IMG/VR virus record: IMGVR_UViG_3300030419_007412
Span: 1-46,519 of that record
Origin: a virus
Length of the DNA stretch: 46,519 nt
Strand: one strand, 5' to 3'
Numbering within the stretch: position 1 is the stretch's first letter; each line of letters opens with the position of its first letter. This document shows positions 1 through 46,519 of the stretch, in pieces. Made by a program: the position numbers and the translations under genes. The notes beneath the pieces are model-generated. The model searched no databases. It saw nothing but the letters and a program-made list of their open reading frames with translations, and was not told where the DNA came from.

Positions 1-114
1 GCAAGCAGTCGAAGGCTCCTCGACCACGATGCCAATAGCATCAGGGGGAATCTCTCCGTTGTTCCTGTGGACCTCTGGGTCGTCCAGAAGCCTAACCAAA
101 TCACCTACTTTCAA
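1..114 (-). CDS. Small SH3-like protein, VGDLV family (3' end outside window)
   Basis: The reading frame starts at a TTG (112-114) and runs off the left edge, giving at least 38 residues beginning MKVGDLVRLLDDPEV. The TTG overlaps the TGA of the upstream gene (TTGA) and has a good GGAGG 7 nt upstream, which decides the start. The N-terminus carries the VGDLV motif of the paralogous family filling this region, and a later AIGIVV stretch matches the second strand of the family. Function is unknown; the SH3/KOW-like fold is inferred from the strand pattern. Confidence 0.7.
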   Translation of the reverse strand, partial: MKVGDLVRLLDDPEVHRNNGEIPPDAIGIVVEEPSTAC

Positions 115-335
115 TTGACGACCTCCAACTCGTCGCGAGACATGGGATGCAGGCCATCGTGGATTTGTCCTAGACCGGGAGCATCACGGCCCTCGCCTTC
201 GAGGCCGGGGTAATGAACTTGAATCGTCATGTCCGGGGAGTTCCACGAGCACGCAACGATGCGCGCAGCAACGCCGACGCGGCCTTTGTAAAGGCGCGCG
301 TGGCCAACATACTTTACCAAATCACCGACTTGCAT
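111..335 (-). CDS. Small SH3-like protein, VGDLV family
   Basis: This 74-residue protein starts MQVGDLVKYVGHARLYKG and ends DELEVVN. An AGGAG 6 nt before the ATG at 333-335 favours this start over an in-frame ATG 18 nt upstream. The family signature is VGDLV at residues 3-7, a central G-V strand and a C-terminal LEVV strand, which together suggest a small five-stranded barrel. It is the first gene after the promoter at 368-396. No enzymatic residues are recognisable and the function is unknown. Confidence 0.8.
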   Translation of the reverse strand: MQVGDLVKYVGHARLYKGRVGVAARIVACSWNSPDMTIQVHYPGLEGEGRDAPGLGQIHDGLHPMSRDELEVVN

Positions 336-367
336 GTCCATCTCCTGTGTCATCCGTGGACAATCAA

Positions 368-396
368 AACATAGTCACGCAGTCGGGACTGGTAAA
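368..396 (-). promoter_or_regulatory. Promoter of the TTTAC type
   Basis: On the minus strand TTTACC (391-396) is separated by 17 nt from TATGTT (368-373). The bases before the -10 read GCGTGAC, as in the promoter at 2702-2730. Transcription would start about 25 nt before the gene at 335. Confidence 0.6.
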
Positions 397-404
397 GAAA
401 AAAT

Positions 405-470
405 CTACTGCACGATGGCGTAGACGAGACTAGCTAGGCAAATCGTGCCGTAAGAAACTGCAAGTGTCAT
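405..470 (-). CDS. 21-residue single-span membrane peptide
   Basis: The ATG at 468-470 is preceded by AAAGGAG with 6-7 nt spacing, a near-ideal ribosome binding site. The 21 residues (MTLAVSYGTICLASLVYAIV plus Q) are almost entirely hydrophobic, enough for one membrane span. It sits alone between two promoters. Its size makes it easy to miss, but the strong ribosome binding site and composition support it. It is one of several tiny membrane peptides in this genome; the role is unknown. Confidence 0.55.
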   Translation of the reverse strand: MTLAVSYGTICLASLVYAIVQ

Positions 471-536
471 CCTGTTTCTCCTTTTATTTCAAGAGGTTGT
501 AGTTAAATAGTAAAGATGTGTTTACTGTCACAAACA

Positions 537-740
537 CTAAAGGACTTCCAGATGGCTTCTTTCGAACCACCATGGCTTGCCGTGTGTTTGCTGTGAACGG
601 TGTCCAATCGGTTGCACGACACACTCGATACCCAGCGTCTTGATAACTAGAGCTAGTGCTCCAGCCGCTTCGGTGTTTGGATAGTCCTCGCTAATCTTTA
701 CGAGGTTGCCAACACGAGGCTTCGGGGGTCGTCCTTCCAT
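537..740 (-). CDS. Small SH3-like protein, probably leaderless
   Basis: This 67-residue protein (MEGRPPKPRVGNLVKISEDY...) ends in HLEVL. Family features are VGNLV at residues 10-14, an ALALVIK strand and the terminal LEV strand. There is no Shine-Dalgarno before the ATG. A promoter -10 (TATGAT) ends exactly 6 nt upstream, so the transcript should begin at or next to the A of the ATG. No in-frame start with a ribosome binding site lies further in. Function unknown. Confidence 0.75.
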   Translation of the reverse strand: MEGRPPKPRVGNLVKISEDYPNTEAAGALALVIKTLGIECVVQPIGHRSQQTHGKPWWFERSHLEVL

Positions 741-746
741 GCTGAT

Positions 747-774
747 ATCATAGGAACAAACAATAAAGAGTAAA
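747..774 (-). promoter_or_regulatory. Promoter giving a leaderless transcript
   Basis: TTTACT (769-774), a 16-nt spacer and TATGAT (747-752) on the minus strand. The sequence GTTCC precedes the -10 as in the promoters at 2171 and 3269. Six nucleotides separate the -10 from the ATG at 740. Confidence 0.6.
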
Positions 775-776
775 CA

Positions 777-1160
777 TTAAAAAGTAATAGACCTAACAAC
801 GTAAATGTTTTCAAAGCCATAGCCTCGATGTTCAACGTCAGCGCTATCCTCACCAATACGAACAAACTTGAACAACTCGCTAGAGGGGTCCGGCATGTCC
901 TTCATACCAAAATCATCAAGTTCATCAGACTCCATACACTCGATTAGATTCTCAATCATGCGAATCTCTGGATAGCTGTCATACCACTTGATGTGGTCCC
1001 AGCGCATGAGCCAGTTACCTTTGCCTCCGTAATCGGTTTCGAGGCTATCAACATGTTCGGTGCATAGCTTCTGCGTCTCCTCGCACTTGGCGAAAGCCGT
1101 CATCAAAGCTGGCACGATTTTTGCATCGATTGCTAACACTACCTCTGAACGGTATCCCAT
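777..1160 (-). CDS. Conserved phage protein starting MGYRSEV
   Basis: This 127-residue protein has a GGAGG about 9 nt before the ATG. The N-terminus MGYRSEVVLAID matches a family of unknown function that I recognise from other tailed phages. The rest is acidic and aromatic, with WDHIKWYDSYPE near the middle and a C-terminal ENIYVVRS strand. It overlaps the upstream small membrane protein by 22 nt, suggesting coupled translation. It is likely a small soluble mixed alpha/beta protein; no catalytic motif is evident. Another gene here (3467-3820) has a similar MG-x-RS-x-V start. Confidence 0.8.
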   Translation of the reverse strand: MGYRSEVVLAIDAKIVPALMTAFAKCEETQKLCTEHVDSLETDYGGKGNWLMRWDHIKWYDSYPEIRMIENLIECMESDELDDFGMKDMPDPSSELFKFVRIGEDSADVEHRGYGFENIYVVRSITF

Positions 1161-1318
1161 GATTCAACATCCTCCATAAAAAGTGAATTAGATTGCTCAT
1201 CCGATACTGACAGCATCAAATAAACGTCAGAAACAAGGCTAGTGAACAACAGCAGCAGAAAAACAGCCACAGCAAGTGCAATTGCGCCTCTTATAAAAAC
1301 ACCAATCATTCTAAGCAT
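1139..1318 (-). CDS. 59-residue membrane protein
   Basis: The ATG at 1316-1318 abuts the TAA of the lipoprotein gene upstream and has GGAG 8 nt before it. The protein starts MLRMIGVFIRGAIALAVAVF and continues with Leu/Phe-rich sequence, giving a clear transmembrane helix over residues 5-31, followed by a polar acidic tail of about 28 residues. Its 3' end overlaps the MGYRSEV gene by 22 nt. Function unknown; inner-membrane location is inferred from the single span and basic N-terminus. Confidence 0.65.
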   Translation of the reverse strand: MLRMIGVFIRGAIALAVAVFLLLLFTSLVSDVYLMLSVSDEQSNSLFMEDVESWDTVQR

Positions 1319-1621
1319 TTACCATGCTCCGTTATATTCCCAGCACCAGTCTTCTTCCCACTGGCACCACTCTTCATACCATCCATAATAATAGTCGTCC
1401 ACCCACCAAACACAGCACGTTGTACCGTCATCGTACCAGTCACACCACAAGGGCGAATGTAAATACGGCTCCTCCCAACATGCTGGTTCTTCATAATATG
1501 TTACCTCAACGTAAGCACCATTTGACTCAGGATAGTAAACTGGAGCGTGTGGGTCGTGCTTTACGTCCAGCGTACAACAAGACAACAATAGACACAAAAA
1601 GCCGAGTGTAAAGTATTTCAT
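1319..1621 (-). CDS. Tryptophan/tyrosine/cysteine-rich lipoprotein
   Basis: This 100-residue precursor starts MKYFTLGFLCLLLSCC, a short lipoprotein signal with LLSC-C as lipobox. A GGGAGG 8 nt upstream selects this ATG (1619-1621) over one 15 nt earlier. The mature part is strikingly rich in Trp (11), Tyr, Cys and Asp/Glu, for example WYEEWCQWEEDWCWE near the C-terminus. It overlaps the upstream SH3-like gene by ATGA. The function is not recognisable. Surface lipoproteins of some phages block their own receptor after infection, but that is only a possible analogy here. Confidence 0.7.
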   Translation of the reverse strand: MKYFTLGFLCLLLSCCTLDVKHDPHAPVYYPESNGAYVEVTYYEEPACWEEPYLHSPLWCDWYDDGTTCCVWWVDDYYYGWYEEWCQWEEDWCWEYNGAW

Positions 1622-1881
1622 CGTCGGTCCTCCCACAATTGCCAGCCTGCTTTCGTGATAGCATCTTCGCTGCTCCTCTGTTTCTTGTGGGAGGCGAAGA
1701 CTTCGCTACCATCCGGCATACGGATGAGGTATTGCGAACCTCGGATGTGCTCGATGACTAAAGCACCTTCAAATCCTTCCTGGGTGATGAGCGAGCCCAC
1801 TAGGGCCTGTCGCTCGCGGGCGAACTGCGCCCTGTCTTCAGCGGATAACCGCCGGTTCCTTGTTTTGTCTCTACGTCTCAT
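1618..1881 (-). CDS. SH3-like family protein with basic N-terminal extension
   Basis: This 87-residue protein has a GGAG 8 nt before the ATG and overlaps both neighbours by ATGA. Residues 1-26 are Arg-rich and probably helical (MRRRDKTRNRRLSAEDRAQF). From residue 28 the family pattern follows: VGSLITQEGFEGALVIEHI, then QYLIRMPDGSEVF. The basic extension could bind nucleic acid or a partner (inference). Function unknown. Confidence 0.65.
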   Translation of the reverse strand: MRRRDKTRNRRLSAEDRAQFARERQALVGSLITQEGFEGALVIEHIRGSQYLIRMPDGSEVFASHKKQRSSEDAITKAGWQLWEDRR

Positions 1882-2141
1882 ACTTTCTTCTCCGGGTAGA
1901 ATCTATAAACGAGTCGCCAGTTCTGGCCGCGCTCTTCGTTGTTGTTCACGTCCCACGGAATGTTGTCCGGGTCCGCTTCCTTCTTCCAGGCTACAGACGC
2001 ATACTCAAGACAGTAATCACTGTCTTGTCGCTTAAAGATTTGCACCGCGATTGACGCACCAATCACCTGGCCTGCGTCGAACTCATCTGTAATGAGAGCG
2101 CCATAGTTTGGATGGTGAATATCGGGGTTAAACTGTGCCAT
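1878..2141 (-). CDS. Small hypothetical protein, possible SH3-like relative
   Basis: This 87-residue protein starts MAQFNPDIHHPNYGALITDE and ends YRFYPEKKV. GALI followed by AGQVIGASIAVQIF loosely resembles the SH3-like family, but the VGDLV motif is not clear. The weak GAGGA ribosome site lies about 8 nt upstream. It is the first gene after the promoter at 2171-2199 and overlaps its downstream neighbour by ATGA. Confidence 0.65.
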   Translation of the reverse strand: MAQFNPDIHHPNYGALITDEFDAGQVIGASIAVQIFKRQDSDYCLEYASVAWKKEADPDNIPWDVNNNEERGQNWRLVYRFYPEKKV

Positions 2142-2170
2142 CGAAGTCGTCCTCTTCGTCGTTCACTGGT

Positions 2171-2199
2171 ACTATAGGAACGCCATGAGGTAGAGTAAA
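2171..2199 (-). promoter_or_regulatory. Promoter of the TTTAC type
   Basis: TTTACT (2194-2199), a 17-nt spacer ending GCGTTCC, and TATAGT (2171-2176) on the minus strand. It drives the gene starting at 2141 and lies inside the possible 31-codon reading frame at 2172-2267. Confidence 0.65.
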
Positions 2200-2267
2200 C
2201 CTGTCATCATAATAAAAAACCAGATCGACTTCGCGATCTCCGCTAACATCTCGGTATTATTCAGCAT
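2172..2267 (-). CDS. Possible 31-residue membrane peptide
   Basis: A 31-codon frame starting MLNNTEMLAEIAKS continues with IWFFIMMTGLLYLMAFL, a good single membrane span. It begins inside the last codons of the upstream SH3-like gene. The ribosome site is weak, and a promoter overlaps its 3' half, so this is less certain than the other small membrane peptides. An internal ATG at 2247-2249 would give 25 residues. Confidence 0.4.
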   Translation of the reverse strand: MLNNTEMLAEIAKSIWFFIMMTGLLYLMAFL

Positions 2268-2526
2268 TTTTCAGCAGTTTGACTTCCCAGCACTGAACCT
2301 TCTCCGGCACTCCTACGTGCCGCTGGCGGTTGTGTTTCGGGAGCTTGAGCCACTGAATATACAGATCGTAGCGGGCTTGCTTCCTGCCTCCAAGCACTCT
2401 AGCATAGTGCTCCTCTTCAACGTACTCTTTGTGAAGCACCATACCAAGCGTGCTGCTCGGATTGTACGCATATGCCTCAGTCACCATCGCGCCGGGTTTG
2501 ACCCTCTTGCAGTCTTTCATGTTCAT
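2257..2526 (-). CDS. Small SH3-like protein, VKPGAMV variant
   Basis: This 89-residue protein starts MNMKDCKRVKPGAMVTEAYA, followed by TLGMVLHKEY, and ends QCWEVKLLKNAE. These correspond to the first strand (VKPGAMV), second strand (GMVL) and last strand (WEVKLL) of the family. The ATG overlaps the stop of the upstream 53-residue gene (ATGA), indicating translational coupling. It is basic overall. Function unknown. Confidence 0.7.
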   Translation of the reverse strand: MNMKDCKRVKPGAMVTEAYAYNPSSTLGMVLHKEYVEEEHYARVLGGRKQARYDLYIQWLKLPKHNRQRHVGVPEKVQCWEVKLLKNAE

Positions 2527-2684
2527 GGTGCTATAAACCTTTCCTTGTCGGCTGAGTCATACTCGGTAGTCTTCGCGGAAGCCCTCCTGGCCTTCTTGGA
2601 GCCAAGCATTTCTGTAATCTTAGCTAGGGCTTCAATCAAAGTCTCTTGGACTTCCCTAAGTTCTGCGCGCTCGTCTTTGGTCAT
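2523..2684 (-). CDS. 53-residue helical protein
   Basis: Starts MTKDERAELREVQETLIEAL and continues AKITEMLGSKKARRAS, a mostly helical charged protein. AGGAG lies 6 nt before the ATG (2682-2684), and a promoter -10 lies just upstream, so the leader is about 10 nt. It is coupled by ATGA to the SH3-like gene that follows. No family recognised. Confidence 0.65.
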   Translation of the reverse strand: MTKDERAELREVQETLIEALAKITEMLGSKKARRASAKTTEYDSADKERFIAP

Positions 2685-2701
2685 TCTAATCTCCTAAAAA
2701 A

Positions 2702-2730
2702 ACTATAGTCACGCACATGGCGTGAGTAAA
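2702..2730 (-). promoter_or_regulatory. Promoter of the TTTAC type
   Basis: TTTACT (2725-2730), a 17-nt spacer ending GCGTGAC and TATAGT (2702-2707) on the minus strand. It serves the gene starting at 2684. Confidence 0.65.
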
Positions 2731-2733
2731 ATA

Positions 2734-2922
2734 CTATGCGGACGACACGACGAAAAAATTATTGGCTGGCTTCCAGTCTTCAGGATCGTCGGCAGTGACG
2801 ATGTAGCGTGTGCCGCCGCGATGGCCTTGGTCGCCAAGAGTTGTCTGGACTACCAGCTTCGCTGGCAGGATATCCGCATAATTCTGATAAGCCTTGCTTA
2901 GTACCAGATCTCCGACTTTCAT
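2734..2922 (-). CDS. Small SH3-like protein, VGDLV family
   Basis: This 62-residue protein starts MKVGDLVLSKAYQNYAD, has a KLVVQTTLG strand and ends NNFFVVSSA. AAAGGAG lies 7-8 nt before the ATG. Its ATG overlaps the TGA of a 25-residue membrane peptide gene (ATGA). A canonical member of the family; function unknown. Confidence 0.75.
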   Translation of the reverse strand: MKVGDLVLSKAYQNYADILPAKLVVQTTLGDQGHRGGTRYIVTADDPEDWKPANNFFVVSSA

Positions 2923-2996
2923 TTCCTTCTCCTTTCAAAATAGGATGGTGTTAATACTATAAGACCGACAACTAAAAAGACAATAGCATAAATCAC
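2919..2996 (-). CDS. 25-residue single-span membrane peptide
   Basis: A GTG start (2994-2996) overlaps the upstream stop as GTGA, and its own TGA overlaps the next ATG as ATGA, so it is locked into the operon. GGAG lies 8 nt upstream of the GTG. The product, M(V)IYAIVFLVVGLIVLT followed by PSYFERRRK, is one hydrophobic helix with a basic C-terminal tail, which predicts the tail on the cytoplasmic side. Function unknown. Confidence 0.65.
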   Translation of the reverse strand: MIYAIVFLVVGLIVLTPSYFERRRK

Positions 2997-3262
2997 TGCA
3001 CTATCTCCAAGAAGTCACCGTAGTGCGAAAACGAATCGCCTCGCACTGTATTGAGATTAAAGATGCCGCCCCAGCCATAGCCGTCCTCGTCTGGACCGCT
3101 CACTGTGATAGCCAACTGGCCGATGAGCGTCTCGTCATCATTATCGGTTCCAGGGTCACGCGGGCCTTCACCCTGGAACCTTGCGCGGCCAGGTACGAAG
3201 CGCACCAGCGTGCCGACTGGAATGTCTCTGGGGGGTTTATTCCATGTGTATGTGTCACTCAT
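2993..3262 (-). CDS. SH3-like family protein, probably leaderless
   Basis: This 89-residue protein starts MSDTYTWNKPPRDIPVGTLV. VGTLVRFVPG at residues 16-25 is the family motif, LIGQLAITVSG is the second strand and YGDFLEIVQ the last. There is an acidic insert (DPGTDNDDET). No Shine-Dalgarno precedes the ATG, and the promoter -10 TACGGT lies exactly 6 nt upstream, predicting a leaderless mRNA. Function unknown. Confidence 0.75.
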   Translation of the reverse strand: MSDTYTWNKPPRDIPVGTLVRFVPGRARFQGEGPRDPGTDNDDETLIGQLAITVSGPDEDGYGWGGIFNLNTVRGDSFSHYGDFLEIVQ

Positions 3263-3268
3263 GTCTAT

Positions 3269-3297
3269 ACCGTAGGAACGAGATGAGCATTAGTAAA
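3269..3297 (-). promoter_or_regulatory. Promoter giving a leaderless transcript
   Basis: TTTACT (3292-3297), a 17-nt spacer ending CGTTCC and TACGGT (3269-3274) on the minus strand, 6 nt before the ATG at 3262. Confidence 0.6.
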
Positions 3298-3306
3298 GCA
3301 TGTCTA

Positions 3307-3480
3307 TTAACTACTTTCACTGAGGATCTTCAGTTCTATTTCGTCATACCACATACGATCGTCTGCCACCCACTGTACCTCGTGGTAGATGATGCCATCA
3401 TCGCTTTCATAAGAATCCAGCACAACACCATAAGAAAAAACAGAAGAACCTCTCAGAGTAACCAAATCACCAATCTTCAT
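3307..3480 (-). CDS. Small SH3-like protein, VGDLV family
   Basis: This 57-residue protein starts MKIGDLVTLRGSSVFSYG, then VVLDSYES, a central strand YHEVQWVADD and a last strand ELKILSESS. It overlaps the upstream gene by 14 nt; the upstream TGA lies inside GGTGAT, which encodes the Gly-Asp of the motif. The ATG (3478-3480) has no strong ribosome site of its own, so translation is probably coupled. Function unknown. Confidence 0.75.
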   Translation of the reverse strand: MKIGDLVTLRGSSVFSYGVVLDSYESDDGIIYHEVQWVADDRMWYDEIELKILSESS

Positions 3481-3820
3481 CAAAGCTAAAATGCCATGCT
3501 GGAGTTGCCACGTCTCCTGCGTAGCGCCACTGTACCTTGCCGTCTAAACGCTTAATGTAAACAAAGTCAGGGCCGCAGTGAGTCATGGCAGGGTTTGTTA
3601 TAACACACGAGACGGTATCGTCGAGATACTCAGTGCTGTCGCTGTCGATAATGCGGAACCCGCCGCGAGTCATCGCAATCAGTATGTGCGTAAAGAGCTT
3701 GTCGTGGCTCATTTGCTCCAGGGTTGGGAACATATGACTAGGATAACCATCATAATGACAATACGTGCCAAGGTATGTCCCTGGCTCTGTCTCAACATAT
3801 ACATTCGATCGTGTGCCCAT
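3467..3820 (-). CDS. Conserved phage protein starting MGTRSNVYVET
   Basis: This 117-residue protein starts MGTRSNVYVETEPGTYLGTY and continues CHYDGYPSHM. This N-terminus belongs to a family of unknown function that I recognise in many tailed phages. A TGATG overlap with the upstream gene supports the ATG at 3818-3820 rather than the GTG 3 nt earlier. The C-terminal half has VYIKRLDGKVQWRYAG. No catalytic motif is evident. Its last 14 nt overlap the next SH3-like gene. Confidence 0.85.
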   Translation of the reverse strand: MGTRSNVYVETEPGTYLGTYCHYDGYPSHMFPTLEQMSHDKLFTHILIAMTRGGFRIIDSDSTEYLDDTVSCVITNPAMTHCGPDFVYIKRLDGKVQWRYAGDVATPAWHFSFDEDW

Positions 3821-3993
3821 CACTCCACCACTGCTAGCTGATAATCTCTATAAGAATAAGAACCGCTACCGTCGCAATAAAGAACATCGTAGTGCTTTTT
3901 ATAGCCCCAAATATAGATGTCAGTGACAAGACCCAGGAGCTTTCCCGTCTCCTTGTGCCTCACGATGTCGCCTCTTTTTGGATCCTCAATCAC
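3820..3993 (-). CDS. Small SH3-like protein, GDIV variant
   Basis: A GTG start (3991-3993) with AGAGGTG 5 nt upstream gives 57 residues: M(V)IEDPKRGDIVRHKETGK, then LLGLVTDIYIWG, a central strand KHYDVLYCDG and a last strand YQLAVVE. It overlaps the upstream gene by 8 nt, and its TGA overlaps the following ATG (TGATG). It is too short for a 60-residue cutoff but matches the family throughout. Function unknown. Confidence 0.7.
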   Translation of the reverse strand: MIEDPKRGDIVRHKETGKLLGLVTDIYIWGYKKHYDVLYCDGSGSYSYRDYQLAVVE

Positions 3994-4159
3994 TTATCAC
4001 CTCTAAGTCCTCTATACCAAGATAGATACGGATACCTGCAAAGTCAACAGTGACGACATTATTAACTGCAACCTTCAAGACAATACCTATCTTGTCCTCA
4101 TAGCCTATGCCTCTGCGCGTCTTGTGTCTGCCGAGTCTAACCAAGTCACCGACTTTCAC
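3986..4159 (-). CDS. Small SH3-like protein, VGDLV family
   Basis: A GTG start (4157-4159) with AGAGG 6 nt upstream gives 57 residues: MKVGDLVRLGRHKTRRG, a KIGIVLKVAV strand, NVVTVDF, and EDLEVISD at the end. It overlaps the upstream gene by 14 nt, with the upstream TGA embedded in GGTGAC of the Gly-Asp codons. Function unknown. Confidence 0.75.
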   Translation of the reverse strand: MKVGDLVRLGRHKTRRGIGYEDKIGIVLKVAVNNVVTVDFAGIRIYLGIEDLEVISD

Positions 4160-4373
4160 TGATAACCTCTATCCAGCCTTGTTCTACGGCTGACAAGTCC
4201 ATCTCCATCGGCTCTCCCTTGTTGGAGGGCCACAGCACCAGTTGCGTTCTACAGTGACCCATTCCTCCCAAGGGCAAGACTTCAAGCGGCCCGACGACTA
4301 TACCTATGTCACCTTGATGCGTATCTCTTATCAAACTACCAATCGGTATAGAGTGTATCTTGCCACTGCTCAT
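4146..4373 (-). CDS. Small SH3-like protein, IGSLI variant
   Basis: This 75-residue protein starts MSSGKIHSIPIGSLIRDTHQ, then GDIGIVVGPLEV, a central strand TQLVLWPSN and a last strand WIEVISESR. The ribosome site is weak, and the start lies 38 nt inside the upstream gene, so coupled translation is likely. The C-terminal EVISESR resembles EVISEGR of the gene ending at 6950, supporting a duplication origin. Function unknown. Confidence 0.7.
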   Translation of the reverse strand: MSSGKIHSIPIGSLIRDTHQGDIGIVVGPLEVLPLGGMGHCRTQLVLWPSNKGEPMEMDLSAVEQGWIEVISESR

Positions 4374-4545
4374 CGTTCATCGCCTGTAGGCTATAGCCTG
4401 CGTATGTTCCCTGTGCTCCCGAACTAGCCTCATCGAGCCAGAGGACTCGATAGTTGTTGTCACCAAGTGAGCTTGTCACCACGCCCAGCGTAGACTCCAA
4501 GACCTCGCCGTTGAGCTTCATGTGCACTAAATCGCCAGTAATCAT
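4336..4545 (-). CDS. Small SH3-like protein, TGDLV variant
   Basis: This 69-residue protein starts MITGDLVHMKLNGEVLESTL, then GVVTSSLGDNNYRVLWLDE. AGGAG lies 6 nt before the ATG. The strand order matches the family, but the C-terminus (YSLQAMNDEQWQ...) is different. It follows the 183-residue gene with a 9-nt gap. Function unknown. Confidence 0.7.
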   Translation of the reverse strand: MITGDLVHMKLNGEVLESTLGVVTSSLGDNNYRVLWLDEASSGAQGTYAGYSLQAMNDEQWQDTLYTDW

Positions 4546-4554
4546 CTTCTACTC

Positions 4555-5106
4555 CTAAAACGCAAATTCCAATTGCGTGCCTTGCGGCTTCTCTTTAACT
4601 ATAGGCACAGTTAAGGCATGGTCAAGCAGGTCAATTATTTCAAAGCCTTTATTTTCTGATGCTGTGCCTCGGACCCACGCCTTGCGACCACTACCGAAGG
4701 AGACAACCCTTGAATCATCGTCGCTCAGGTCTGACACCAACTCACATAGTTCACGCTCATAGAAGTGATATTCAGGTTTTCCATCGTGCTCGTACCAAAA
4801 ATCCTTTGAAAGAAGCGCGAAGAAACTGTCAGTCATATCACTAGCTTCCAGTTCTCGATCCTCGTAACACGCCTCGGTCCAAGCCTCCATGTTACCGCTC
4901 TCAGTCTCGATTGTGAACTCCACGTAGCCGTCGGGGATTGACCTATACTTGATGGAACCGTCAGCCTTAGCACTCTCGGACGATCGCCAGTGAAGGTAAA
5001 AGCCCTCATGCTGGTAGTGGAGAAAATCGTCACAGAACCTTTCGATGACTTTCATAGCCAACTCTGGGCCGTGCCTGGGCTTAAAAACATAACTTGCTAG
5101 GTCCAT
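4555..5106 (-). CDS. 183-residue hypothetical protein ending in a clamp-motif-like QLEFAF
   Basis: An acidic, aromatic-rich protein of unknown family. It starts MDLASYVFKPRHGPELAMKV and has an alternating strand pattern (GYVEFTIETESG) and several Trp/Tyr-rich stretches. The extreme C-terminus GTQLEFAF resembles the short peptide by which proteins dock on a bacterial or phage sliding clamp (QL-x-hydrophobic). That reading is only suggestive. The ATG overlaps the upstream stop (TAATG), and GAGG lies about 10 nt upstream. Confidence 0.75.
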   Translation of the reverse strand: MDLASYVFKPRHGPELAMKVIERFCDDFLHYQHEGFYLHWRSSESAKADGSIKYRSIPDGYVEFTIETESGNMEAWTEACYEDRELEASDMTDSFFALLSKDFWYEHDGKPEYHFYERELCELVSDLSDDDSRVVSFGSGRKAWVRGTASENKGFEIIDLLDHALTVPIVKEKPQGTQLEFAF

Positions 5107-5315
5107 TACTTTACTACCTCAAATTCGTATTCAACTAAAATAACTGTTCGATCTCCACACAGTATTCTATATGCAGCTTGATTTGGAAAAACTGGATCGT
5201 TTGGGTCCGCTTCACAGTGTAAAGACAATATAAGACCATGAGTACAATTGTCTAGTGCTAACTCGTGCGGATCGCACAATTTAACTAACGTGCCGGGTTT
5301 GAGCTTTGCAGCCAT
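5106..5315 (-). CDS. Small SH3-like protein, PGTLV variant
   Basis: This 69-residue protein starts MAAKLKPGTLVKLCDPHELA, then HGLILSLHCEADPN, a central AAYRILCGDR and a last strand EYEFEVVK. PGTLV replaces VGDLV. It overlaps the next SH3-like gene upstream by 31 nt and is linked to the following gene by TAATG. Function unknown. Confidence 0.7.
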   Translation of the reverse strand: MAAKLKPGTLVKLCDPHELALDNCTHGLILSLHCEADPNDPVFPNQAAYRILCGDRTVILVEYEFEVVK

Positions 5316-5530
5316 ATTCCTGAATCTATTGCGTCGTCGGAAAGGATAGTATCAACACACTCGTGCGTGTCGCTAGCGCCGCTGGGGTCGCTGGGCCATT
5401 TCACCTTGACGGCCATGTAGGCTCCCTCACTAGCGCTCGGTCTATACATGAAAGGCTCGTCGGACACTACGATTCCCCACTCAAGATCGCCATCCAAATT
5501 GACGTAACCTATCAAGTCGCCCTTATTCAT
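5285..5530 (-). CDS. Small SH3-like protein, KGDLI variant
   Basis: The 81-residue version starting MNKGDLIGYVNLDGDLEWGI is preferred because GGGTGG lies about 7 nt before the ATG at 5528-5530; an earlier in-frame start has none. Family strands are GDLIGYV, EWGIVVSD and MAVKVKW. The C-terminal part is acidic (DAIDSGIWLQSS). Function unknown. Confidence 0.65.
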   Translation of the reverse strand: MNKGDLIGYVNLDGDLEWGIVVSDEPFMYRPSASEGAYMAVKVKWPSDPSGASDTHECVDTILSDDAIDSGIWLQSSNPAR

Positions 5531-5602
5531 ATTAAAACCCACCCTGACCCGTCGCAAACAGTGCGACTCTTCCTGATTCAGCTACAACGTAGGGACGACA
5601 AT

Positions 5603-5788
5603 CTACGGTGTAAAGCTGATGCTTTGATTTTCAAGCTGTGTCGTCACGGCTGCCAGCATGGCGTGAACAACTTGCAGAGTTTCTACAATCTTTTCACGCT
5701 GTTCTGGCTTGTTAACGCAGACGCACCGCTTGTCAATCAAATCTTCTAGCACTTGTTCGTGCTCTTTAAGTTCTTGTAATGTATACAT
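5603..5788 (-). CDS. 61-residue helical protein
   Basis: Starts MYTLQELKEHEQVLEDLIDK. The sequence is amphipathic and probably forms a helical hairpin or coiled coil, with CVCVN in the middle. It follows the zinc-knuckle gene with a 5-nt gap and has no clear Shine-Dalgarno, so it may be translated by reinitiation. No family recognised. Confidence 0.6.
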   Translation of the reverse strand: MYTLQELKEHEQVLEDLIDKRCVCVNKPEQREKIVETLQVVHAMLAAVTTQLENQSISFTP

Positions 5789-5793
5789 TTTTT

Positions 5794-6579
5794 CTACTTT
5801 GGGTCAACAATATTATTGATAACCCACTTCTCCACTTCCTTCTTGCCAATCGTGTGTTCGGTCAACAGATTGTCTTCGCTGACTGAGACAGGCGAAATAA
5901 GCTCGCAACTGTCGTTACTAGGATTACGATACCACTCATCCTGTGGAATATCATCGACGTTGAGAAAGTCCACCGGGAAGTAGCAGTTGCCGTGAGTTCG
6001 CGGACTTCCTCCCCAGCGGTCCTCCTTTGGCACAAGGTACTGATACCTGATTCCATGCGCTCCTTGGAAGTAGTCATCCTTAGAGGGCACATGAGACTTG
6101 CGGATATCGTCAAATCGCACTTCAGTAACGACAGCCATCACCGCATCTTGACCTTGCAGATTGTGGTCAACACTGATGAGAGCGCCAGGGCCGAAGCCAG
6201 CGTCCATCATGCGCTGTGCGGCTCGCTTGCGAATGTCCAACACTTCAGCTAGCCGTTCTTTGACCTGCCTCTTGCGCTCGGTACAAGTTCGACGGGTGTG
6301 GCCAACTTCTCCACAGAAGCCGCACTTGCGATTCTGACCGCGAGTCTCCATCTTGTGAAGCTGCTCTTTGCTGTGTCGAAGATAGCGCTCGACGTTCTTC
6401 CTCTGCCAGTCGTCTTCGGGCCAACCATTCTCAGCTAGCTCTTGAGTATAGCGTTCGATGTTATCTTTGAGGTCTTGCTTTCGCTTAGGGCAAGCACTCT
6501 TGTTGTGGCCTTTCTCATAGCAGTGGCCGCAGCGCACGGTGCGCTTGTAGTTTCCATTCTCGTCAGTCATGTATGCCAT
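5794..6579 (-). CDS. Protein with two CCHC zinc knuckles
   Basis: This 261-residue protein carries two C-x2-C-x4-H-x4-C knuckles: C17, C20, H25, C30 and C86, C89, H94, C99. They are joined by a charged helical linker of about 55 residues. Such knuckles usually bind single-stranded RNA or DNA and are uncommon in phages. The C-terminal half (from about residue 128, GPGALISVDHNLQ) begins like an SH3-family module and continues into an unrecognised aromatic domain. A GGAGG upstream supports the start, and a TTTAC promoter lies at 6614-6642. A nucleic-acid-binding early regulator is a reasonable inference. Confidence 0.85.
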   Translation of the reverse strand: MAYMTDENGNYKRTVRCGHCYEKGHNKSACPKRKQDLKDNIERYTQELAENGWPEDDWQRKNVERYLRHSKEQLHKMETRGQNRKCGFCGEVGHTRRTCTERKRQVKERLAEVLDIRKRAAQRMMDAGFGPGALISVDHNLQGQDAVMAVVTEVRFDDIRKSHVPSKDDYFQGAHGIRYQYLVPKEDRWGGSPRTHGNCYFPVDFLNVDDIPQDEWYRNPSNDSCELISPVSVSEDNLLTEHTIGKKEVEKWVINNIVDPK

Positions 6580-6613
6580 CGGGTCGTCCTCCTGTGGCTT
6601 CCGTTACGTTAAT

Positions 6614-6642
6614 ACTGTAGTAACCAATCATCCCTGCGTAAA
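6614..6642 (-). promoter_or_regulatory. Promoter of the TTTAC type
   Basis: TTTACG (6637-6642), a 17-nt spacer ending GGTTAC and TACAGT (6614-6619) on the minus strand, about 35 nt upstream of the zinc-knuckle gene. It overlaps the 3' end of the preceding gene. Confidence 0.55.
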
Positions 6643-6963
6643 GGGCATAATGTGTTTTATGTGTTGTCCTGAGATATAAAGACGCTTTCCGTTCTGCCTA
6701 ATGAAGTGGTGCATCTTCACATACTTTACAGAGTCGCCGTTCGTTCCTCCGTAGACCTGCTTCGGACCAAGATAGATGAGTGCCTCCGCGCTCCAAGCGC
6801 TAGCCATCTTTGGATCGACCGGAGCGACTCGTGCGTGTTTCTTTAGAACGTAGAGGGCTAGGCGAGATGCTTCTTCAACAGGAGTCGCACCCGCAACAAA
6901 GCCAACTCTCTCGTCGTTCGACAACCGATAAAGCGATCCTATTTGCAAATCACCGACCTTCAC
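6628..6963 (-). CDS. SH3-like family protein with longer C-terminus
   Basis: A GTG at 6961-6963 with GGAGG 7 nt upstream gives 111 residues starting MKVGDLQIGSLYRLSND, then ERVGFVAGATPVEEA. An earlier in-frame ATG lacks a ribosome site. It overlaps the upstream gene by 14 nt, with the upstream TGA inside GGTGAT of the Gly-Asp codons. The extra middle part contains helix-like sequence (RLALYVLKKHARV), and the end has KRLYISGQHIKHIMP. Function unknown. Confidence 0.7.
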   Translation of the reverse strand: MKVGDLQIGSLYRLSNDERVGFVAGATPVEEASRLALYVLKKHARVAPVDPKMASAWSAEALIYLGPKQVYGGTNGDSVKYVKMHHFIRQNGKRLYISGQHIKHIMPFTQG

Positions 6964-7150
6964 TGATGACCTCCAAACAAAAATTTGCGTGTCGCCCCGT
7001 GTATCCGTTGCTAAAGCGAACCTCATAAGCCTGGTGGTAGCGCTCTGGTGGATGGGGCTTGGGTAGCTTCTTGGTGATTATGCCCATCGTGCCATTTGGA
7101 GCATGGCGGGAACCGTATCTCACTATCTTCACTAAATCACCTTCCTGCAT
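6950..7150 (-). CDS. Small SH3-like protein, probably leaderless
   Basis: This 66-residue protein starts MQEGDLVKIVRYGSRHAPNG, then TMGIITKKLP, a central QAYEVRFSNG and CLEVISEGR at the end. No Shine-Dalgarno precedes the ATG; the -10 TACCTT lies exactly 6 nt upstream, predicting a leaderless transcript. Its 3' end overlaps the next family gene by 14 nt. Function unknown. Confidence 0.75.
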   Translation of the reverse strand: MQEGDLVKIVRYGSRHAPNGTMGIITKKLPKPHPPERYHQAYEVRFSNGYTGRHANFCLEVISEGR

Positions 7151-7156
7151 GTGTAT

Positions 7157-7184
7157 AAGGTAGTTACGCCCAGGCGCGTGTAAA
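7157..7184 (-). promoter_or_regulatory. Promoter giving a leaderless transcript
   Basis: TTTACA (7179-7184), a 16-nt spacer ending GCGTAAC and TACCTT (7157-7162) on the minus strand, 6 nt before the ATG at 7150. It heads the main run of SH3-like genes. Confidence 0.55.
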
Positions 7185-7210
7185 ATATTTTCGTGCGTGC
7201 GAGAAAAAAA

Positions 7211-7618
7211 TTACTCACCCGGTTCGCGAATTTCGTCCATGGCCTCTAATGTTTTATGCAAAACTTGTAACGCTATGTTATCTTTTGAAGTCTTCTTAAC
7301 CATCTCAGACATAGCCTCGATCGCATCACCGACCTCTTCCATATTCTCTTTCATCTTGGAGATTACTTTATCCAGAACCTCAAGAGATTCATCAGGCGCT
7401 TGAGCGCGGAGGATCATAAAATCTTGCGTACTCATTCCAGTGCCGGAATAAAAACCTTCAACAGCTCTTTCTTTTTGCTCCTGAGAAAGCTCCTGTCCTT
7501 CTTGCTTGACGGGCTGCTCGACCTCAATTTTGCGAGTTTCCTGGTTTGCTTTAATCGCAGCGTCAAGGGGGTTGACGCTCTGCGCGGTGATCTTTGGACC
7601 AACCGAATTTATGCTCAT
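7211..7618 (-). CDS. Helical protein of unknown function
   Basis: The 135-residue form starting MSINSVGPKITAQSVNPLDA is preferred because GAGG lies 5 nt before its ATG (7616-7618); an earlier ATG at 7669 has no ribosome site. The N-terminal 45 residues are polar and probably disordered. The rest is helical and charged, with SKMKENMEEVGDAIEAMSEM suggesting a coiled coil. A CTATTTATT motif lies upstream, which may mark it as late-expressed. No family recognised; a small virion or scaffold-like protein is possible. Confidence 0.7.
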   Translation of the reverse strand: MSINSVGPKITAQSVNPLDAAIKANQETRKIEVEQPVKQEGQELSQEQKERAVEGFYSGTGMSTQDFMILRAQAPDESLEVLDKVISKMKENMEEVGDAIEAMSEMVKKTSKDNIALQVLHKTLEAMDEIREPGE

Positions 7619-7674
7619 CTTAACCTCGTTATTGTCTTTTTCTTTGTATCCTGTGAGCGGTAGGTACATCTTAC

Positions 7675-7683
7675 AATAAATAG
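7675..7683 (-). promoter_or_regulatory. CTATTTATT motif (candidate late promoter)
   Basis: The motif reads CTATTTATT on the minus strand, upstream of the helical protein gene. Similar motifs precede the genes at 12580, 19868, 33387 and 45712. Confidence 0.35.
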
Positions 7684-7698
7684 GTCAAGGTTAGAAAA

Positions 7699-7788
7699 TT
7701 AGTAACACGACTCGTAAATTAAGAGCATCAAGACAATCAAGGCCACATCTGCTAGCAAAAAAATTAAGGCTGGCTTGAAATCGTCCAC
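7699..7788 (-). CDS. 29-residue single-span membrane peptide
   Basis: A GTG (7786-7788) directly follows the TAA of thyX, with AGGAGG 6 nt upstream, one of the best ribosome sites in the window. The product starts M(V)DDFKPALIFLLADVALIV and continues LMLLIYESCY, a single membrane span. Function unknown. Confidence 0.6.
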   Translation of the reverse strand: MDDFKPALIFLLADVALIVLMLLIYESCY

Positions 7789-8487
7789 TTAGTCCCTCCT
7801 TAATTCAAGATAAGAACCAACGGTTATTGGGTAAAGTTCTTTTGCTATCTCAAGGCATGCACGTGCGACTTGCTGAATTTCCCACTGAGCCCCTTCGTGC
7901 AGCCTTAAATCTACAAATTTCAGCAAATTATTTAAGTTCGTTGTTCCGTAATATTCCGTATACATATTCTGAGGTAAAACTCCGCGTGCCTGTTCTCGAC
8001 ACACGCCGCTCGACAATAGCTTGTCGTACAGCCTCACGCTCTTCGCGTGATGCGCCCGGACTAAATAACTGGCATAATTGCCACCGCTAATGCCCTCCGG
8101 GTCAATCAACGGGTCAAAAACATTCTCAGGATCGCTGGCCTGCCTATTGGACTCGTGCTGGGTTCTAAATTCTTTTGTTTCATAAAACCTCATACCAACC
8201 TCAGTGTAGCGACGAGAGATCTCGTTGTATGACCATGTTCGATGACGATGGTGTTGCGATCTAACATACAGCGGAACTGTGAAGCGGAATGTGACTACGT
8301 TATGTTCAAGAGTAGATGTGTGCTTGTGTTTGATTAAATATCTAATCAATTTTTTGTCTTTCTCATCTATTTGATGTTTCTCGACTCCGAAACTAACGCG
8401 CGCTGAATTCACGACAGACAGGTCGGACCCCATGTGAGAAACATAGTCTACGCTGCCGATGCCATCTCCGTATAAATCTATCTTCAT
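7789..8487 (-). CDS. thyX: Flavin-dependent thymidylate synthase ThyX
   Basis: This 232-residue enzyme methylates dUMP to dTMP using methylene-tetrahydrofolate and reduced FAD. The family signature RHR-x7-S is present at residues 81-91 (RHRTWSYNEIS). The N-terminal ARVSFG and C-terminal QWEIQQVARACLEI segments also fit. Length is normal for the family. AGGTG lies upstream of the ATG. With dUTPase, the deaminase and RNR elsewhere in the window it completes a dTTP supply route. Confidence 0.96.
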   Translation of the reverse strand: MKIDLYGDGIGSVDYVSHMGSDLSVVNSARVSFGVEKHQIDEKDKKLIRYLIKHKHTSTLEHNVVTFRFTVPLYVRSQHHRHRTWSYNEISRRYTEVGMRFYETKEFRTQHESNRQASDPENVFDPLIDPEGISGGNYASYLVRAHHAKSVRLYDKLLSSGVCREQARGVLPQNMYTEYYGTTNLNNLLKFVDLRLHEGAQWEIQQVARACLEIAKELYPITVGSYLELRRD

Positions 8488-8508
8488 TAGTTAATCACCT
8501 AAAATACT

Positions 8509-8588
8509 TGGTCGGGGAGGCGGGACTTGAACCCGCGTGTAACCAGCTACTCTTTCTACTGTTTATAAGACAGAGGAGATACACCCCG
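8509..8588 (-). tRNA. tRNA-like element with anomalous architecture
   Basis: The minus strand has a perfect T-arm (GCGGG, loop TTCAAGT, CCCGC), an acceptor pairing CGGGGTG with CTCCCCG (6 of 7 pairs), a discriminator A and an encoded CCA. A 7-nt loop CTTATAA on a 4-bp stem resembles an anticodon arm with anticodon UAU (Ile). However, only 7 nt lie where the D-arm should be, and the D-loop-like AGCTGGTTA comes after the anticodon-like arm, inside an oversized variable region. It may be a rearranged or decayed tRNA or a deliberate mimic. Confidence 0.5.
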
Positions 8589-8624
8589 GTAAAAACAACA
8601 TAAAAACTGCATGTGGTCTGTAAA

Positions 8625-8858
8625 TTATTTTCGAGTTCGAAGATAATACCTTCTGTCAAAAGCAGCATAAGACGCGCGCATATAGGCTTCTACGTCTTTC
8701 TTTGTAACCTTGTGATCTTGCGCCAGCATGGCCTCAACAATATCACCGATAATATCTTTTGGGGGCGTGTAAGATTCTTTCTGCGTTTTAAGCAACTTCT
8801 TGTATCCCTTTACACGCTCTTCTTTGTATTTAGAAAAAATAAGTTTATTGCCCTTCAT
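8625..8858 (-). CDS. 77-residue basic hypothetical protein
   Basis: Starts MKGNKLIFSKYKEERVKGYK; lysine- and tyrosine-rich, mostly helical, ending FDRRYYLRTRK. The ATG at 8856-8858 has GAGAGG 7 nt upstream; the TTG just before it is less likely. It overlaps the GIY-YIG gene by 14 nt. No family recognised. Confidence 0.7.
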   Translation of the reverse strand: MKGNKLIFSKYKEERVKGYKKLLKTQKESYTPPKDIIGDIVEAMLAQDHKVTKKDVEAYMRASYAAFDRRYYLRTRK

Positions 8859-9105
8859 CAATAGCCCTCTCTTTTTGTTCGCGTTTCAGCTTCTTAAATC
8901 TGTATTCAGCTTTCTGAGCAGAAGACCTGTTTTCGAACTCTGAAAAATAAATTAACTTCACAGGTCTTCTAGTCTTAGTGTACTTTGATCCGCGACTAGA
9001 ATTGTTGTGTTCGTTGAGTCTTCGCTTCACGTCTGTAGTTACACCTGTATAATAAGTACCGTCGGAGCACTGTAAAACATAAAGATACCAAACGCTACTT
9101 GGCAT
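8845..9105 (-). CDS. GIY-YIG nuclease-domain protein
   Basis: This 86-residue protein is a stand-alone GIY-YIG domain of the small UPF0213/YhbQ type. The motif runs WYLYVLQCSDGTYYTG near the N-terminus, followed by TTDVKRRLNEHN with the conserved Arg and a C-terminal SAQKAEYRFKKL with the conserved Glu. The start at 9103-9105 is chosen because the domain begins right after it and GAGCGAC lies upstream. It sits near tRNA genes, as mobile endonucleases often do, though this subfamily may act in nucleic acid repair rather than homing. Confidence 0.88.
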   Translation of the reverse strand: MPSSVWYLYVLQCSDGTYYTGVTTDVKRRLNEHNNSSRGSKYTKTRRPVKLIYFSEFENRSSAQKAEYRFKKLKREQKERAIDEGQ

Positions 9106-9481
9106 GTCGCTCTTTAACGTGTGCAGAAATTGGGATGGCCTCACCGTCACCGTCAATCCGCACGAATTTCATATTTGTCTGGCAGACAACCCTCTCGGAT
9201 CCGTTGTACACGCTGTGTCTTCGGGCCTGTATCTTTACGGTGCAAGAGGAATTTCCAAACCCAACCAATTCGCCATAGATTTTTATAACTTGACCAGGGC
9301 GCACAGGCTTGAGAAACTCCACCTTATCCATAGATACAGTTACCATCCTTGGGGTGTCAGATGTTTCACATGCAAAAGCTGCGGCCGCCTCATCAAGCCA
9401 AGCTAACATGAGCCCGCCGAAAAGATTGCCATGATAACCGCAATCCCCCTCTTTACACATATGTGTAGATATTAATTTCAT
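9095..9481 (-). CDS. Acyl-CoA thioesterase, hotdog fold
   Basis: This 128-residue protein resembles the YciA/BFIT-type acyl-CoA thioesterases. GNLFGGLMLAWLDEAAA carries the conserved Gly and acidic residue of the hotdog central helix, followed by VTVSMDKVEFLKPVRPGQ. AAGGAAA before the ATG at 9479-9481 supports this start over a GTG 18 nt earlier. It would hydrolyse acyl-CoA to free fatty acid and CoA. It is unusual in a phage and may be an auxiliary metabolic gene affecting lipid pools. It overlaps the GIY-YIG gene by 11 nt. Confidence 0.88.
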   Translation of the reverse strand: MKLISTHMCKEGDCGYHGNLFGGLMLAWLDEAAAAFACETSDTPRMVTVSMDKVEFLKPVRPGQVIKIYGELVGFGNSSCTVKIQARRHSVYNGSERVVCQTNMKFVRIDGDGEAIPISAHVKERHAK

Positions 9482-9493
9482 AATTTTCCTTGT

Positions 9494-9570
9494 TGGCACG
9501 CCCGACAGGATTCGAACCTGTGACCCTCGGCTTAGAAGGCCGATGCTCTATCCAGCTGAGCTACGGGCGC
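9494..9570 (-). tRNA. tRNA-Arg (UCU)
   Basis: A full cloverleaf: acceptor GCGCCCG with CGGGCGT (one G-T pair), D-arm with AGCTGGATA, anticodon loop CTTCTAA (anticodon TCT), T-loop TTCGAAT and encoded CCA. It decodes AGA. Confidence 0.95.
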
Positions 9571-9579
9571 AAAATAATT

Positions 9580-9990
9580 TTACCCAACCAGCAAACTTCC
9601 GTCGGGCTGGATAGTTAAAACACACTTCTCTGTCTTGTTGATGTAGTTCAACATTCTGGCCAAACTAGCCACGTTATCGCCCAACATTCCGGCGGAGCGA
9701 TTACAATTGTCACACAGCCAGCCGCGATGAGCGTATGTTGCGTGACAGTGGTCAAAAACCAACCTCCGATCAATCCTGCCACAATTGTCGCAAGCCGTGC
9801 CTGGTTCTGGCCTCGGTGGATTGCCGGCCATTTTTTTAGCTTTTAAGCAGCCGGCCCTTTCTTTTGATGAGCAGTCTTTACACTCTGGTCTAAAATACTT
9901 ATTCCCTCCAGTGTTAGTTGACTGATTTCTAGAGAAATAATTTTCATTCAGAGGCTTCTCTTCGAAGCATTTAGAACACTTCCTCAGCAT
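9580..9990 (-). CDS. Recombination endonuclease VII-type HNH nuclease
   Basis: This 136-residue protein has the endonuclease VII pattern: Cys pairs at the N-terminus (CSKCFEEK; CKDCSSKE), then CDNCGRIDRRLVFDHCHA with the DH-C-H core, and RGWLCDNCNRSAGMLGDN. T4 endonuclease VII resolves branched DNA, while many relatives are freestanding homing nucleases. Its position between tRNA-Arg and uvdE, with a TAATG overlap to a small membrane peptide gene, leaves both possible. Confidence 0.9.
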   Translation of the reverse strand: MLRKCSKCFEEKPLNENYFSRNQSTNTGGNKYFRPECKDCSSKERAGCLKAKKMAGNPPRPEPGTACDNCGRIDRRLVFDHCHATYAHRGWLCDNCNRSAGMLGDNVASLARMLNYINKTEKCVLTIQPDGSLLVG

Positions 9991-10094
9991 TAGAAGCTCA
10001 CATACGCAGCGAACGCAACTCCTAGCACTGTGACACTCACCATCACTCTCTTAAATAGCGGATCTCCGCTATGCAGCCTTGCAAAGTCGTTCAT
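9990..10094 (-). CDS. 34-residue single-span membrane peptide
   Basis: The ATG (10092-10094) has GGAGG 6 nt upstream. The product starts MNDFARLHSGDPLFKRV, followed by a hydrophobic helix MVSVTVLGVAFAAYVSF. It overlaps the end of uvdE by 26 nt, and its stop overlaps the endonuclease start (TAATG). Function unknown. Confidence 0.6.
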   Translation of the reverse strand: MNDFARLHSGDPLFKRVMVSVTVLGVAFAAYVSF

Positions 10095-11016
10095 TCTTTT
10101 CCTCCATTAATTTTCGCATCTTAAAGAGCCCAAGCTCTTTGTGCTTACATTCTAACATAACATCCAAATCTAAATTGTAAAGCTCAATCGGCGTCCAATA
10201 TGAATCGGAATGTGCGTTGTCTCTAATCTTGGGGTCATTATACTCAGCCGACCTAGATTGTGAATAGTGTACCACTGGTCTTACATCACCCCAAGTCATG
10301 CAAGCGGTCAAAAGCGCTTCTTCTTCGTCTTGATCTCCAGTGCAGAATTTGTGATGGTGATAGTCAAATACAATTGGGATCCCAATACGACTGTATACAT
10401 CATCATACAACTCTTTAGTGGAGTACAAACTAGCTTTGTCGTCGTTCTCGACTGTGAGCCTAGACCTTACGGAATCAGACAAACGCTCGAAATTACGACA
10501 GAAATTGTCGATAGCCATAGGTTTATTATTGTAGTGCGCGCCGACATGTATGTTGATCTTTGCGTAGGGTGAGCGTGGAAGGCCCATCAGGTCAAAGATT
10601 CTGCCATGGTTTTCTAAGTCAACAATCGTATTGGTCACGACATGCGGGGTTGGACTAGTCAGTTTATTGAACGGACCAGGGTGTGTAGTAATGCGCTGAC
10701 CATACAGCTTTGCTAGCTCGCCGGCGCGGCCTAGAGACTCTGCGATCGCACAAAAATCTGGTAAACGCTCAAGTTCATATTCACTATGCCAGGGGATAAT
10801 ATCGGAGGACATGCGAAAAAATTTGATGCCATGATCCTCGTTCCATCGAATAATCTTTTCAAGGTCCAAGCAGTTTTGAAGCGCCAACTCTGAAGCGTAT
10901 GAAAGTCCGCGATCATTAAACGTTCTACGTATCATCGATCGATTTGTAGTGACGCGCTTTGACTTGGGCAAATTACTTAATCCCATGTTGATGCACGCAT
11001 ATCCTAGATTGTACAT
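10069..11016 (-). CDS. uvdE: UV damage endonuclease UvdE
   Basis: This 315-residue TIM-barrel nuclease nicks 5' of UV photoproducts and some other lesions. Recognisable metal-site segments are FRMSSDI (67-73), THPGPFN (111-117), NIHVGAH (155-161), TVEND (188-192), FDYHHH (217-222), HYSQS (250-254) and NAHSD (267-271). Length matches the family. The start is directly downstream of the tRNA pair with no strong ribosome site. It offers the phage DNA repair outside the host's nucleotide excision pathway, useful in sunlit water. Confidence 0.95.
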   Translation of the reverse strand: MYNLGYACINMGLSNLPKSKRVTTNRSMIRRTFNDRGLSYASELALQNCLDLEKIIRWNEDHGIKFFRMSSDIIPWHSEYELERLPDFCAIAESLGRAGELAKLYGQRITTHPGPFNKLTSPTPHVVTNTIVDLENHGRIFDLMGLPRSPYAKINIHVGAHYNNKPMAIDNFCRNFERLSDSVRSRLTVENDDKASLYSTKELYDDVYSRIGIPIVFDYHHHKFCTGDQDEEEALLTACMTWGDVRPVVHYSQSRSAEYNDPKIRDNAHSDSYWTPIELYNLDLDVMLECKHKELGLFKMRKLMEEKNERLCKAA

Positions 11017-11029
11017 GTTCTTCCTTGTT

Positions 11030-11106
11030 TGGTGGGCTCTCTCGGACTTGAACCGAGGACTAACCCGTTATGAGCGGGCGGCTCTAACCAACTGAGCTAA
11101 GAGCCC
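11030..11106 (-). tRNA. tRNA with CAU anticodon (Met or lysidine-type Ile2)
   Basis: A complete cloverleaf: acceptor GGGCTCT with AGAGCCC, D-loop AGTTGGTTA, anticodon loop CTCATAA (CAT), T-loop TTCAAGT and encoded CCA. Elongator Met and Ile2 cannot be separated with certainty by eye. Many phages carry Ile2, which reads AUA. Confidence 0.93.
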
Positions 11107-11115
11107 GAAATTTAA

Positions 11116-11203
11116 TGGTAGCCCCGGCGGGACTCGAACCCGCAAGCCCATTCCGGGCGACAGATTTTAAGTCTGTTGTGTATGCCAATTCCACCACAGG
11201 GCC
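11116..11203 (-). tRNA. tRNA-Leu (UAA)
   Basis: A class II tRNA with a long variable arm (CGCCCGGAATGGGCTTGC), D-region GTGGAATTGGCA, anticodon loop CTTAAAA (TAA), T-loop TTCGAGT and encoded CCA. Acceptor GGCCCTG pairs with CGGGGCT using two G-T pairs. Confidence 0.95.
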
Positions 11204-11205
11204 AG

Positions 11206-11223
11206 AAAAGCGCCCGAAGGCGC
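11206..11223 (-). terminator. Rho-independent terminator after the lipoprotein gene
   Basis: On the minus strand GCGCC-TTCG-GGCGC is followed by TTTT: a stable UUCG tetraloop hairpin with a short U-run. It lies 6 nt past the stop of the 66-residue lipoprotein gene and just before tRNA-Leu. Confidence 0.7.
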
Positions 11224-11229
11224 AGGAAA

Positions 11230-11430
11230 TTAATCCTCTTCTTCTACTGTAGAAACATCGCTTGTCGAATCAACAGCATCAGACGACATAGTTTCAACTG
11301 AAACATCCATCTGCGCGGTCGTATCGGAAACAACGTCGCTGGTAGTGTCGACCCCTTCGCAGGTGTCGCTTGCGGTGCAGCCAGATACAGACAGCACGAT
11401 CAGCACTAGGGCTGAAAATAAAAACTTCAT
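11230..11430 (-). CDS. Small Ser/Thr/Asp-rich lipoprotein
   Basis: This 66-residue precursor starts MKFLFSALVLIVLSVSGC, a classical lipoprotein signal with lipobox SVSGC at residue 18. The mature 49 residues are acidic and low-complexity (repeats of DVS, DTT and STSDV), probably extended. GGAGG lies 8 nt before the ATG. It has its own promoter (11450-11477) and terminator (11206-11223), so it forms a single-gene unit. It may act at the host envelope, for example in superinfection exclusion; that is inference only. Confidence 0.85.
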   Translation of the reverse strand: MKFLFSALVLIVLSVSGCTASDTCEGVDTTSDVVSDTTAQMDVSVETMSSDAVDSTSDVSTVEEED

Positions 11431-11449
11431 AGTTTTCCTCCTTTCTTGA

Positions 11450-11477
11450 AGTATAAATACAACTTAACCTATGTAAA
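11450..11477 (-). promoter_or_regulatory. Promoter of the lipoprotein gene
   Basis: TTTACA (11472-11477), a 16-nt spacer and TATACT (11450-11455) on the minus strand. The predicted leader is short and contains the GGAGG of the lipoprotein gene. Confidence 0.6.
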
Positions 11478-11478
11478 G

Positions 11479-11637
11479 TTAAATTGAGTTAACGCGGTGG
11501 TGATGCGTCCATTCCGGCTTCTCCCGGTCTAGCCACATAACCAAACAATATAAATCTAGGTATTTCTCTTTAGTCTCTAACACCAGACCAAGCTTTTTGC
11601 TGTCCCTGTGTTCGACTAGCTCACCAGTCCTAAACAT
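11479..11637 (-). CDS. Small SH3-like protein, TGELV variant
   Basis: A 52-residue frame starts MFRTGELVEHRDSKKLG, then LVLETKEKY, a central strand LYCLVMWLDREK and HHHRVNSI at the end. It repeats the strand order of the left-end family (GELV, LGLVLE, CLVMW) 4 kb away from the main cluster. Ribosome site is weak; the start lies next to the stop of the upstream gene, implying coupling. Confidence 0.65.
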   Translation of the reverse strand: MFRTGELVEHRDSKKLGLVLETKEKYLDLYCLVMWLDREKPEWTHHHRVNSI

Positions 11638-11638
11638 T

Positions 11639-11806
11639 TCATTCTTCTTCAGTTAAAGTTTGAATCTTAGCTCTAATTTTATCTATCATCTCAAGTTTAG
11701 AATCAGCAGTGCCGCAACCGTGGTCAACAGCCTGCCGAAGAACATAGAGATCCCTCAAGATTTCGGCAATAATCTTGCTCCTCTTGTCCGGGACGTATAC
11801 TCGCAT
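11639..11806 (-). CDS. 55-residue helical protein
   Basis: Starts MRVYVPDKRSKIIAEILRDL and ends TLTEEE. It probably forms a helical hairpin. GAGGAG lies 6 nt before the ATG at 11804-11806. It is followed immediately by the small SH3-like gene. No family recognised. Confidence 0.65.
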   Translation of the reverse strand: MRVYVPDKRSKIIAEILRDLYVLRQAVDHGCGTADSKLEMIDKIRAKIQTLTEEE

Positions 11807-11824
11807 CTAGAACTCCTCTTTAAA

Positions 11825-11965
11825 TTATAATTCGATGACAACAACCCGAGTGTCTTCTTTCTCTTTTTCCTCTAATTCTCTCTGCTTTCTCTCCCACTCT
11901 TCTTGAAGACGATGATCTTCTTCTGTGGGGGCAGGGAGGGGCAGAAAAGGACGATTGTCGTTCAT
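11825..11965 (-). CDS. 46-residue charged coiled-coil protein
   Basis: Starts MNDNRPFLPLPAPTEEDHRL, followed by a highly charged helix (EEWERKQRELEEKEKED) and a hydrophobic end, TRVVVIEL. AAGGAAA lies before the ATG, which overlaps the stop of the upstream basic protein gene (ATGA). Function unknown. Confidence 0.6.
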   Translation of the reverse strand: MNDNRPFLPLPAPTEEDHRLQEEWERKQRELEEKEKEDTRVVVIEL

Positions 11966-12141
11966 TTTCCTTGCCCTCTATAGGGTTTACGGCGGCGGCG
12001 AGACTTGCCTGGCGTTGACCCGGCGCGCTTGCCGCCATAAAAAGTCTCGCCTCCTGGGGAATTCTTGCGAGTGTAAGTGCCCTCGCCTTGTCTCGTTGTT
12101 TTTTTTGATTTTGAAATATTATTTCTGTTTACTTTTGCCAT
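11962..12141 (-). CDS. 59-residue strongly basic protein
   Basis: Starts MAKVNRNNISKSKKTTRQGE and ends with an Arg/Lys-Gly run (GKSRRRRKPYRGQGK). It lacks hydrophobic segments, so it is probably disordered and nucleic-acid binding (inference). GGAG lies 8 nt before the ATG (12139-12141), inside the 3' end of the deformylase gene (23-nt overlap), and the stop overlaps the next ATG. Function unknown. Confidence 0.65.
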   Translation of the reverse strand: MAKVNRNNISKSKKTTRQGEGTYTRKNSPGGETFYGGKRAGSTPGKSRRRRKPYRGQGK

Positions 12142-12580
12142 TATTTAACTCCATGTTTACCTGTCTATCGAACATAGTCAGGCCATTCAAATGATCGATC
12201 TCGTGTTGTATGCAGACGCACTCCAGTGCGTTCTTCTCAAAACTAAAAATTAGCGAAGTTCTGTGATTGTCTGCTGACACAACTATGTTCGTCCAGCGTT
12301 CCGTTAAAACATAATCACCGGGGAACGACAGACAAGCTTCCTGATAAAGACTTTTTCCAAATTTTCCTGTTATTCTTGGATTAACAAGCACGATAGGTCT
12401 AGTCACTCTGACCACGCAAACTGCTGCATCGACCCCAACCTGATTCGCCGCGAGGCCGACAGCATCAACGTCTTGGCTTAAAATTTCCAAAAGACGGGCG
12501 CCCAAAATCTTGCCTTGTGTGACATTTTTGCACGGCTTACATTTTTTTGAAAGTACCTTCTTGTCGCCCACGTACTTCAC
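12119..12580 (-). CDS. def: Peptide deformylase
   Basis: This 153-residue protein removes the N-formyl group from new proteins. All three motifs are present: GLAANQVG (42-49), EACLSFPG with the metal-binding Cys83, and HEIDH (126-130), where the two His bind metal and Glu is catalytic. The usual EGCLS is EACLS here. A GTG at 12578-12580 with GGAGG 7 nt upstream is a better start than the ATG 15 nt earlier, which is itself part of the ribosome site. Phage deformylases are known from marine phages. Confidence 0.93.
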   Translation of the reverse strand: MKYVGDKKVLSKKCKPCKNVTQGKILGARLLEILSQDVDAVGLAANQVGVDAAVCVVRVTRPIVLVNPRITGKFGKSLYQEACLSFPGDYVLTERWTNIVVSADNHRTSLIFSFEKNALECVCIQHEIDHLNGLTMFDRQVNMELNNGKSKQK

Positions 12581-12595
12581 ACGTCCGCCTCCCAT

Positions 12596-12604
12596 AGTAA
12601 ATAG
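12596..12604 (-). promoter_or_regulatory. CTATTTACT motif (candidate late promoter)
   Basis: CTATTTACT on the minus strand, 15 nt before the deformylase GTG and just after the hsp20 terminator in the opposite sense of spacing. It matches motifs upstream of four other genes. Confidence 0.4.
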
Positions 12605-12617
12605 AATAAAAGAAAAA

Positions 12618-12643
12618 CAAAAGAGGGACTAATCCCTCTTTTG
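12618..12643 (-). terminator. Rho-independent terminator after hsp20
   Basis: An 11-bp stem CAAAAGAGGGA/TCCCTCTTTTG with a TTAG loop, followed by TTTTT on the minus strand. It lies 10 nt past the hsp20 stop and separates hsp20 from the deformylase unit. Confidence 0.85.
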
Positions 12644-12653
12644 TTTCAAAAAG

Positions 12654-13085
12654 CTATTTAATTTCAATATTAAGAGGCTTTGCTTCGGGCTTAGTCGGCA
12701 AACTAATCCTCAACAGGCCATTTTCATAGCTAGCTTGAGCCTTTGCGAGGTCCAAATTACTATCATAATTGACAAAGGTCTTATGAAAGGCGCGCCGAGC
12801 GATGCGGCGCGATTTGAAACTCTGCTGCTCTTCGTCACCGTGCGAATCAGCGCTGACATGAATCTCTCCTTTGTCGGGCACAAGCTCGACGTGTAGATTC
12901 TCTTTTTGAAAGCCCGCTAGGGCAAACTCCATTACAGTTGCTCCCTCTTCGTCCTTATAGATATCAGCGACAGGATAACCTTGAGTTGTTCTGTTCAGCA
13001 AAGAAGGAAAATCCATAGCATCAAAAATGTCATCAAAAACATTTCTACCCAAAAGGGCTGGGCGGTAAGTGGTTAAAGTAGTCAT
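12654..13085 (-). CDS. Small heat-shock protein Hsp20
   Basis: This 143-residue alpha-crystallin-type chaperone would hold unfolding proteins without ATP. The crystallin domain spans about residues 38-128, with YENGLLRISLPTKPEA as the conserved end, and the C-terminus NIEIK supplies the I-x-I tail used for oligomer assembly. AGGAG lies before the ATG. Hsp20 is a known accessory gene of T4-like marine phages, where it may aid capsid or tail assembly. It has its own terminator. Confidence 0.95.
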   Translation of the reverse strand: MTTLTTYRPALLGRNVFDDIFDAMDFPSLLNRTTQGYPVADIYKDEEGATVMEFALAGFQKENLHVELVPDKGEIHVSADSHGDEEQQSFKSRRIARRAFHKTFVNYDSNLDLAKAQASYENGLLRISLPTKPEAKPLNIEIK

Positions 13086-13115
13086 AACAATTTTCTCCTA
13101 TTATAGCAAGTTATG

Positions 13116-13141
13116 TTGAGTGGCCTGAAAGCACCACTCAA
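13116..13141 (-). promoter_or_regulatory. Hairpin upstream of hsp20
   Basis: An 8-bp perfect stem TTGAGTGG/CCACTCAA with a 10-nt loop, starting 31 nt before the hsp20 start. No U-run follows, so it is not a classical terminator. It may be a 5' leader structure. A TATAAT lies between it and the ATG. Confidence 0.4.
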
Positions 13142-13176
13142 GCAAAAAGTAATTACCTATTTCCTCAAGTCAAGCA

Positions 13177-13524
13177 TTATTTCCAATAAAGTTGAATAAA
13201 AATTATCATACTAGCCAGAGCTAAACATGTCATAGTCTTAGTTGTAAAGATCGACTCTCTAAAAAATACATAGGTCATAATGGCGAAGACCATGTTGGAC
13301 ACACCAAAACCTAGTAATTTTGAAGTCCAAAGTTGGCCGGTGGCTCCAACTATGTTTTTCACTGCGTACCAGAAGCACAGGCCCATGGGCACCGCAAAAA
13401 TAAGGTTTGTGGCTATCGGCCTGTCCTTGAGTGTTTCCCAAACAAACTGGCCGTTAAACTGAATCCAGGCAATAATATTGCCTATCAGAAAGAAAAACAT
13501 CCCTATGTAGACTTCTGGCTTCAA
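13177..13524 (-). CDS. Four-span membrane protein
   Basis: This 115-residue protein has four hydrophobic helices: about 5-23, 37-60, 66-88 and 94-113. It begins with a TTG that overlaps the upstream stop (TTGA), MKPEVYIGMFFFLIGNIIAW. The size, helix number and FFRES between helices 3 and 4 resemble small multidrug/DMT-type transporters, but no family is recognised with confidence. An ATG eight codons in is an alternative start. Confidence 0.7.
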   Translation of the reverse strand: MKPEVYIGMFFFLIGNIIAWIQFNGQFVWETLKDRPIATNLIFAVPMGLCFWYAVKNIVGATGQLWTSKLLGFGVSNMVFAIMTYVFFRESIFTTKTMTCLALASMIIFIQLYWK

Positions 13525-13865
13525 TTTAATCTCACAGATCTGGAAAAGCTGTTCGCCTCGTCCATCAGACTCTTTCTCGCGACAAGTAGAGAAAATAAAA
13601 TTCCTAATGTCTCTTTCGACACCAAGATCTCTTTTTGTTCTTCGTCCTTAAAGACCGGAACATCAAAATTCTTTTCTAAATATTTTTTAATCGTGCGATT
13701 GAGAGCAAAAAGCTCCAAAAATAAACAAAACGTATCGTCTTGAAAACAGTTTTCTTTTTCCAAGTCGTGTCTTATCAACCCCTCCAGCACGACAATCGCT
13801 TCGTTGATGTCCATGGTGGTCTCGATGAGGTCGTCTGTGTAGATGGTGTGAGGCAATTGGTTCAA
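13521..13865 (-). CDS. 114-residue hypothetical helical protein
   Basis: Starts at a TTG overlapping the glutaredoxin stop (TTGA): MNQLPHTIYTDDLIETTMDI. It is helical throughout, with alternating Leu/Phe and acidic residues (FCLFLELFALNRTIKKYLEK). An ATG at residue 18 (MDINEA) is an alternative start. No family recognised. Confidence 0.6.
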   Translation of the reverse strand: MNQLPHTIYTDDLIETTMDINEAIVVLEGLIRHDLEKENCFQDDTFCLFLELFALNRTIKKYLEKNFDVPVFKDEEQKEILVSKETLGILFSLLVARKSLMDEANSFSRSVRLN

Positions 13866-14104
13866 TCCTCTAAATACTTTGAAAGATCAGTAAAGCCACC
13901 AATAAACTTAATCTGCACACCGCTTGAAACTTCAAATATCATCGGAACTGTAGTCCACTCATACGCATTTTTAATTTCTTGCAAAACCTGAGCCTGATCT
14001 TCTTCGAAGTTTATAAAATTATATTTTTTATGTTTCTCTTCTAAAAGACTCAGTGCGTCGACGCAATAAGGACAACTTTCGCGGCCAAATACGACATACC
14101 TCAC
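13862..14104 (-). CDS. Glutaredoxin
   Basis: An 80-residue thioredoxin-fold protein with active site CPYC (11-14), cis-Pro loop TVP (52-54) and GGFTDL near the end. It reduces disulfides using glutathione. In phages it usually regenerates ribonucleotide reductase, which fits the class II RNR in this genome. A GTG overlapping the upstream stop (GTGA), with CGAGG 5 nt upstream, is the start. Confidence 0.92.
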   Translation of the reverse strand: MRYVVFGRESCPYCVDALSLLEEKHKKYNFINFEEDQAQVLQEIKNAYEWTTVPMIFEVSSGVQIKFIGGFTDLSKYLED

Positions 14105-14397
14105 TTCGACCTCGCATCAAACAACGAAACAATACTCTCCGGGCTGCCTAGAATATTATGTTGAGTGTGGTGGCTAGCGCCGACTACCAGAGAGAGCCTA
14201 GTAAACGTCGCTTGCGGTGACAGTTCCTTGATTAAGGGCTGTCTCTCGTGGGCTGCGTTATATGAATTATTTTCTATCATGCTGACAACATGGTCTGGAT
14301 TGACATAAATATTTCTCAGAGAATAGGTGGAAACTACGTTTTTAATTTCCATATCATAATGCTGTGGTTCTTTAACAATTTCAATAAGTTTGATCAT
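14101..14397 (-). CDS. Conserved small phage protein, FlbD-like pattern
   Basis: The 98-residue form starting MIKLIEIVKEPQHYDMEIKN is chosen because GAGGG lies 5 nt before its ATG. The layout (short strand start, YSLRNIYVNPDHVVSMIEN, then TFTRLSLVVG and GSPESI) resembles the FlbD-type proteins found in many phages. Function unknown; the similarity is by pattern only. Confidence 0.65.
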   Translation of the reverse strand: MIKLIEIVKEPQHYDMEIKNVVSTYSLRNIYVNPDHVVSMIENNSYNAAHERQPLIKELSPQATFTRLSLVVGASHHTQHNILGSPESIVSLFDARSK

Positions 14398-14398
14398 T

Positions 14399-14596
14399 TT
14401 ATCCCTCATAAGTTTTTTTCTTATCGACTAGCCAGCGTTCGCCATCGAGAAGCACTTCATAGGTCCTCTCGTTGACCTCAGTGACCAGTAAAGTTTGTGG
14501 CCGGCTAAGCTTCATTATCTTCTTAACCTGGCCGCTATTATCGTTTGTAAATATAGTAACATCAGAAGGTACGTAAACAATACTGCCTTTACGCAT
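14399..14596 (-). CDS. Small SH3-like protein, KGSIV variant
   Basis: A 65-residue protein starts MRKGSIVYVPSDVTIFTND, with SGQVKKIMKL, LLVTEVNERTYEVLLDGE and RWLVDKK as strands. GGAGG lies 6 nt before the second of two adjacent ATGs, which is taken as the start. It overlaps the upstream gene by 8 nt. It looks like an isolated member of the left-end family. Function unknown. Confidence 0.65.
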   Translation of the reverse strand: MRKGSIVYVPSDVTIFTNDNSGQVKKIMKLSRPQTLLVTEVNERTYEVLLDGERWLVDKKKTYEG

Positions 14597-14873
14597 CATC
14601 TTCCTCCGGCGCGGGGGTCGGCTCGATGACCGGCTGAGGATTGTTGGCGCTCAGATAGCCTTGCGTCAAATTAACACAATCATCCAATTGGGCGGTTATC
14701 ATTTCTAACTGAGTTTGTATCTCGCTAACAGTTCGAGCAGAGCGCTCAAAGGAGTTGAAATCAAACCTAAACTTACTAGCGCTCTCTAGTTTATTTTTAC
14801 ATTCTTGTATCATGTCGGATACCAAGGACGGAACGTCCTCAAGGTCTAGCGTATATGTAACTTTTACTTTCAT
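14589..14873 (-). CDS. 94-residue hypothetical protein next to groEL
   Basis: Starts MKVKVTYTLDLEDVPSLVSD, then a helical segment with SEIQTQLEMITAQLDDCVNL, and a Pro/acidic tail (PTPAPEEDDA). GGAG lies 8 nt before the ATG, immediately after groEL. I have seen similar small proteins in marine phages, but no function is known. Confidence 0.7.
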   Translation of the reverse strand: MKVKVTYTLDLEDVPSLVSDMIQECKNKLESASKFRFDFNSFERSARTVSEIQTQLEMITAQLDDCVNLTQGYLSANNPQPVIEPTPAPEEDDA

Positions 14874-14874
14874 A

Positions 14875-16437
14875 TTAATTCTCCACTATTGATTTGCTAG
14901 TTGTCATAAGAGTAGAAGCAACAGAAACAGAATTCAACAGAGCGACGCGTGTTACCTTCGCAGGGTCAATAATTCCTGCGGATATCATGTCACACAGCTG
15001 AGAGTTTTTAAAGTCCCAACCTTGCCCTGAAGAGTTCTTAATTCTATCCTCTATCAATTCATAACTTTGGCCACCGTTAAAGGCCATTTGTTTTATCGGC
15101 GCCGCAAGAGACTTTCTTAAAATCTCCGCTCCCAATTCTTGGTCTTCGTTTTCTAGATCCACTTCGAAATCGTCACAGCTAAGTAAAGTAGTGCCACCAC
15201 CAGCGACGATGCCCTCCTCCTGTGCGGACTTGACTGCCTCTAGCGCATCTTCGATGCGATGCTTCTTTTCTATCATTTCCACTTCGGTTGAACCACCAAC
15301 ATGAATAACCGCGATGCCAGAGGCGAGACGCGTTATTCTAGACTGAAGCTTTTTGCAATCCTCGTGCGAGTCCGTTTGTTTGATCTCGCTTCGAAGCGCT
15401 TCAATTCGCTTGTCAACTAGCTCGTGATCTGCGGCTCCGCCCATGAAAGTGGTCGAGTTCTTTAGCACTTCAACCTTTTTGCAGACTCCAAAGTCTGTCA
15501 GCTTTATCTCATCCAACGACAAGCCGGAAGCTCTACTAAAGAAAGTAGCACCCGTTGCCAAACAAAGGTCTGATAGGATGCTGGTTCTTTCCTTTCCATA
15601 TTCAGGCGCTTTAACTGCTGCAACTTTCATACTTCCTCGAACTGTGTTCATGATGAGCGCAGCAAGGGCTTGACCCTCTACCTGTTCCGCGACAATAATC
15701 AGTGGTCGGCTCTCTCGGGAGGCTAACTCTAAGGCTGGAAGTATCTTCTTGACGGTATCTAATTTATGGTCTGTAACCAAGATCAAAGCATCTTCATAGT
15801 CAATTGAGTTCTTTCTCTCGTTTGTTACAAAAGCTTGAGCAAAGTATCCAGAGTTAAATTTAAAACCCTCAACCAAGTCCAAGGTAGTGTCAAAGGATCG
15901 TCCCGCCTCGATTAAAATTGATCCGTCATGGCCAACTTTTTCAACCGCTGAGGCGATTAGTTTGCCAATCTTCGAATCGTTGTTGGCAGAGATCGTCGCG
16001 ATGCTTTCAACATCTTTGATGGTCTCAACTGGTTGAGCGGCATCTCTTATCTTCTCCACCACAACCTCCAAGGCAGCATCCATTCCTCGCTTAAGTTCGA
16101 CGGGCGAACAACCAGATATTAAATACTTTTGACTGTTGCGCATGATCTCTCTCGCCAGGACGGTGGAAGTAGTTGTGCCATCCCCAGCTAGTATATTTGT
16201 TTGGTTTGCTGCTTGCTTTAAAATTTGCGCAGCGACATTTTCAATCGGATCTTCAAGCTCAACAAAGTTAGCAACCGTGACGCCATCTTTAGTAATCACG
16301 GGCTTGGCATCCTTCTTGGACAGGATTACATTTCTGCCCTTCGGTCCAAGTGTCACTGCCACGTTATCAGTTAGCTTGTTGACACCATCAAGAATTTTTT
16401 GTTGTAGTTCTAAGTCGCGACAATAAGTTTTCGACAT
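14875..16437 (-). CDS. groL: Chaperonin GroEL (group I)
   Basis: A 520-residue chaperonin (E. coli GroEL is 548). ATP-site motifs are TLGPKGRN (29-36), DGVTVAN (51-57) and AGDGTTTS (84-91). The signature EEGIVAGGGTT lies near residue 404, and IDPAKVTRVALLNSVSVAS near the C-terminus. The flexible GGM tail of cellular GroEL is absent. AGAGAGG 5 nt before the ATG sets the start; a longer frame adds 14 residues with no ribosome site. Phage-encoded GroEL is rare; the matching co-chaperonin is at 28249-28512. It probably folds phage proteins that the host chaperonin handles poorly. Confidence 0.96.
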   Translation of the reverse strand: MSKTYCRDLELQQKILDGVNKLTDNVAVTLGPKGRNVILSKKDAKPVITKDGVTVANFVELEDPIENVAAQILKQAANQTNILAGDGTTTSTVLAREIMRNSQKYLISGCSPVELKRGMDAALEVVVEKIRDAAQPVETIKDVESIATISANNDSKIGKLIASAVEKVGHDGSILIEAGRSFDTTLDLVEGFKFNSGYFAQAFVTNERKNSIDYEDALILVTDHKLDTVKKILPALELASRESRPLIIVAEQVEGQALAALIMNTVRGSMKVAAVKAPEYGKERTSILSDLCLATGATFFSRASGLSLDEIKLTDFGVCKKVEVLKNSTTFMGGAADHELVDKRIEALRSEIKQTDSHEDCKKLQSRITRLASGIAVIHVGGSTEVEMIEKKHRIEDALEAVKSAQEEGIVAGGGTTLLSCDDFEVDLENEDQELGAEILRKSLAAPIKQMAFNGGQSYELIEDRIKNSSGQGWDFKNSQLCDMISAGIIDPAKVTRVALLNSVSVASTLMTTSKSIVEN

Positions 16438-16467
16438 ACGTACCTCTCTGCAATATACAGTAATAAC

Positions 16468-16494
16468 ATTATAAGACAAGTCAAACTATAATTT
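16468..16494 (-). promoter_or_regulatory. Possible groEL promoter
   Basis: A consensus TATAAT (16468-16473) lies 30 nt before the groEL ATG on the minus strand. A weak TTTAAA sits about 18 nt further upstream. A TTGACT is also present but only 5 nt from the -10. Confidence 0.4.
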
Positions 16495-16498
16495 AAAT

Positions 16499-18217
16499 TT
16501 ATAAATCTAGTTTTAGTTGTTCGCCTTGCTCTGGGCGCAACTCTTGTACTTTACCTTCTACATCTTTAGAAGCAGTAATAGCTTTCTCGGCTTGTTCGTC
16601 GTCTTGCAATCCGCCAGCCATGAAAGCATATGTGCCTTCTTGAATTGATTTAACACTCTGAAAAATATCAAATATGCTTCGGTTTAGCTCTTCAGTCATT
16701 TTGTTTAGAACTTGCTGCACATACTCTGCGCCAATCATGATTGTTCCGATGTCGACAGACCCCTGGCCTTGCGGAAGAGTCGAATATTGGCCGGCCAGAT
16801 TTTCAATATCGAGCACTTGTCCTCTATTTAAATCAAATTGCAACGTCTGGAGGAAACCTTTAGAGTTCATCAAAGCTTTCTTCTTTAATGCTGGGTCTTT
16901 TAGTTTATTATAAAAAACAACAGACGCATCTGCATCTGCGAATACACCCGGCTGAGATAATACTCTGTTTCTTTCATCTGCCATCCTCTTGGCTGAGAAA
17001 CTAGAAACAACAGTTTTGTTTGCAGCAGATATCGCTGATCGTACGCGTTGCATGTCTCTACCGGCGTATCCTTTTCCAGCAAGTATGTTTTCAACCGCCC
17101 CTCTGACTGCGGGGTTGTTTGTACGGATTGGGCTGCTGCCACGCACGACAAATTTCTTTTCACCTCTAATTACCGGCACAAATAACTCGTCGTTGTTTGC
17201 CCAATCAATAGAATCCATCAGGGCTTCAATATCATCTGGTTTCATTATGTTCAGTTTTGTTAGCACATCGTTTAGAGCTTGAACAAATTGTGTTTCTAGT
17301 TCTTCAACAGATGGCAAGTTTTCTTGGCTTGGCAGAGTTGAGTTAAAATCAAAGTCAGTGTTTCCTGCCTCAAACTCATCTATCATCTGTTGTGGCATTT
17401 CAATACATCTAATCGATTTGCCCATAGAATTTAAAACTATGTTTGCGACATTATCCAAAGTAAAGTTAAATCGATAGAACTTTAATTGACCTTTCACTTC
17501 TAGCCCCTGTGGTGCACCTTCGAATGATTTAAGGACAACGACATATTGCATATAATCATGCGGACTAAACTGTGGGTTTACTAAATCCCCAACGAGATCA
17601 GTAAAACTACCTCCAACTACAAGGCTTTTTTCACTGTAGAGTTTCAAACTAATAGGTGTGTTGTCGCCTGCCGTGAAATCTGCAATCGTGCCCGTATTCG
17701 CCTTGATTTGCGAACCCTCAAGCAACACAGCAAGGAACGCTTCAAAGTTAAATCCGGCTGAAGCTGCGTTGAAGTTTGAAATAACTTTTGTTAGTGTCTT
17801 ATAGAACACGAGATAGGACAGCGCATTAGCGATTCTTTGTCCGGGCGTGCCGCCCTCCAGGCTGATTGAGTCTGGATTGTTGTAGAACTCTGCAAGAGAT
17901 GCAATCTTCTCTTGCAACTCAGCGCCTTGGATGTTTTTGGTAAACTGAAGTAGCTGATTACGCGCTGGGCCAGAAACTTCTTGATCACCCACTGTTTTTA
18001 CATCAGTCCACCCAAGCTCTGTAACAGAGATCTCTGGAATTGCTTCTAGTGTGAGTGTAACACCTTCCATCCTTTCTCTTAACAAGCGCCGGCTTTCCGA
18101 GACGGAGTCGACTTCTAGTATCTCGTCGATCATCTCGTATATAAGTTTTAAACCAAGTTTCTCGGTTGGGTCAGAAAAATAGTTTTCCTTGATATAGTTT
18201 AACTCTTTCTTATTCAT
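16499..18217 (-). CDS. 572-residue conserved phage protein, possible nuclease fold
   Basis: The family is unknown, though I recall similar proteins in marine T4-like phages. Residues 155-210 (FNFEAFLAVLLEGSQ, then IADF and PISLKLYSEKS) follow the order Glu, Asp, x-Lys typical of PD-(D/E)XK nucleases: E159/E167, D180 and K192, with Ser instead of the usual acidic residue before L-K. The C-terminus ends in GEQLKLDL, which resembles a sliding-clamp docking peptide. GAGG precedes the ATG. It lies between clpP and groEL. Nuclease activity is a hypothesis only. Confidence 0.85.
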   Translation of the reverse strand: MNKKELNYIKENYFSDPTEKLGLKLIYEMIDEILEVDSVSESRRLLRERMEGVTLTLEAIPEISVTELGWTDVKTVGDQEVSGPARNQLLQFTKNIQGAELQEKIASLAEFYNNPDSISLEGGTPGQRIANALSYLVFYKTLTKVISNFNAASAGFNFEAFLAVLLEGSQIKANTGTIADFTAGDNTPISLKLYSEKSLVVGGSFTDLVGDLVNPQFSPHDYMQYVVVLKSFEGAPQGLEVKGQLKFYRFNFTLDNVANIVLNSMGKSIRCIEMPQQMIDEFEAGNTDFDFNSTLPSQENLPSVEELETQFVQALNDVLTKLNIMKPDDIEALMDSIDWANNDELFVPVIRGEKKFVVRGSSPIRTNNPAVRGAVENILAGKGYAGRDMQRVRSAISAANKTVVSSFSAKRMADERNRVLSQPGVFADADASVVFYNKLKDPALKKKALMNSKGFLQTLQFDLNRGQVLDIENLAGQYSTLPQGQGSVDIGTIMIGAEYVQQVLNKMTEELNRSIFDIFQSVKSIQEGTYAFMAGGLQDDEQAEKAITASKDVEGKVQELRPEQGEQLKLDL

Positions 18218-18235
18218 GCTAATACCTCTATATAA

Positions 18236-18886
18236 TTAGAAAATAATATCTGCAATTCCCAATTTTACTGCCTCTTCTGAATTTAAATATACATTTGTTT
18301 TCTTGTTCATTAACTTTCGCACATAGGCTTCGGACATGTCTGTTTCGCTAGCCAGCGCCTCGACATACATTTTTTGTATAGCCTTTGTTTCCTTAAATTC
18401 GTTTTCGACATCTGCCAGATATCCGTGCTGGCCGGCCATCACTCCATGAATCATCACTCTGCAATACTTGCCTATCTTTCTCTTGCCCTTGGTTCCTGAT
18501 GCCAGCAAGAGCACGCCGGCGGACATGACCTTTCCTAATCCCTTGGTGTGGACTTCAGTGGTTTCTCTGATCTCTCTTATAACATCATAGACAGAAAACA
18601 TGTCAGCGGCGAGGCCGCCATGCGAAGAAATTATAAACTCTATCGGCTCATGCTCGACTTCTACGACTTCAGTGTCTCCGTCGACGTAGGCTTTTTCCTT
18701 TCTTCCCGTCAAGTGAAGAGCCTGCAGGCCGTACACCGCCTCTGAACATCTTTCTTCGTTAATGTCGCCATATATGCCTGTAAGTCTAAGTTCGGGGCGC
18801 TCCGGCGACATTAGCATCGACATAATCTCTTCATTTTCTTTGGTTTTATCTTCTTCTTTTTCAGAAGACATGTACTTATTTTTCAT
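18236..18886 (-). CDS. clpP: ClpP-like serine protease
   Basis: A 216-residue protein of the ClpP/crotonase fold. The nucleophile Ser122 lies in KVMSAGVLLLASG and His147 in RVMIHGV. The third residue, Asp in cellular ClpP, aligns with Asn198 (KTNVYLNSEEAVKLGIAD). ClpP homologues of phages often serve as prohead maturation proteases or regulatory proteases; no prohead genes are visible here to decide. An N-terminal 30-residue charged extension precedes the fold. GAGG 6 nt before the ATG at 18884-18886 sets the start. Confidence 0.9.
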   Translation of the reverse strand: MKNKYMSSEKEEDKTKENEEIMSMLMSPERPELRLTGIYGDINEERCSEAVYGLQALHLTGRKEKAYVDGDTEVVEVEHEPIEFIISSHGGLAADMFSVYDVIREIRETTEVHTKGLGKVMSAGVLLLASGTKGKRKIGKYCRVMIHGVMAGQHGYLADVENEFKETKAIQKMYVEALASETDMSEAYVRKLMNKKTNVYLNSEEAVKLGIADIIF

Positions 18887-19232
18887 TTTTTTCCTCACTT
18901 AAGTTTTCTAACTTCTCTAAAAGACTCATGGCATGCCGCCAATCTCTTATCGATATTTGATTCCAAACGTTGTCTGGTATAATGTTTTTTATTGAGAAAA
19001 GCGTCATTCTCTGCCAGTGCTCAAAGATAACTTTGGTAGTATTTTCTTTTTCTATTTCGGCAGCGATTAATAAGTCTTTGCACATGCCCTCACATGCACG
19101 AAGTATTACAAGACAGTTAATAAAAGTTAACTTATATAACGCGGCACGGGACCATATGCCCAACAACCTAATCAAAACCGCGTGACCTAGGGCACCGGCT
19201 ATAAACATCAACAAAGATTCTTCTAAACTCAT
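18876..19232 (-). CDS. Membrane-anchored hypothetical protein
   Basis: This 118-residue protein starts MSLEESLLMFIAGALGHAVL, with one N-terminal membrane segment (about 5-25) and a second weaker hydrophobic stretch (about 33-46), then a soluble helical domain. GAGG lies 5 nt before the ATG. It overlaps clpP by 11 nt, so the two may act together, for example by tethering the protease; that is inference. Confidence 0.7.
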   Translation of the reverse strand: MSLEESLLMFIAGALGHAVLIRLLGIWSRAALYKLTFINCLVILRACEGMCKDLLIAAEIEKENTTKVIFEHWQRMTLFSIKNIIPDNVWNQISIRDWRHAMSLLEKLENLSEEKNEK

Positions 19233-19245
19233 TTTTACCTCAAAA

Positions 19246-19274
19246 AAAAAGCAGACCGCGGAGGCCTGCTTTTT
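19246..19274 (-). terminator. Rho-independent terminator
   Basis: On the minus strand AAAAAGCAGGCC-TCCGC-GGTCTGCTTTTT with a long T-run. It ends the transcript of the acidic repeat protein gene and insulates the clpP-groEL block. Confidence 0.85.
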
Positions 19275-19295
19275 AAAACAGCTATCAATTACAAT

Positions 19296-19868
19296 TTATC
19301 TTCTTTTCATTCTCCGAAGTCTTTTTGCGACGCGGCGCATCACTTCAGCAACCATCTGTTCCTCTTCGCCTGGGAGGTCTGGGGGAGGTCCGGCTTCGCC
19401 GCCTTCGGGCTCTAGATCCATGTCGGCCGCGGCGAGGTCTGCTTCAACATCACCTGCGGGCTCGTCACCAGTGCGCTCGGTCGATAGCGCATTTGCTAAC
19501 TGCTCACCGACATCGCCAGACAACTCAAGTACGGCCTTCAAGCTAGCCACCATATCTTCAAGCTTCTCGACAGCCTCCGGAGGCAGTTCGCCCTCGGCAG
19601 GTGGAGTATCCTCCATCTCGCCTTCTAGATCGCCGCCGGCCATGTCTGCATCGTCGCCTTCTAGATCCCCAGCGGCCATGTCTGCATCATCGCCTACAGC
19701 CGCATCATCAACAGGGGGGCTATCCTCATCATCTTCGAGAGCCTCCTCTAGTTCGCCAGATTCGAATCCTTCCTCTAGTTTTTCAACAAAACCATCGCTT
19801 AAGGCGCCGATGTTAGCGAATTTCATCATTTTTCTAATTTCTGACTCTTTTAAAAGCTGTTTCTTCAT
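19296..19868 (-). CDS. Acidic repeat protein with basic tail (possible head/core protein)
   Basis: A 190-residue protein starts MKKQLLKESEIRKMMKFANI, a helical N-terminus that I have seen on abundant acidic proteins of marine phages. The middle is extremely acidic and low in complexity, including two 12-residue copies of GDDADMA(A/G)GDLE. It ends with a basic helix (RRVAKRLRRMKRR). TAGGAG before the ATG at 19866-19868 sets the start; the frame extends 10 codons further without a ribosome site. A scaffold or capsid-associated role is plausible. It has its own CTATTTACT motif and terminator, so it is a single-gene unit. Confidence 0.75.
   Translation of the reverse strand: MKKQLLKESEIRKMMKFANIGALSDGFVEKLEEGFESGELEEALEDDEDSPPVDDAAVGDDADMAAGDLEGDDADMAGGDLEGEMEDTPPAEGELPPEAVEKLEDMVASLKAVLELSGDVGEQLANALSTERTGDEPAGDVEADLAAADMDLEPEGGEAGPPPDLPGEEEQMVAEVMRRVAKRLRRMKRR
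19619..19690 (-). repeat. Two tandem 36-nt coding repeats
   Basis: Units at 19619-19654 and 19655-19690 differ at a few positions and each encodes 12 residues of the acidic repeat (GDDADMA then A/G-GDLE). Confidence 0.8.
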
Positions 19869-19898
19869 TTTTGTACTCCTAAGTGCAGTTGCGCACAC

Positions 19899-19907
19899 AG
19901 TAAATAG
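19899..19907 (-). promoter_or_regulatory. CTATTTACT motif (candidate late promoter)
   Basis: CTATTTACT on the minus strand, 30 nt before the start of the acidic repeat protein gene, with no -35-like partner at the usual distance. Confidence 0.45.
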
Positions 19908-19936
19908 AACTTTAAAACAATAAATGCCTTTTTTGT

Positions 19937-20161
19937 TTATAACAGATCAATAATTTTGCTCATCGCCTTATCTTGGATCTGCTTTACTCTAACATAGCTT
20001 ATATTTAGACGTTCCGCTACTTCTCTCAAAGTCATGGAATCATTCTTTCTTATACTCTCTAGACAACAATTTAGATCCTTCTCGTAGTCAACCCAATACC
20101 TGCATTCTTCCACAGGGCAAGAAACTTTATATTTTAAACACGTCTCCAAGCAGCTTCTCAT
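19937..20161 (-). CDS. Cys-rich protein with sigma-70 region 4-like helix-turn-helix
   Basis: A 74-residue protein. The N-terminal half carries Cys4, Cys8, Cys15 and Cys20 with ECRYWVDYEKDLNCC, a possible zinc site. The C-terminal half, MTLREVAERLNISYVRVKQI followed by QDKAMSKI, is a typical sigma region 4 helix-turn-helix. Similar short proteins occur widely in phages. It may act as a transcription factor, perhaps for late genes. It overlaps the upstream gene by ATGA, so the two form a regulatory pair. Confidence 0.82.
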   Translation of the reverse strand: MRSCLETCLKYKVSCPVEECRYWVDYEKDLNCCLESIRKNDSMTLREVAERLNISYVRVKQIQDKAMSKIIDLL

Positions 20162-20475
20162 AAGTTGGTCTCCATCTCTATCATATCAAATATATTTTCA
20201 ACATCTTCAGAGTCCAGGGCGAATTTTTTTATATTTTCAGTTTGTTTAGATTTTTCAGTTTTAATTTTTTTAATTTTATTTTTACCTTGGAGAGCCAATT
20301 CTTCCTTCTTTCTTTGAACTAACTCGAAAACAGAACTATCTCCTGTAATATAGGCCTCGACGGCCATTCTTAAAAACTGAGACTGAGTTATTCCGTCATG
20401 CTGACATCTTATTCTAAATTTAATTTGAGTGTCTTCTGATTCATAAAACATTATTTTTTTTCTATTCTCTATCAC
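20158..20475 (-). CDS. Ribbon-helix-helix-like putative regulator
   Basis: A 105-residue protein. IKFRIRCQHDGITQSQFLRM followed by AVEAYITGD fits an Arc/MetJ-type ribbon-helix-helix. A Lys-rich linker follows, and then FALDSEDVENIFDMIEMET, an acidic C-terminal helix that I recall as conserved in marine phage relatives. It is coupled to the sigma-like gene downstream by ATGA. DNA binding is likely; targets unknown. Confidence 0.75.
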   Translation of the reverse strand: MIENRKKIMFYESEDTQIKFRIRCQHDGITQSQFLRMAVEAYITGDSSVFELVQRKKEELALQGKNKIKKIKTEKSKQTENIKKFALDSEDVENIFDMIEMETNL

Positions 20476-20485
20476 AGATACTCCT

Positions 20486-21514
20486 CTAGTTGTTCCTGGT
20501 CAATATGTGTGTGTTACTTTCTAGTTGCGATGCGCTTGATTGTAGGATGAAAGATGCTTTGCTTCGAAGCTCTCCCAAGCTGCGCACGCCCGAATAAGAC
20601 AAGCCGCTGCGAATACCACCAGAGATATCTTCAAACAAGCCTGCAGCACTGCCCCGATACGGAACTGTGGTTGAGACACCTTCCGGAGTTGATGTTTTGC
20701 CTCTCCATGAATTTTGGGCGGCCGCTGAGGCCATGCCCCGGTATACTTTATATTTTTTGCGGTTCTTCCCAAGAAACGTTTCCCCCGGAGTCTCTTTGGT
20801 GCCGGCTAGCATGGAGCCGACCATAACAAAGTCTGCTCCAGCGGCCAGGGCTTTTACCATGTCCCCCGTATTCTTTATACCACCATCTGCGATGATTTTA
20901 ACATCGTAAGTAGTATTGGAACACTCCAAAACACTTTGAAAGGTAGGTACGCCATGGCCTGTAACAATTCTTGTTGAACAAATAGAGCCGCCTCCTATTC
21001 CTACACGGATTGAAGAAGCACCCCAGGCAGCCAAATCTTCGAAGGCTTCGAGTGTCGCGACGTTGCCTGCCATAATATGCACATCGCCATCGAGCGAAGA
21101 ACGAAGCTGCCTTAAGGCATCTCTGACCAGCTTGTGGTGGCCGTGTGCGACATCAAGACATAAGACTTTAGCGCCTGCTTCGACGAGAGCATGTGCTCTC
21201 TCCAAGAAATCGCCAGTGGCGCCGATCGCCGCTCCGGAGATCCTTGCGCCGTGGCGACGAGCTAAACTGACAAGCAGTGACTGCTGTTCAATTGAGTTAT
21301 ACCTATGAATGATTCCTAGCCCGCCTGCTCTATCAATCGCCACAGCCATGTTTTCTTCAGTGACAGTGTCCATGGGGCTGGATATTACCGGCATGCTTAG
21401 CCTTGTTCCTTGACCTAAGTCACTACTTATATCCACATGGCCTCTGCTTTCGATATCACTATAACGAGGCACGAGTAGTACATCGTCAAATGAGTGTGTT
21501 TGCTTAAAATCCAT
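20486..21514 (-). CDS. IMP dehydrogenase / GMP reductase family enzyme
   Basis: A 342-residue TIM-barrel enzyme without the CBS domains of cellular IMPDH. The active-site loop is [20 protein letters not shown] with Cys179, IADGG lies at 208-212 and [14 protein letters not shown] follows. YRGMASAA and VPYRGSAAG also match the family. IMPDH makes XMP from IMP; GMP reductase does the reverse from GMP to IMP. The short length and TG after the catalytic loop fit GMP reductase, the APGE-like segment fits IMPDH, so direction is left open. It overlaps the dUTPase gene by 11 nt. Confidence 0.92.
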
Positions 21515-22082
21515 TTGGGGTCCAGTCCTCTTCGCGAATCAATCTCGCGATGCTGTCATTTTTTTTAGCGTGCCGGTCTCGCATGTCTAAATCAGCTGTA
21601 GAAGAGACACGGCTTGCTGGCTTCGTCTCGTCGGTACTGCCGAGTGCGCCGTCGTCGCGATTAGACATGGATATGTCTTCGCGATAAAGCTGGCCGTCGG
21701 ACACCAACCTAGGTCGGAAATGTACGACTGGCACCAAGACTAGCTGCGCAATCTTGTCTCCGATATTGACATATTGAACCTCTGTACCGATATTGTGAAG
21801 ATCAATAAACACCTCTCCATCATAGCCACTATCAACGATATGTGCACCTACAACTAGCGACCGCTTCGCTCCCATGCTTGATCGGTTGCACACCTGAAGC
21901 ATGTAACCGTGCGGCACGCCGAAGGTTAAGCCTGTCGGTAAAAGGTGATTTTCTCCGGGCTTAATGGCGACCACAGAAACATTTGGATCCTTTGGACAAT
22001 AGTAAACGTCCAAACCAGCATCGCTTGGATTAGCTCTCGTTGGTTTCTTGGCTGAGGCCCTCAGCTTGTACTCTAAGATCAT
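21504..22082 (-). CDS. dut: dUTPase with C-terminal extension
   Basis: A 192-residue trimeric-type dUTPase. Motif I is at 20-27 (SDAGLDVY), II at 66-71 (NRSSMG), III at 77-90 (GAHIVDSGYDGE with the catalytic Asp), IV at 106-114 (NIGDKIAQL) and V at 142-151 (RDDGALGSTD). About 40 extra residues follow motif V, ending WTPNGF. It removes dUTP and supplies dUMP to ThyX. The ATG lies 53 nt inside the upstream gene with GAGGAG 7 nt before it. Confidence 0.95.
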   Translation of the reverse strand: MILEYKLRASAKKPTRANPSDAGLDVYYCPKDPNVSVVAIKPGENHLLPTGLTFGVPHGYMLQVCNRSSMGAKRSLVVGAHIVDSGYDGEVFIDLHNIGTEVQYVNIGDKIAQLVLVPVVHFRPRLVSDGQLYREDISMSNRDDGALGSTDETKPASRVSSTADLDMRDRHAKKNDSIARLIREEDWTPNGF

Positions 22083-22338
22083 CTTGCATCTCCTCTATTA
22101 ATCTTTTTGCTTTGTCCCAACACTCTGGACAATATAATCTTACTAATTTCTCTTTCTCTCTTACAATCACATTCCAAGTTGTAGCATGCTCCTTAGAAGT
22201 TTTATCAAAAGGCTTCTCGCATGCTGCGCATGCATCTTCTAATAAATCAAACATGCTCAACTGTTTAGCCATCTTCTTCTCGGCTTTTTTATATTTTTTA
22301 GCCATATTGCGGGCTATTTTTCTTTTTATGCTACCCAT
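22030..22338 (-). CDS. Zinc-finger-like protein next to dnaE
   Basis: A 102-residue protein with a basic N-terminal helix (MGSIKRKIARNMAKKYKKAE), then KQLSMFDLL, a Cys pair CAACEKPFDKTSKEH and a second pair CPEC, together a likely four-Cys zinc site. I recall this family from marine T4-like phages without a function. QLSMFDL resembles a sliding-clamp docking motif, which would fit its position 3 nt after dnaE. AGGT precedes the ATG. Confidence 0.8.
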   Translation of the reverse strand: MGSIKRKIARNMAKKYKKAEKKMAKQLSMFDLLEDACAACEKPFDKTSKEHATTWNVIVREKEKLVRLYCPECWDKAKRLIEEMQDDLRVQAEGLSQETNES

Positions 22339-22341
22339 ATC

Positions 22342-25300
22342 TTAACCTAATAATCTAAAATTATGCTTTACAGACCTCGTGCTGAAGCCCCATTCTTCGC
22401 TGTGGTCCAGCTTGGCTGCATACGGCCTGTTGAGGTGTATGCTATCGTTCGGCTTCACCCCCCAGCATTTAATACTAGCTGAATTGGACTGATCGTCAAT
22501 AACTTTCAATATCCAATAAGGCTTTCCTGTTTTAGTTCTTTTGGGGATGACTTCGCGAGTTATAAACCACGCGACGCCCAGATCCTTATCCCAAGATCCA
22601 ATAGCCGGTACCATGTATTTAGCAATCGATTCTTTAATGCTTTTTGTCATGACAAGATTGAAAGGAAACATGCCAGTTAAGCTGGTTACATGTTCTATTT
22701 TGTCCTCTACGTTGAAATCTGGTTCATCCTGGTATTTTTTTATATTTTCAGCTAACTTTTTAGAATTCTTGGGTCGATCTTCAACACAAGCCATCCAGAA
22801 ATGCTTGCACCCATTAAATCTTTCATCACAGAGCGAATCAAGCGCGCCGGACAAACAAAGAGCGTGAAGTGCCTTTTTGTTAAGCTTGGAATAAACGACA
22901 TCATCGTTAAACAACAAATTTTCGGCGGTATCAAACGGACGGTTCTGCTCAATTTGCTGAATCGCCTTGTCGCCTAGGCCTTTGATTGATGTAAAAGGTT
23001 GCAAGAGGGTCTTGCCATCATCTAAAATCTCCCACTGAGATGTTGATACATTAATGTCAACATTCTTGACAATAAAGCCTTGCTTTTGCGCAAGAGATAT
23101 CGCCTGCTCCTTTCTCGATTCCGGCTCTTTGTCCAGGAATGCAGCCATCCAACACTCAGGGTAATAGTTTAACAACCATGCGCACTGAAAACTAAGAATA
23201 GAGTAGGAAACAGCATGAGACTTATTAAAGCCATAACCTGAGAAGTATTCGAAGGTCTGCCAGACTTTTGCTGCAGCGTCCTTCTCGATTCCCTTCTCCG
23301 AGCAGCCCTGGATAAATTTTTGTTTAATCTTGTTTTTTTCATCAGCTGCTTTTCCTGTCCCTTTTTTTGTTAAAAGTTTTCTTAATTTGTTGCCTTCTTC
23401 CAGAGATATATCCTTGCCGAGCCTGTGCGCCAAGAGTGCAATTTGTTCCTGGAATATTAAGAATCCAGCCGTCTCCTGAGTAACTTCCTTAATCGTATCG
23501 TTGAGGTACTTTACATCCTTTAGGTCTCTCTTCGCCTTGACGTATGACCGGTCGACGCCGGCGCTCAAGGGTCCGGGCCTATATATTGATGTAATAGCTG
23601 AAATATCAATAATGTCCTTAGGCTTCACACGCTTGGCTAGCCTTTGCGCTCCGCTGTTCGTGAACTGGAAGACTCCGACGAAATTGCCCTTATGAAAGAT
23701 ATTTTTATACACCTTCTGATCGTTTAAATCAATTGCATCGGGATGGAGGTTGTTGTCGTAGTAGTTCCGAATATCATCAAATGTTGGATCCTCATTCCCA
23801 TGGTATCTCTTCAAAATGTGACTGATAGCTGACTGGATCATCTCCAGTGTCGAGAGGCCGAGGATGTCAAATTTGATAAACCCTAGAGGCTCCAAGTGGC
23901 GGACATTCATGCCCTCTGACCATGGAGTCTGTACAACACCGCCTGAACAAATCAGCGGCATGTGTTTGTCTAGATCTTCGCCAATTACCACACCTCCTGC
24001 ATGTCGACTAGTTGAGCGAACCTGGCCCACCAAAGCCTCCACGTGCGTCTTAATGTCAGGATACTTCTTCAAGAACCTACCTAAAGATTCAGAATACTCC
24101 ATCACCTCTTCGAAGGTCGGCGCGTATACGCCAGCTCTAATGCCATGCTTTGCCTTCGCCTTGGGGGTCGCCTCTTTGACCATTCGACTGGTCACAGAGT
24201 TAACTTCTGTGAAGGGTACGTTATAGAGCTTGCTAATATCTTTTATGAGTGAGCGCAACTGAAGAGTGTTGAAGTTGGAGATTGGTACCACGGTCGTCTC
24301 CCCCCACTTCTCGGCCAAGATTTCTTTCAGGCCAAAAGCATCGCTGACATCGTAATCAATATCCGGATAGTCAGTAGCATCCGACCTAAGAAAGCGGCTG
24401 AAAAGCAAGCCGTATTTGATCGGATCGACTTGTGTTATGCCCAATACGTATGAAACAAGAGAGCCTGCCGCCGAGCCGCGTCCGGGTCCTGCCAGCATGC
24501 TGTCGTTAGCAACATCTGATATCGCCTTCATGGTCAAAAAATATTTTCCAAAACCTCTACCGTTAATTACCTCTAGCTCGTACTTGAGTCTATCAACATA
24601 CTCCTGATCTCCTTCGAGGCCGAGTTTACGTAGACCGGCGATGCTTTCCTTGACCAGCGCTTGCTCGGCCGAAATTCCGTCTGGCACTACGAAGCCCGGT
24701 AGTCTCACCGTGTCATCTGGCATGAAATCTTCAATTCTTTCGTTAGCGATCCAGTGTGTCTTAACGATACTGTCGTAAATAACCTCGTCATCATACTCGA
24801 ACCCACATTCCTGAGAATACTTTTTGTAAGACTCCCACATTTGGTTGCCGTTCTTAGGGTACAATTCCATACCCAACTCGTCGACGTCGATTGGCAATTC
24901 ACTCTTAATCCACTCGGGCTGCTTGGACTTTCCTAGCCAGCCAAGCTTTTTGTAAAGCTCTCGATCTTTCCACGCGTCAGGATTTGGATAGTGACTATCA
25001 GCAGTTGAAATCAGCTGGATGCCAAACTCTTCATGCATTTTGATGACATACTGGTTTAGCTCATGTTGCGCTGGCACGTTATTCCACTGTAGCTCTCCAT
25101 ACCAGCGGTCGCCTAGGCAATCAATCATGTTCCTCGTTGTTTCTCTCATCGCAGACAGTACAGCTTCGGGGCCTTCATCTTTGTTGTTCCAATAATCCTG
25201 AGCATATACGCCGCCTAGGCATGCGGAGGATGCGATAATTCCCTCGCCATTTTCTTTTAAAATTTTGTAATCTAACCTGGGCTTTCTGTAAAAATTATCA

Positions 25301-25773
25301 CCTTGGTGAGAATCTGAAACAATTTTAAAAATGTTGTTTAGGCCCTTCTGATTCATAGCCAGAAGAACTAAGTGTCCGTAAGAGTTAATTTTGCTCTTGG
25401 ATTTGCTTTTCGAAGCTTGTTCGTCCTCGGCCTCTACCTTGTCCGTGTTTTGAATTACCTTCCTGGCTTCCTTCTTGTCTTTCTTGACCCTGTCATACTC
25501 CTCTCGCCAATCTTTAACGCTAGAGACAAAATAGGCCTCGACGCCAAAAATTGGTTTGAACTCTTTACCCTGCTCCTTCATCTTCTTTGCGTGAAGTACT
25601 TGGTAAGACATGCCGTTCATGTTGCCGTGGTCTGTTAGAGCCAAGGCGCGCATGCCATTTTGATATGCGAAATCCATGTGGTCTTGGGGGTACCCAAAGC
25701 CATCGAATACGGAGCCGGCGACTGAATGTGCGTGAAGGCCCACGAATGGGATGTTGGTTGGTGCTTCGTTCAT
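22342..25773 (-). CDS. dnaE: DNA polymerase III alpha subunit (family C, DnaE type)
   Basis: An 1143-residue bacterial-type replicase (E. coli DnaE is 1160). The PHP domain begins with GLHAHSVAGS near residue 12 and has LALTDHGNMNG and FGVEAYF. The catalytic palm has GPGRGSAAGSLVSYVLGI and PDIDYDVSD near residues 427-480, carrying the two metal-binding Asp. AGGVVIGEDL, a helix-hairpin-helix region and a C-terminal OB fold (KPYWILKVID) follow in the usual order. It appears complete and probably replicates the phage genome, in place of the family B enzyme of T4. No clamp-loader genes are in the window. Confidence 0.97.
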   Translation of the reverse strand: MNEAPTNIPFVGLHAHSVAGSVFDGFGYPQDHMDFAYQNGMRALALTDHGNMNGMSYQVLHAKKMKEQGKEFKPIFGVEAYFVSSVKDWREEYDRVKKDKKEARKVIQNTDKVEAEDEQASKSKSKSKINSYGHLVLLAMNQKGLNNIFKIVSDSHQGDNFYRKPRLDYKILKENGEGIIASSACLGGVYAQDYWNNKDEGPEAVLSAMRETTRNMIDCLGDRWYGELQWNNVPAQHELNQYVIKMHEEFGIQLISTADSHYPNPDAWKDRELYKKLGWLGKSKQPEWIKSELPIDVDELGMELYPKNGNQMWESYKKYSQECGFEYDDEVIYDSIVKTHWIANERIEDFMPDDTVRLPGFVVPDGISAEQALVKESIAGLRKLGLEGDQEYVDRLKYELEVINGRGFGKYFLTMKAISDVANDSMLAGPGRGSAAGSLVSYVLGITQVDPIKYGLLFSRFLRSDATDYPDIDYDVSDAFGLKEILAEKWGETTVVPISNFNTLQLRSLIKDISKLYNVPFTEVNSVTSRMVKEATPKAKAKHGIRAGVYAPTFEEVMEYSESLGRFLKKYPDIKTHVEALVGQVRSTSRHAGGVVIGEDLDKHMPLICSGGVVQTPWSEGMNVRHLEPLGFIKFDILGLSTLEMIQSAISHILKRYHGNEDPTFDDIRNYYDNNLHPDAIDLNDQKVYKNIFHKGNFVGVFQFTNSGAQRLAKRVKPKDIIDISAITSIYRPGPLSAGVDRSYVKAKRDLKDVKYLNDTIKEVTQETAGFLIFQEQIALLAHRLGKDISLEEGNKLRKLLTKKGTGKAADEKNKIKQKFIQGCSEKGIEKDAAAKVWQTFEYFSGYGFNKSHAVSYSILSFQCAWLLNYYPECWMAAFLDKEPESRKEQAISLAQKQGFIVKNVDINVSTSQWEILDDGKTLLQPFTSIKGLGDKAIQQIEQNRPFDTAENLLFNDDVVYSKLNKKALHALCLSGALDSLCDERFNGCKHFWMACVEDRPKNSKKLAENIKKYQDEPDFNVEDKIEHVTSLTGMFPFNLVMTKSIKESIAKYMVPAIGSWDKDLGVAWFITREVIPKRTKTGKPYWILKVIDDQSNSASIKCWGVKPNDSIHLNRPYAAKLDHSEEWGFSTRSVKHNFRLLG

Positions 25774-25796
25774 GTGTTTACTTCCTGTTTCCTAAC

Positions 25797-25824
25797 AATA
25801 TAAGAATTAGTTCCCAGAGGTAAA
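25797..25824 (-). promoter_or_regulatory. Promoter upstream of dnaE
   Basis: TTTACC (25819-25824), a 16-nt spacer and TATATT (25797-25802) on the minus strand, about 24 nt before the dnaE start. Confidence 0.55.
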
Positions 25825-26040
25825 CTACAGTGTTCCGTGATTTTTAATAATTAAAAACTGAGTTGTTTTTTCTAAGTTTAAAAACTTTGGTACAGGCACG
25901 AAGGGAAAAACAGAGTGGAGTAAGAAAAAAACAGATGATGCCATCAATCGAACTCCTATTGAAAAAGAAAACAAGAGGTGTGAAAAATAGCCTGAATGTC
26001 CGTTTTCTTTGGGGTGCTTTGTAAATATTTTAATCATCAT
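25825..26040 (-). CDS. Small membrane protein, DUF6356-like
   Basis: A 71-residue protein starts MMIKIFTKHPKENGHSGYFS, then HLLFSFSIGVRLMASSVFFL and LHSVFPFVP. The pattern HP-x-E-x-G, YF-x-H, a hydrophobic helix and LH-x-x-x-P matches the DUF6356 family of small membrane proteins. Function unknown. It overlaps the upstream gene by 11 nt, with AGGA before the ATG. Confidence 0.75.
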   Translation of the reverse strand: MMIKIFTKHPKENGHSGYFSHLLFSFSIGVRLMASSVFFLLHSVFPFVPVPKFLNLEKTTQFLIIKNHGTL

Positions 26041-26875
26041 TCATTCCTATTTCATTCCATTCGGAATATCTTAATATTTTTGGTTTTTTTATTTTTATCT
26101 GTTTCGACAAGAACTGGCAATAGCCAGACCAGCAGTCCAGAGGGTGGTAGTCTTCCAGGCTGACAAACTCATATTCAGAAAAATCCAAACTAGCAAAAAC
26201 TTTTTTTAAATCATAGTTTTTATAACTATACCTCTGCTCCAAAGAAAGTCTATTTTTTCTGTCTTCGGACCACAAGCCAGATGACGTCGAAATGGACTCC
26301 TCTATCAGATCGTTAATCTGTTGAATTGTCAGAGTGAAAGACAAATATTTATTATCTTTAACGCTCTTCCCTTCGTATTGAAGGGCTACATTTTCGCTGG
26401 CAATCTTTTTTCTGTGCTCCCGTACGACGGTCGGATCATAATAGCCATAGGGCCAACAAATATAAAATCTGTCCGGACGCAAATGCACTGACAGGGATTT
26501 TAAAATATCATCAGCACAGGTAGCGCCAAAGATCCCGGACCAAGCTAAGTTGTCTCTCTTGTTGATATCTTTTATCGCCAGGGGTACATAATATATACGA
26601 ATTGGTTTTTTTGCCTCGTCTCTGTTGAATTCAAAATGTCGATAATTATAAACTGGATCTTGGATTTTCTCTCCAACTTGGTGTCTTATAAGTGGAGTCA
26701 CGTCGTCGTTGCAGACAACCCATATCGTATCACACCCAGCGTGTGCGCACTCCGCGATGGCGCGTTCGACTGCTAAGTAGTTTGGGCCAATTGGCATGAG
26801 ACTTTCATGCCATGGCATGTTAAAGTCAGTTTTAATTCCTGATACCGGCACAATTCCTGCTAAGTGCTTCTTCAA
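26030..26875 (-). CDS. Nucleotidyltransferase-like protein
   Basis: A TTG overlapping the upstream stop (TTGA) gives 281 residues starting MKKHLAGIVPVSGIKTDFNM. The N-terminus LAGIVPVSG, LMPIGPNYLAVERAIAECAH and TIWVVCNDD follows the layout of sugar-nucleotide pyrophosphorylases (GxV, substrate loop, D-D). I recall close relatives in cyanophages and other marine phages, without proven function. A GTG 45 nt earlier is an alternative start. Activation of a sugar or lipid precursor is possible; the substrate is unknown. Confidence 0.75.
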   Translation of the reverse strand: MKKHLAGIVPVSGIKTDFNMPWHESLMPIGPNYLAVERAIAECAHAGCDTIWVVCNDDVTPLIRHQVGEKIQDPVYNYRHFEFNRDEAKKPIRIYYVPLAIKDINKRDNLAWSGIFGATCADDILKSLSVHLRPDRFYICWPYGYYDPTVVREHRKKIASENVALQYEGKSVKDNKYLSFTLTIQQINDLIEESISTSSGLWSEDRKNRLSLEQRYSYKNYDLKKVFASLDFSEYEFVSLEDYHPLDCWSGYCQFLSKQIKIKKPKILRYSEWNEIGMNDD

Positions 26876-27552
26876 GTTTTGCCTTTGGCTTTGTATACTG
26901 GAAAAACGTCTCTTTTCCACAGTGACATCTTGGGGTTGTTAACACCGTACTCTTTAAGTAAATCAGTGATTTTAAATCTAGCCATCGTTTCACTATAATT
27001 GAAGTCCTTTAGTTGTCCTTCAGTTAAAAAAGATTCACACAATAAATCTAGATATTTTTGATCACCGTCCATCCGCTTCGTTTTAAAAAATTTAATTTTG
27101 TTAGTAAATTTTTCAGTGGTTGTTATTTCTTCAAAATTCAAATCGCTCAGGCCGTGACAATCGAACCAATCAACGACACGATAGTGGCTTAATTGTCTGT
27201 CAAGGGTCGATCCATCTACAAAAGCATCATCATACTGTTGCAAGACCTCAAAGCCCACCAGCCACGATCGATTGCCAGTAAATATTTTCAAAATATTCTC
27301 GGCCGAGTCGATTCTTATTTTTGTAATCTTACTGGTGAAGGGAACCAGCCCAAGATTATAAAGCTCATATGATTTTTGAGCCCACTCGTCTTCTATCTCT
27401 TCGTAAGAATGATGATAGGGGGCACGATTCTTGATGAGGCAGCATTTGTTTTCGTAAGCGTAACGTACGGCATCTATGTCGGCGCCGACTACTACTTCCT
27501 TCCAGAAAAAATCAACATCCGCATGTGTCTTTGCTTCTACAGTATCCTTCAT
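26872..27552 (-). CDS. Conserved marine-phage protein paired with the nucleotidyltransferase
   Basis: A 226-residue protein starts MKDTVEAKTHADVDFFWKEV and continues VVGADIDAVRYAYENKCCLI. The GADIDAVRYA segment looks like a nucleotide-binding or strand-loop-helix start. The C-terminus ends in SLWKRDVFPVYK. I recall the pair of this gene and the following nucleotidyltransferase-like gene from other marine phages; they are coupled by TTGA here. Function unknown. Confidence 0.7.
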   Translation of the reverse strand: MKDTVEAKTHADVDFFWKEVVVGADIDAVRYAYENKCCLIKNRAPYHHSYEEIEDEWAQKSYELYNLGLVPFTSKITKIRIDSAENILKIFTGNRSWLVGFEVLQQYDDAFVDGSTLDRQLSHYRVVDWFDCHGLSDLNFEEITTTEKFTNKIKFFKTKRMDGDQKYLDLLCESFLTEGQLKDFNYSETMARFKITDLLKEYGVNNPKMSLWKRDVFPVYKAKGKT

Positions 27553-28225
27553 GCTTTTTGTCTTTCTTGATTTGTCGATGCCATCTTTTCAAAAGACGAT
27601 AGTGCTTAGGTCTTTCCTTGCAGCGACCACCAGGCTTTTTGTACCTTATTCCGGTTACCCAAGCCGCAAGCCAAATATTTTTTTGAGTTCTGTATTTGCA
27701 CTGCCTCTTCACTTTGGGGATCATTTTAACTATATGGTTCATCCACGCACGGCCCGCTTGTTCAGGGTCAGTTCTGTCTAGGCCTGGATACATTCGTTCG
27801 TATATAGGCCAAAGCTGTAACACGCCGATGGCCATGGGGGTTTTCTTATTCCTGCTAAAACGGCGATCGCCCTTGGCTAGTGGATTAAAACCGGACTCCG
27901 TACATGCTGCCGCAAGAATCATGCCCCTCATAGCCGGAGCTGGATTATACTCTCTTTCTATCGCGATTAAAGCATCCACGATTTGCTCGGAAGGGTTGGA
28001 GTTATTTTTGCAATCGTGCAGGGCGTAATAGCGAAGCTCCTCGTAGGTTACTTCCTCGCTCTGTCGAACTCGAATATAGGGGTTTCCTTCTTCTAAATTA
28101 ACAAAATTGATCGCCTCGGAGACGTGAACTTTTTTGTCGTAGTTTAATGGTTTCTTGAAGGCAGAGGAGGTTGCGGGGGAGGAAGACAACGCTAATGATG
28201 TAAGTAATAAAATTAGAGTATTCAT
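27512..28225 (-). CDS. Secreted lytic transglycosylase-like protein
   Basis: A 237-residue protein with an N-terminal signal peptide (MNTLILLLTSLALSSSPATS) and an SLT-type core: MILAAACTESGFNPLAKGD, with Glu110 as the probable catalytic acid, then MAIGVLQLWP and AGRAWMNHI. The C-terminal 60 residues are basic and Cys-rich. Such enzymes cleave peptidoglycan; the signal suggests periplasmic export, so it may be the endolysin or help it. It overlaps the downstream gene by 41 nt. Confidence 0.88.
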   Translation of the reverse strand: MNTLILLLTSLALSSSPATSSAFKKPLNYDKKVHVSEAINFVNLEEGNPYIRVRQSEEVTYEELRYYALHDCKNNSNPSEQIVDALIAIEREYNPAPAMRGMILAAACTESGFNPLAKGDRRFSRNKKTPMAIGVLQLWPIYERMYPGLDRTDPEQAGRAWMNHIVKMIPKVKRQCKYRTQKNIWLAAWVTGIRYKKPGGRCKERPKHYRLLKRWHRQIKKDKKHEGYCRSKDTCGC

Positions 28226-28248
28226 TTTTTTCCTTATAATAAGAATAA

Positions 28249-28512
28249 TTAGTCAGTAAAAAAACCTATGACGTTATTTTCTAGAACAAAACTATATTTT
28301 TCTCCAAATATTTCAACGTCTTCCACCATGTGAGATGGAACGAGCAGTTTCGAACCCGATGGTAAGTCGGAGTCCTTATTTGGCGCTACAAGCTCCACTA
28401 AAGCATGGGGCTTCGCCGTGTCCATAAATTCTTCCGGTACCAGCACGCCAGACTTCTTCTCTTGTTCTTCTATGATCCTGACGAGCAAGTATTTGTTCAC
28501 GGGAAGCATCAT
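28249..28512 (-). CDS. GroES-like co-chaperonin
   Basis: An 87-residue protein starts MMLPVNKYLLVRIIEEQEKK and has the loop SGVLVPEEFMDTAK, matching the mobile loop that contacts GroEL, and a C-terminal VEIFGEKYSFVLENNVIGFF, matching the last strands of GroES. It is close in size to GroES (97) and T4 gp31 (111). It starts right after the upstream stop with GTGGGG before the ATG; the longer frame has no ribosome site. With the phage GroEL it would form a complete chaperonin pair, although the genes are 12 kb apart. Confidence 0.85.
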   Translation of the reverse strand: MMLPVNKYLLVRIIEEQEKKSGVLVPEEFMDTAKPHALVELVAPNKDSDLPSGSKLLVPSHMVEDVEIFGEKYSFVLENNVIGFFTD

Positions 28513-28513
28513 A

Positions 28514-28762
28514 TCAAACCCCACTAACCTTTGTCTTGATTTTTTCATAATAATCGGAAAATTGATTAATATCATCATCTTTCCGAAGCATACGATAAGC
28601 GCGGACGGCTTGTCGCATCTCATCTCCAGTCAACCACCCGTTCTGAACGTAGTTTTTTCTCAAATCCCTCTTGTGCTCCTTATATGGCTCCATTTCATCT
28701 TCGATAGCCTTGAGAGCTTTGATGTACTCAACAACATATTCGTCTTTTGTAAGGTCACTCAT
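28514..28762 (-). CDS. Conserved small helical phage protein
   Basis: An 82-residue protein starts MSDLTKDEYVVEYIKALKAI and continues EDEMEPYKEHKRDLRKNYVQ, then NGWLTGDEMRQAVRAYRML. I recall this family from other marine phages, without function. AAAGGAG precedes the ATG. It is the first gene after the promoter at 28785-28812 and is followed directly by the GroES-like gene. Confidence 0.75.
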   Translation of the reverse strand: MSDLTKDEYVVEYIKALKAIEDEMEPYKEHKRDLRKNYVQNGWLTGDEMRQAVRAYRMLRKDDDINQFSDYYEKIKTKVSGV

Positions 28763-28784
28763 GTTTTCTCCTTTTGTTAAAATT

Positions 28785-28812
28785 AATATAATATCTCAAA
28801 CCAACAAGTAAA
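28785..28812 (-). promoter_or_regulatory. Promoter upstream of the GroES-like operon
   Basis: TTTACT (28807-28812), a 16-nt spacer and TATATT (28785-28790) on the minus strand, immediately after the RNR stop codon. Confidence 0.55.
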
Positions 28813-30669
28813 CTAAACTATTTCACACGAACCGCCAGAGCATGCTAGCTCGCCAGTTAAGTTTGTGTCGTCTTCCGTCTCTATTACTTTTGTTATGTCC
28901 ACATTCGTCAGGCTTTGTAAGAGCACCTGGAATTTTTCTGGGGAGCAGTCTTCAAACGGTGCTTGTTTGTACGTGCCGCCGTCGGCCGGGAGGACGCTTA
29001 AGCCGTTATAACAATCTCTGTTTTCCCACATCCACTCCCCAACGTCAGTCCACTCTGCATCTTTTATGGAAACAGTCGCTGAAACGTTGTGGGTGTTTTG
29101 TCCGCTTTTGTGTCCTGGGCGGACCCATTCATCTGTAACTTTTTTTATTCTTTTCAAAAGCTGAAGAGCACTTTCTTGCCTCGTAATAGAACCTTCCGGG
29201 GCGCGTTGGGGGACTTCTATCACAGCGGTGTCATGAGGTCTAAAATATTCATCCTGCACCAATTCAGGGTGGTTTAAGAACAAATACATATATATTGATT
29301 CATTCTTGCCGACCCGAAGTCTTCTAATGTAGTTGTCATTATGCCATGCGTGAATTCCGCTTGAGGTACCAAGGGTTAAAGATGTAGTGCCAGCCGGTTT
29401 GACGCAAGTCGTACGAGCTGCAGGTCGGATACCAATTCGAGAAGCAACGCGGCGGTTTTCAGCTTTAACAACCAAAGAAGCAGCTTTCATATCTAAATTC
29501 AAAACGCGACCTGAGGCAATACCAGTCATAGAAACTCCGATTAAAGCATCTTTTTCAGTATTTCTCCTCCAAACGTCTCTAAGGTAATGGAAATCTGTGT
29601 ATCCAGCCTGCAAGGTGCCGATAAAAGCTGCAGCTTTGGCCCGGGCCTCGTATTCTTCCTGGGATTCGACGTCTGAGACGTTAATCTCTGTCAGGTTACA
29701 AAACTGGTATGGGCGCAAACCAATCTCACAACAAGGGTTGGTGCCCCAATCCTTGTCGTTCGAAAAGTAAAACCCTGGCTCTCCGGATCCGCTTTCCTTG
29801 ACACGTTCCCAAATTTTCATGAAAAATTCTTTGGTTATCAAGTGTCTCATCAGAACTACTGAGTTGTTTGCTCTGCCTCGTTGTGGATTCGTTTCCCACC
29901 AATTACCAATTTTTGCGGCCAGCATTTCTTCATCATCGGCCGAAAAGAGGGAAATAAGAGCAGCCCGACGAATCCCCCCGGCAAGAACAGCATCAGCAAT
30001 ATAACAAATAATGTCGTGAACTTCGATAGGCTCAAGTTTATCCCCACTTTCTTTTTCATCAAATATACCTTGCACTTTCACCAGACACTCCTTGAGAGGC
30101 TGGGGGCCAGGTGCTTTGCCGCCACTGGTAACTAGTCTGCTTCCTTTCGGACGGATATCAGAAAAATCAAAACGTATCCTAGAGCCACCTCTGAAATAGG
30201 AGCCTATTAAAACTTTTACAGCATCAGCCCAGCCCTCTATAGAGTCCCCTATCAAATAACGACGAGTGCGCTTAGAGTTTGGTTTTTGTATCTCAGGTAA
30301 TTTTTCTACGTGGTGCTTCTGTACAGAATATCCGACACCCGTTCCACCCAGGAGGAGAAACATGCACTCGCTAAAAGAAGCGACATGATCAATAGGAAGA
30401 AAAGCGCAGTTGTACACCCTGTTAGGTGCCACTTCAATCGGCTTACCACCGAATTGCATGGATCGCATGGACGGTAGGACCTTCTTTTCATAAACATATT
30501 TATAAACCTCCTCGATCTCCTCTTGAAGATCCGGATATTTTTTGATGTGCATTTTTTTGTTGCGAGTAACTAGCTCTTTCCAAGTTTCTCTTCTTTTTTT
30601 TCTTGGTATGTACCGCGCATACTTCATATAGACGGTAATATCTGATAAAATTTTATTTGGTAGCTCCAT
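28813..30669 (-). CDS. Class II (B12-dependent) ribonucleotide reductase
   Basis: A 618-residue enzyme of the monomeric adenosylcobalamin type. It includes RVYNCAFLP with the first active-site Cys, GGTGVGYSVQ, NPCCEIGL with the radical Cys and Glu, CVKPAGTTSLTLG, and the C-terminal shuttle pair CSGGSC. No radical-subunit gene is present, as expected for class II. It reduces ribonucleoside triphosphates using cobalamin, so the host must supply or take up B12. AGGGG 6 nt before the ATG of MELPNK sets the start. It overlaps the helicase gene by 17 nt. Confidence 0.93.
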   Translation of the reverse strand: MELPNKILSDITVYMKYARYIPRKKRRETWKELVTRNKKMHIKKYPDLQEEIEEVYKYVYEKKVLPSMRSMQFGGKPIEVAPNRVYNCAFLPIDHVASFSECMFLLLGGTGVGYSVQKHHVEKLPEIQKPNSKRTRRYLIGDSIEGWADAVKVLIGSYFRGGSRIRFDFSDIRPKGSRLVTSGGKAPGPQPLKECLVKVQGIFDEKESGDKLEPIEVHDIICYIADAVLAGGIRRAALISLFSADDEEMLAAKIGNWWETNPQRGRANNSVVLMRHLITKEFFMKIWERVKESGSGEPGFYFSNDKDWGTNPCCEIGLRPYQFCNLTEINVSDVESQEEYEARAKAAAFIGTLQAGYTDFHYLRDVWRRNTEKDALIGVSMTGIASGRVLNLDMKAASLVVKAENRRVASRIGIRPAARTTCVKPAGTTSLTLGTSSGIHAWHNDNYIRRLRVGKNESIYMYLFLNHPELVQDEYFRPHDTAVIEVPQRAPEGSITRQESALQLLKRIKKVTDEWVRPGHKSGQNTHNVSATVSIKDAEWTDVGEWMWENRDCYNGLSVLPADGGTYKQAPFEDCSPEKFQVLLQSLTNVDITKVIETEDDTNLTGELACSGGSCEIV

Positions 30670-32032
30670 TATCATCCCCTAGTGTTTGTTTCCTGTGTTG
30701 TTTGTATTTTTCTCTCAAGGCGGCCGCTAAATCTCCCGGGTTGGATGGTGCTAGCTGAGGCACGTGAGCTTCAGCTAGCACCTTAAGTTGCACAACACTA
30801 GTGTCAACAAACATAGGAAATACCAGTCCATCCGGACCGTTCCTGTTCTTTGCCACGAAAAGCCTTGCCGTATTCGCATTTTTGTCTTTTATAGTTCTTG
30901 AAATAGAACATATAAAATCCGCTACAAAACATTTATTGAAAGCCTCTGATATCGATTCCATAGTTACAACTTCTGCATTTAATCCAGTTCTGTTGGTTTG
31001 TGATGCAGTCCACACAGGACATTTATTTTCTTGAGCGATCGCTCGAAGATCTTCATAAATAGAGCCTAGTTCATCTCTTTTCTCCCTAAAGTTTGTAGAG
31101 GTCTTAAGAAGATCAGCGTAATCTACTATAATCATATCGATTTTGTGATTTCTTTTTTTTAATTTTTCCAGATGACTTCGTATCGTATTGGTGCTCGCTG
31201 TTTTTGTTGGGTACTCCTTGATAACCAGTGTGCCGTCCATATCGCTAATTGTTTCCAACACTTCATCTTTGCGAGAAAACAAAGAAGAGAGCGGCACCGA
31301 AGAGAGACAGCTATCATACCGATGGCCGGTCACAACATCAGAAAGCTCTAGTGTGTAATGAATCACGTTTTTTCCTGACCTTATCGCTGACGCGCCTAGA
31401 TGAGAGAGGGCCATGGACTTGCCTGCTCCTGTTGGGGCGATGACAACGCCAAGCTCCCCGGTGCCTAGGCCGCTCTTCATTATACTGTCAACCTTTGGCC
31501 AACCAGTGGTAACTGGATTTCTAGCCTTAAGTTCGTATCTAGCTTCAAAGTCTTTTAAAAAATCATGACCAAAATTGTTGTCAGTGCCAAGATTAAGCGC
31601 GTCGTTAATAACCTTGCTAACTTCATCGTACGATGAGTTGTGAATAAGTTCAACAGACTGCATTAGCGCTCCTTTAAGCTTCTGCTTCTTGCAAAAATCT
31701 AAAGAAGTTTCTTTGATATATCTCTCGTCATCAACACTTCTGATTGTGGTGCGTGCAAAATAATCTCTAACTTGTTTTTGTAGAGCATCACTTTGATTTT
31801 CTATGTCAGTTCTAAAAACAGTAGCAAGGATCTTCTTTGTCGGGTGCACACCATATTTCTTTCTATAATCAAATATTTTCTTTATAAAAACTCGAAGATA
31901 TTTAATCTCGAAGAAGCCCACATTCAGCACTTCTTCCATCTGGTCTGCAAACGGACGATCTTCCATTATTAGCTGTGCTAGCGACTCCTGAAATTGCTTG
32001 CCGTATTTTGAAAAATTAACTTCTTTTTTCAT
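30653..32032 (-). CDS. Replicative DNA helicase, DnaB/gp41-like
   Basis: A 459-residue RecA-fold helicase. The N-terminal domain (about 1-160) is helical. Walker A is APTGAGKS (199-206), Walker B is IIVDYADLL (301-309), and WTASQTNRTG is the sensor region. Residues after 435 are charged and probably flexible. It unwinds DNA ahead of the replicase. No primase gene is visible in the window. Confidence 0.93.
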   Translation of the reverse strand: MKKEVNFSKYGKQFQESLAQLIMEDRPFADQMEEVLNVGFFEIKYLRVFIKKIFDYRKKYGVHPTKKILATVFRTDIENQSDALQKQVRDYFARTTIRSVDDERYIKETSLDFCKKQKLKGALMQSVELIHNSSYDEVSKVINDALNLGTDNNFGHDFLKDFEARYELKARNPVTTGWPKVDSIMKSGLGTGELGVVIAPTGAGKSMALSHLGASAIRSGKNVIHYTLELSDVVTGHRYDSCLSSVPLSSLFSRKDEVLETISDMDGTLVIKEYPTKTASTNTIRSHLEKLKKRNHKIDMIIVDYADLLKTSTNFREKRDELGSIYEDLRAIAQENKCPVWTASQTNRTGLNAEVVTMESISEAFNKCFVADFICSISRTIKDKNANTARLFVAKNRNGPDGLVFPMFVDTSVVQLKVLAEAHVPQLAPSNPGDLAAALREKYKQHRKQTLGDDNGATK

Positions 32033-32065
32033 CTTTTCCTCTTCTGATTATAAGTTAGACATATA

Positions 32066-33040
32066 TTATTGTTTGTCTAGGGAAATTTTATTCATATGCT
32101 GAAAAAGCTCTGTGAAGTTTATTTCTCCGAAGCCGTCCTTGATCATCATCTTTATAATTTCTGTTTTGTTAAGTGTAGGGTTTGCGCTCTGCAAGGTTTC
32201 GCTTATAACTCTTTTGGCTTCGATGGTGAGCATGGGGGCGTGAAGTTGCATTAGTTTGTAATTTTCTCTTAGCGCGGATTCATGCTCCAAGACGTTTTCA
32301 TATGCCTTTACACTCTTGTCTTGAAGAGCCGCGCGGCAGTGATTTAAGATGTCAGAAAAAGTCGCAGACTTTTCTTCCTTTAAAAAGGGAAAGCGCTTTG
32401 ATATCGTCTTTAAGCCCAAACCAGGAACTCCATCAATATTGTCAGACTTATCCCCGGCCATGGCTCTGGCCATGGCAAAGTTTGTAGGGTGTAAATTGAA
32501 TTTTTCAATAATATTATTCTTATTCAAAACTTCCTTTTGTATTGGCCTGTACAAAACAGTCTTATCATCCAAAAGCTGGAAAAAGTCTTTGTCGCTTGAA
32601 AGAATAATTTTTTCATATTCAGACAAGACTTTGTGGTTTGAGACTGCAGCAATAATATCGTCAGCCTCGATGCCATCGAACATGAATTGAACTATAGGCA
32701 ATTGATTATAGTAGTCAACTAGTCTTGTTTGCTGCCAGATCTTGTTATCAATCTCTTCCTGCTCAGATAAATTTCTAATTCCCCTGTTCAGCCTAATAGG
32801 CTTTCTTCCGGCCTTATAATCTTTCTTTAAGTTTTTGCGTCTTTTTGAGCCGCCGTGGCCATCCCAGCAAATCACTACCATATCCGGCTTAGATTCGCGG
32901 ACTACCTTCTGCAGGCTCTGCAAACAACCTCTGAGGCCTCCGATTGGCGCGCCGTTACTTGAAATGCTAGGGTTGACTATATAATTACGAAAAAAAAGAT
33001 TTAACTGATCAATAATCAGCACTCTTTTTGTTTTGGACAA
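32066..33040 (-). CDS. 5'-3' exonuclease, RNase H/FEN-like
   Basis: A 324-residue flap nuclease resembling T4 RNase H. Metal-binding residues are visible: D11 (LIIDQLNLFF), D60 (CWDG), E125/D127/D128 (IEADDII), D150/D152 (SSDKDF) and D197/D200 (GDKSDN), followed by a helix-hairpin-helix at IDGVPGLG. It would remove RNA primers during lagging-strand synthesis. Confidence 0.95.
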   Translation of the reverse strand: MSKTKRVLIIDQLNLFFRNYIVNPSISSNGAPIGGLRGCLQSLQKVVRESKPDMVVICWDGHGGSKRRKNLKKDYKAGRKPIRLNRGIRNLSEQEEIDNKIWQQTRLVDYYNQLPIVQFMFDGIEADDIIAAVSNHKVLSEYEKIILSSDKDFFQLLDDKTVLYRPIQKEVLNKNNIIEKFNLHPTNFAMARAMAGDKSDNIDGVPGLGLKTISKRFPFLKEEKSATFSDILNHCRAALQDKSVKAYENVLEHESALRENYKLMQLHAPMLTIEAKRVISETLQSANPTLNKTEIIKMMIKDGFGEINFTELFQHMNKISLDKQ

Positions 33041-33042
33041 AA

Positions 33043-33387
33043 TTACCTCTCTTGCGGTCTATAAATTCTACTTACGACTTTTCTAGTTGAGTATGGGATA
33101 AAAGAAAAAACTCCATCTATTTTTCTGGCATCAATTGCCATTCTCTTCATGTGTTGTTCCAGGGTGTCTTCTAACAGAAAAAATTTAACTTTTAATCTCG
33201 TCTTTTCAACATTTTCGCCGACGGGCTCTGACGGGCCCGTGACAGTACAGACTGTAATTCCACATATTCCTCGAAGATTGTCGGTAACTATGGTCAGCTT
33301 TTGCTTCCGCGACGAGCGCATGATAACATCTGCTTCATAAAGCGTATCCTTGAAATATTCTTTTATTAGCTCTTTAAGAGAGTGCAT
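33043..33387 (-). CDS. 114-residue hypothetical phage protein
   Basis: Starts MHSLKELIKEYFKDTLYEAD, then a strand-rich domain with TIVTDNLRGICGITVCTVTG and RLKVKFFLLED, and ends SRIYRPQER. The layout resembles a ferredoxin-like alpha/beta fold seen in similarly placed marine phage proteins. GGAGG precedes the ATG, and a CTATTTATT motif lies upstream, so it may be transcribed late despite its replication-gene neighbours. Function unknown. Confidence 0.65.
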   Translation of the reverse strand: MHSLKELIKEYFKDTLYEADVIMRSSRKQKLTIVTDNLRGICGITVCTVTGPSEPVGENVEKTRLKVKFFLLEDTLEQHMKRMAIDARKIDGVFSFIPYSTRKVVSRIYRPQER

Positions 33388-33406
33388 TTAGTGTCCTCCT
33401 TCAGAT

Positions 33407-33415
33407 AATAAATAG
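33407..33415 (-). promoter_or_regulatory. CTATTTATT motif (candidate late promoter)
   Basis: CTATTTATT on the minus strand, 19 nt before the gene starting at 33387; preceded by GA as in the copy at 45733. Confidence 0.4.
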
Positions 33416-33416
33416 T

Positions 33417-33854
33417 CTACAGTTTATACATTTCTATTCTATTATTGTTAGTAGTATAATACACCCTCTTAACCCCGACGTGCTTCAGTGCGGCGTGGCA
33501 CATAGCGCAGGGCTTGCTGTTTCGGAACTCGCCCTCTCTGTTGATCCTGCAAACATAGACATCGGAACCAGTTGTTACGTCCCTAGGCATGCCCAATACG
33601 CAGCCGAGTTCGGCATGTACAGTCGCATGCCCGCGATGGGGGCACCTAAACCGTCGGCCAAATGAACTATAATTTTCTTTATTGCAAGAAGCGTTTAAGA
33701 CCGAACCGCCCTTTACTAAAAGGGCGCCATGTCTAATTTTACCATATTCGCTACCACTAGCAATATTTTTTGCCAGAGAAAAAAGGCGATTTATTTTTTT
33801 CGTGCGATTGACGGGGGCGCCCTTGATGTTCGTTCTAGGCTTAAAGTTCTTCAT
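33417..33854 (-). CDS. Cytidine/deoxycytidylate deaminase family protein
   Basis: A 145-residue zinc deaminase with HAE (80-82) and PCAMC (115-119) supplying the zinc ligands and catalytic Glu. A basic N-terminal 25 residues precede the fold. In this context it probably converts dCMP (or dCTP) to the uracil nucleotide that feeds dUTPase and ThyX, though the family also includes other substrates. No Shine-Dalgarno precedes the ATG; the -10 TATATT lies 7 nt upstream, so a leaderless message is possible. Confidence 0.88.
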   Translation of the reverse strand: MKNFKPRTNIKGAPVNRTKKINRLFSLAKNIASGSEYGKIRHGALLVKGGSVLNASCNKENYSSFGRRFRCPHRGHATVHAELGCVLGMPRDVTTGSDVYVCRINREGEFRNSKPCAMCHAALKHVGVKRVYYTTNNNRIEMYKL

Positions 33855-33861
33855 ACTGTTT

Positions 33862-33889
33862 AATATAAGAACTTAAAAAAATAAATCAA
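33862..33889 (-). promoter_or_regulatory. Possible leaderless promoter of the deaminase gene
   Basis: TTGATT (33884-33889), a 16-nt spacer and TATATT (33862-33867) on the minus strand, 7 nt before the ATG at 33854. Confidence 0.45.
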
Positions 33890-35028
33890 TCTTCTTTATC
33901 TATGTCATAAAAGTCGGCTGCTCTTCCTTGTTTAGTCTCAAATCTCATGATGATTTCTTCATCCATCAATTGAAGCACTCTAGCATGGAATTTTTCTTCT
34001 TTCAGCTTCTCTTTCCACTTGGATGCCTGGAACTTGTCAAAAGAACCATCTTCATATTCTAACCTATACCAAGCTCCAGAGCTTTGCAAGGAATCTGAAA
34101 TCTTTATGGCCTCGAACCAACTTTCCTCGTCTTGGATTATGGCCTCCGTGCCACCCCAAAGAATTTTAAAGGTGCACTGACGACCTTGAGTGCCGAACCT
34201 GCTTTTCTTTAAAGTAACTTTGACTTCAGATCCAATTCTAAATCCGTTCTCGTCGCTAACAAACGATGCTTTCGACTTTCTAGATGTCAACCACATTCTG
34301 AGAGAGTATGTATACGGCAGAGACTTTCCACCTGGCGTGAACCAAGGAGTGGTCATCGCCTCCGCTATATTACTAGTTATGTTTGTTTTGAGTTGGTTCA
34401 GCACCAGCAAGGTTGACTGCGTTACAGCAATAGGCTGTGTGAGCTTTTGAACCCCCTTAGATAAAACTCTGGGCTTAACCGCCATGGAAGACTGTGGGTT
34501 GAAATCTCCCTGGATGTCTGTTTCACATGGAGTTTGAGCTACAGAGTCCCAAACAAACAACATGGAATTTTCATTTGTTCCTAGGAGTTCTTCTATGTTT
34601 TCCAAGACCGACTCAACGCTGAGCGCGCGGACGTATAGAAAAGAACCCCAACCGGCTGGAGGGTCTTCTGACAAATCACACCCGATATTCTCTAAGAAAG
34701 AGCTGTCGATGGCTGATTCTGAATCAAAATAAATTACATCGATGCCCATTTTTTGAGCATTAGACGCTATTTGCGCAGCCATGTAGGATTTGCCGGTGCT
34801 CTCTTGCCCCGCTATTTCCACAACCTTTCCTAAAGGTATACCACCTAGCTTGCCCTTGCAAATAATGCTATCGAGCCACCTAGATCCTGTAGGAATCCAG
34901 CGCTTAACGTCAGTAGGGTTGTCGTCGGATAACGAAAAAGCAATTTCTGTTCCTGCTTTTTTGTTGATGAGATTCCTCATCTCCTTGAGGTTCAATCTTC
35001 CAAGTTTTTTTGCTTTTTTAGTCGCCAT
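33886..35028 (-). CDS. uvsX: UvsX/RecA-type recombinase
   Basis: A 380-residue ATPase that forms filaments on ssDNA and catalyses strand exchange. Walker A is GQESTGKS (74-81), followed by VIYFDSESAID and MLFVWDSVAQTP (Walker B region). LVLNQLKTNI and TPGGKSLPYTYSLRMWL match UvsX proteins. The C-terminus is acidic (YDIDKED). It works with the gp32-like SSB encoded just upstream. Confidence 0.95.
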   Translation of the reverse strand: MATKKAKKLGRLNLKEMRNLINKKAGTEIAFSLSDDNPTDVKRWIPTGSRWLDSIICKGKLGGIPLGKVVEIAGQESTGKSYMAAQIASNAQKMGIDVIYFDSESAIDSSFLENIGCDLSEDPPAGWGSFLYVRALSVESVLENIEELLGTNENSMLFVWDSVAQTPCETDIQGDFNPQSSMAVKPRVLSKGVQKLTQPIAVTQSTLLVLNQLKTNITSNIAEAMTTPWFTPGGKSLPYTYSLRMWLTSRKSKASFVSDENGFRIGSEVKVTLKKSRFGTQGRQCTFKILWGGTEAIIQDEESWFEAIKISDSLQSSGAWYRLEYEDGSFDKFQASKWKEKLKEEKFHARVLQLMDEEIIMRFETKQGRAADFYDIDKED

Positions 35029-35297
35029 AGTTCCTCTTGCAGCAAGTCGTATGCTGGTATTTCTAGTGTTTCTTCGGGATCCTGCAGTTCGTAATCAACA
35101 AGTGTGCCCGTGGGTTGTCCTGCGGTCTCTATGTGGCTGATCTTGTCCGCCAGAGGCAGCAAAATTTCTTGCGTTTCGTTTATTTTTAATAAAATTTCTT
35201 GATTATTTCTCAAGCGCTTATTTTCAATTATACCACCCAAGCTTAAGCCGAGGAGAAATAATGAGAAACCCATGATAGAAAGTATGTAACATTCCAT
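34992..35297 (-). CDS. Single-span membrane protein with coiled coil
   Basis: A 101-residue protein starts MECYILSIMGFSLFLLGLSL, one membrane span (about 5-25), then a helical coiled-coil region (LRNNQEILLKINETQEILLP) and an acidic tail. It overlaps uvsX by 37 nt. The ATG is the left edge of a 12-bp palindrome and has no Shine-Dalgarno; an internal ATG (MGFS) is an alternative. Function unknown. Confidence 0.6.
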   Translation of the reverse strand: MECYILSIMGFSLFLLGLSLGGIIENKRLRNNQEILLKINETQEILLPLADKISHIETAGQPTGTLVDYELQDPEETLEIPAYDLLQEELWRLKKQKNLED

Positions 35298-35308
35298 ACT
35301 TATAAGTA
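35297..35308. promoter_or_regulatory. 12-bp palindrome at a start codon
   Basis: TACTTATAAGTA is its own reverse complement and ends on the A of the ATG at 35295-35297. It could be an operator or a late-promoter-like TATAAG box. Confidence 0.35.
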
Positions 35309-35313
35309 GTAAT

Positions 35314-35337
35314 GAGGCACCTGTAAACCCGTGCCTC
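35314..35337 (-). promoter_or_regulatory. Intergenic hairpin after the SSB gene
   Basis: A 7-bp perfect stem GAGGCAC/GTGCCTC with a 10-nt loop, 16 nt past the SSB stop. No T-run follows on either strand, so it is not a standard terminator; it may stabilise or process the SSB message. Confidence 0.45.
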
Positions 35338-35352
35338 CCTGCGGTGGGGGAC

Positions 35353-36105
35353 TTATCCTAAGAGTTCCTCGAAGGCCTTGTCGACATCGCTGCCGCCGGT
35401 TCCAGAAGATTCATACTTCGTGGTTTCGCTCGATACCTCTTCTGCATCCTCTTCACCTAACAAAAACTCGTCAAGCATTTGTTGAATCTCTGAAGGGGTT
35501 TTGCGTGCGGAGTCAAAAACTTCCTCGTAGCTTGGAATTGAGTCCAAGTACTTTGAGGTTTCATCCTCTGTCTCGGCTAGCGGACTTGATCGACGGCGGG
35601 GAGTGATGGTGGTCTGCGGAAATTGTGCTCCTGCGGGCTTTCCGTAATTAATCACCAGATCAGTTCCCTCGCTAGTGTCTGTAATGTCTCCATATTCGGG
35701 ATTCAAGACTAGGTTGAGAAGTTCCTTATACGCAGTCTTGCCATAGCCCCATAAGCGTACGCCTTGGTCTTCCTCGCCGCGCACAATAACTGGTGAGAAA
35801 AAACGTTGACGTGCGTTTAGATTTTTTGCCATCTTGACGCTCTCTTCTGAGCCGTCCTTGTACAGTTGGCGAATAAAGTCGTTTAGTGGGTCATCTTCTC
35901 CGTAGTTCTTCTTTGGGCTGAGAAAGCCAGGGTTCTTGCCAAGGTTGTAGTGAAACCAAAACTCCTTAAATGGATCACCATCAGAAGTTGGAAGAATTCG
36001 GATAACCGTCTCGCCATCTTCTGGTCTCCAGAAGGCGCTCTTGGTGCCGCCTCTATTTTCTAGAGCATCTCTTTTTGCTCTCATTTTATCTAAGTCGATA
36101 GCCAT
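35353..36105 (-). CDS. gp32-like single-stranded DNA-binding protein
   Basis: A 250-residue protein starts MAIDLDKMRAKRDALENRGG, the basic N-terminus used for cooperative binding. FWRPEDGETVIRILP, EFWFHYNLG and RLWGYGKTAYKELLNLV match gp32 proteins of T4-like marine phages. The C-terminal third is acidic (EEDAEEVSSE...DKAFEELLG), which recruits replication partners. The zinc-finger Cys/His set of T4 gp32 is not apparent. AAAGGAG before the ATG at 36103-36105 sets the start. Confidence 0.92.
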   Translation of the reverse strand: MAIDLDKMRAKRDALENRGGTKSAFWRPEDGETVIRILPTSDGDPFKEFWFHYNLGKNPGFLSPKKNYGEDDPLNDFIRQLYKDGSEESVKMAKNLNARQRFFSPVIVRGEEDQGVRLWGYGKTAYKELLNLVLNPEYGDITDTSEGTDLVINYGKPAGAQFPQTTITPRRRSSPLAETEDETSKYLDSIPSYEEVFDSARKTPSEIQQMLDEFLLGEEDAEEVSSETTKYESSGTGGSDVDKAFEELLG

Positions 36106-36183
36106 TATTTTCTCCTTTTGCATTAAGCTATAGTACAGTCAGCTAATTTTCTAACTGCCTTGTAAAATACAATAAAAACTTTT

Positions 36184-37035
36184 TTACTTCTGTAAAGAAG
36201 TATTTTCTTCTTGTACCAGTGTCGCATATTGTAGCGCATAAACGTAATCTTGTTCATAGCCTGTTGAATATATGGCGAAGCTAGAGTCGCACTTTTCTTC
36301 TTCGGCGGATTTAGATTTAGAAAATTTTCTTATTTTCTGTAATAAGTTTTTTTCCGTGTTTAATGTTTCTTCTGTCACACCAAAGAAGTATTTTTTACAT
36401 CGGGGCCTCTCTAGCTTATAAAATATTTTTTCGTCTAGCTTAGAGAAGCTTACAACACCGAAAGTGCATATATTGCTTGTAGTGCTAATTTCTCCAAAGG
36501 TTGTCAACAGGGGCTCTGTATTTTTAAACACATTCAACATGTGAAACGTACTAGATATCGCCTTGTTTACGTCTTGCCAGTAGGTTTGAATGTTAATGTT
36601 GTTGATTACCTCTTCGACCATCGAGTTGTCGACGACATAAATCTTTTTTATTAAGCCAGATCTAGCATATTGTTGGAGTACTCCAAAAACCACCTTGTGG
36701 CGATTTTTCTCTTTTATCGTCATTAAGCTCTCGTCTGGCTTAACATACAGCACCTCCAAATCATTATCTTTTAACTGCTGCAGCAATCTTAAAATAATTC
36801 CGCTTATCTTTCCAGCGCCAGATAGTATTAATATTGTCGGCTGCTTTTTGGCTTTAAGGTTGATTTTTCTGTATTTCTTTTCGTATTCTTCATGTGTGGC
36901 TCTTCGTGGAATTTTAAAGAAATTATCGTATCCTTGCTTGTTTTCGTGATCGACGAAAAAAACCTCGTATTCGTCATATATTTTGAACTCAAGCGCTAAG
37001 GCGCATCCAGGTGAGCCTATGCCAATCACATTCAT
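36184..37035 (-). CDS. Divergent tubulin/FtsZ-like protein
   Basis: A 283-residue protein. The N-terminus VIGIGSPGCALALEF followed by YEVFFVDHE parallels the first nucleotide-binding loop of FtsZ. SGAGKISG (72-79) sits where FtsZ has its GGGTGTG loop. VLYVKPDESL with LQQYARSGLIKKIYVVDN parallels the FtsZ segment with VTKPF and IPN. The C-terminal domain is short (total 283 residues against about 380 in FtsZ). I recall relatives in marine phages annotated as hypothetical. The Gly-rich loop is degenerate, so GTP binding is uncertain. It is coupled by ATGA to the family A polymerase gene. Confidence 0.55.
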   Translation of the reverse strand: MNVIGIGSPGCALALEFKIYDEYEVFFVDHENKQGYDNFFKIPRRATHEEYEKKYRKINLKAKKQPTILILSGAGKISGIILRLLQQLKDNDLEVLYVKPDESLMTIKEKNRHKVVFGVLQQYARSGLIKKIYVVDNSMVEEVINNINIQTYWQDVNKAISSTFHMLNVFKNTEPLLTTFGEISTTSNICTFGVVSFSKLDEKIFYKLERPRCKKYFFGVTEETLNTEKNLLQKIRKFSKSKSAEEEKCDSSFAIYSTGYEQDYVYALQYATLVQEENTSLQK

Positions 37036-38210
37036 CTTATTTTCCTCATAGCGCCAAAATTCTTACCCAAACTCACGTTTGTTTTTAGGTCTCCAAACCT
37101 AGTTTTCGAAAACGTATCGATAATTTGCTCTATTAGAGGTTTATCTTCGGCGCTAATGTCGATAACTAAGCTATCATGTATGCAAAACGAGACAAATGAC
37201 TTTTTGTTTTTTAGCAAACTTGCTGCTGACATGGCTGAGCTTAAGAACATATCGCTGGATGTGCTTTGCACCAAATAGTTAACTGCTTTGTCGTTATCTA
37301 CCTCTATACACCTATTAAAAGGAGTGCAAACCCTATCATTTACGTAATATTTTTCTAAAATTTTATCACGGTCTAGGAAGTTGTTTAGCCTCTTATTCTT
37401 CGCCTTAGGATTATAGAGCCATCCAAAAACTTTTAACTTTGTCTCTTCTCTATTAAATTTTGAATCAAATATTTCTTTTGATATCCACTCGTGCACATCC
37501 ATAGCTGGCTGTTCTTCTCCAAGTAGACCCAAAAGAGTTCTAATCTCTGCTGCGTTATAGTCAAGTTCTAGAAACAAGTCATTCTTAGGCACCAAGGCTG
37601 GGCGCAACTCTTTGTTGAGTGTTAATATCGGAAAGCTGTTTTTATTTGTTGTCAGCCGGCCAGTAACAGTGCCCCATGGGTTGTAGCTTATAGTTTTGCC
37701 GGCTGCTTTTAGCTTACCTAGGCAATTCCGCACTTTTTCGTTCTCAAGTGATAAGTTTTCGAAACTAATATTAAGCTCATTCTGTTCTATGTCTTGCAAA
37801 AAATAAACAAGATTTTTCATAAAATCATAATTTTTTGGCTTATCATAGCTATTAAAGACGTGTCTTGTTATGCTGTTCTTGACATCATAATAATCTAACA
37901 AAAATGACTCTGGTACCAAATCGTAAAAACAAACATCTTCTAGATTAATTTTAGCTTCTCTAAAGGTCTTTAAGAAGACCTTTGCTTGAGAGGAAACACT
38001 CTTCCACCTGGGGAGAAGGTCTTCTGGGCACACACCCTGCAGGTCCTGCCCATGAGCCCAAATCTTTGCATATTCAACATTCAAGTCTGTTATGTTTTTC
38101 GAAATATACCAAGTGTGGGTTAAACTAGATATATCATAATCATCATGAAGTGCTCCATTACAAAATATTTTATAACACTCTATTTTATTATCGAGAGCCT
38201 GGAAGAGCAA
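37032..38210 (-). CDS. Short family A DNA polymerase-like protein
   Basis: A 392-residue protein with the palm motifs of PolI enzymes: TGRLTT (183-188), motif A LDYNAAEIR with D217, NYLVQSTSSD (311-320) and motif C CIHDSLVID with D346. It lacks the 3'-5' exonuclease domain and much of the thumb. Motif B is altered: K260 and LYNPKAKN replace the usual R-x3-K-x6-NFG pattern. Motif C has HDS rather than HDE. A TTG with GAGG 5 nt upstream is the start. With DnaE present, it may act in repair, primer processing or recombination. Confidence 0.85.
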   Translation of the reverse strand: MLFQALDNKIECYKIFCNGALHDDYDISSLTHTWYISKNITDLNVEYAKIWAHGQDLQGVCPEDLLPRWKSVSSQAKVFLKTFREAKINLEDVCFYDLVPESFLLDYYDVKNSITRHVFNSYDKPKNYDFMKNLVYFLQDIEQNELNISFENLSLENEKVRNCLGKLKAAGKTISYNPWGTVTGRLTTNKNSFPILTLNKELRPALVPKNDLFLELDYNAAEIRTLLGLLGEEQPAMDVHEWISKEIFDSKFNREETKLKVFGWLYNPKAKNKRLNNFLDRDKILEKYYVNDRVCTPFNRCIEVDNDKAVNYLVQSTSSDMFLSSAMSAASLLKNKKSFVSFCIHDSLVIDISAEDKPLIEQIIDTFSKTRFGDLKTNVSLGKNFGAMRKIR

Positions 38211-38217
38211 TATTTCC

Positions 38218-39543
38218 TCACTTGTAATTTGAATTGCCAGTTATGGAATAATGTACCCTATCTGGGTCTAGACAATTCTCTCTAGCTTCTTTCATTCTGA
38301 TTTGATATTCTTCCTCAGAAATTCCATACCAATAGTCACCTTTGCTGATAAAAGTAGAAACGTTAGTACCCTTCGTCAAGTCATTAATATATTTTAACGC
38401 CTCATCCATGCCAAAAAGCGTCAGGCGCTCATATGCGTTGTTATAGAAAAAACTAAACCTTTGCGCGTCATAGTAAGTTCCTGTCTCAACCAGCCTGAAG
38501 AGCAGCAACACGTTCAGCCAATACAGGTCATTCAGATTGCCGGCCGGCGGTGGCGTTCTCTCTTTTCTGACTGTCTGTAACGTCACGGGCGCGCAAGAAT
38601 CAGTTAGCTCGCTTTTAACTGCGTAATCTGGATATTTTATTTCTTGGTATGTTGCGTATTGAAAATAAAAACTTTGATAAAAGTTATATATTTGATTTTT
38701 TAAATTTATGAGTTCATCCAAGTACGATTTTCTAAAATAAGAGCTAAAAACACTATCACTAGTCATGGCCCGCTTACTCATATAAATTTGGCCGCCGCGT
38801 TGAGTATCGTTATCAGAATTCAGCACCCCTGATTGCACGTTAAAAACAAGTCGCCATGGGGCATTCTTGTCCACCATGAATCCAAATTTTCTAGATTCAT
38901 TAACAAAAAAGCTAAAGTTGTCGTCCAACAGATACTTTTCGACACGACTGTTAGAATTCAGACCGTGACGGCCGGGTGCGATCTCCAGCATCAAGCCACT
39001 AACAAACGGGGAGCAGTGTATCGACGTCAAAAATCCAGTTTTGGTAAAAGGAAAGCTAGTTGCAGTTTTTGTAAAAAATCTTATAAAATGTTTTATAAAA
39101 TCATTATAATTTTTAATTTCCTCTTTTCTACGATCGATCGATAGATATGTGTCAACAAAAGATGTATACATGTTGTTTAAATATTTATTATATGAATAAG
39201 GCAGATCTCCCGTCACTTGTGATTTGTGCGCTTTCATGTTGGCAGGAATAACGCTTTCTCTAGACAGATAGCCCTTGTTTGCTGCGTTTTTTACGCTAGT
39301 GGCGAAATCTGAAAAAGCGTCACAAACGAAATCAATAGCCATGTGATCATCTTTTTTTGCAGAATGTAAAGATCTAAGACTGGCATTATCATGCAAATAA
39401 ATCGCATCACCATCTTTGTCAATCCTTCCATAGAGCATGTGCTTGTTGTGCAAATCAAAAGTTTTTATATCTTTGCCGGGCTTATAAAGCTCTTGCAGAT
39501 TTTTTTTACTGTTGAAGATGCTCTCTAGAAAGTTTACAGACAT
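38218..39543 (-). CDS. Putative virion structural protein (441 residues)
   Basis: The ATG at 39541-39543 with GGGGAGAAG upstream is preferred over a frame 34 codons longer that overlaps the upstream gene. It starts MSVNFLESIFNSKKNLQELY. TSIHCSPFVSGLMLEIA and MVDKNAPWRLVFNVQSG are conserved-looking blocks that I recall from baseplate regions of marine phages. Tyr and Asn are abundant, as in tail proteins. It directly follows the 920-residue protein. Exact role unknown. Confidence 0.75.
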   Translation of the reverse strand: MSVNFLESIFNSKKNLQELYKPGKDIKTFDLHNKHMLYGRIDKDGDAIYLHDNASLRSLHSAKKDDHMAIDFVCDAFSDFATSVKNAANKGYLSRESVIPANMKAHKSQVTGDLPYSYNKYLNNMYTSFVDTYLSIDRRKEEIKNYNDFIKHFIRFFTKTATSFPFTKTGFLTSIHCSPFVSGLMLEIAPGRHGLNSNSRVEKYLLDDNFSFFVNESRKFGFMVDKNAPWRLVFNVQSGVLNSDNDTQRGGQIYMSKRAMTSDSVFSSYFRKSYLDELINLKNQIYNFYQSFYFQYATYQEIKYPDYAVKSELTDSCAPVTLQTVRKERTPPPAGNLNDLYWLNVLLLFRLVETGTYYDAQRFSFFYNNAYERLTLFGMDEALKYINDLTKGTNVSTFISKGDYWYGISEEEYQIRMKEARENCLDPDRVHYSITGNSNYK

Positions 39544-39544
39544 G

Positions 39545-42307
39545 CTATCTTCTCCCCTGGGAAGTTTGAGTTCCCTCAACTTTAGTTTCGAAAGAACTGT
39601 CAGATATGGTCGTTGTAACTGTTTGCACCAGGTGATATCCGCCAAGATTCATTTTGTATGCCAAAGATCCTGCATCCTCGACCGAGCCTAGTCCAGCTAG
39701 ACTAGGATTTACATAATAAAACATACCTGGAGTGAATAAGGATGTGCCTATTAGCGTTAAATTTGTATCATAGGGGAACTTCAACTGGTCTAAGGAATCT
39801 ACCCCCTGCTCTTCCGCCTGTTTTGAACGCAGCTCAACCAGTCCAGGTAAATTCACCCTTTTGAAGTCCATCTTTTTCAAGAGCCCCATGTCGGAGCCTA
39901 TATTAAAGTGATAGATTCCATCTTTGACATCGACAACCGGATCACCTCTCCTTTCAATAATGTTTTTATGTGTCGTAACATACATCAAAAGATAATCAAA
40001 GCTGGTTTTGATCAAACTCTCTGATTCCACGGTTTGTTTAGCAAAGGAGTAATACTCCTGTTCAAACAAGGCGCTATTCACATTTATACTTTGACGCATA
40101 GGTAAAGCTTCTACAAACCGGCCCAAACTCTGGCCGCAGACTTTTCTTTCCACTCCCGAGCCTGGCTTTGCCTGCTTCCCGGGTAAAGTCAGGGAGACAA
40201 CGCTAGAACGCGTCTGGGGCGCCTTAAAAGACTTTGGCATGCCCACGCCCAGCGCGGGCATAACGAGATTGTTTATAAGCTCCGCTAAGAATGCACCCAA
40301 CGGCATCTGTGGCCTTCTTCTTCTGACAATTTTCTTTATGAACCAAGCTCTGAAAAAATTAAAAGATATGGGAAACTGAGCTAAGTTTATTGTTTTTAAA
40401 TTACCATCTTTATCATAATATTCTAGAGGGCCCAACAGCATCCTCGCGTGTTTTAGAGGATATTCATCTGAAGATACTTTCTCGTCGGGAGGAAAATATG
40501 ACTCTCTGGTGTATACTGGATGTCCTTCGTTTCTAGTTTGCCCCGCCAATTCTAAGTCTAATACTCCTAGGCCGGCGTTTTTGCATGCTAATTCAACTAT
40601 ATCCCCCAGATAAACAAAATAGAATCTATGATTCTTGCCCGTAACGTCTCTTATAGATGTTCGAGCAGGATCTTTCTTTTTTTCAGAAGTTTTTTTATCT
40701 TTGCTTTTCGTCTCTAAGTCTAGCGACGAATTAATCTCAGATGCAACAGTCTGAGATATGTCCTTATCTATGGGCTTAACTCTGTGGCATCTATCTATTC
40801 TCACTTGATTTGTAGCGATTGGCTTAGGCGTAGTCTCAGAATCACCTTCTTCTCGCTGTTCTTCAATTCCCTTTCCCTCCGGAGTATCTGTTAACAAATT
40901 AATTGCCTTCTTCAGCGCGACCTCGCCACTATTCACACAAAACAACCTGGTTCCATGCGCATCGTCGTCGGTGTTGCCAGTTATGAGCTGATCAACAAAA
41001 CTCTTAAAAACGTCTTTTTTGTAAAGTCCGACCTTTTGTTTAATTTTGGCTAGCAGCTTCGCGGTGTTGTCTCCATCCTTAAAGAACGTATACATCTTAT
41101 CTCTGTCGACGATTTCCAAGCCGGAGCCTGAGCTTCTTAGCCCAGTTTTATTATCAAGAGTCCTGCCGGAAGAAAAGGCCTCTTTAACCATCGCTTGAAA
41201 GAAAGAATCATTCAGCACAAGAGAATTTAAATTTTTTCTGCCCTTACACTCGTCAGTTTTGCAGCTAGCCTTGTTTAGTTCTCTTTGAATCGAGTTGATC
41301 ATCGTCCTAGTTTTATATACTTTAGAGATGTTGTGCCCAGAATTGATTTTTCGCGAAATATCAACGGCACCATCGCGGGTGAGCCTGAAAGTGTTTTGAA
41401 ATATATTTACCTGATTAGTGCCTATAACTGTCTCCAGTCGACCTCGATATTGTGCTTTGAGGCCGACTTCGCCGTTTTCTTCTATATTTAATTCGTAATT
41501 ATAGAGAGAAAGAGACAGCAAGACATTTAATTTTTCTATATTTTTGACCGCTGAAATATCGGCAGCAGACAAGTTAAGAGCTTTAAGCTCTTGTTCTGTT
41601 GGGGCGGTATAGCCCATCAAAACCTTGATTTCGTAATGCTTCGGGTTAGTGGTGTCTGTTTCTTTATCGATTCGGGCCGGTGCCCATGTTATTAAATCAA
41701 CATACCGAAGGCCGCCGCGGTCGGCTGGTGGTTCACCAGGGGGAGAGGCCTGTATGTCCTTCAGGCTTTTAAAGGAAAGCTCAAGGGTGCAATCAATATT
41801 ATTCTCAATCGCGCCGTGTTTTTTTCCGTCCTGCTTAACTGAAAAACTCTTCAGGCCGACATTTCTCCAGCTTGGTCGAGTGCTCTCATACGCTAAATAA
41901 TCTTGTGCCGTGATAGCAGTTTCAAGACCGAAATTATCTGAAAACTTAAACTCTTTATAACAGGGCTGCGGCAAGGCAACAATCCTTCCCTGATCAGGCT
42001 CTCCAGATTCATCGGTTATAAATTCTGCATAGTTGACTTTGTAGATTCTTATTTTTGGGCGCATCAAAGATAAAACAGAATTTTTTATTTTATAAAAAAC
42101 ATCTATGTTGTCGATGCCTCTTAGACGGTTAACTAACTGCGCGCCGTTGCCATTTACTTGTCTAAAAGTTTTATAGTTGAAAAGATTTTGATTTGAGTTA
42201 AAATAGTCAGCGGCCTTGGAAATGTTTTGACTTAGAATATATTGCTCAAGATTCGCAATCTCGACATTATCATTTGTGACCTTCTTCTCTTCTCTAGCGT
42301 CGGCCAT
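39545..42307 (-). CDS. Large putative baseplate/tail protein (920 residues)
   Basis: Starts MADAREEKKVTNDNVEIANL. LMRPKIRIYKVNYAEF, CYKEFKFSDNFGLETAITAQ and CTLELSFKSLKDIQA suggest a beta-rich tail fold. A charged low-complexity linker occurs near residues 495-545. The C-terminal part has FSFAKQTVESESLIKTSF-like helices and ends TQTSQGRR. Its position between the LysM baseplate protein and another structural protein supports a baseplate or hub role. No enzymatic motif recognised. Confidence 0.75.
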   Translation of the reverse strand: MADAREEKKVTNDNVEIANLEQYILSQNISKAADYFNSNQNLFNYKTFRQVNGNGAQLVNRLRGIDNIDVFYKIKNSVLSLMRPKIRIYKVNYAEFITDESGEPDQGRIVALPQPCYKEFKFSDNFGLETAITAQDYLAYESTRPSWRNVGLKSFSVKQDGKKHGAIENNIDCTLELSFKSLKDIQASPPGEPPADRGGLRYVDLITWAPARIDKETDTTNPKHYEIKVLMGYTAPTEQELKALNLSAADISAVKNIEKLNVLLSLSLYNYELNIEENGEVGLKAQYRGRLETVIGTNQVNIFQNTFRLTRDGAVDISRKINSGHNISKVYKTRTMINSIQRELNKASCKTDECKGRKNLNSLVLNDSFFQAMVKEAFSSGRTLDNKTGLRSSGSGLEIVDRDKMYTFFKDGDNTAKLLAKIKQKVGLYKKDVFKSFVDQLITGNTDDDAHGTRLFCVNSGEVALKKAINLLTDTPEGKGIEEQREEGDSETTPKPIATNQVRIDRCHRVKPIDKDISQTVASEINSSLDLETKSKDKKTSEKKKDPARTSIRDVTGKNHRFYFVYLGDIVELACKNAGLGVLDLELAGQTRNEGHPVYTRESYFPPDEKVSSDEYPLKHARMLLGPLEYYDKDGNLKTINLAQFPISFNFFRAWFIKKIVRRRRPQMPLGAFLAELINNLVMPALGVGMPKSFKAPQTRSSVVSLTLPGKQAKPGSGVERKVCGQSLGRFVEALPMRQSINVNSALFEQEYYSFAKQTVESESLIKTSFDYLLMYVTTHKNIIERRGDPVVDVKDGIYHFNIGSDMGLLKKMDFKRVNLPGLVELRSKQAEEQGVDSLDQLKFPYDTNLTLIGTSLFTPGMFYYVNPSLAGLGSVEDAGSLAYKMNLGGYHLVQTVTTTISDSSFETKVEGTQTSQGRR

Positions 42308-42308
42308 A

Positions 42309-42644
42309 TTAATACCCCACGTAAAATAGAACAGTTTCTAGGGGTGTTGGTATATAAACCACGTCACCGATGTTTAAGTGAAACTCGGTTGGCGCGCGAT
42401 TATACAAAGCGATGACCCACCACATAGAGGGATCATCGTAATACTCATCAGCTAACTTAAAGAATCTATCTCCAGTTTTCCATATGTGCGTCAGTCTTTT
42501 AAAGTTTTTTAAATCGTCTAACTCTGGATGTCTAAACGTAGGAGTGTTGAATTGTTGAACGTGCTCCAGGCCTCTCGTTTTTTTTAAAAACCTTTTATAC
42601 GCGTCGTTTGCATTTTTAAAAACTGATTGATTTTTATATCTCAC
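42309..42644 (-). CDS. gp53-like baseplate wedge protein with LysM-type end
   Basis: A 111-residue protein. HIWKTGDRFFKLADEYYDDP followed by WWVIALYNRAPTEFHLNIGD and VVYIPTPLETVL is the classic arrangement of T4 gp53-type baseplate proteins: a LysM-like fold with GDRFFKLA, WWVIA-x-YN and G-D-x-x-x-IP. It would link baseplate wedges around the hub. Length is short compared with T4 gp53 (196). Confidence 0.9.
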   Translation of the reverse strand: MRYKNQSVFKNANDAYKRFLKKTRGLEHVQQFNTPTFRHPELDDLKNFKRLTHIWKTGDRFFKLADEYYDDPSMWWVIALYNRAPTEFHLNIGDVVYIPTPLETVLFYVGY

Positions 42645-42646
42645 TT

Positions 42647-43582
42647 TTAGCTACCCCCGGGTGTGGTCTCGATTCCTTTTTTGCCAGTATCGGTGCCCTT
42701 GTCTTCGAAGAGCATCTCCGCCTGGGCTTCCTCCTCCTGTTGCGCAACTTGTTGGCTCGGAGATGTGCCTTCAGATGTGACGGCCGGCGCTTGTGGTGGC
42801 GTATCGCCAGTATCTCTAAACATACCAAAATCATAAGGAAATCTTGGAGCAGAGAGGCCGCCTCGCCAGGCACCGGTGTCTTTATCCCAGCCCAAGGAGT
42901 GGTCATGTACGACTTTTAGTGTAAAACTAATTTTCATTTCTTTCGGCACCATCAGCTTCTTTCCTTCTCTAATGCTGCTATCAAACCCGGCTTGCTTTAA
43001 GAGCTTGCCGGCCGTGTTGGCCGCGGCCGAGTTCATGTTTCGTGGCGAAATAGATATAACTCCCGCTTTAAAGTCATGTGTAACATTTATTCCGTCTATA
43101 GCCCCCAAAAGACCTTGTCCGTCTCTTGTCGAAGAGCAAATTAGATTGCCGTAACGAACTCTAAACAAAGGGGATGCCGCTATAGACGTTGTTGTTAAAT
43201 TGTCTTTGTATGTTGGATAAAGAGACCCCAAAAGCCAACTTAAATTATTTAAATTGTCCAAAGCGGAAGTAACGCCAGAAGAAGGTATGTTCAGATTAAC
43301 CTTAATTGTTCTCTTGTTTGACTTCCAAACATAATAAGGATCTGGCCGACCGAAAGGCTGTGTTTCAGAAGTTGATGCAGCAAAATTGTCAGCAATATTC
43401 TCCATATACGCAATAAATTGAATAACTGGTGGGTTTTTTATGTGTACTGGGATTATTTCTAACACGGTTCCGGCTTCCGCGGCCGGACTATTGTCCAGAG
43501 ATCTTTTTCTAAATTTTACATTCTGGAAGGTGTTTTTTTCACCTCCATACGCAGCTATTTCAGTTTGAAAAAATTTTGACAT
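42647..43582 (-). CDS. Putative tail/baseplate hub protein (311 residues)
   Basis: Starts MSKFFQTEIAAYGGEKNTFQ. VIQFIAYMENIADNFAAS, FGRPDPYYVWKSNKRTIKVN and LLGSLYPTYKDN are conserved-looking blocks that I recall from the region next to gp53 in marine T4-like phages. The last 60 residues are Gln/Glu/Pro-rich and probably disordered. It is flanked by the tape-measure and gp53-like genes. Role inferred from context. Confidence 0.75.
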   Translation of the reverse strand: MSKFFQTEIAAYGGEKNTFQNVKFRKRSLDNSPAAEAGTVLEIIPVHIKNPPVIQFIAYMENIADNFAASTSETQPFGRPDPYYVWKSNKRTIKVNLNIPSSGVTSALDNLNNLSWLLGSLYPTYKDNLTTTSIAASPLFRVRYGNLICSSTRDGQGLLGAIDGINVTHDFKAGVISISPRNMNSAAANTAGKLLKQAGFDSSIREGKKLMVPKEMKISFTLKVVHDHSLGWDKDTGAWRGGLSAPRFPYDFGMFRDTGDTPPQAPAVTSEGTSPSQQVAQQEEEAQAEMLFEDKGTDTGKKGIETTPGGS

Positions 43583-43594
43583 CTATAATAACCT

Positions 43595-45712
43595 CTATCC
43601 GAGGGCTCTGAGAGGATCAGAGCCATATCTTATTTGTTCTTTCACGACGGGCGCGATCGTACCACCGACCTTCTTACCATCTAAATATACTTCAACAACA
43701 TTTTGTGCTACAACCGGCTCTTGTCCCGTGGGGGCAGTCACCTGGGCGCCGGCGTATACGCGATCCTCAAGCGCGCCTCTACCGGGGGTTACCGGCATTA
43801 CTTGTGTTAAATCTGGATCGATTCCGACCTTGTCTTCGCCCTCGGATGTAAGTATGACTTTAGCGCCAGTTTTCATTACTTCTCCAGCCATTTCGGCAAA
43901 AAATGTACGTACGGGAAACCTAGCCTTTAGCGCTTCGGTAAATTTGTCTCCCCAAATGGCGCCCTTCTCTTTTACACCCTGAGTAACGTCTAAAATGCCC
44001 ATCATCTCCGTAACTGCTAGATATGAATTTTTGGCTTCCAGGGCCATATTACTAAACCCTCTAGACACGCCTTTAGAGAACTCCTCTGCGGCTGGGCGGA
44101 CAGACCCTAGGACTTTTTTCATACCGCCGGCCATCTTGTTAACTGATGATGTCATTTTTTCGGCCGTCGTCATGGATTGCTTGATCCTGTTGGTGAACTC
44201 GTCTTGTTTCATTTGAGAGGTGTCAACAGCTTTTGCTGATTCCTCCGCCTCTTCCTTATTTAATAGCACCCTACTGGCCTCTTCAACATTCTTAAAGCCG
44301 GCAGCTGTTGCAATAACTTGCTTCATTCGGCGGTCCGCGGATTCGAAATCAATTCCGGCGCCGGCGATTGCATCTTGAATCATGGCGATTTTGTCGGCTG
44401 GATCAGCGTGCACTAAGTCAGTGACGGCGATCGCTGACTGGCCGAGCACTGCATTTAAGCTCTGAGCGGCCTTAGCTGCATTATCAAACGTGTCTAGCCC
44501 CATCGCGAACTCTGCCAAGCGGGAGATCTCGACGCCGGTGGCTTGGGCTTGGGCTTGCAAGTCGGCAAAAACCTCAGTCATTCTCGATCCAAACTGAGAC
44601 AGTTGCGGTGTGAGTGTTGAGAAGTTTTCTGCAACTTTGCCCATGTTCAAACCTAAGGAGTCTGCTATGTTGGTTATCGAGCCCAAAGATTTTGCTGCCT
44701 CTATGGGGGTTGTTTTCATCGCCTTGGTCATGGTGTCGATAATTTTTGCAGAAGTGGTTGTCTTAACCCCTAGCTTGCTCAGGCCAGCAACTGTATTTGA
44801 TACAAACGCTGCAGCTGCTCTTTCATTCTCAAGAAATTGAGGTCGAAAGATAGCTGTTTCAGACAGCAAAGAGGACATGGCCCCTTCGACGTCTTTTACT
44901 TTAAGTCCGATCTCTGCCATGGGAAAAGACGCTCTGTCAAAAGCGACACCCATTCTTAACGCATATTCGGGGTCGAGTGCATCAACAAGATTTTGACCTA
45001 GTTGTTTTATTGGCATTCCTGTGTTTTTCACCATGCCGGTCATGGAGTTTTCCAAGTCGACTGGAAGCCTCTTTATCTCCTTGTTCAAGCTTTTTAAATT
45101 GGTGCCTAAGCCATAAAATCCGGCCAACAACAACTCAGGTGACCGAGCAACGTCTTCGATGCTTTTCTTGACTGCGGTGCCGGCAGCTTTGAGGCCGCCG
45201 AGAGCGTCCGCGGTGGTGAGTTCCTTCAGGGACTTTTCCAAAACCAGACCAGGTGTCTTAAAGGCTCTCTCATATTGCTCCTGCATCTTAATCGCGCCCT
45301 CTTCGGCAGCTGCTTCTCGCTCCTTCATCTTCTTGGTGCGCCATGCGGCGATTTCGGTCTCGTGTTTTTCCGCTGCCTTGGCCGCCACGGATCGCCTGGC
45401 GTCGGCCCAGTTCATTAGTTCTTCGCGGTGGGCCTTCTCCTTATTTAGACGCCTTCTGGTAGCTTCCGTGAGCTTTTGCTCCCCGCTGAGCTGCTCCTTT
45501 ATGTCTTCAACGCGCGCCTTAGACTCCCTCGATTGCTGTTCTAAGTTGGCTACAATTGCTTGACTTGTAGCTAGCTCCTGGGCTTGGGCATCGCTGATCT
45601 TGTCCATCAAGCCGCCTTTCTCGGCCAGCAGCTTGTTCAAACGCTTCAAAGAATTGAAAGCTTCTTCGGCCTCGTCTTTGTCGATATAACCCGGTGATTT
45701 ATCTTTTGCCAT
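43595..45712 (-). CDS. Tape-measure-like tail protein
   Basis: A 705-residue protein. Residues 1-160 are a long charged coiled coil (LNKEKAHREELMNWADARRS). The rest is Ala-rich helix with hydrophobic patches (ELLLAGFYGLG, KSLGSITNIADSLGLNMGKV), typical of tape-measure proteins that set tail length. The C-terminus has QEPVVAQNVVEVYLDGKKVG, a segment common at the end of such proteins. It is preceded by a CTATTTACT motif and a strong terminator, so it starts a transcription unit. Confidence 0.85.
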   Translation of the reverse strand: MAKDKSPGYIDKDEAEEAFNSLKRLNKLLAEKGGLMDKISDAQAQELATSQAIVANLEQQSRESKARVEDIKEQLSGEQKLTEATRRRLNKEKAHREELMNWADARRSVAAKAAEKHETEIAAWRTKKMKEREAAAEEGAIKMQEQYERAFKTPGLVLEKSLKELTTADALGGLKAAGTAVKKSIEDVARSPELLLAGFYGLGTNLKSLNKEIKRLPVDLENSMTGMVKNTGMPIKQLGQNLVDALDPEYALRMGVAFDRASFPMAEIGLKVKDVEGAMSSLLSETAIFRPQFLENERAAAAFVSNTVAGLSKLGVKTTTSAKIIDTMTKAMKTTPIEAAKSLGSITNIADSLGLNMGKVAENFSTLTPQLSQFGSRMTEVFADLQAQAQATGVEISRLAEFAMGLDTFDNAAKAAQSLNAVLGQSAIAVTDLVHADPADKIAMIQDAIAGAGIDFESADRRMKQVIATAAGFKNVEEASRVLLNKEEAEESAKAVDTSQMKQDEFTNRIKQSMTTAEKMTSSVNKMAGGMKKVLGSVRPAAEEFSKGVSRGFSNMALEAKNSYLAVTEMMGILDVTQGVKEKGAIWGDKFTEALKARFPVRTFFAEMAGEVMKTGAKVILTSEGEDKVGIDPDLTQVMPVTPGRGALEDRVYAGAQVTAPTGQEPVVAQNVVEVYLDGKKVGGTIAPVVKEQIRYGSDPLRALG

Positions 45713-45732
45713 TATACAAAACCCTTCTCTTC

Positions 45733-45741
45733 AGTAAATAG
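45733..45741 (-). promoter_or_regulatory. CTATTTACT motif (candidate late promoter)
   Basis: GACTATTTACTG on the minus strand, 20 nt before the tape-measure start and just after the terminator at 45757-45783. Confidence 0.5.
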
Positions 45742-45756
45742 TCAGAACAAGAAAAT

Positions 45757-45783
45757 AAAAACCCCGCTTCAAGCGGGGTTTAT
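45757..45783 (-). terminator. Strong rho-independent terminator
   Basis: On the minus strand AAACCCCGC-TTGAA-GCGGGGTTTTT: a GC-rich stem and T-run directly after the 49-residue gene. It separates the gp26-like unit from the tape-measure unit. Confidence 0.92.
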
Positions 45784-45929
45784 TCATAAGCCTCATTTTC
45801 TCTTTTTATTTGGTCAATAAGTTTGTTTAAAAACCATTTTCTCAGACCTATTGGTAAGTTGTAAGCTTCAACAAAACTCCACCCACCGTTATACTTTAGA
45901 TAGAAGAATTCTTCATAGACTCCTTCCAT
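45780..45929 (-). CDS. 49-residue baseplate/tail-associated protein
   Basis: The ATG at 45927-45929 has GAGG 5 nt upstream. The product MEGVYEEFFYLKYNGGWSF, then VEAYNLPIGLRKWFLNKL, ends IDQIKRENEAYE. A small protein of this kind (NLPI-x-LR-x-WF) usually follows the gp26-type baseplate gene in T4-like phages. In T4-like genomes it may be a tape-measure chaperone. Its stop lies at the base of the terminator hairpin. Confidence 0.75.
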   Translation of the reverse strand: MEGVYEEFFYLKYNGGWSFVEAYNLPIGLRKWFLNKLIDQIKRENEAYE

Positions 45930-45936
45930 ATATTCC

Positions 45937-46519
45937 TCAGTCAGGCCAAAAAAATTCCGCAGTGAGCGGAACCTCCTGTGTGTCTACGGTGTAGCATGTG
46001 CCACACTTGAAATCAGCAACCATTCTTACTTTTGGTACTAAATCAGGGTATACATCTCTTATAAACTTAGAATCTTTAGCTGGGATGACATCAATAAACT
46101 CTTCTATGTAGTCCGGATCTGTGTTTTGGTTAACCTTTGCAACAATACCTTTTAAAAAGCCAGTTATAACAGCTCCAGACTTGCTTAAGTTTTCGAAATC
46201 CTTTTCCTTTTCTCCCGTGATTAGGCGAAGACCCACTTCGACACCAGATGTTGGAAGAGAAATATCAAATGTTAAAGTGTTATCATCATAAGTTATTTTG
46301 TTCTTCTTAAGAAATTTTTTGTCAAAGCATTTTTTGGTCACTGCTCTTTTTTTAAGATCAAAAGAAGTTTCAGTTTGGTTAAAGCACTTCTTACACGTAT
46401 GCAAGACTTTATATTCGTTTCCATAACCTGAAACTCTTGCAGCCATAAGAATGGCGCTTCGATCTCCCAGCAACAAACTGTTTGCTGGTATGTCCTGAAC
46501 TGTCAGGCTCTCGATTAAC
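45937..46519 (-). CDS. T4 gp26-type baseplate protein (5' end outside window)
   Basis: The open frame continues past position 46519, reading LIESLTVQDIPANSLLLGDR before the first in-window start codon, so at least 193 residues are present and the start lies outside. Conserved family features are LLLGDRSAILMAARVSGYG near the N-terminus and a four-Cys zinc-like arrangement (CKKC early, CGTC near the end). T4 gp26 is a baseplate hub or chaperone-type subunit. It ends FFWPD, 7 nt before the next gene. Confidence 0.88.
   Translation of the reverse strand, partial: LIESLTVQDIPANSLLLGDRSAILMAARVSGYGNEYKVLHTCKKCFNQTETSFDLKKRAVTKKCFDKKFLKKNKITYDDNTLTFDISLPTSGVEVGLRLITGEKEKDFENLSKSGAVITGFLKGIVAKVNQNTDPDYIEEFIDVIPAKDSKFIRDVYPDLVPKVRMVADFKCGTCYTVDTQEVPLTAEFFWPD

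What the first reader, a model, noticed from the sequence alone, without database searches (positions are those of the whole stretch)
1..7150. Expanded family of tiny SH3/KOW-like proteins filling the left-end region
About 16 genes between 1 and 7150, plus two at 11479-11637 and 14399-14596, share an N-terminal VGDLV-type motif (variants VGNLV, VGSLI, VGTLV, PGTLV, KGDLI, RGDIV), an internal G-[IVL]-[VI] strand, a central strand and a C-terminal LEV[IV] strand. Sizes are 52-111 residues and the loops differ widely. This looks like serial duplication and divergence of one small beta-barrel into a set of possibly different host-interacting proteins. I know of no described function for such an array.
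Basis: partly seen in the sequence, partly recalled or inferred. Interest (0 to 1): 0.82.

Follow-up and report, generated by a model that had tools for sequence, protein, structure and literature searches.

The report
Shuffling cassette array of phage SH3 barrels
A large, uncultured marine virus of bacteria carries a row of tiny genes that all encode the same small barrel-shaped protein fold with different surfaces, and in its relatives these genes are joined head to tail by one short DNA sequence that ends one protein while starting the next, so whole genes can be swapped in and out without breaking either neighbour.

Summary
The observation largely holds. Twelve genes in 1-7150 and one at 11479 form one family. 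Also supported: 2993-3262, by profile comparison and fold. Probable: 2257-2526. Not supported: 1618-1881, 6628-7026 and (beyond 11 residues) 14399-14599. AlphaFold2 gives a confident five-stranded SH3-like barrel (pLDDT 95.8); PDB hits are KOW, PetP, HspQ, YorP and PWWP barrels. The family is nearly absent from Pfam, PHROGs, NCBIfam and isolated phages. Related marine phage contigs hold up to 32 members per locus.

It encodes (L)EVISESR* of one gene and, one frame over, VKVGDLV of the next; GGAGGT inside 'LEV' is a Shine-Dalgarno-like site. Of 567 distinct neighbouring pairs, 444 share exactly this register. Cassette-sized indels between related phages fall at joints (11 of 20; 2.1 expected). 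Two contigs, 99.5-100% identical over 11 kb, differ by one cassette flanked by a 20-nt repeat.

Best reading: a translationally coupled array of SH3-barrel genes that turns over as whole-gene cassettes by recombination at dual-coding joints. Recombination and a host-interaction role are inferred; biochemical function is untested.

The parts
1..114 (-). g01, SH3-like member cut by the window end (cluster c1, also in several related phages)
   Evidence: HMM E=1.7e-7; leave-one-out p=0.001; cluster
111..353 (-). g02, SH3-like member with long loops (cluster c7)
   Evidence: HMM E=1.2e-8; hhalign 97.2%
537..740 (-). g03, SH3-like member (cluster c4)
   Evidence: HMM E=1.4e-9
2257..2526 (-). g09, probable divergent member (PGAMV variant), conserved in relatives
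   Evidence: hhalign 75.7% over 50 columns; leave-one-out p=0.03
2734..2922 (-). g11, SH3-like member (cluster c2)
   Evidence: HMM E=7e-7
2993..3262 (-). g12, divergent member, same five-strand order
   Evidence: hhalign 94.9%; AlphaFold2 pLDDT 81.3 from five orthologues only; Foldseek SH3/PetP/ribosomal hits
3307..3480 (-). g13, SH3-like member used for the main model
   Evidence: HMM E=3.8e-13; AlphaFold2 pLDDT 95.8; Foldseek
3467..3480 (-). in-register joint: ...DEDW* of g14 (3467-3823, unrelated MGTRSN family) over MKIGD of g13
   Evidence: direct reading
3820..3993 (-). g15, SH3-like member
   Evidence: HMM E=1.6e-8
3986..4159 (-). g16, SH3-like member (cluster c8)
   Evidence: HMM E=1.5e-9
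4140..4175 (-). canonical dual-coding joint g17>g16: TGGATAGAGGTTATCAGTGAAAGTCGGTGACTTGGT = WIEVISESR* / VKVGDLV; stop of g17 at 4146-4148, start of g16 at 4159
   Evidence: direct reading; 20-mer pattern expected 0.00 by chance
4146..4373 (-). g17, SH3-like member (cluster c13)
   Evidence: HMM E=1.2e-8
4336..4349 (-). in-register overlap ...YTDW* of g18 over IPIGS of g17
   Evidence: direct reading; same in two relatives
4336..4545 (-). g18, SH3-like member (cluster c3)
   Evidence: HMM E=2e-12
5106..5315 (-). g20, SH3-like member (cluster c17)
   Evidence: HMM E=5.6e-6; hhalign 95.9%
5285..5557 (-). g21, SH3-like member (cluster c18)
   Evidence: HMM E=3.2e-6; hhalign 95.6%
5794..6579 (-). 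g23, conserved neighbour with two CCHC zinc knuckles; its C-terminal domain has a GxGALI...VVT pattern, membership unproven
   Evidence: sequence and homologues; hhalign only 21.6%
6628..6963 (-). g24, not shown to be an SH3 member, but its start VKVGDLQ sits in a canonical joint
   Evidence: hhalign 16.5%; joint read directly
6950..6963 (-). canonical joint g25>g24: CLEVISEGR* / VKVGDLQ
   Evidence: direct reading
6950..7150 (-). g25, SH3-like member
   Evidence: HMM E=1.2e-13
11479..11637 (-). g26, outlying SH3-like member
   Evidence: HMM E=1.4e-7

Best explanation
The region is one example of a modular gene array carried by a clade of large marine phages. Shown: many small genes encode one SH3-like barrel scaffold (fold predicted) with different loops; in the typical array each gene is joined to the next by a ~36-nt sequence that is read in two frames (C-terminal EVISESR* of one gene, N-terminal VKVGDLV of the next) and carries a Shine-Dalgarno-like GGAGGT; cassettes differ in presence and order between related phages, with edges at joints. 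Inferred: recombination between joints, possibly by the phage's UvsX-like recombinase, deletes, duplicates or inserts whole genes while leaving both reading frames intact; the overlap couples translation along the operon; each barrel binds a different host (or phage) target during takeover or counter-defence, so that the phage keeps an exchangeable kit of binders on one scaffold.
For: Fold: AlphaFold2 of g13 pLDDT 95.8, five strands; Foldseek probability 1.00 to eS4 KOW, PetP, HspQ, YorP and NSD3 PWWP1, TM about 0.7; profile hits in the PDB are mostly SH3-type barrels, best HERC2 at 5.5e-6. Array: 172 members in 12 loci, up to 26 each. Joint: 87 of 124 neighbouring pairs and 444 of 567 in one register; Gly codon GGT 75/75 in joints versus 68/139 in other members and 278/965 elsewhere; Glu of LEV is GAG in 52/55 versus 377/797 (p = 4e-13); nucleotide identity between genes of one contig is 0.35-0.89 within about -21 to +14 of the Gly codon and about 0.26-0.30 outside. 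Turnover: reordered cassettes; exact single-cassette indels; 11 of 20 indels at joints versus 2.1 expected, p <= 2e-4. Use of the genes: dN/dS 0.07-0.29. A UvsX-like recombinase is encoded at 33886-35028.
Against: No recombination event was observed in the laboratory. The shared 20 nt is short for UvsX-type recombination. Joint conservation could follow from translation coupling and protein constraint alone. Host targets are unknown; no member matches a named counter-defence protein, though only Pfam, PHROGs, NCBIfam and PADLOC were tried. The window itself is a degenerate example with few canonical joints. L114/L117 are metagenome contigs, so assembly error is possible, although a 20-nt repeat is shorter than usual assembly k-mers.
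Confidence: 0.66

Rival explanations
1. The joint is kept only for compact translation: overlap saves DNA and couples ribosome re-initiation, and recombination at joints is a by-product of that similarity.
For: GGAGGT lies 6 nt before the start codon; GAG is also favoured in LEV of members outside in-register joints (36/44), as expected if a downstream start needs it; 57 further pairs use the simpler 4-nt overlap.
Against: Indels at joints are in clear excess and the cassette order is reshuffled among phages, so the joint acts as an exchange point whatever its first cause. This rival explains origin, not the turnover.
Confidence: 0.3
2. The barrels are KOW-type nucleic-acid or ribosome/RNA-polymerase binders that modulate host transcription or translation, like T4 MotB or NusG.
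For: Nearest folds are KOW domains of eS4; single members hit CarD_TRCF_RID (1.2e-5) and KOWx_SPT5 (4e-4); a g12 homologue (L028 17543-17887) is fused to a zinc knuckle and g23 carries two; T4 MotB, with a predicted KOW domain, binds DNA and alters H-NS binding (PMC7827196).
Against: No general basic charge: median pI 6.3, 43% below 6. Pfam KOW was not among the families shown for members. Conserved residues are those expected of the barrel core, not of a shared surface.
Confidence: 0.3
3. Members were acquired independently from a large phage gene pool rather than duplicated in the lineage.
For: Many are singletons within the loci compared (61 of 175 members); neighbours in the window are no more alike than random order (p = 0.90).
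Against: A 56%-identical pair within one contig, neighbour similarity in four loci (p 0.006-0.034), and a shared joint. Exchange and duplication probably both act.
Confidence: 0.25
4. The similarity is a chance motif in unrelated small proteins.
For: Loops differ widely and pairwise comparison within the window is mostly not significant.
Against: Leave-one-out, profile and structure results.
Confidence: 0.01

Closest known systems
PeMods / PeSLs: mobile promoter (early)-stem-loop cassettes of T4-type phages (Arbiol 2010; Comeau 2014)
   Same: Small genes of a variable region shuffled as modules by recombination between short repeated sequences at the gene borders (as summarised in PMC4503421 and from my own knowledge; the original papers were not readable here).
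   Different: There the repeat is a non-coding promoter/terminator between unrelated genes. Here it lies inside two overlapping reading frames, holds ribosome-binding site, start and stop, and the cassettes are mostly one protein family.
S-PM2 cyanophage 'ORFanage' (PMC4503421)
   Same: A block of small orphan genes in a marine phage, readily lost.
   Different: Lost as one large block; those authors saw rarely conserved synteny and proposed mispackaging. I saw no shared fold or joint reported in the passages read.
KOW / SH3-like single-domain proteins: YorP, PetP, HspQ, MotB N-terminal domain, CarD RID
   Same: Five-stranded SH3-like barrel, small; known ones bind proteins or nucleic acids.
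   Different: Single genes, not tandem arrays; weak or no sequence similarity.
DUF2158, DUF3553, PcrA_UvrD_tudor and similar Pfam small barrels
   Same: Fold class; weak hits from single members.
   Different: No member-wide match; the family is not covered by Pfam.

Membership tests
SH3-like small barrel superfamily | five-stranded barrel with a short helical turn before the last strand | tested here: met
   strands 6-9, 18-25, 31-37, 42-46, short helix, 50-54; same order in g12; Foldseek. Predicted, not solved.
KOW domain family (PF00467) | sequence match to the KOW motif model | tested here: not met
   No KOW hit among the families shown for 110 members (25 of 31 families are shown); only KOWx_SPT5 for one member.
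KOW domain family (PF00467) | binds RNA/DNA, ribosome or RNA polymerase | not testable with these tools
   needs biochemistry
CarD/TRCF RNA-polymerase-interacting domain | sequence match to PF02559 across the family | tested here: not met
   one of 110 members, at 1.2e-5
PeMod/PeSL cassettes | exchange of small genes at a repeated border sequence | tested here: met
PeMod/PeSL cassettes | border is an intergenic early promoter plus stem-loop | tested here: not met
   joint is coding in two frames. Separate promoter-like and stem-loop matches lie in gaps at 2171-2239 and 2702-2730, near chance level.
Known anti-phage defence proteins (PADLOC) | model match | tested here: not met
   one member at E = 0.006 only

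The most novel reading that the evidence does not exclude
The joint is a selected, frame-safe exchange site: a coding sequence constrained in two frames plus a ribosome-binding site, so that a crossover between two joints yields intact genes on both sides. This would make the array a dedicated evolvability device for phage-encoded binders on one scaffold, in effect a gene-cassette system without an integrase.
Probability: 0.35. Interest if true: 0.92.

Novelty: new variant of a known kind. Interest (0 to 1): 0.8.

Why it matters
It explains how one lineage of large marine phages keeps dozens of tiny exchangeable genes, gives a DNA signature to find such arrays in metagenomes, and makes a testable claim about how phages generate and swap host-interaction proteins. 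The scaffold (about 60 residues, variable loops, easily made) also makes target screening practical.

Tried and rejected
Pairwise phmmer among window members was mostly not significant, so profiles were used. PHROGs and Pfam scans of single members gave nothing useful. g07, g04, g14 and g19 were rejected as members and served as negative controls. A generic basic nucleic-acid-binding role is not supported by charge. tblastn of g23 or of a typical member found no isolate phage; the joint 37-mer gave almost only matches of 17-23 nt at chance E-values, plus one of 30 nt at 83%. Literature searches found no description of such arrays, but most subscription papers are not held. The five bacterial-genome hits are MAGs; at least three of those genomes (G042, G043, G044) carry a polymerase of this phage clade, so I read them as phage sequence in the bin.
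Full report
Setting. The window is a 46.5-kb linear IMG/VR virus fragment. It carries GroEL, ClpP, IMPDH, a DNA polymerase III alpha-like polymerase, ribonucleotide reductase, DnaB-like and UvsX-like genes. Relatives with the same gene neighbourhood lie on contigs of up to 118-186 kb. Of 30 virus contigs that carry the array signature and were checked, 25 have the same polymerase at 42-78% identity (counted from its table), so the arrays mark one clade of large phages. I found no cultured member in the 50,697-record isolate collection.

Observation. All candidate genes in 1-7150 are on the minus strand. A profile from window members, iterated over 1,970 ORFs of the window and eleven related loci, collects 172 members at E <= 1e-3 and no shuffled ORF at that level. 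The window has 13, twelve of them in 1-7150 and one at 11479. Leave-one-out tests support each (p <= 0.006). g12 joins by profile-profile comparison and by a model with the same strand order; g09 is probable; g07 is rejected; g24 and g27 are not supported as full members. In the 118.8-kb contig all nine profile hits lie within 106.2-113.5 kb.

Fold. With 110 diverse family members AlphaFold2 gives g13 a five-stranded barrel at pLDDT 95.8. Foldseek returns KOW domains of ribosomal protein eS4, PetP, HspQ, YorP, NSD3 PWWP1 and R67 DHFR, all SH3-like barrels (fold class from general knowledge). A sequence profile alone hits HERC2 and then, mostly, other SH3-type barrels. The conserved positions (G4, L6, V7, G21, V23, V38, W40, L56) look like core positions, and the loops vary in length and sequence (inference from the strand map). 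Members are not generally basic.

The joint. Looking at gene borders showed that the C-terminal EVISESR* of one gene and the N-terminal VKVGDLV of the next share nucleotides: GAG GTT ATC AGT GAA AGT CGG TGA in one frame, GTG AAA GTC GGT GAT TTA GTT in the other. In the window this is seen at g17>g16 (stop at 4146, start at 4159), at g25>g24 (6950/6963) and, with a diverged upstream half, at g14>g13 and g18>g17. A control was needed, because any gene starting ATGAAAGTCGGTGAT automatically has a stop in that register. Therefore only pairs in which both genes are profile-confirmed were counted: 87 of 124 neighbours in the first set, and 444 of 567 in a second set that was fetched by the joint pattern and so is biased towards it. 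The [SN][EA][SG][RG] tail occurs in 61 of 87 in-register genes, in 0 of 37 other close neighbours and in 8 of 115 distant ones, so the tail is mostly a product of the overlap. The codon for the conserved Gly is GGT in 75/75 joints, 68/139 other members and 278/965 elsewhere. The Glu of LEV is GAG in 52/55 joints against 377/797 other Glu codons; with its neighbours it spells GGAGGT six bases before the start codon. Nucleotide identity among genes of one contig stands at background except for this island.

Turnover. Orthologous cassettes occur in different order and company in related phages. Two closely related contigs (L093/L094) differ by cassettes in both directions, with edges inside joints. 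Contigs L114 and L117, 99.5-100% identical over 11 kb, differ by a single 176-nt cassette whose two edges share ATGAAAGTCGGTGATTTGGT; the short form is exactly the crossover product. After collapsing repeats by hand, 11 of 20 indels lie at joints against 2.1 expected under random placement in the arrays (p <= 2e-4). One recent duplicate pair is 56% identical. Orthologues are under purifying selection, pooled dN/dS 0.13, 0.07 and 0.29 (dS in the second is near saturation), so the genes are in use, not decaying.

Reach. These 124 loci together hold 1,131 members.

Mechanism. Shown: common predicted fold, array, dual-coding joint with a ribosome-binding-site-like sequence, cassette-wise differences at joints, purifying selection. 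Inferred: recombination at joints causes the differences; overlap couples translation; each barrel has its own partner in host takeover or counter-defence. Two observations tie part of the family to nucleic acids: a g12 homologue fused to a zinc knuckle, and the neighbouring two-knuckle protein g23. I therefore keep a KOW-like transcription/translation role as a serious rival.

Known systems. T4-type PeMods/PeSLs also shuffle small genes at repeated borders, but their borders are intergenic promoters and stem-loops; here the border is coding in two frames. I could not read the two original papers and rely on PMC4503421 and my own knowledge for their content. T4 MotB shows that a phage protein with a predicted KOW domain can act on host nucleoid DNA (PMC7827196). 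I found no description of arrays of this kind in the papers that could be searched.

Noticed in passing
window 5794-6579 (-): g23: 261-aa protein with two CCHC zinc knuckles (CGHCYEKGHNKSAC, CGFCGEVGHTRRTC) and a C-terminal domain, conserved in about 20 related loci, often beside the array, with no match in isolate phages.
   Followed up: partly
L028 17543-17887 (+): A g12 homologue with an N-terminal zinc knuckle (CGYCAKRGHTRRSC) fused to the SH3-like domain.
   Followed up: partly
window 777-1160 and 3467-3823 (-): Two further small conserved families inside the array, MGYRSEV and MGTRSNVYVETEPGTYLGTYCHYDGYPS (the latter phrog_1987, 1.7e-6), both of unknown function.
   Followed up: no
window 14399-14599 (-): g27 (KGDLVYVPSxVxLY...YEVxxxGxxWLV) is a conserved gene near groEL in about 17 related loci; possibly a separate barrel family.
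   Followed up: partly
window 2171-2239 and 2702-2730 (-): Stem-loop plus promoter-like match together in intergenic gaps of the array, recalling PeSLs; 15 of 16 promoter-like matches in 1-7800 are on the coding strand (16 found, 8.5 expected).
   Followed up: no
window 14875-18898 (-): Phage-encoded GroEL, a 572-aa protein without any Pfam match, and ClpP in a row; also small heat-shock-like, peptide-deformylase-like, IMP dehydrogenase and UV-endonuclease-like genes nearby.
   Followed up: no
L224, L225 (genome contigs): A 305-kb contig binned as Methylococcaceae TMED69 and a WOR-3 'chromosome' (CP070664) carry this phage clade's polymerase and SH3 arrays; probably phage sequence in bacterial bins.
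   Followed up: partly
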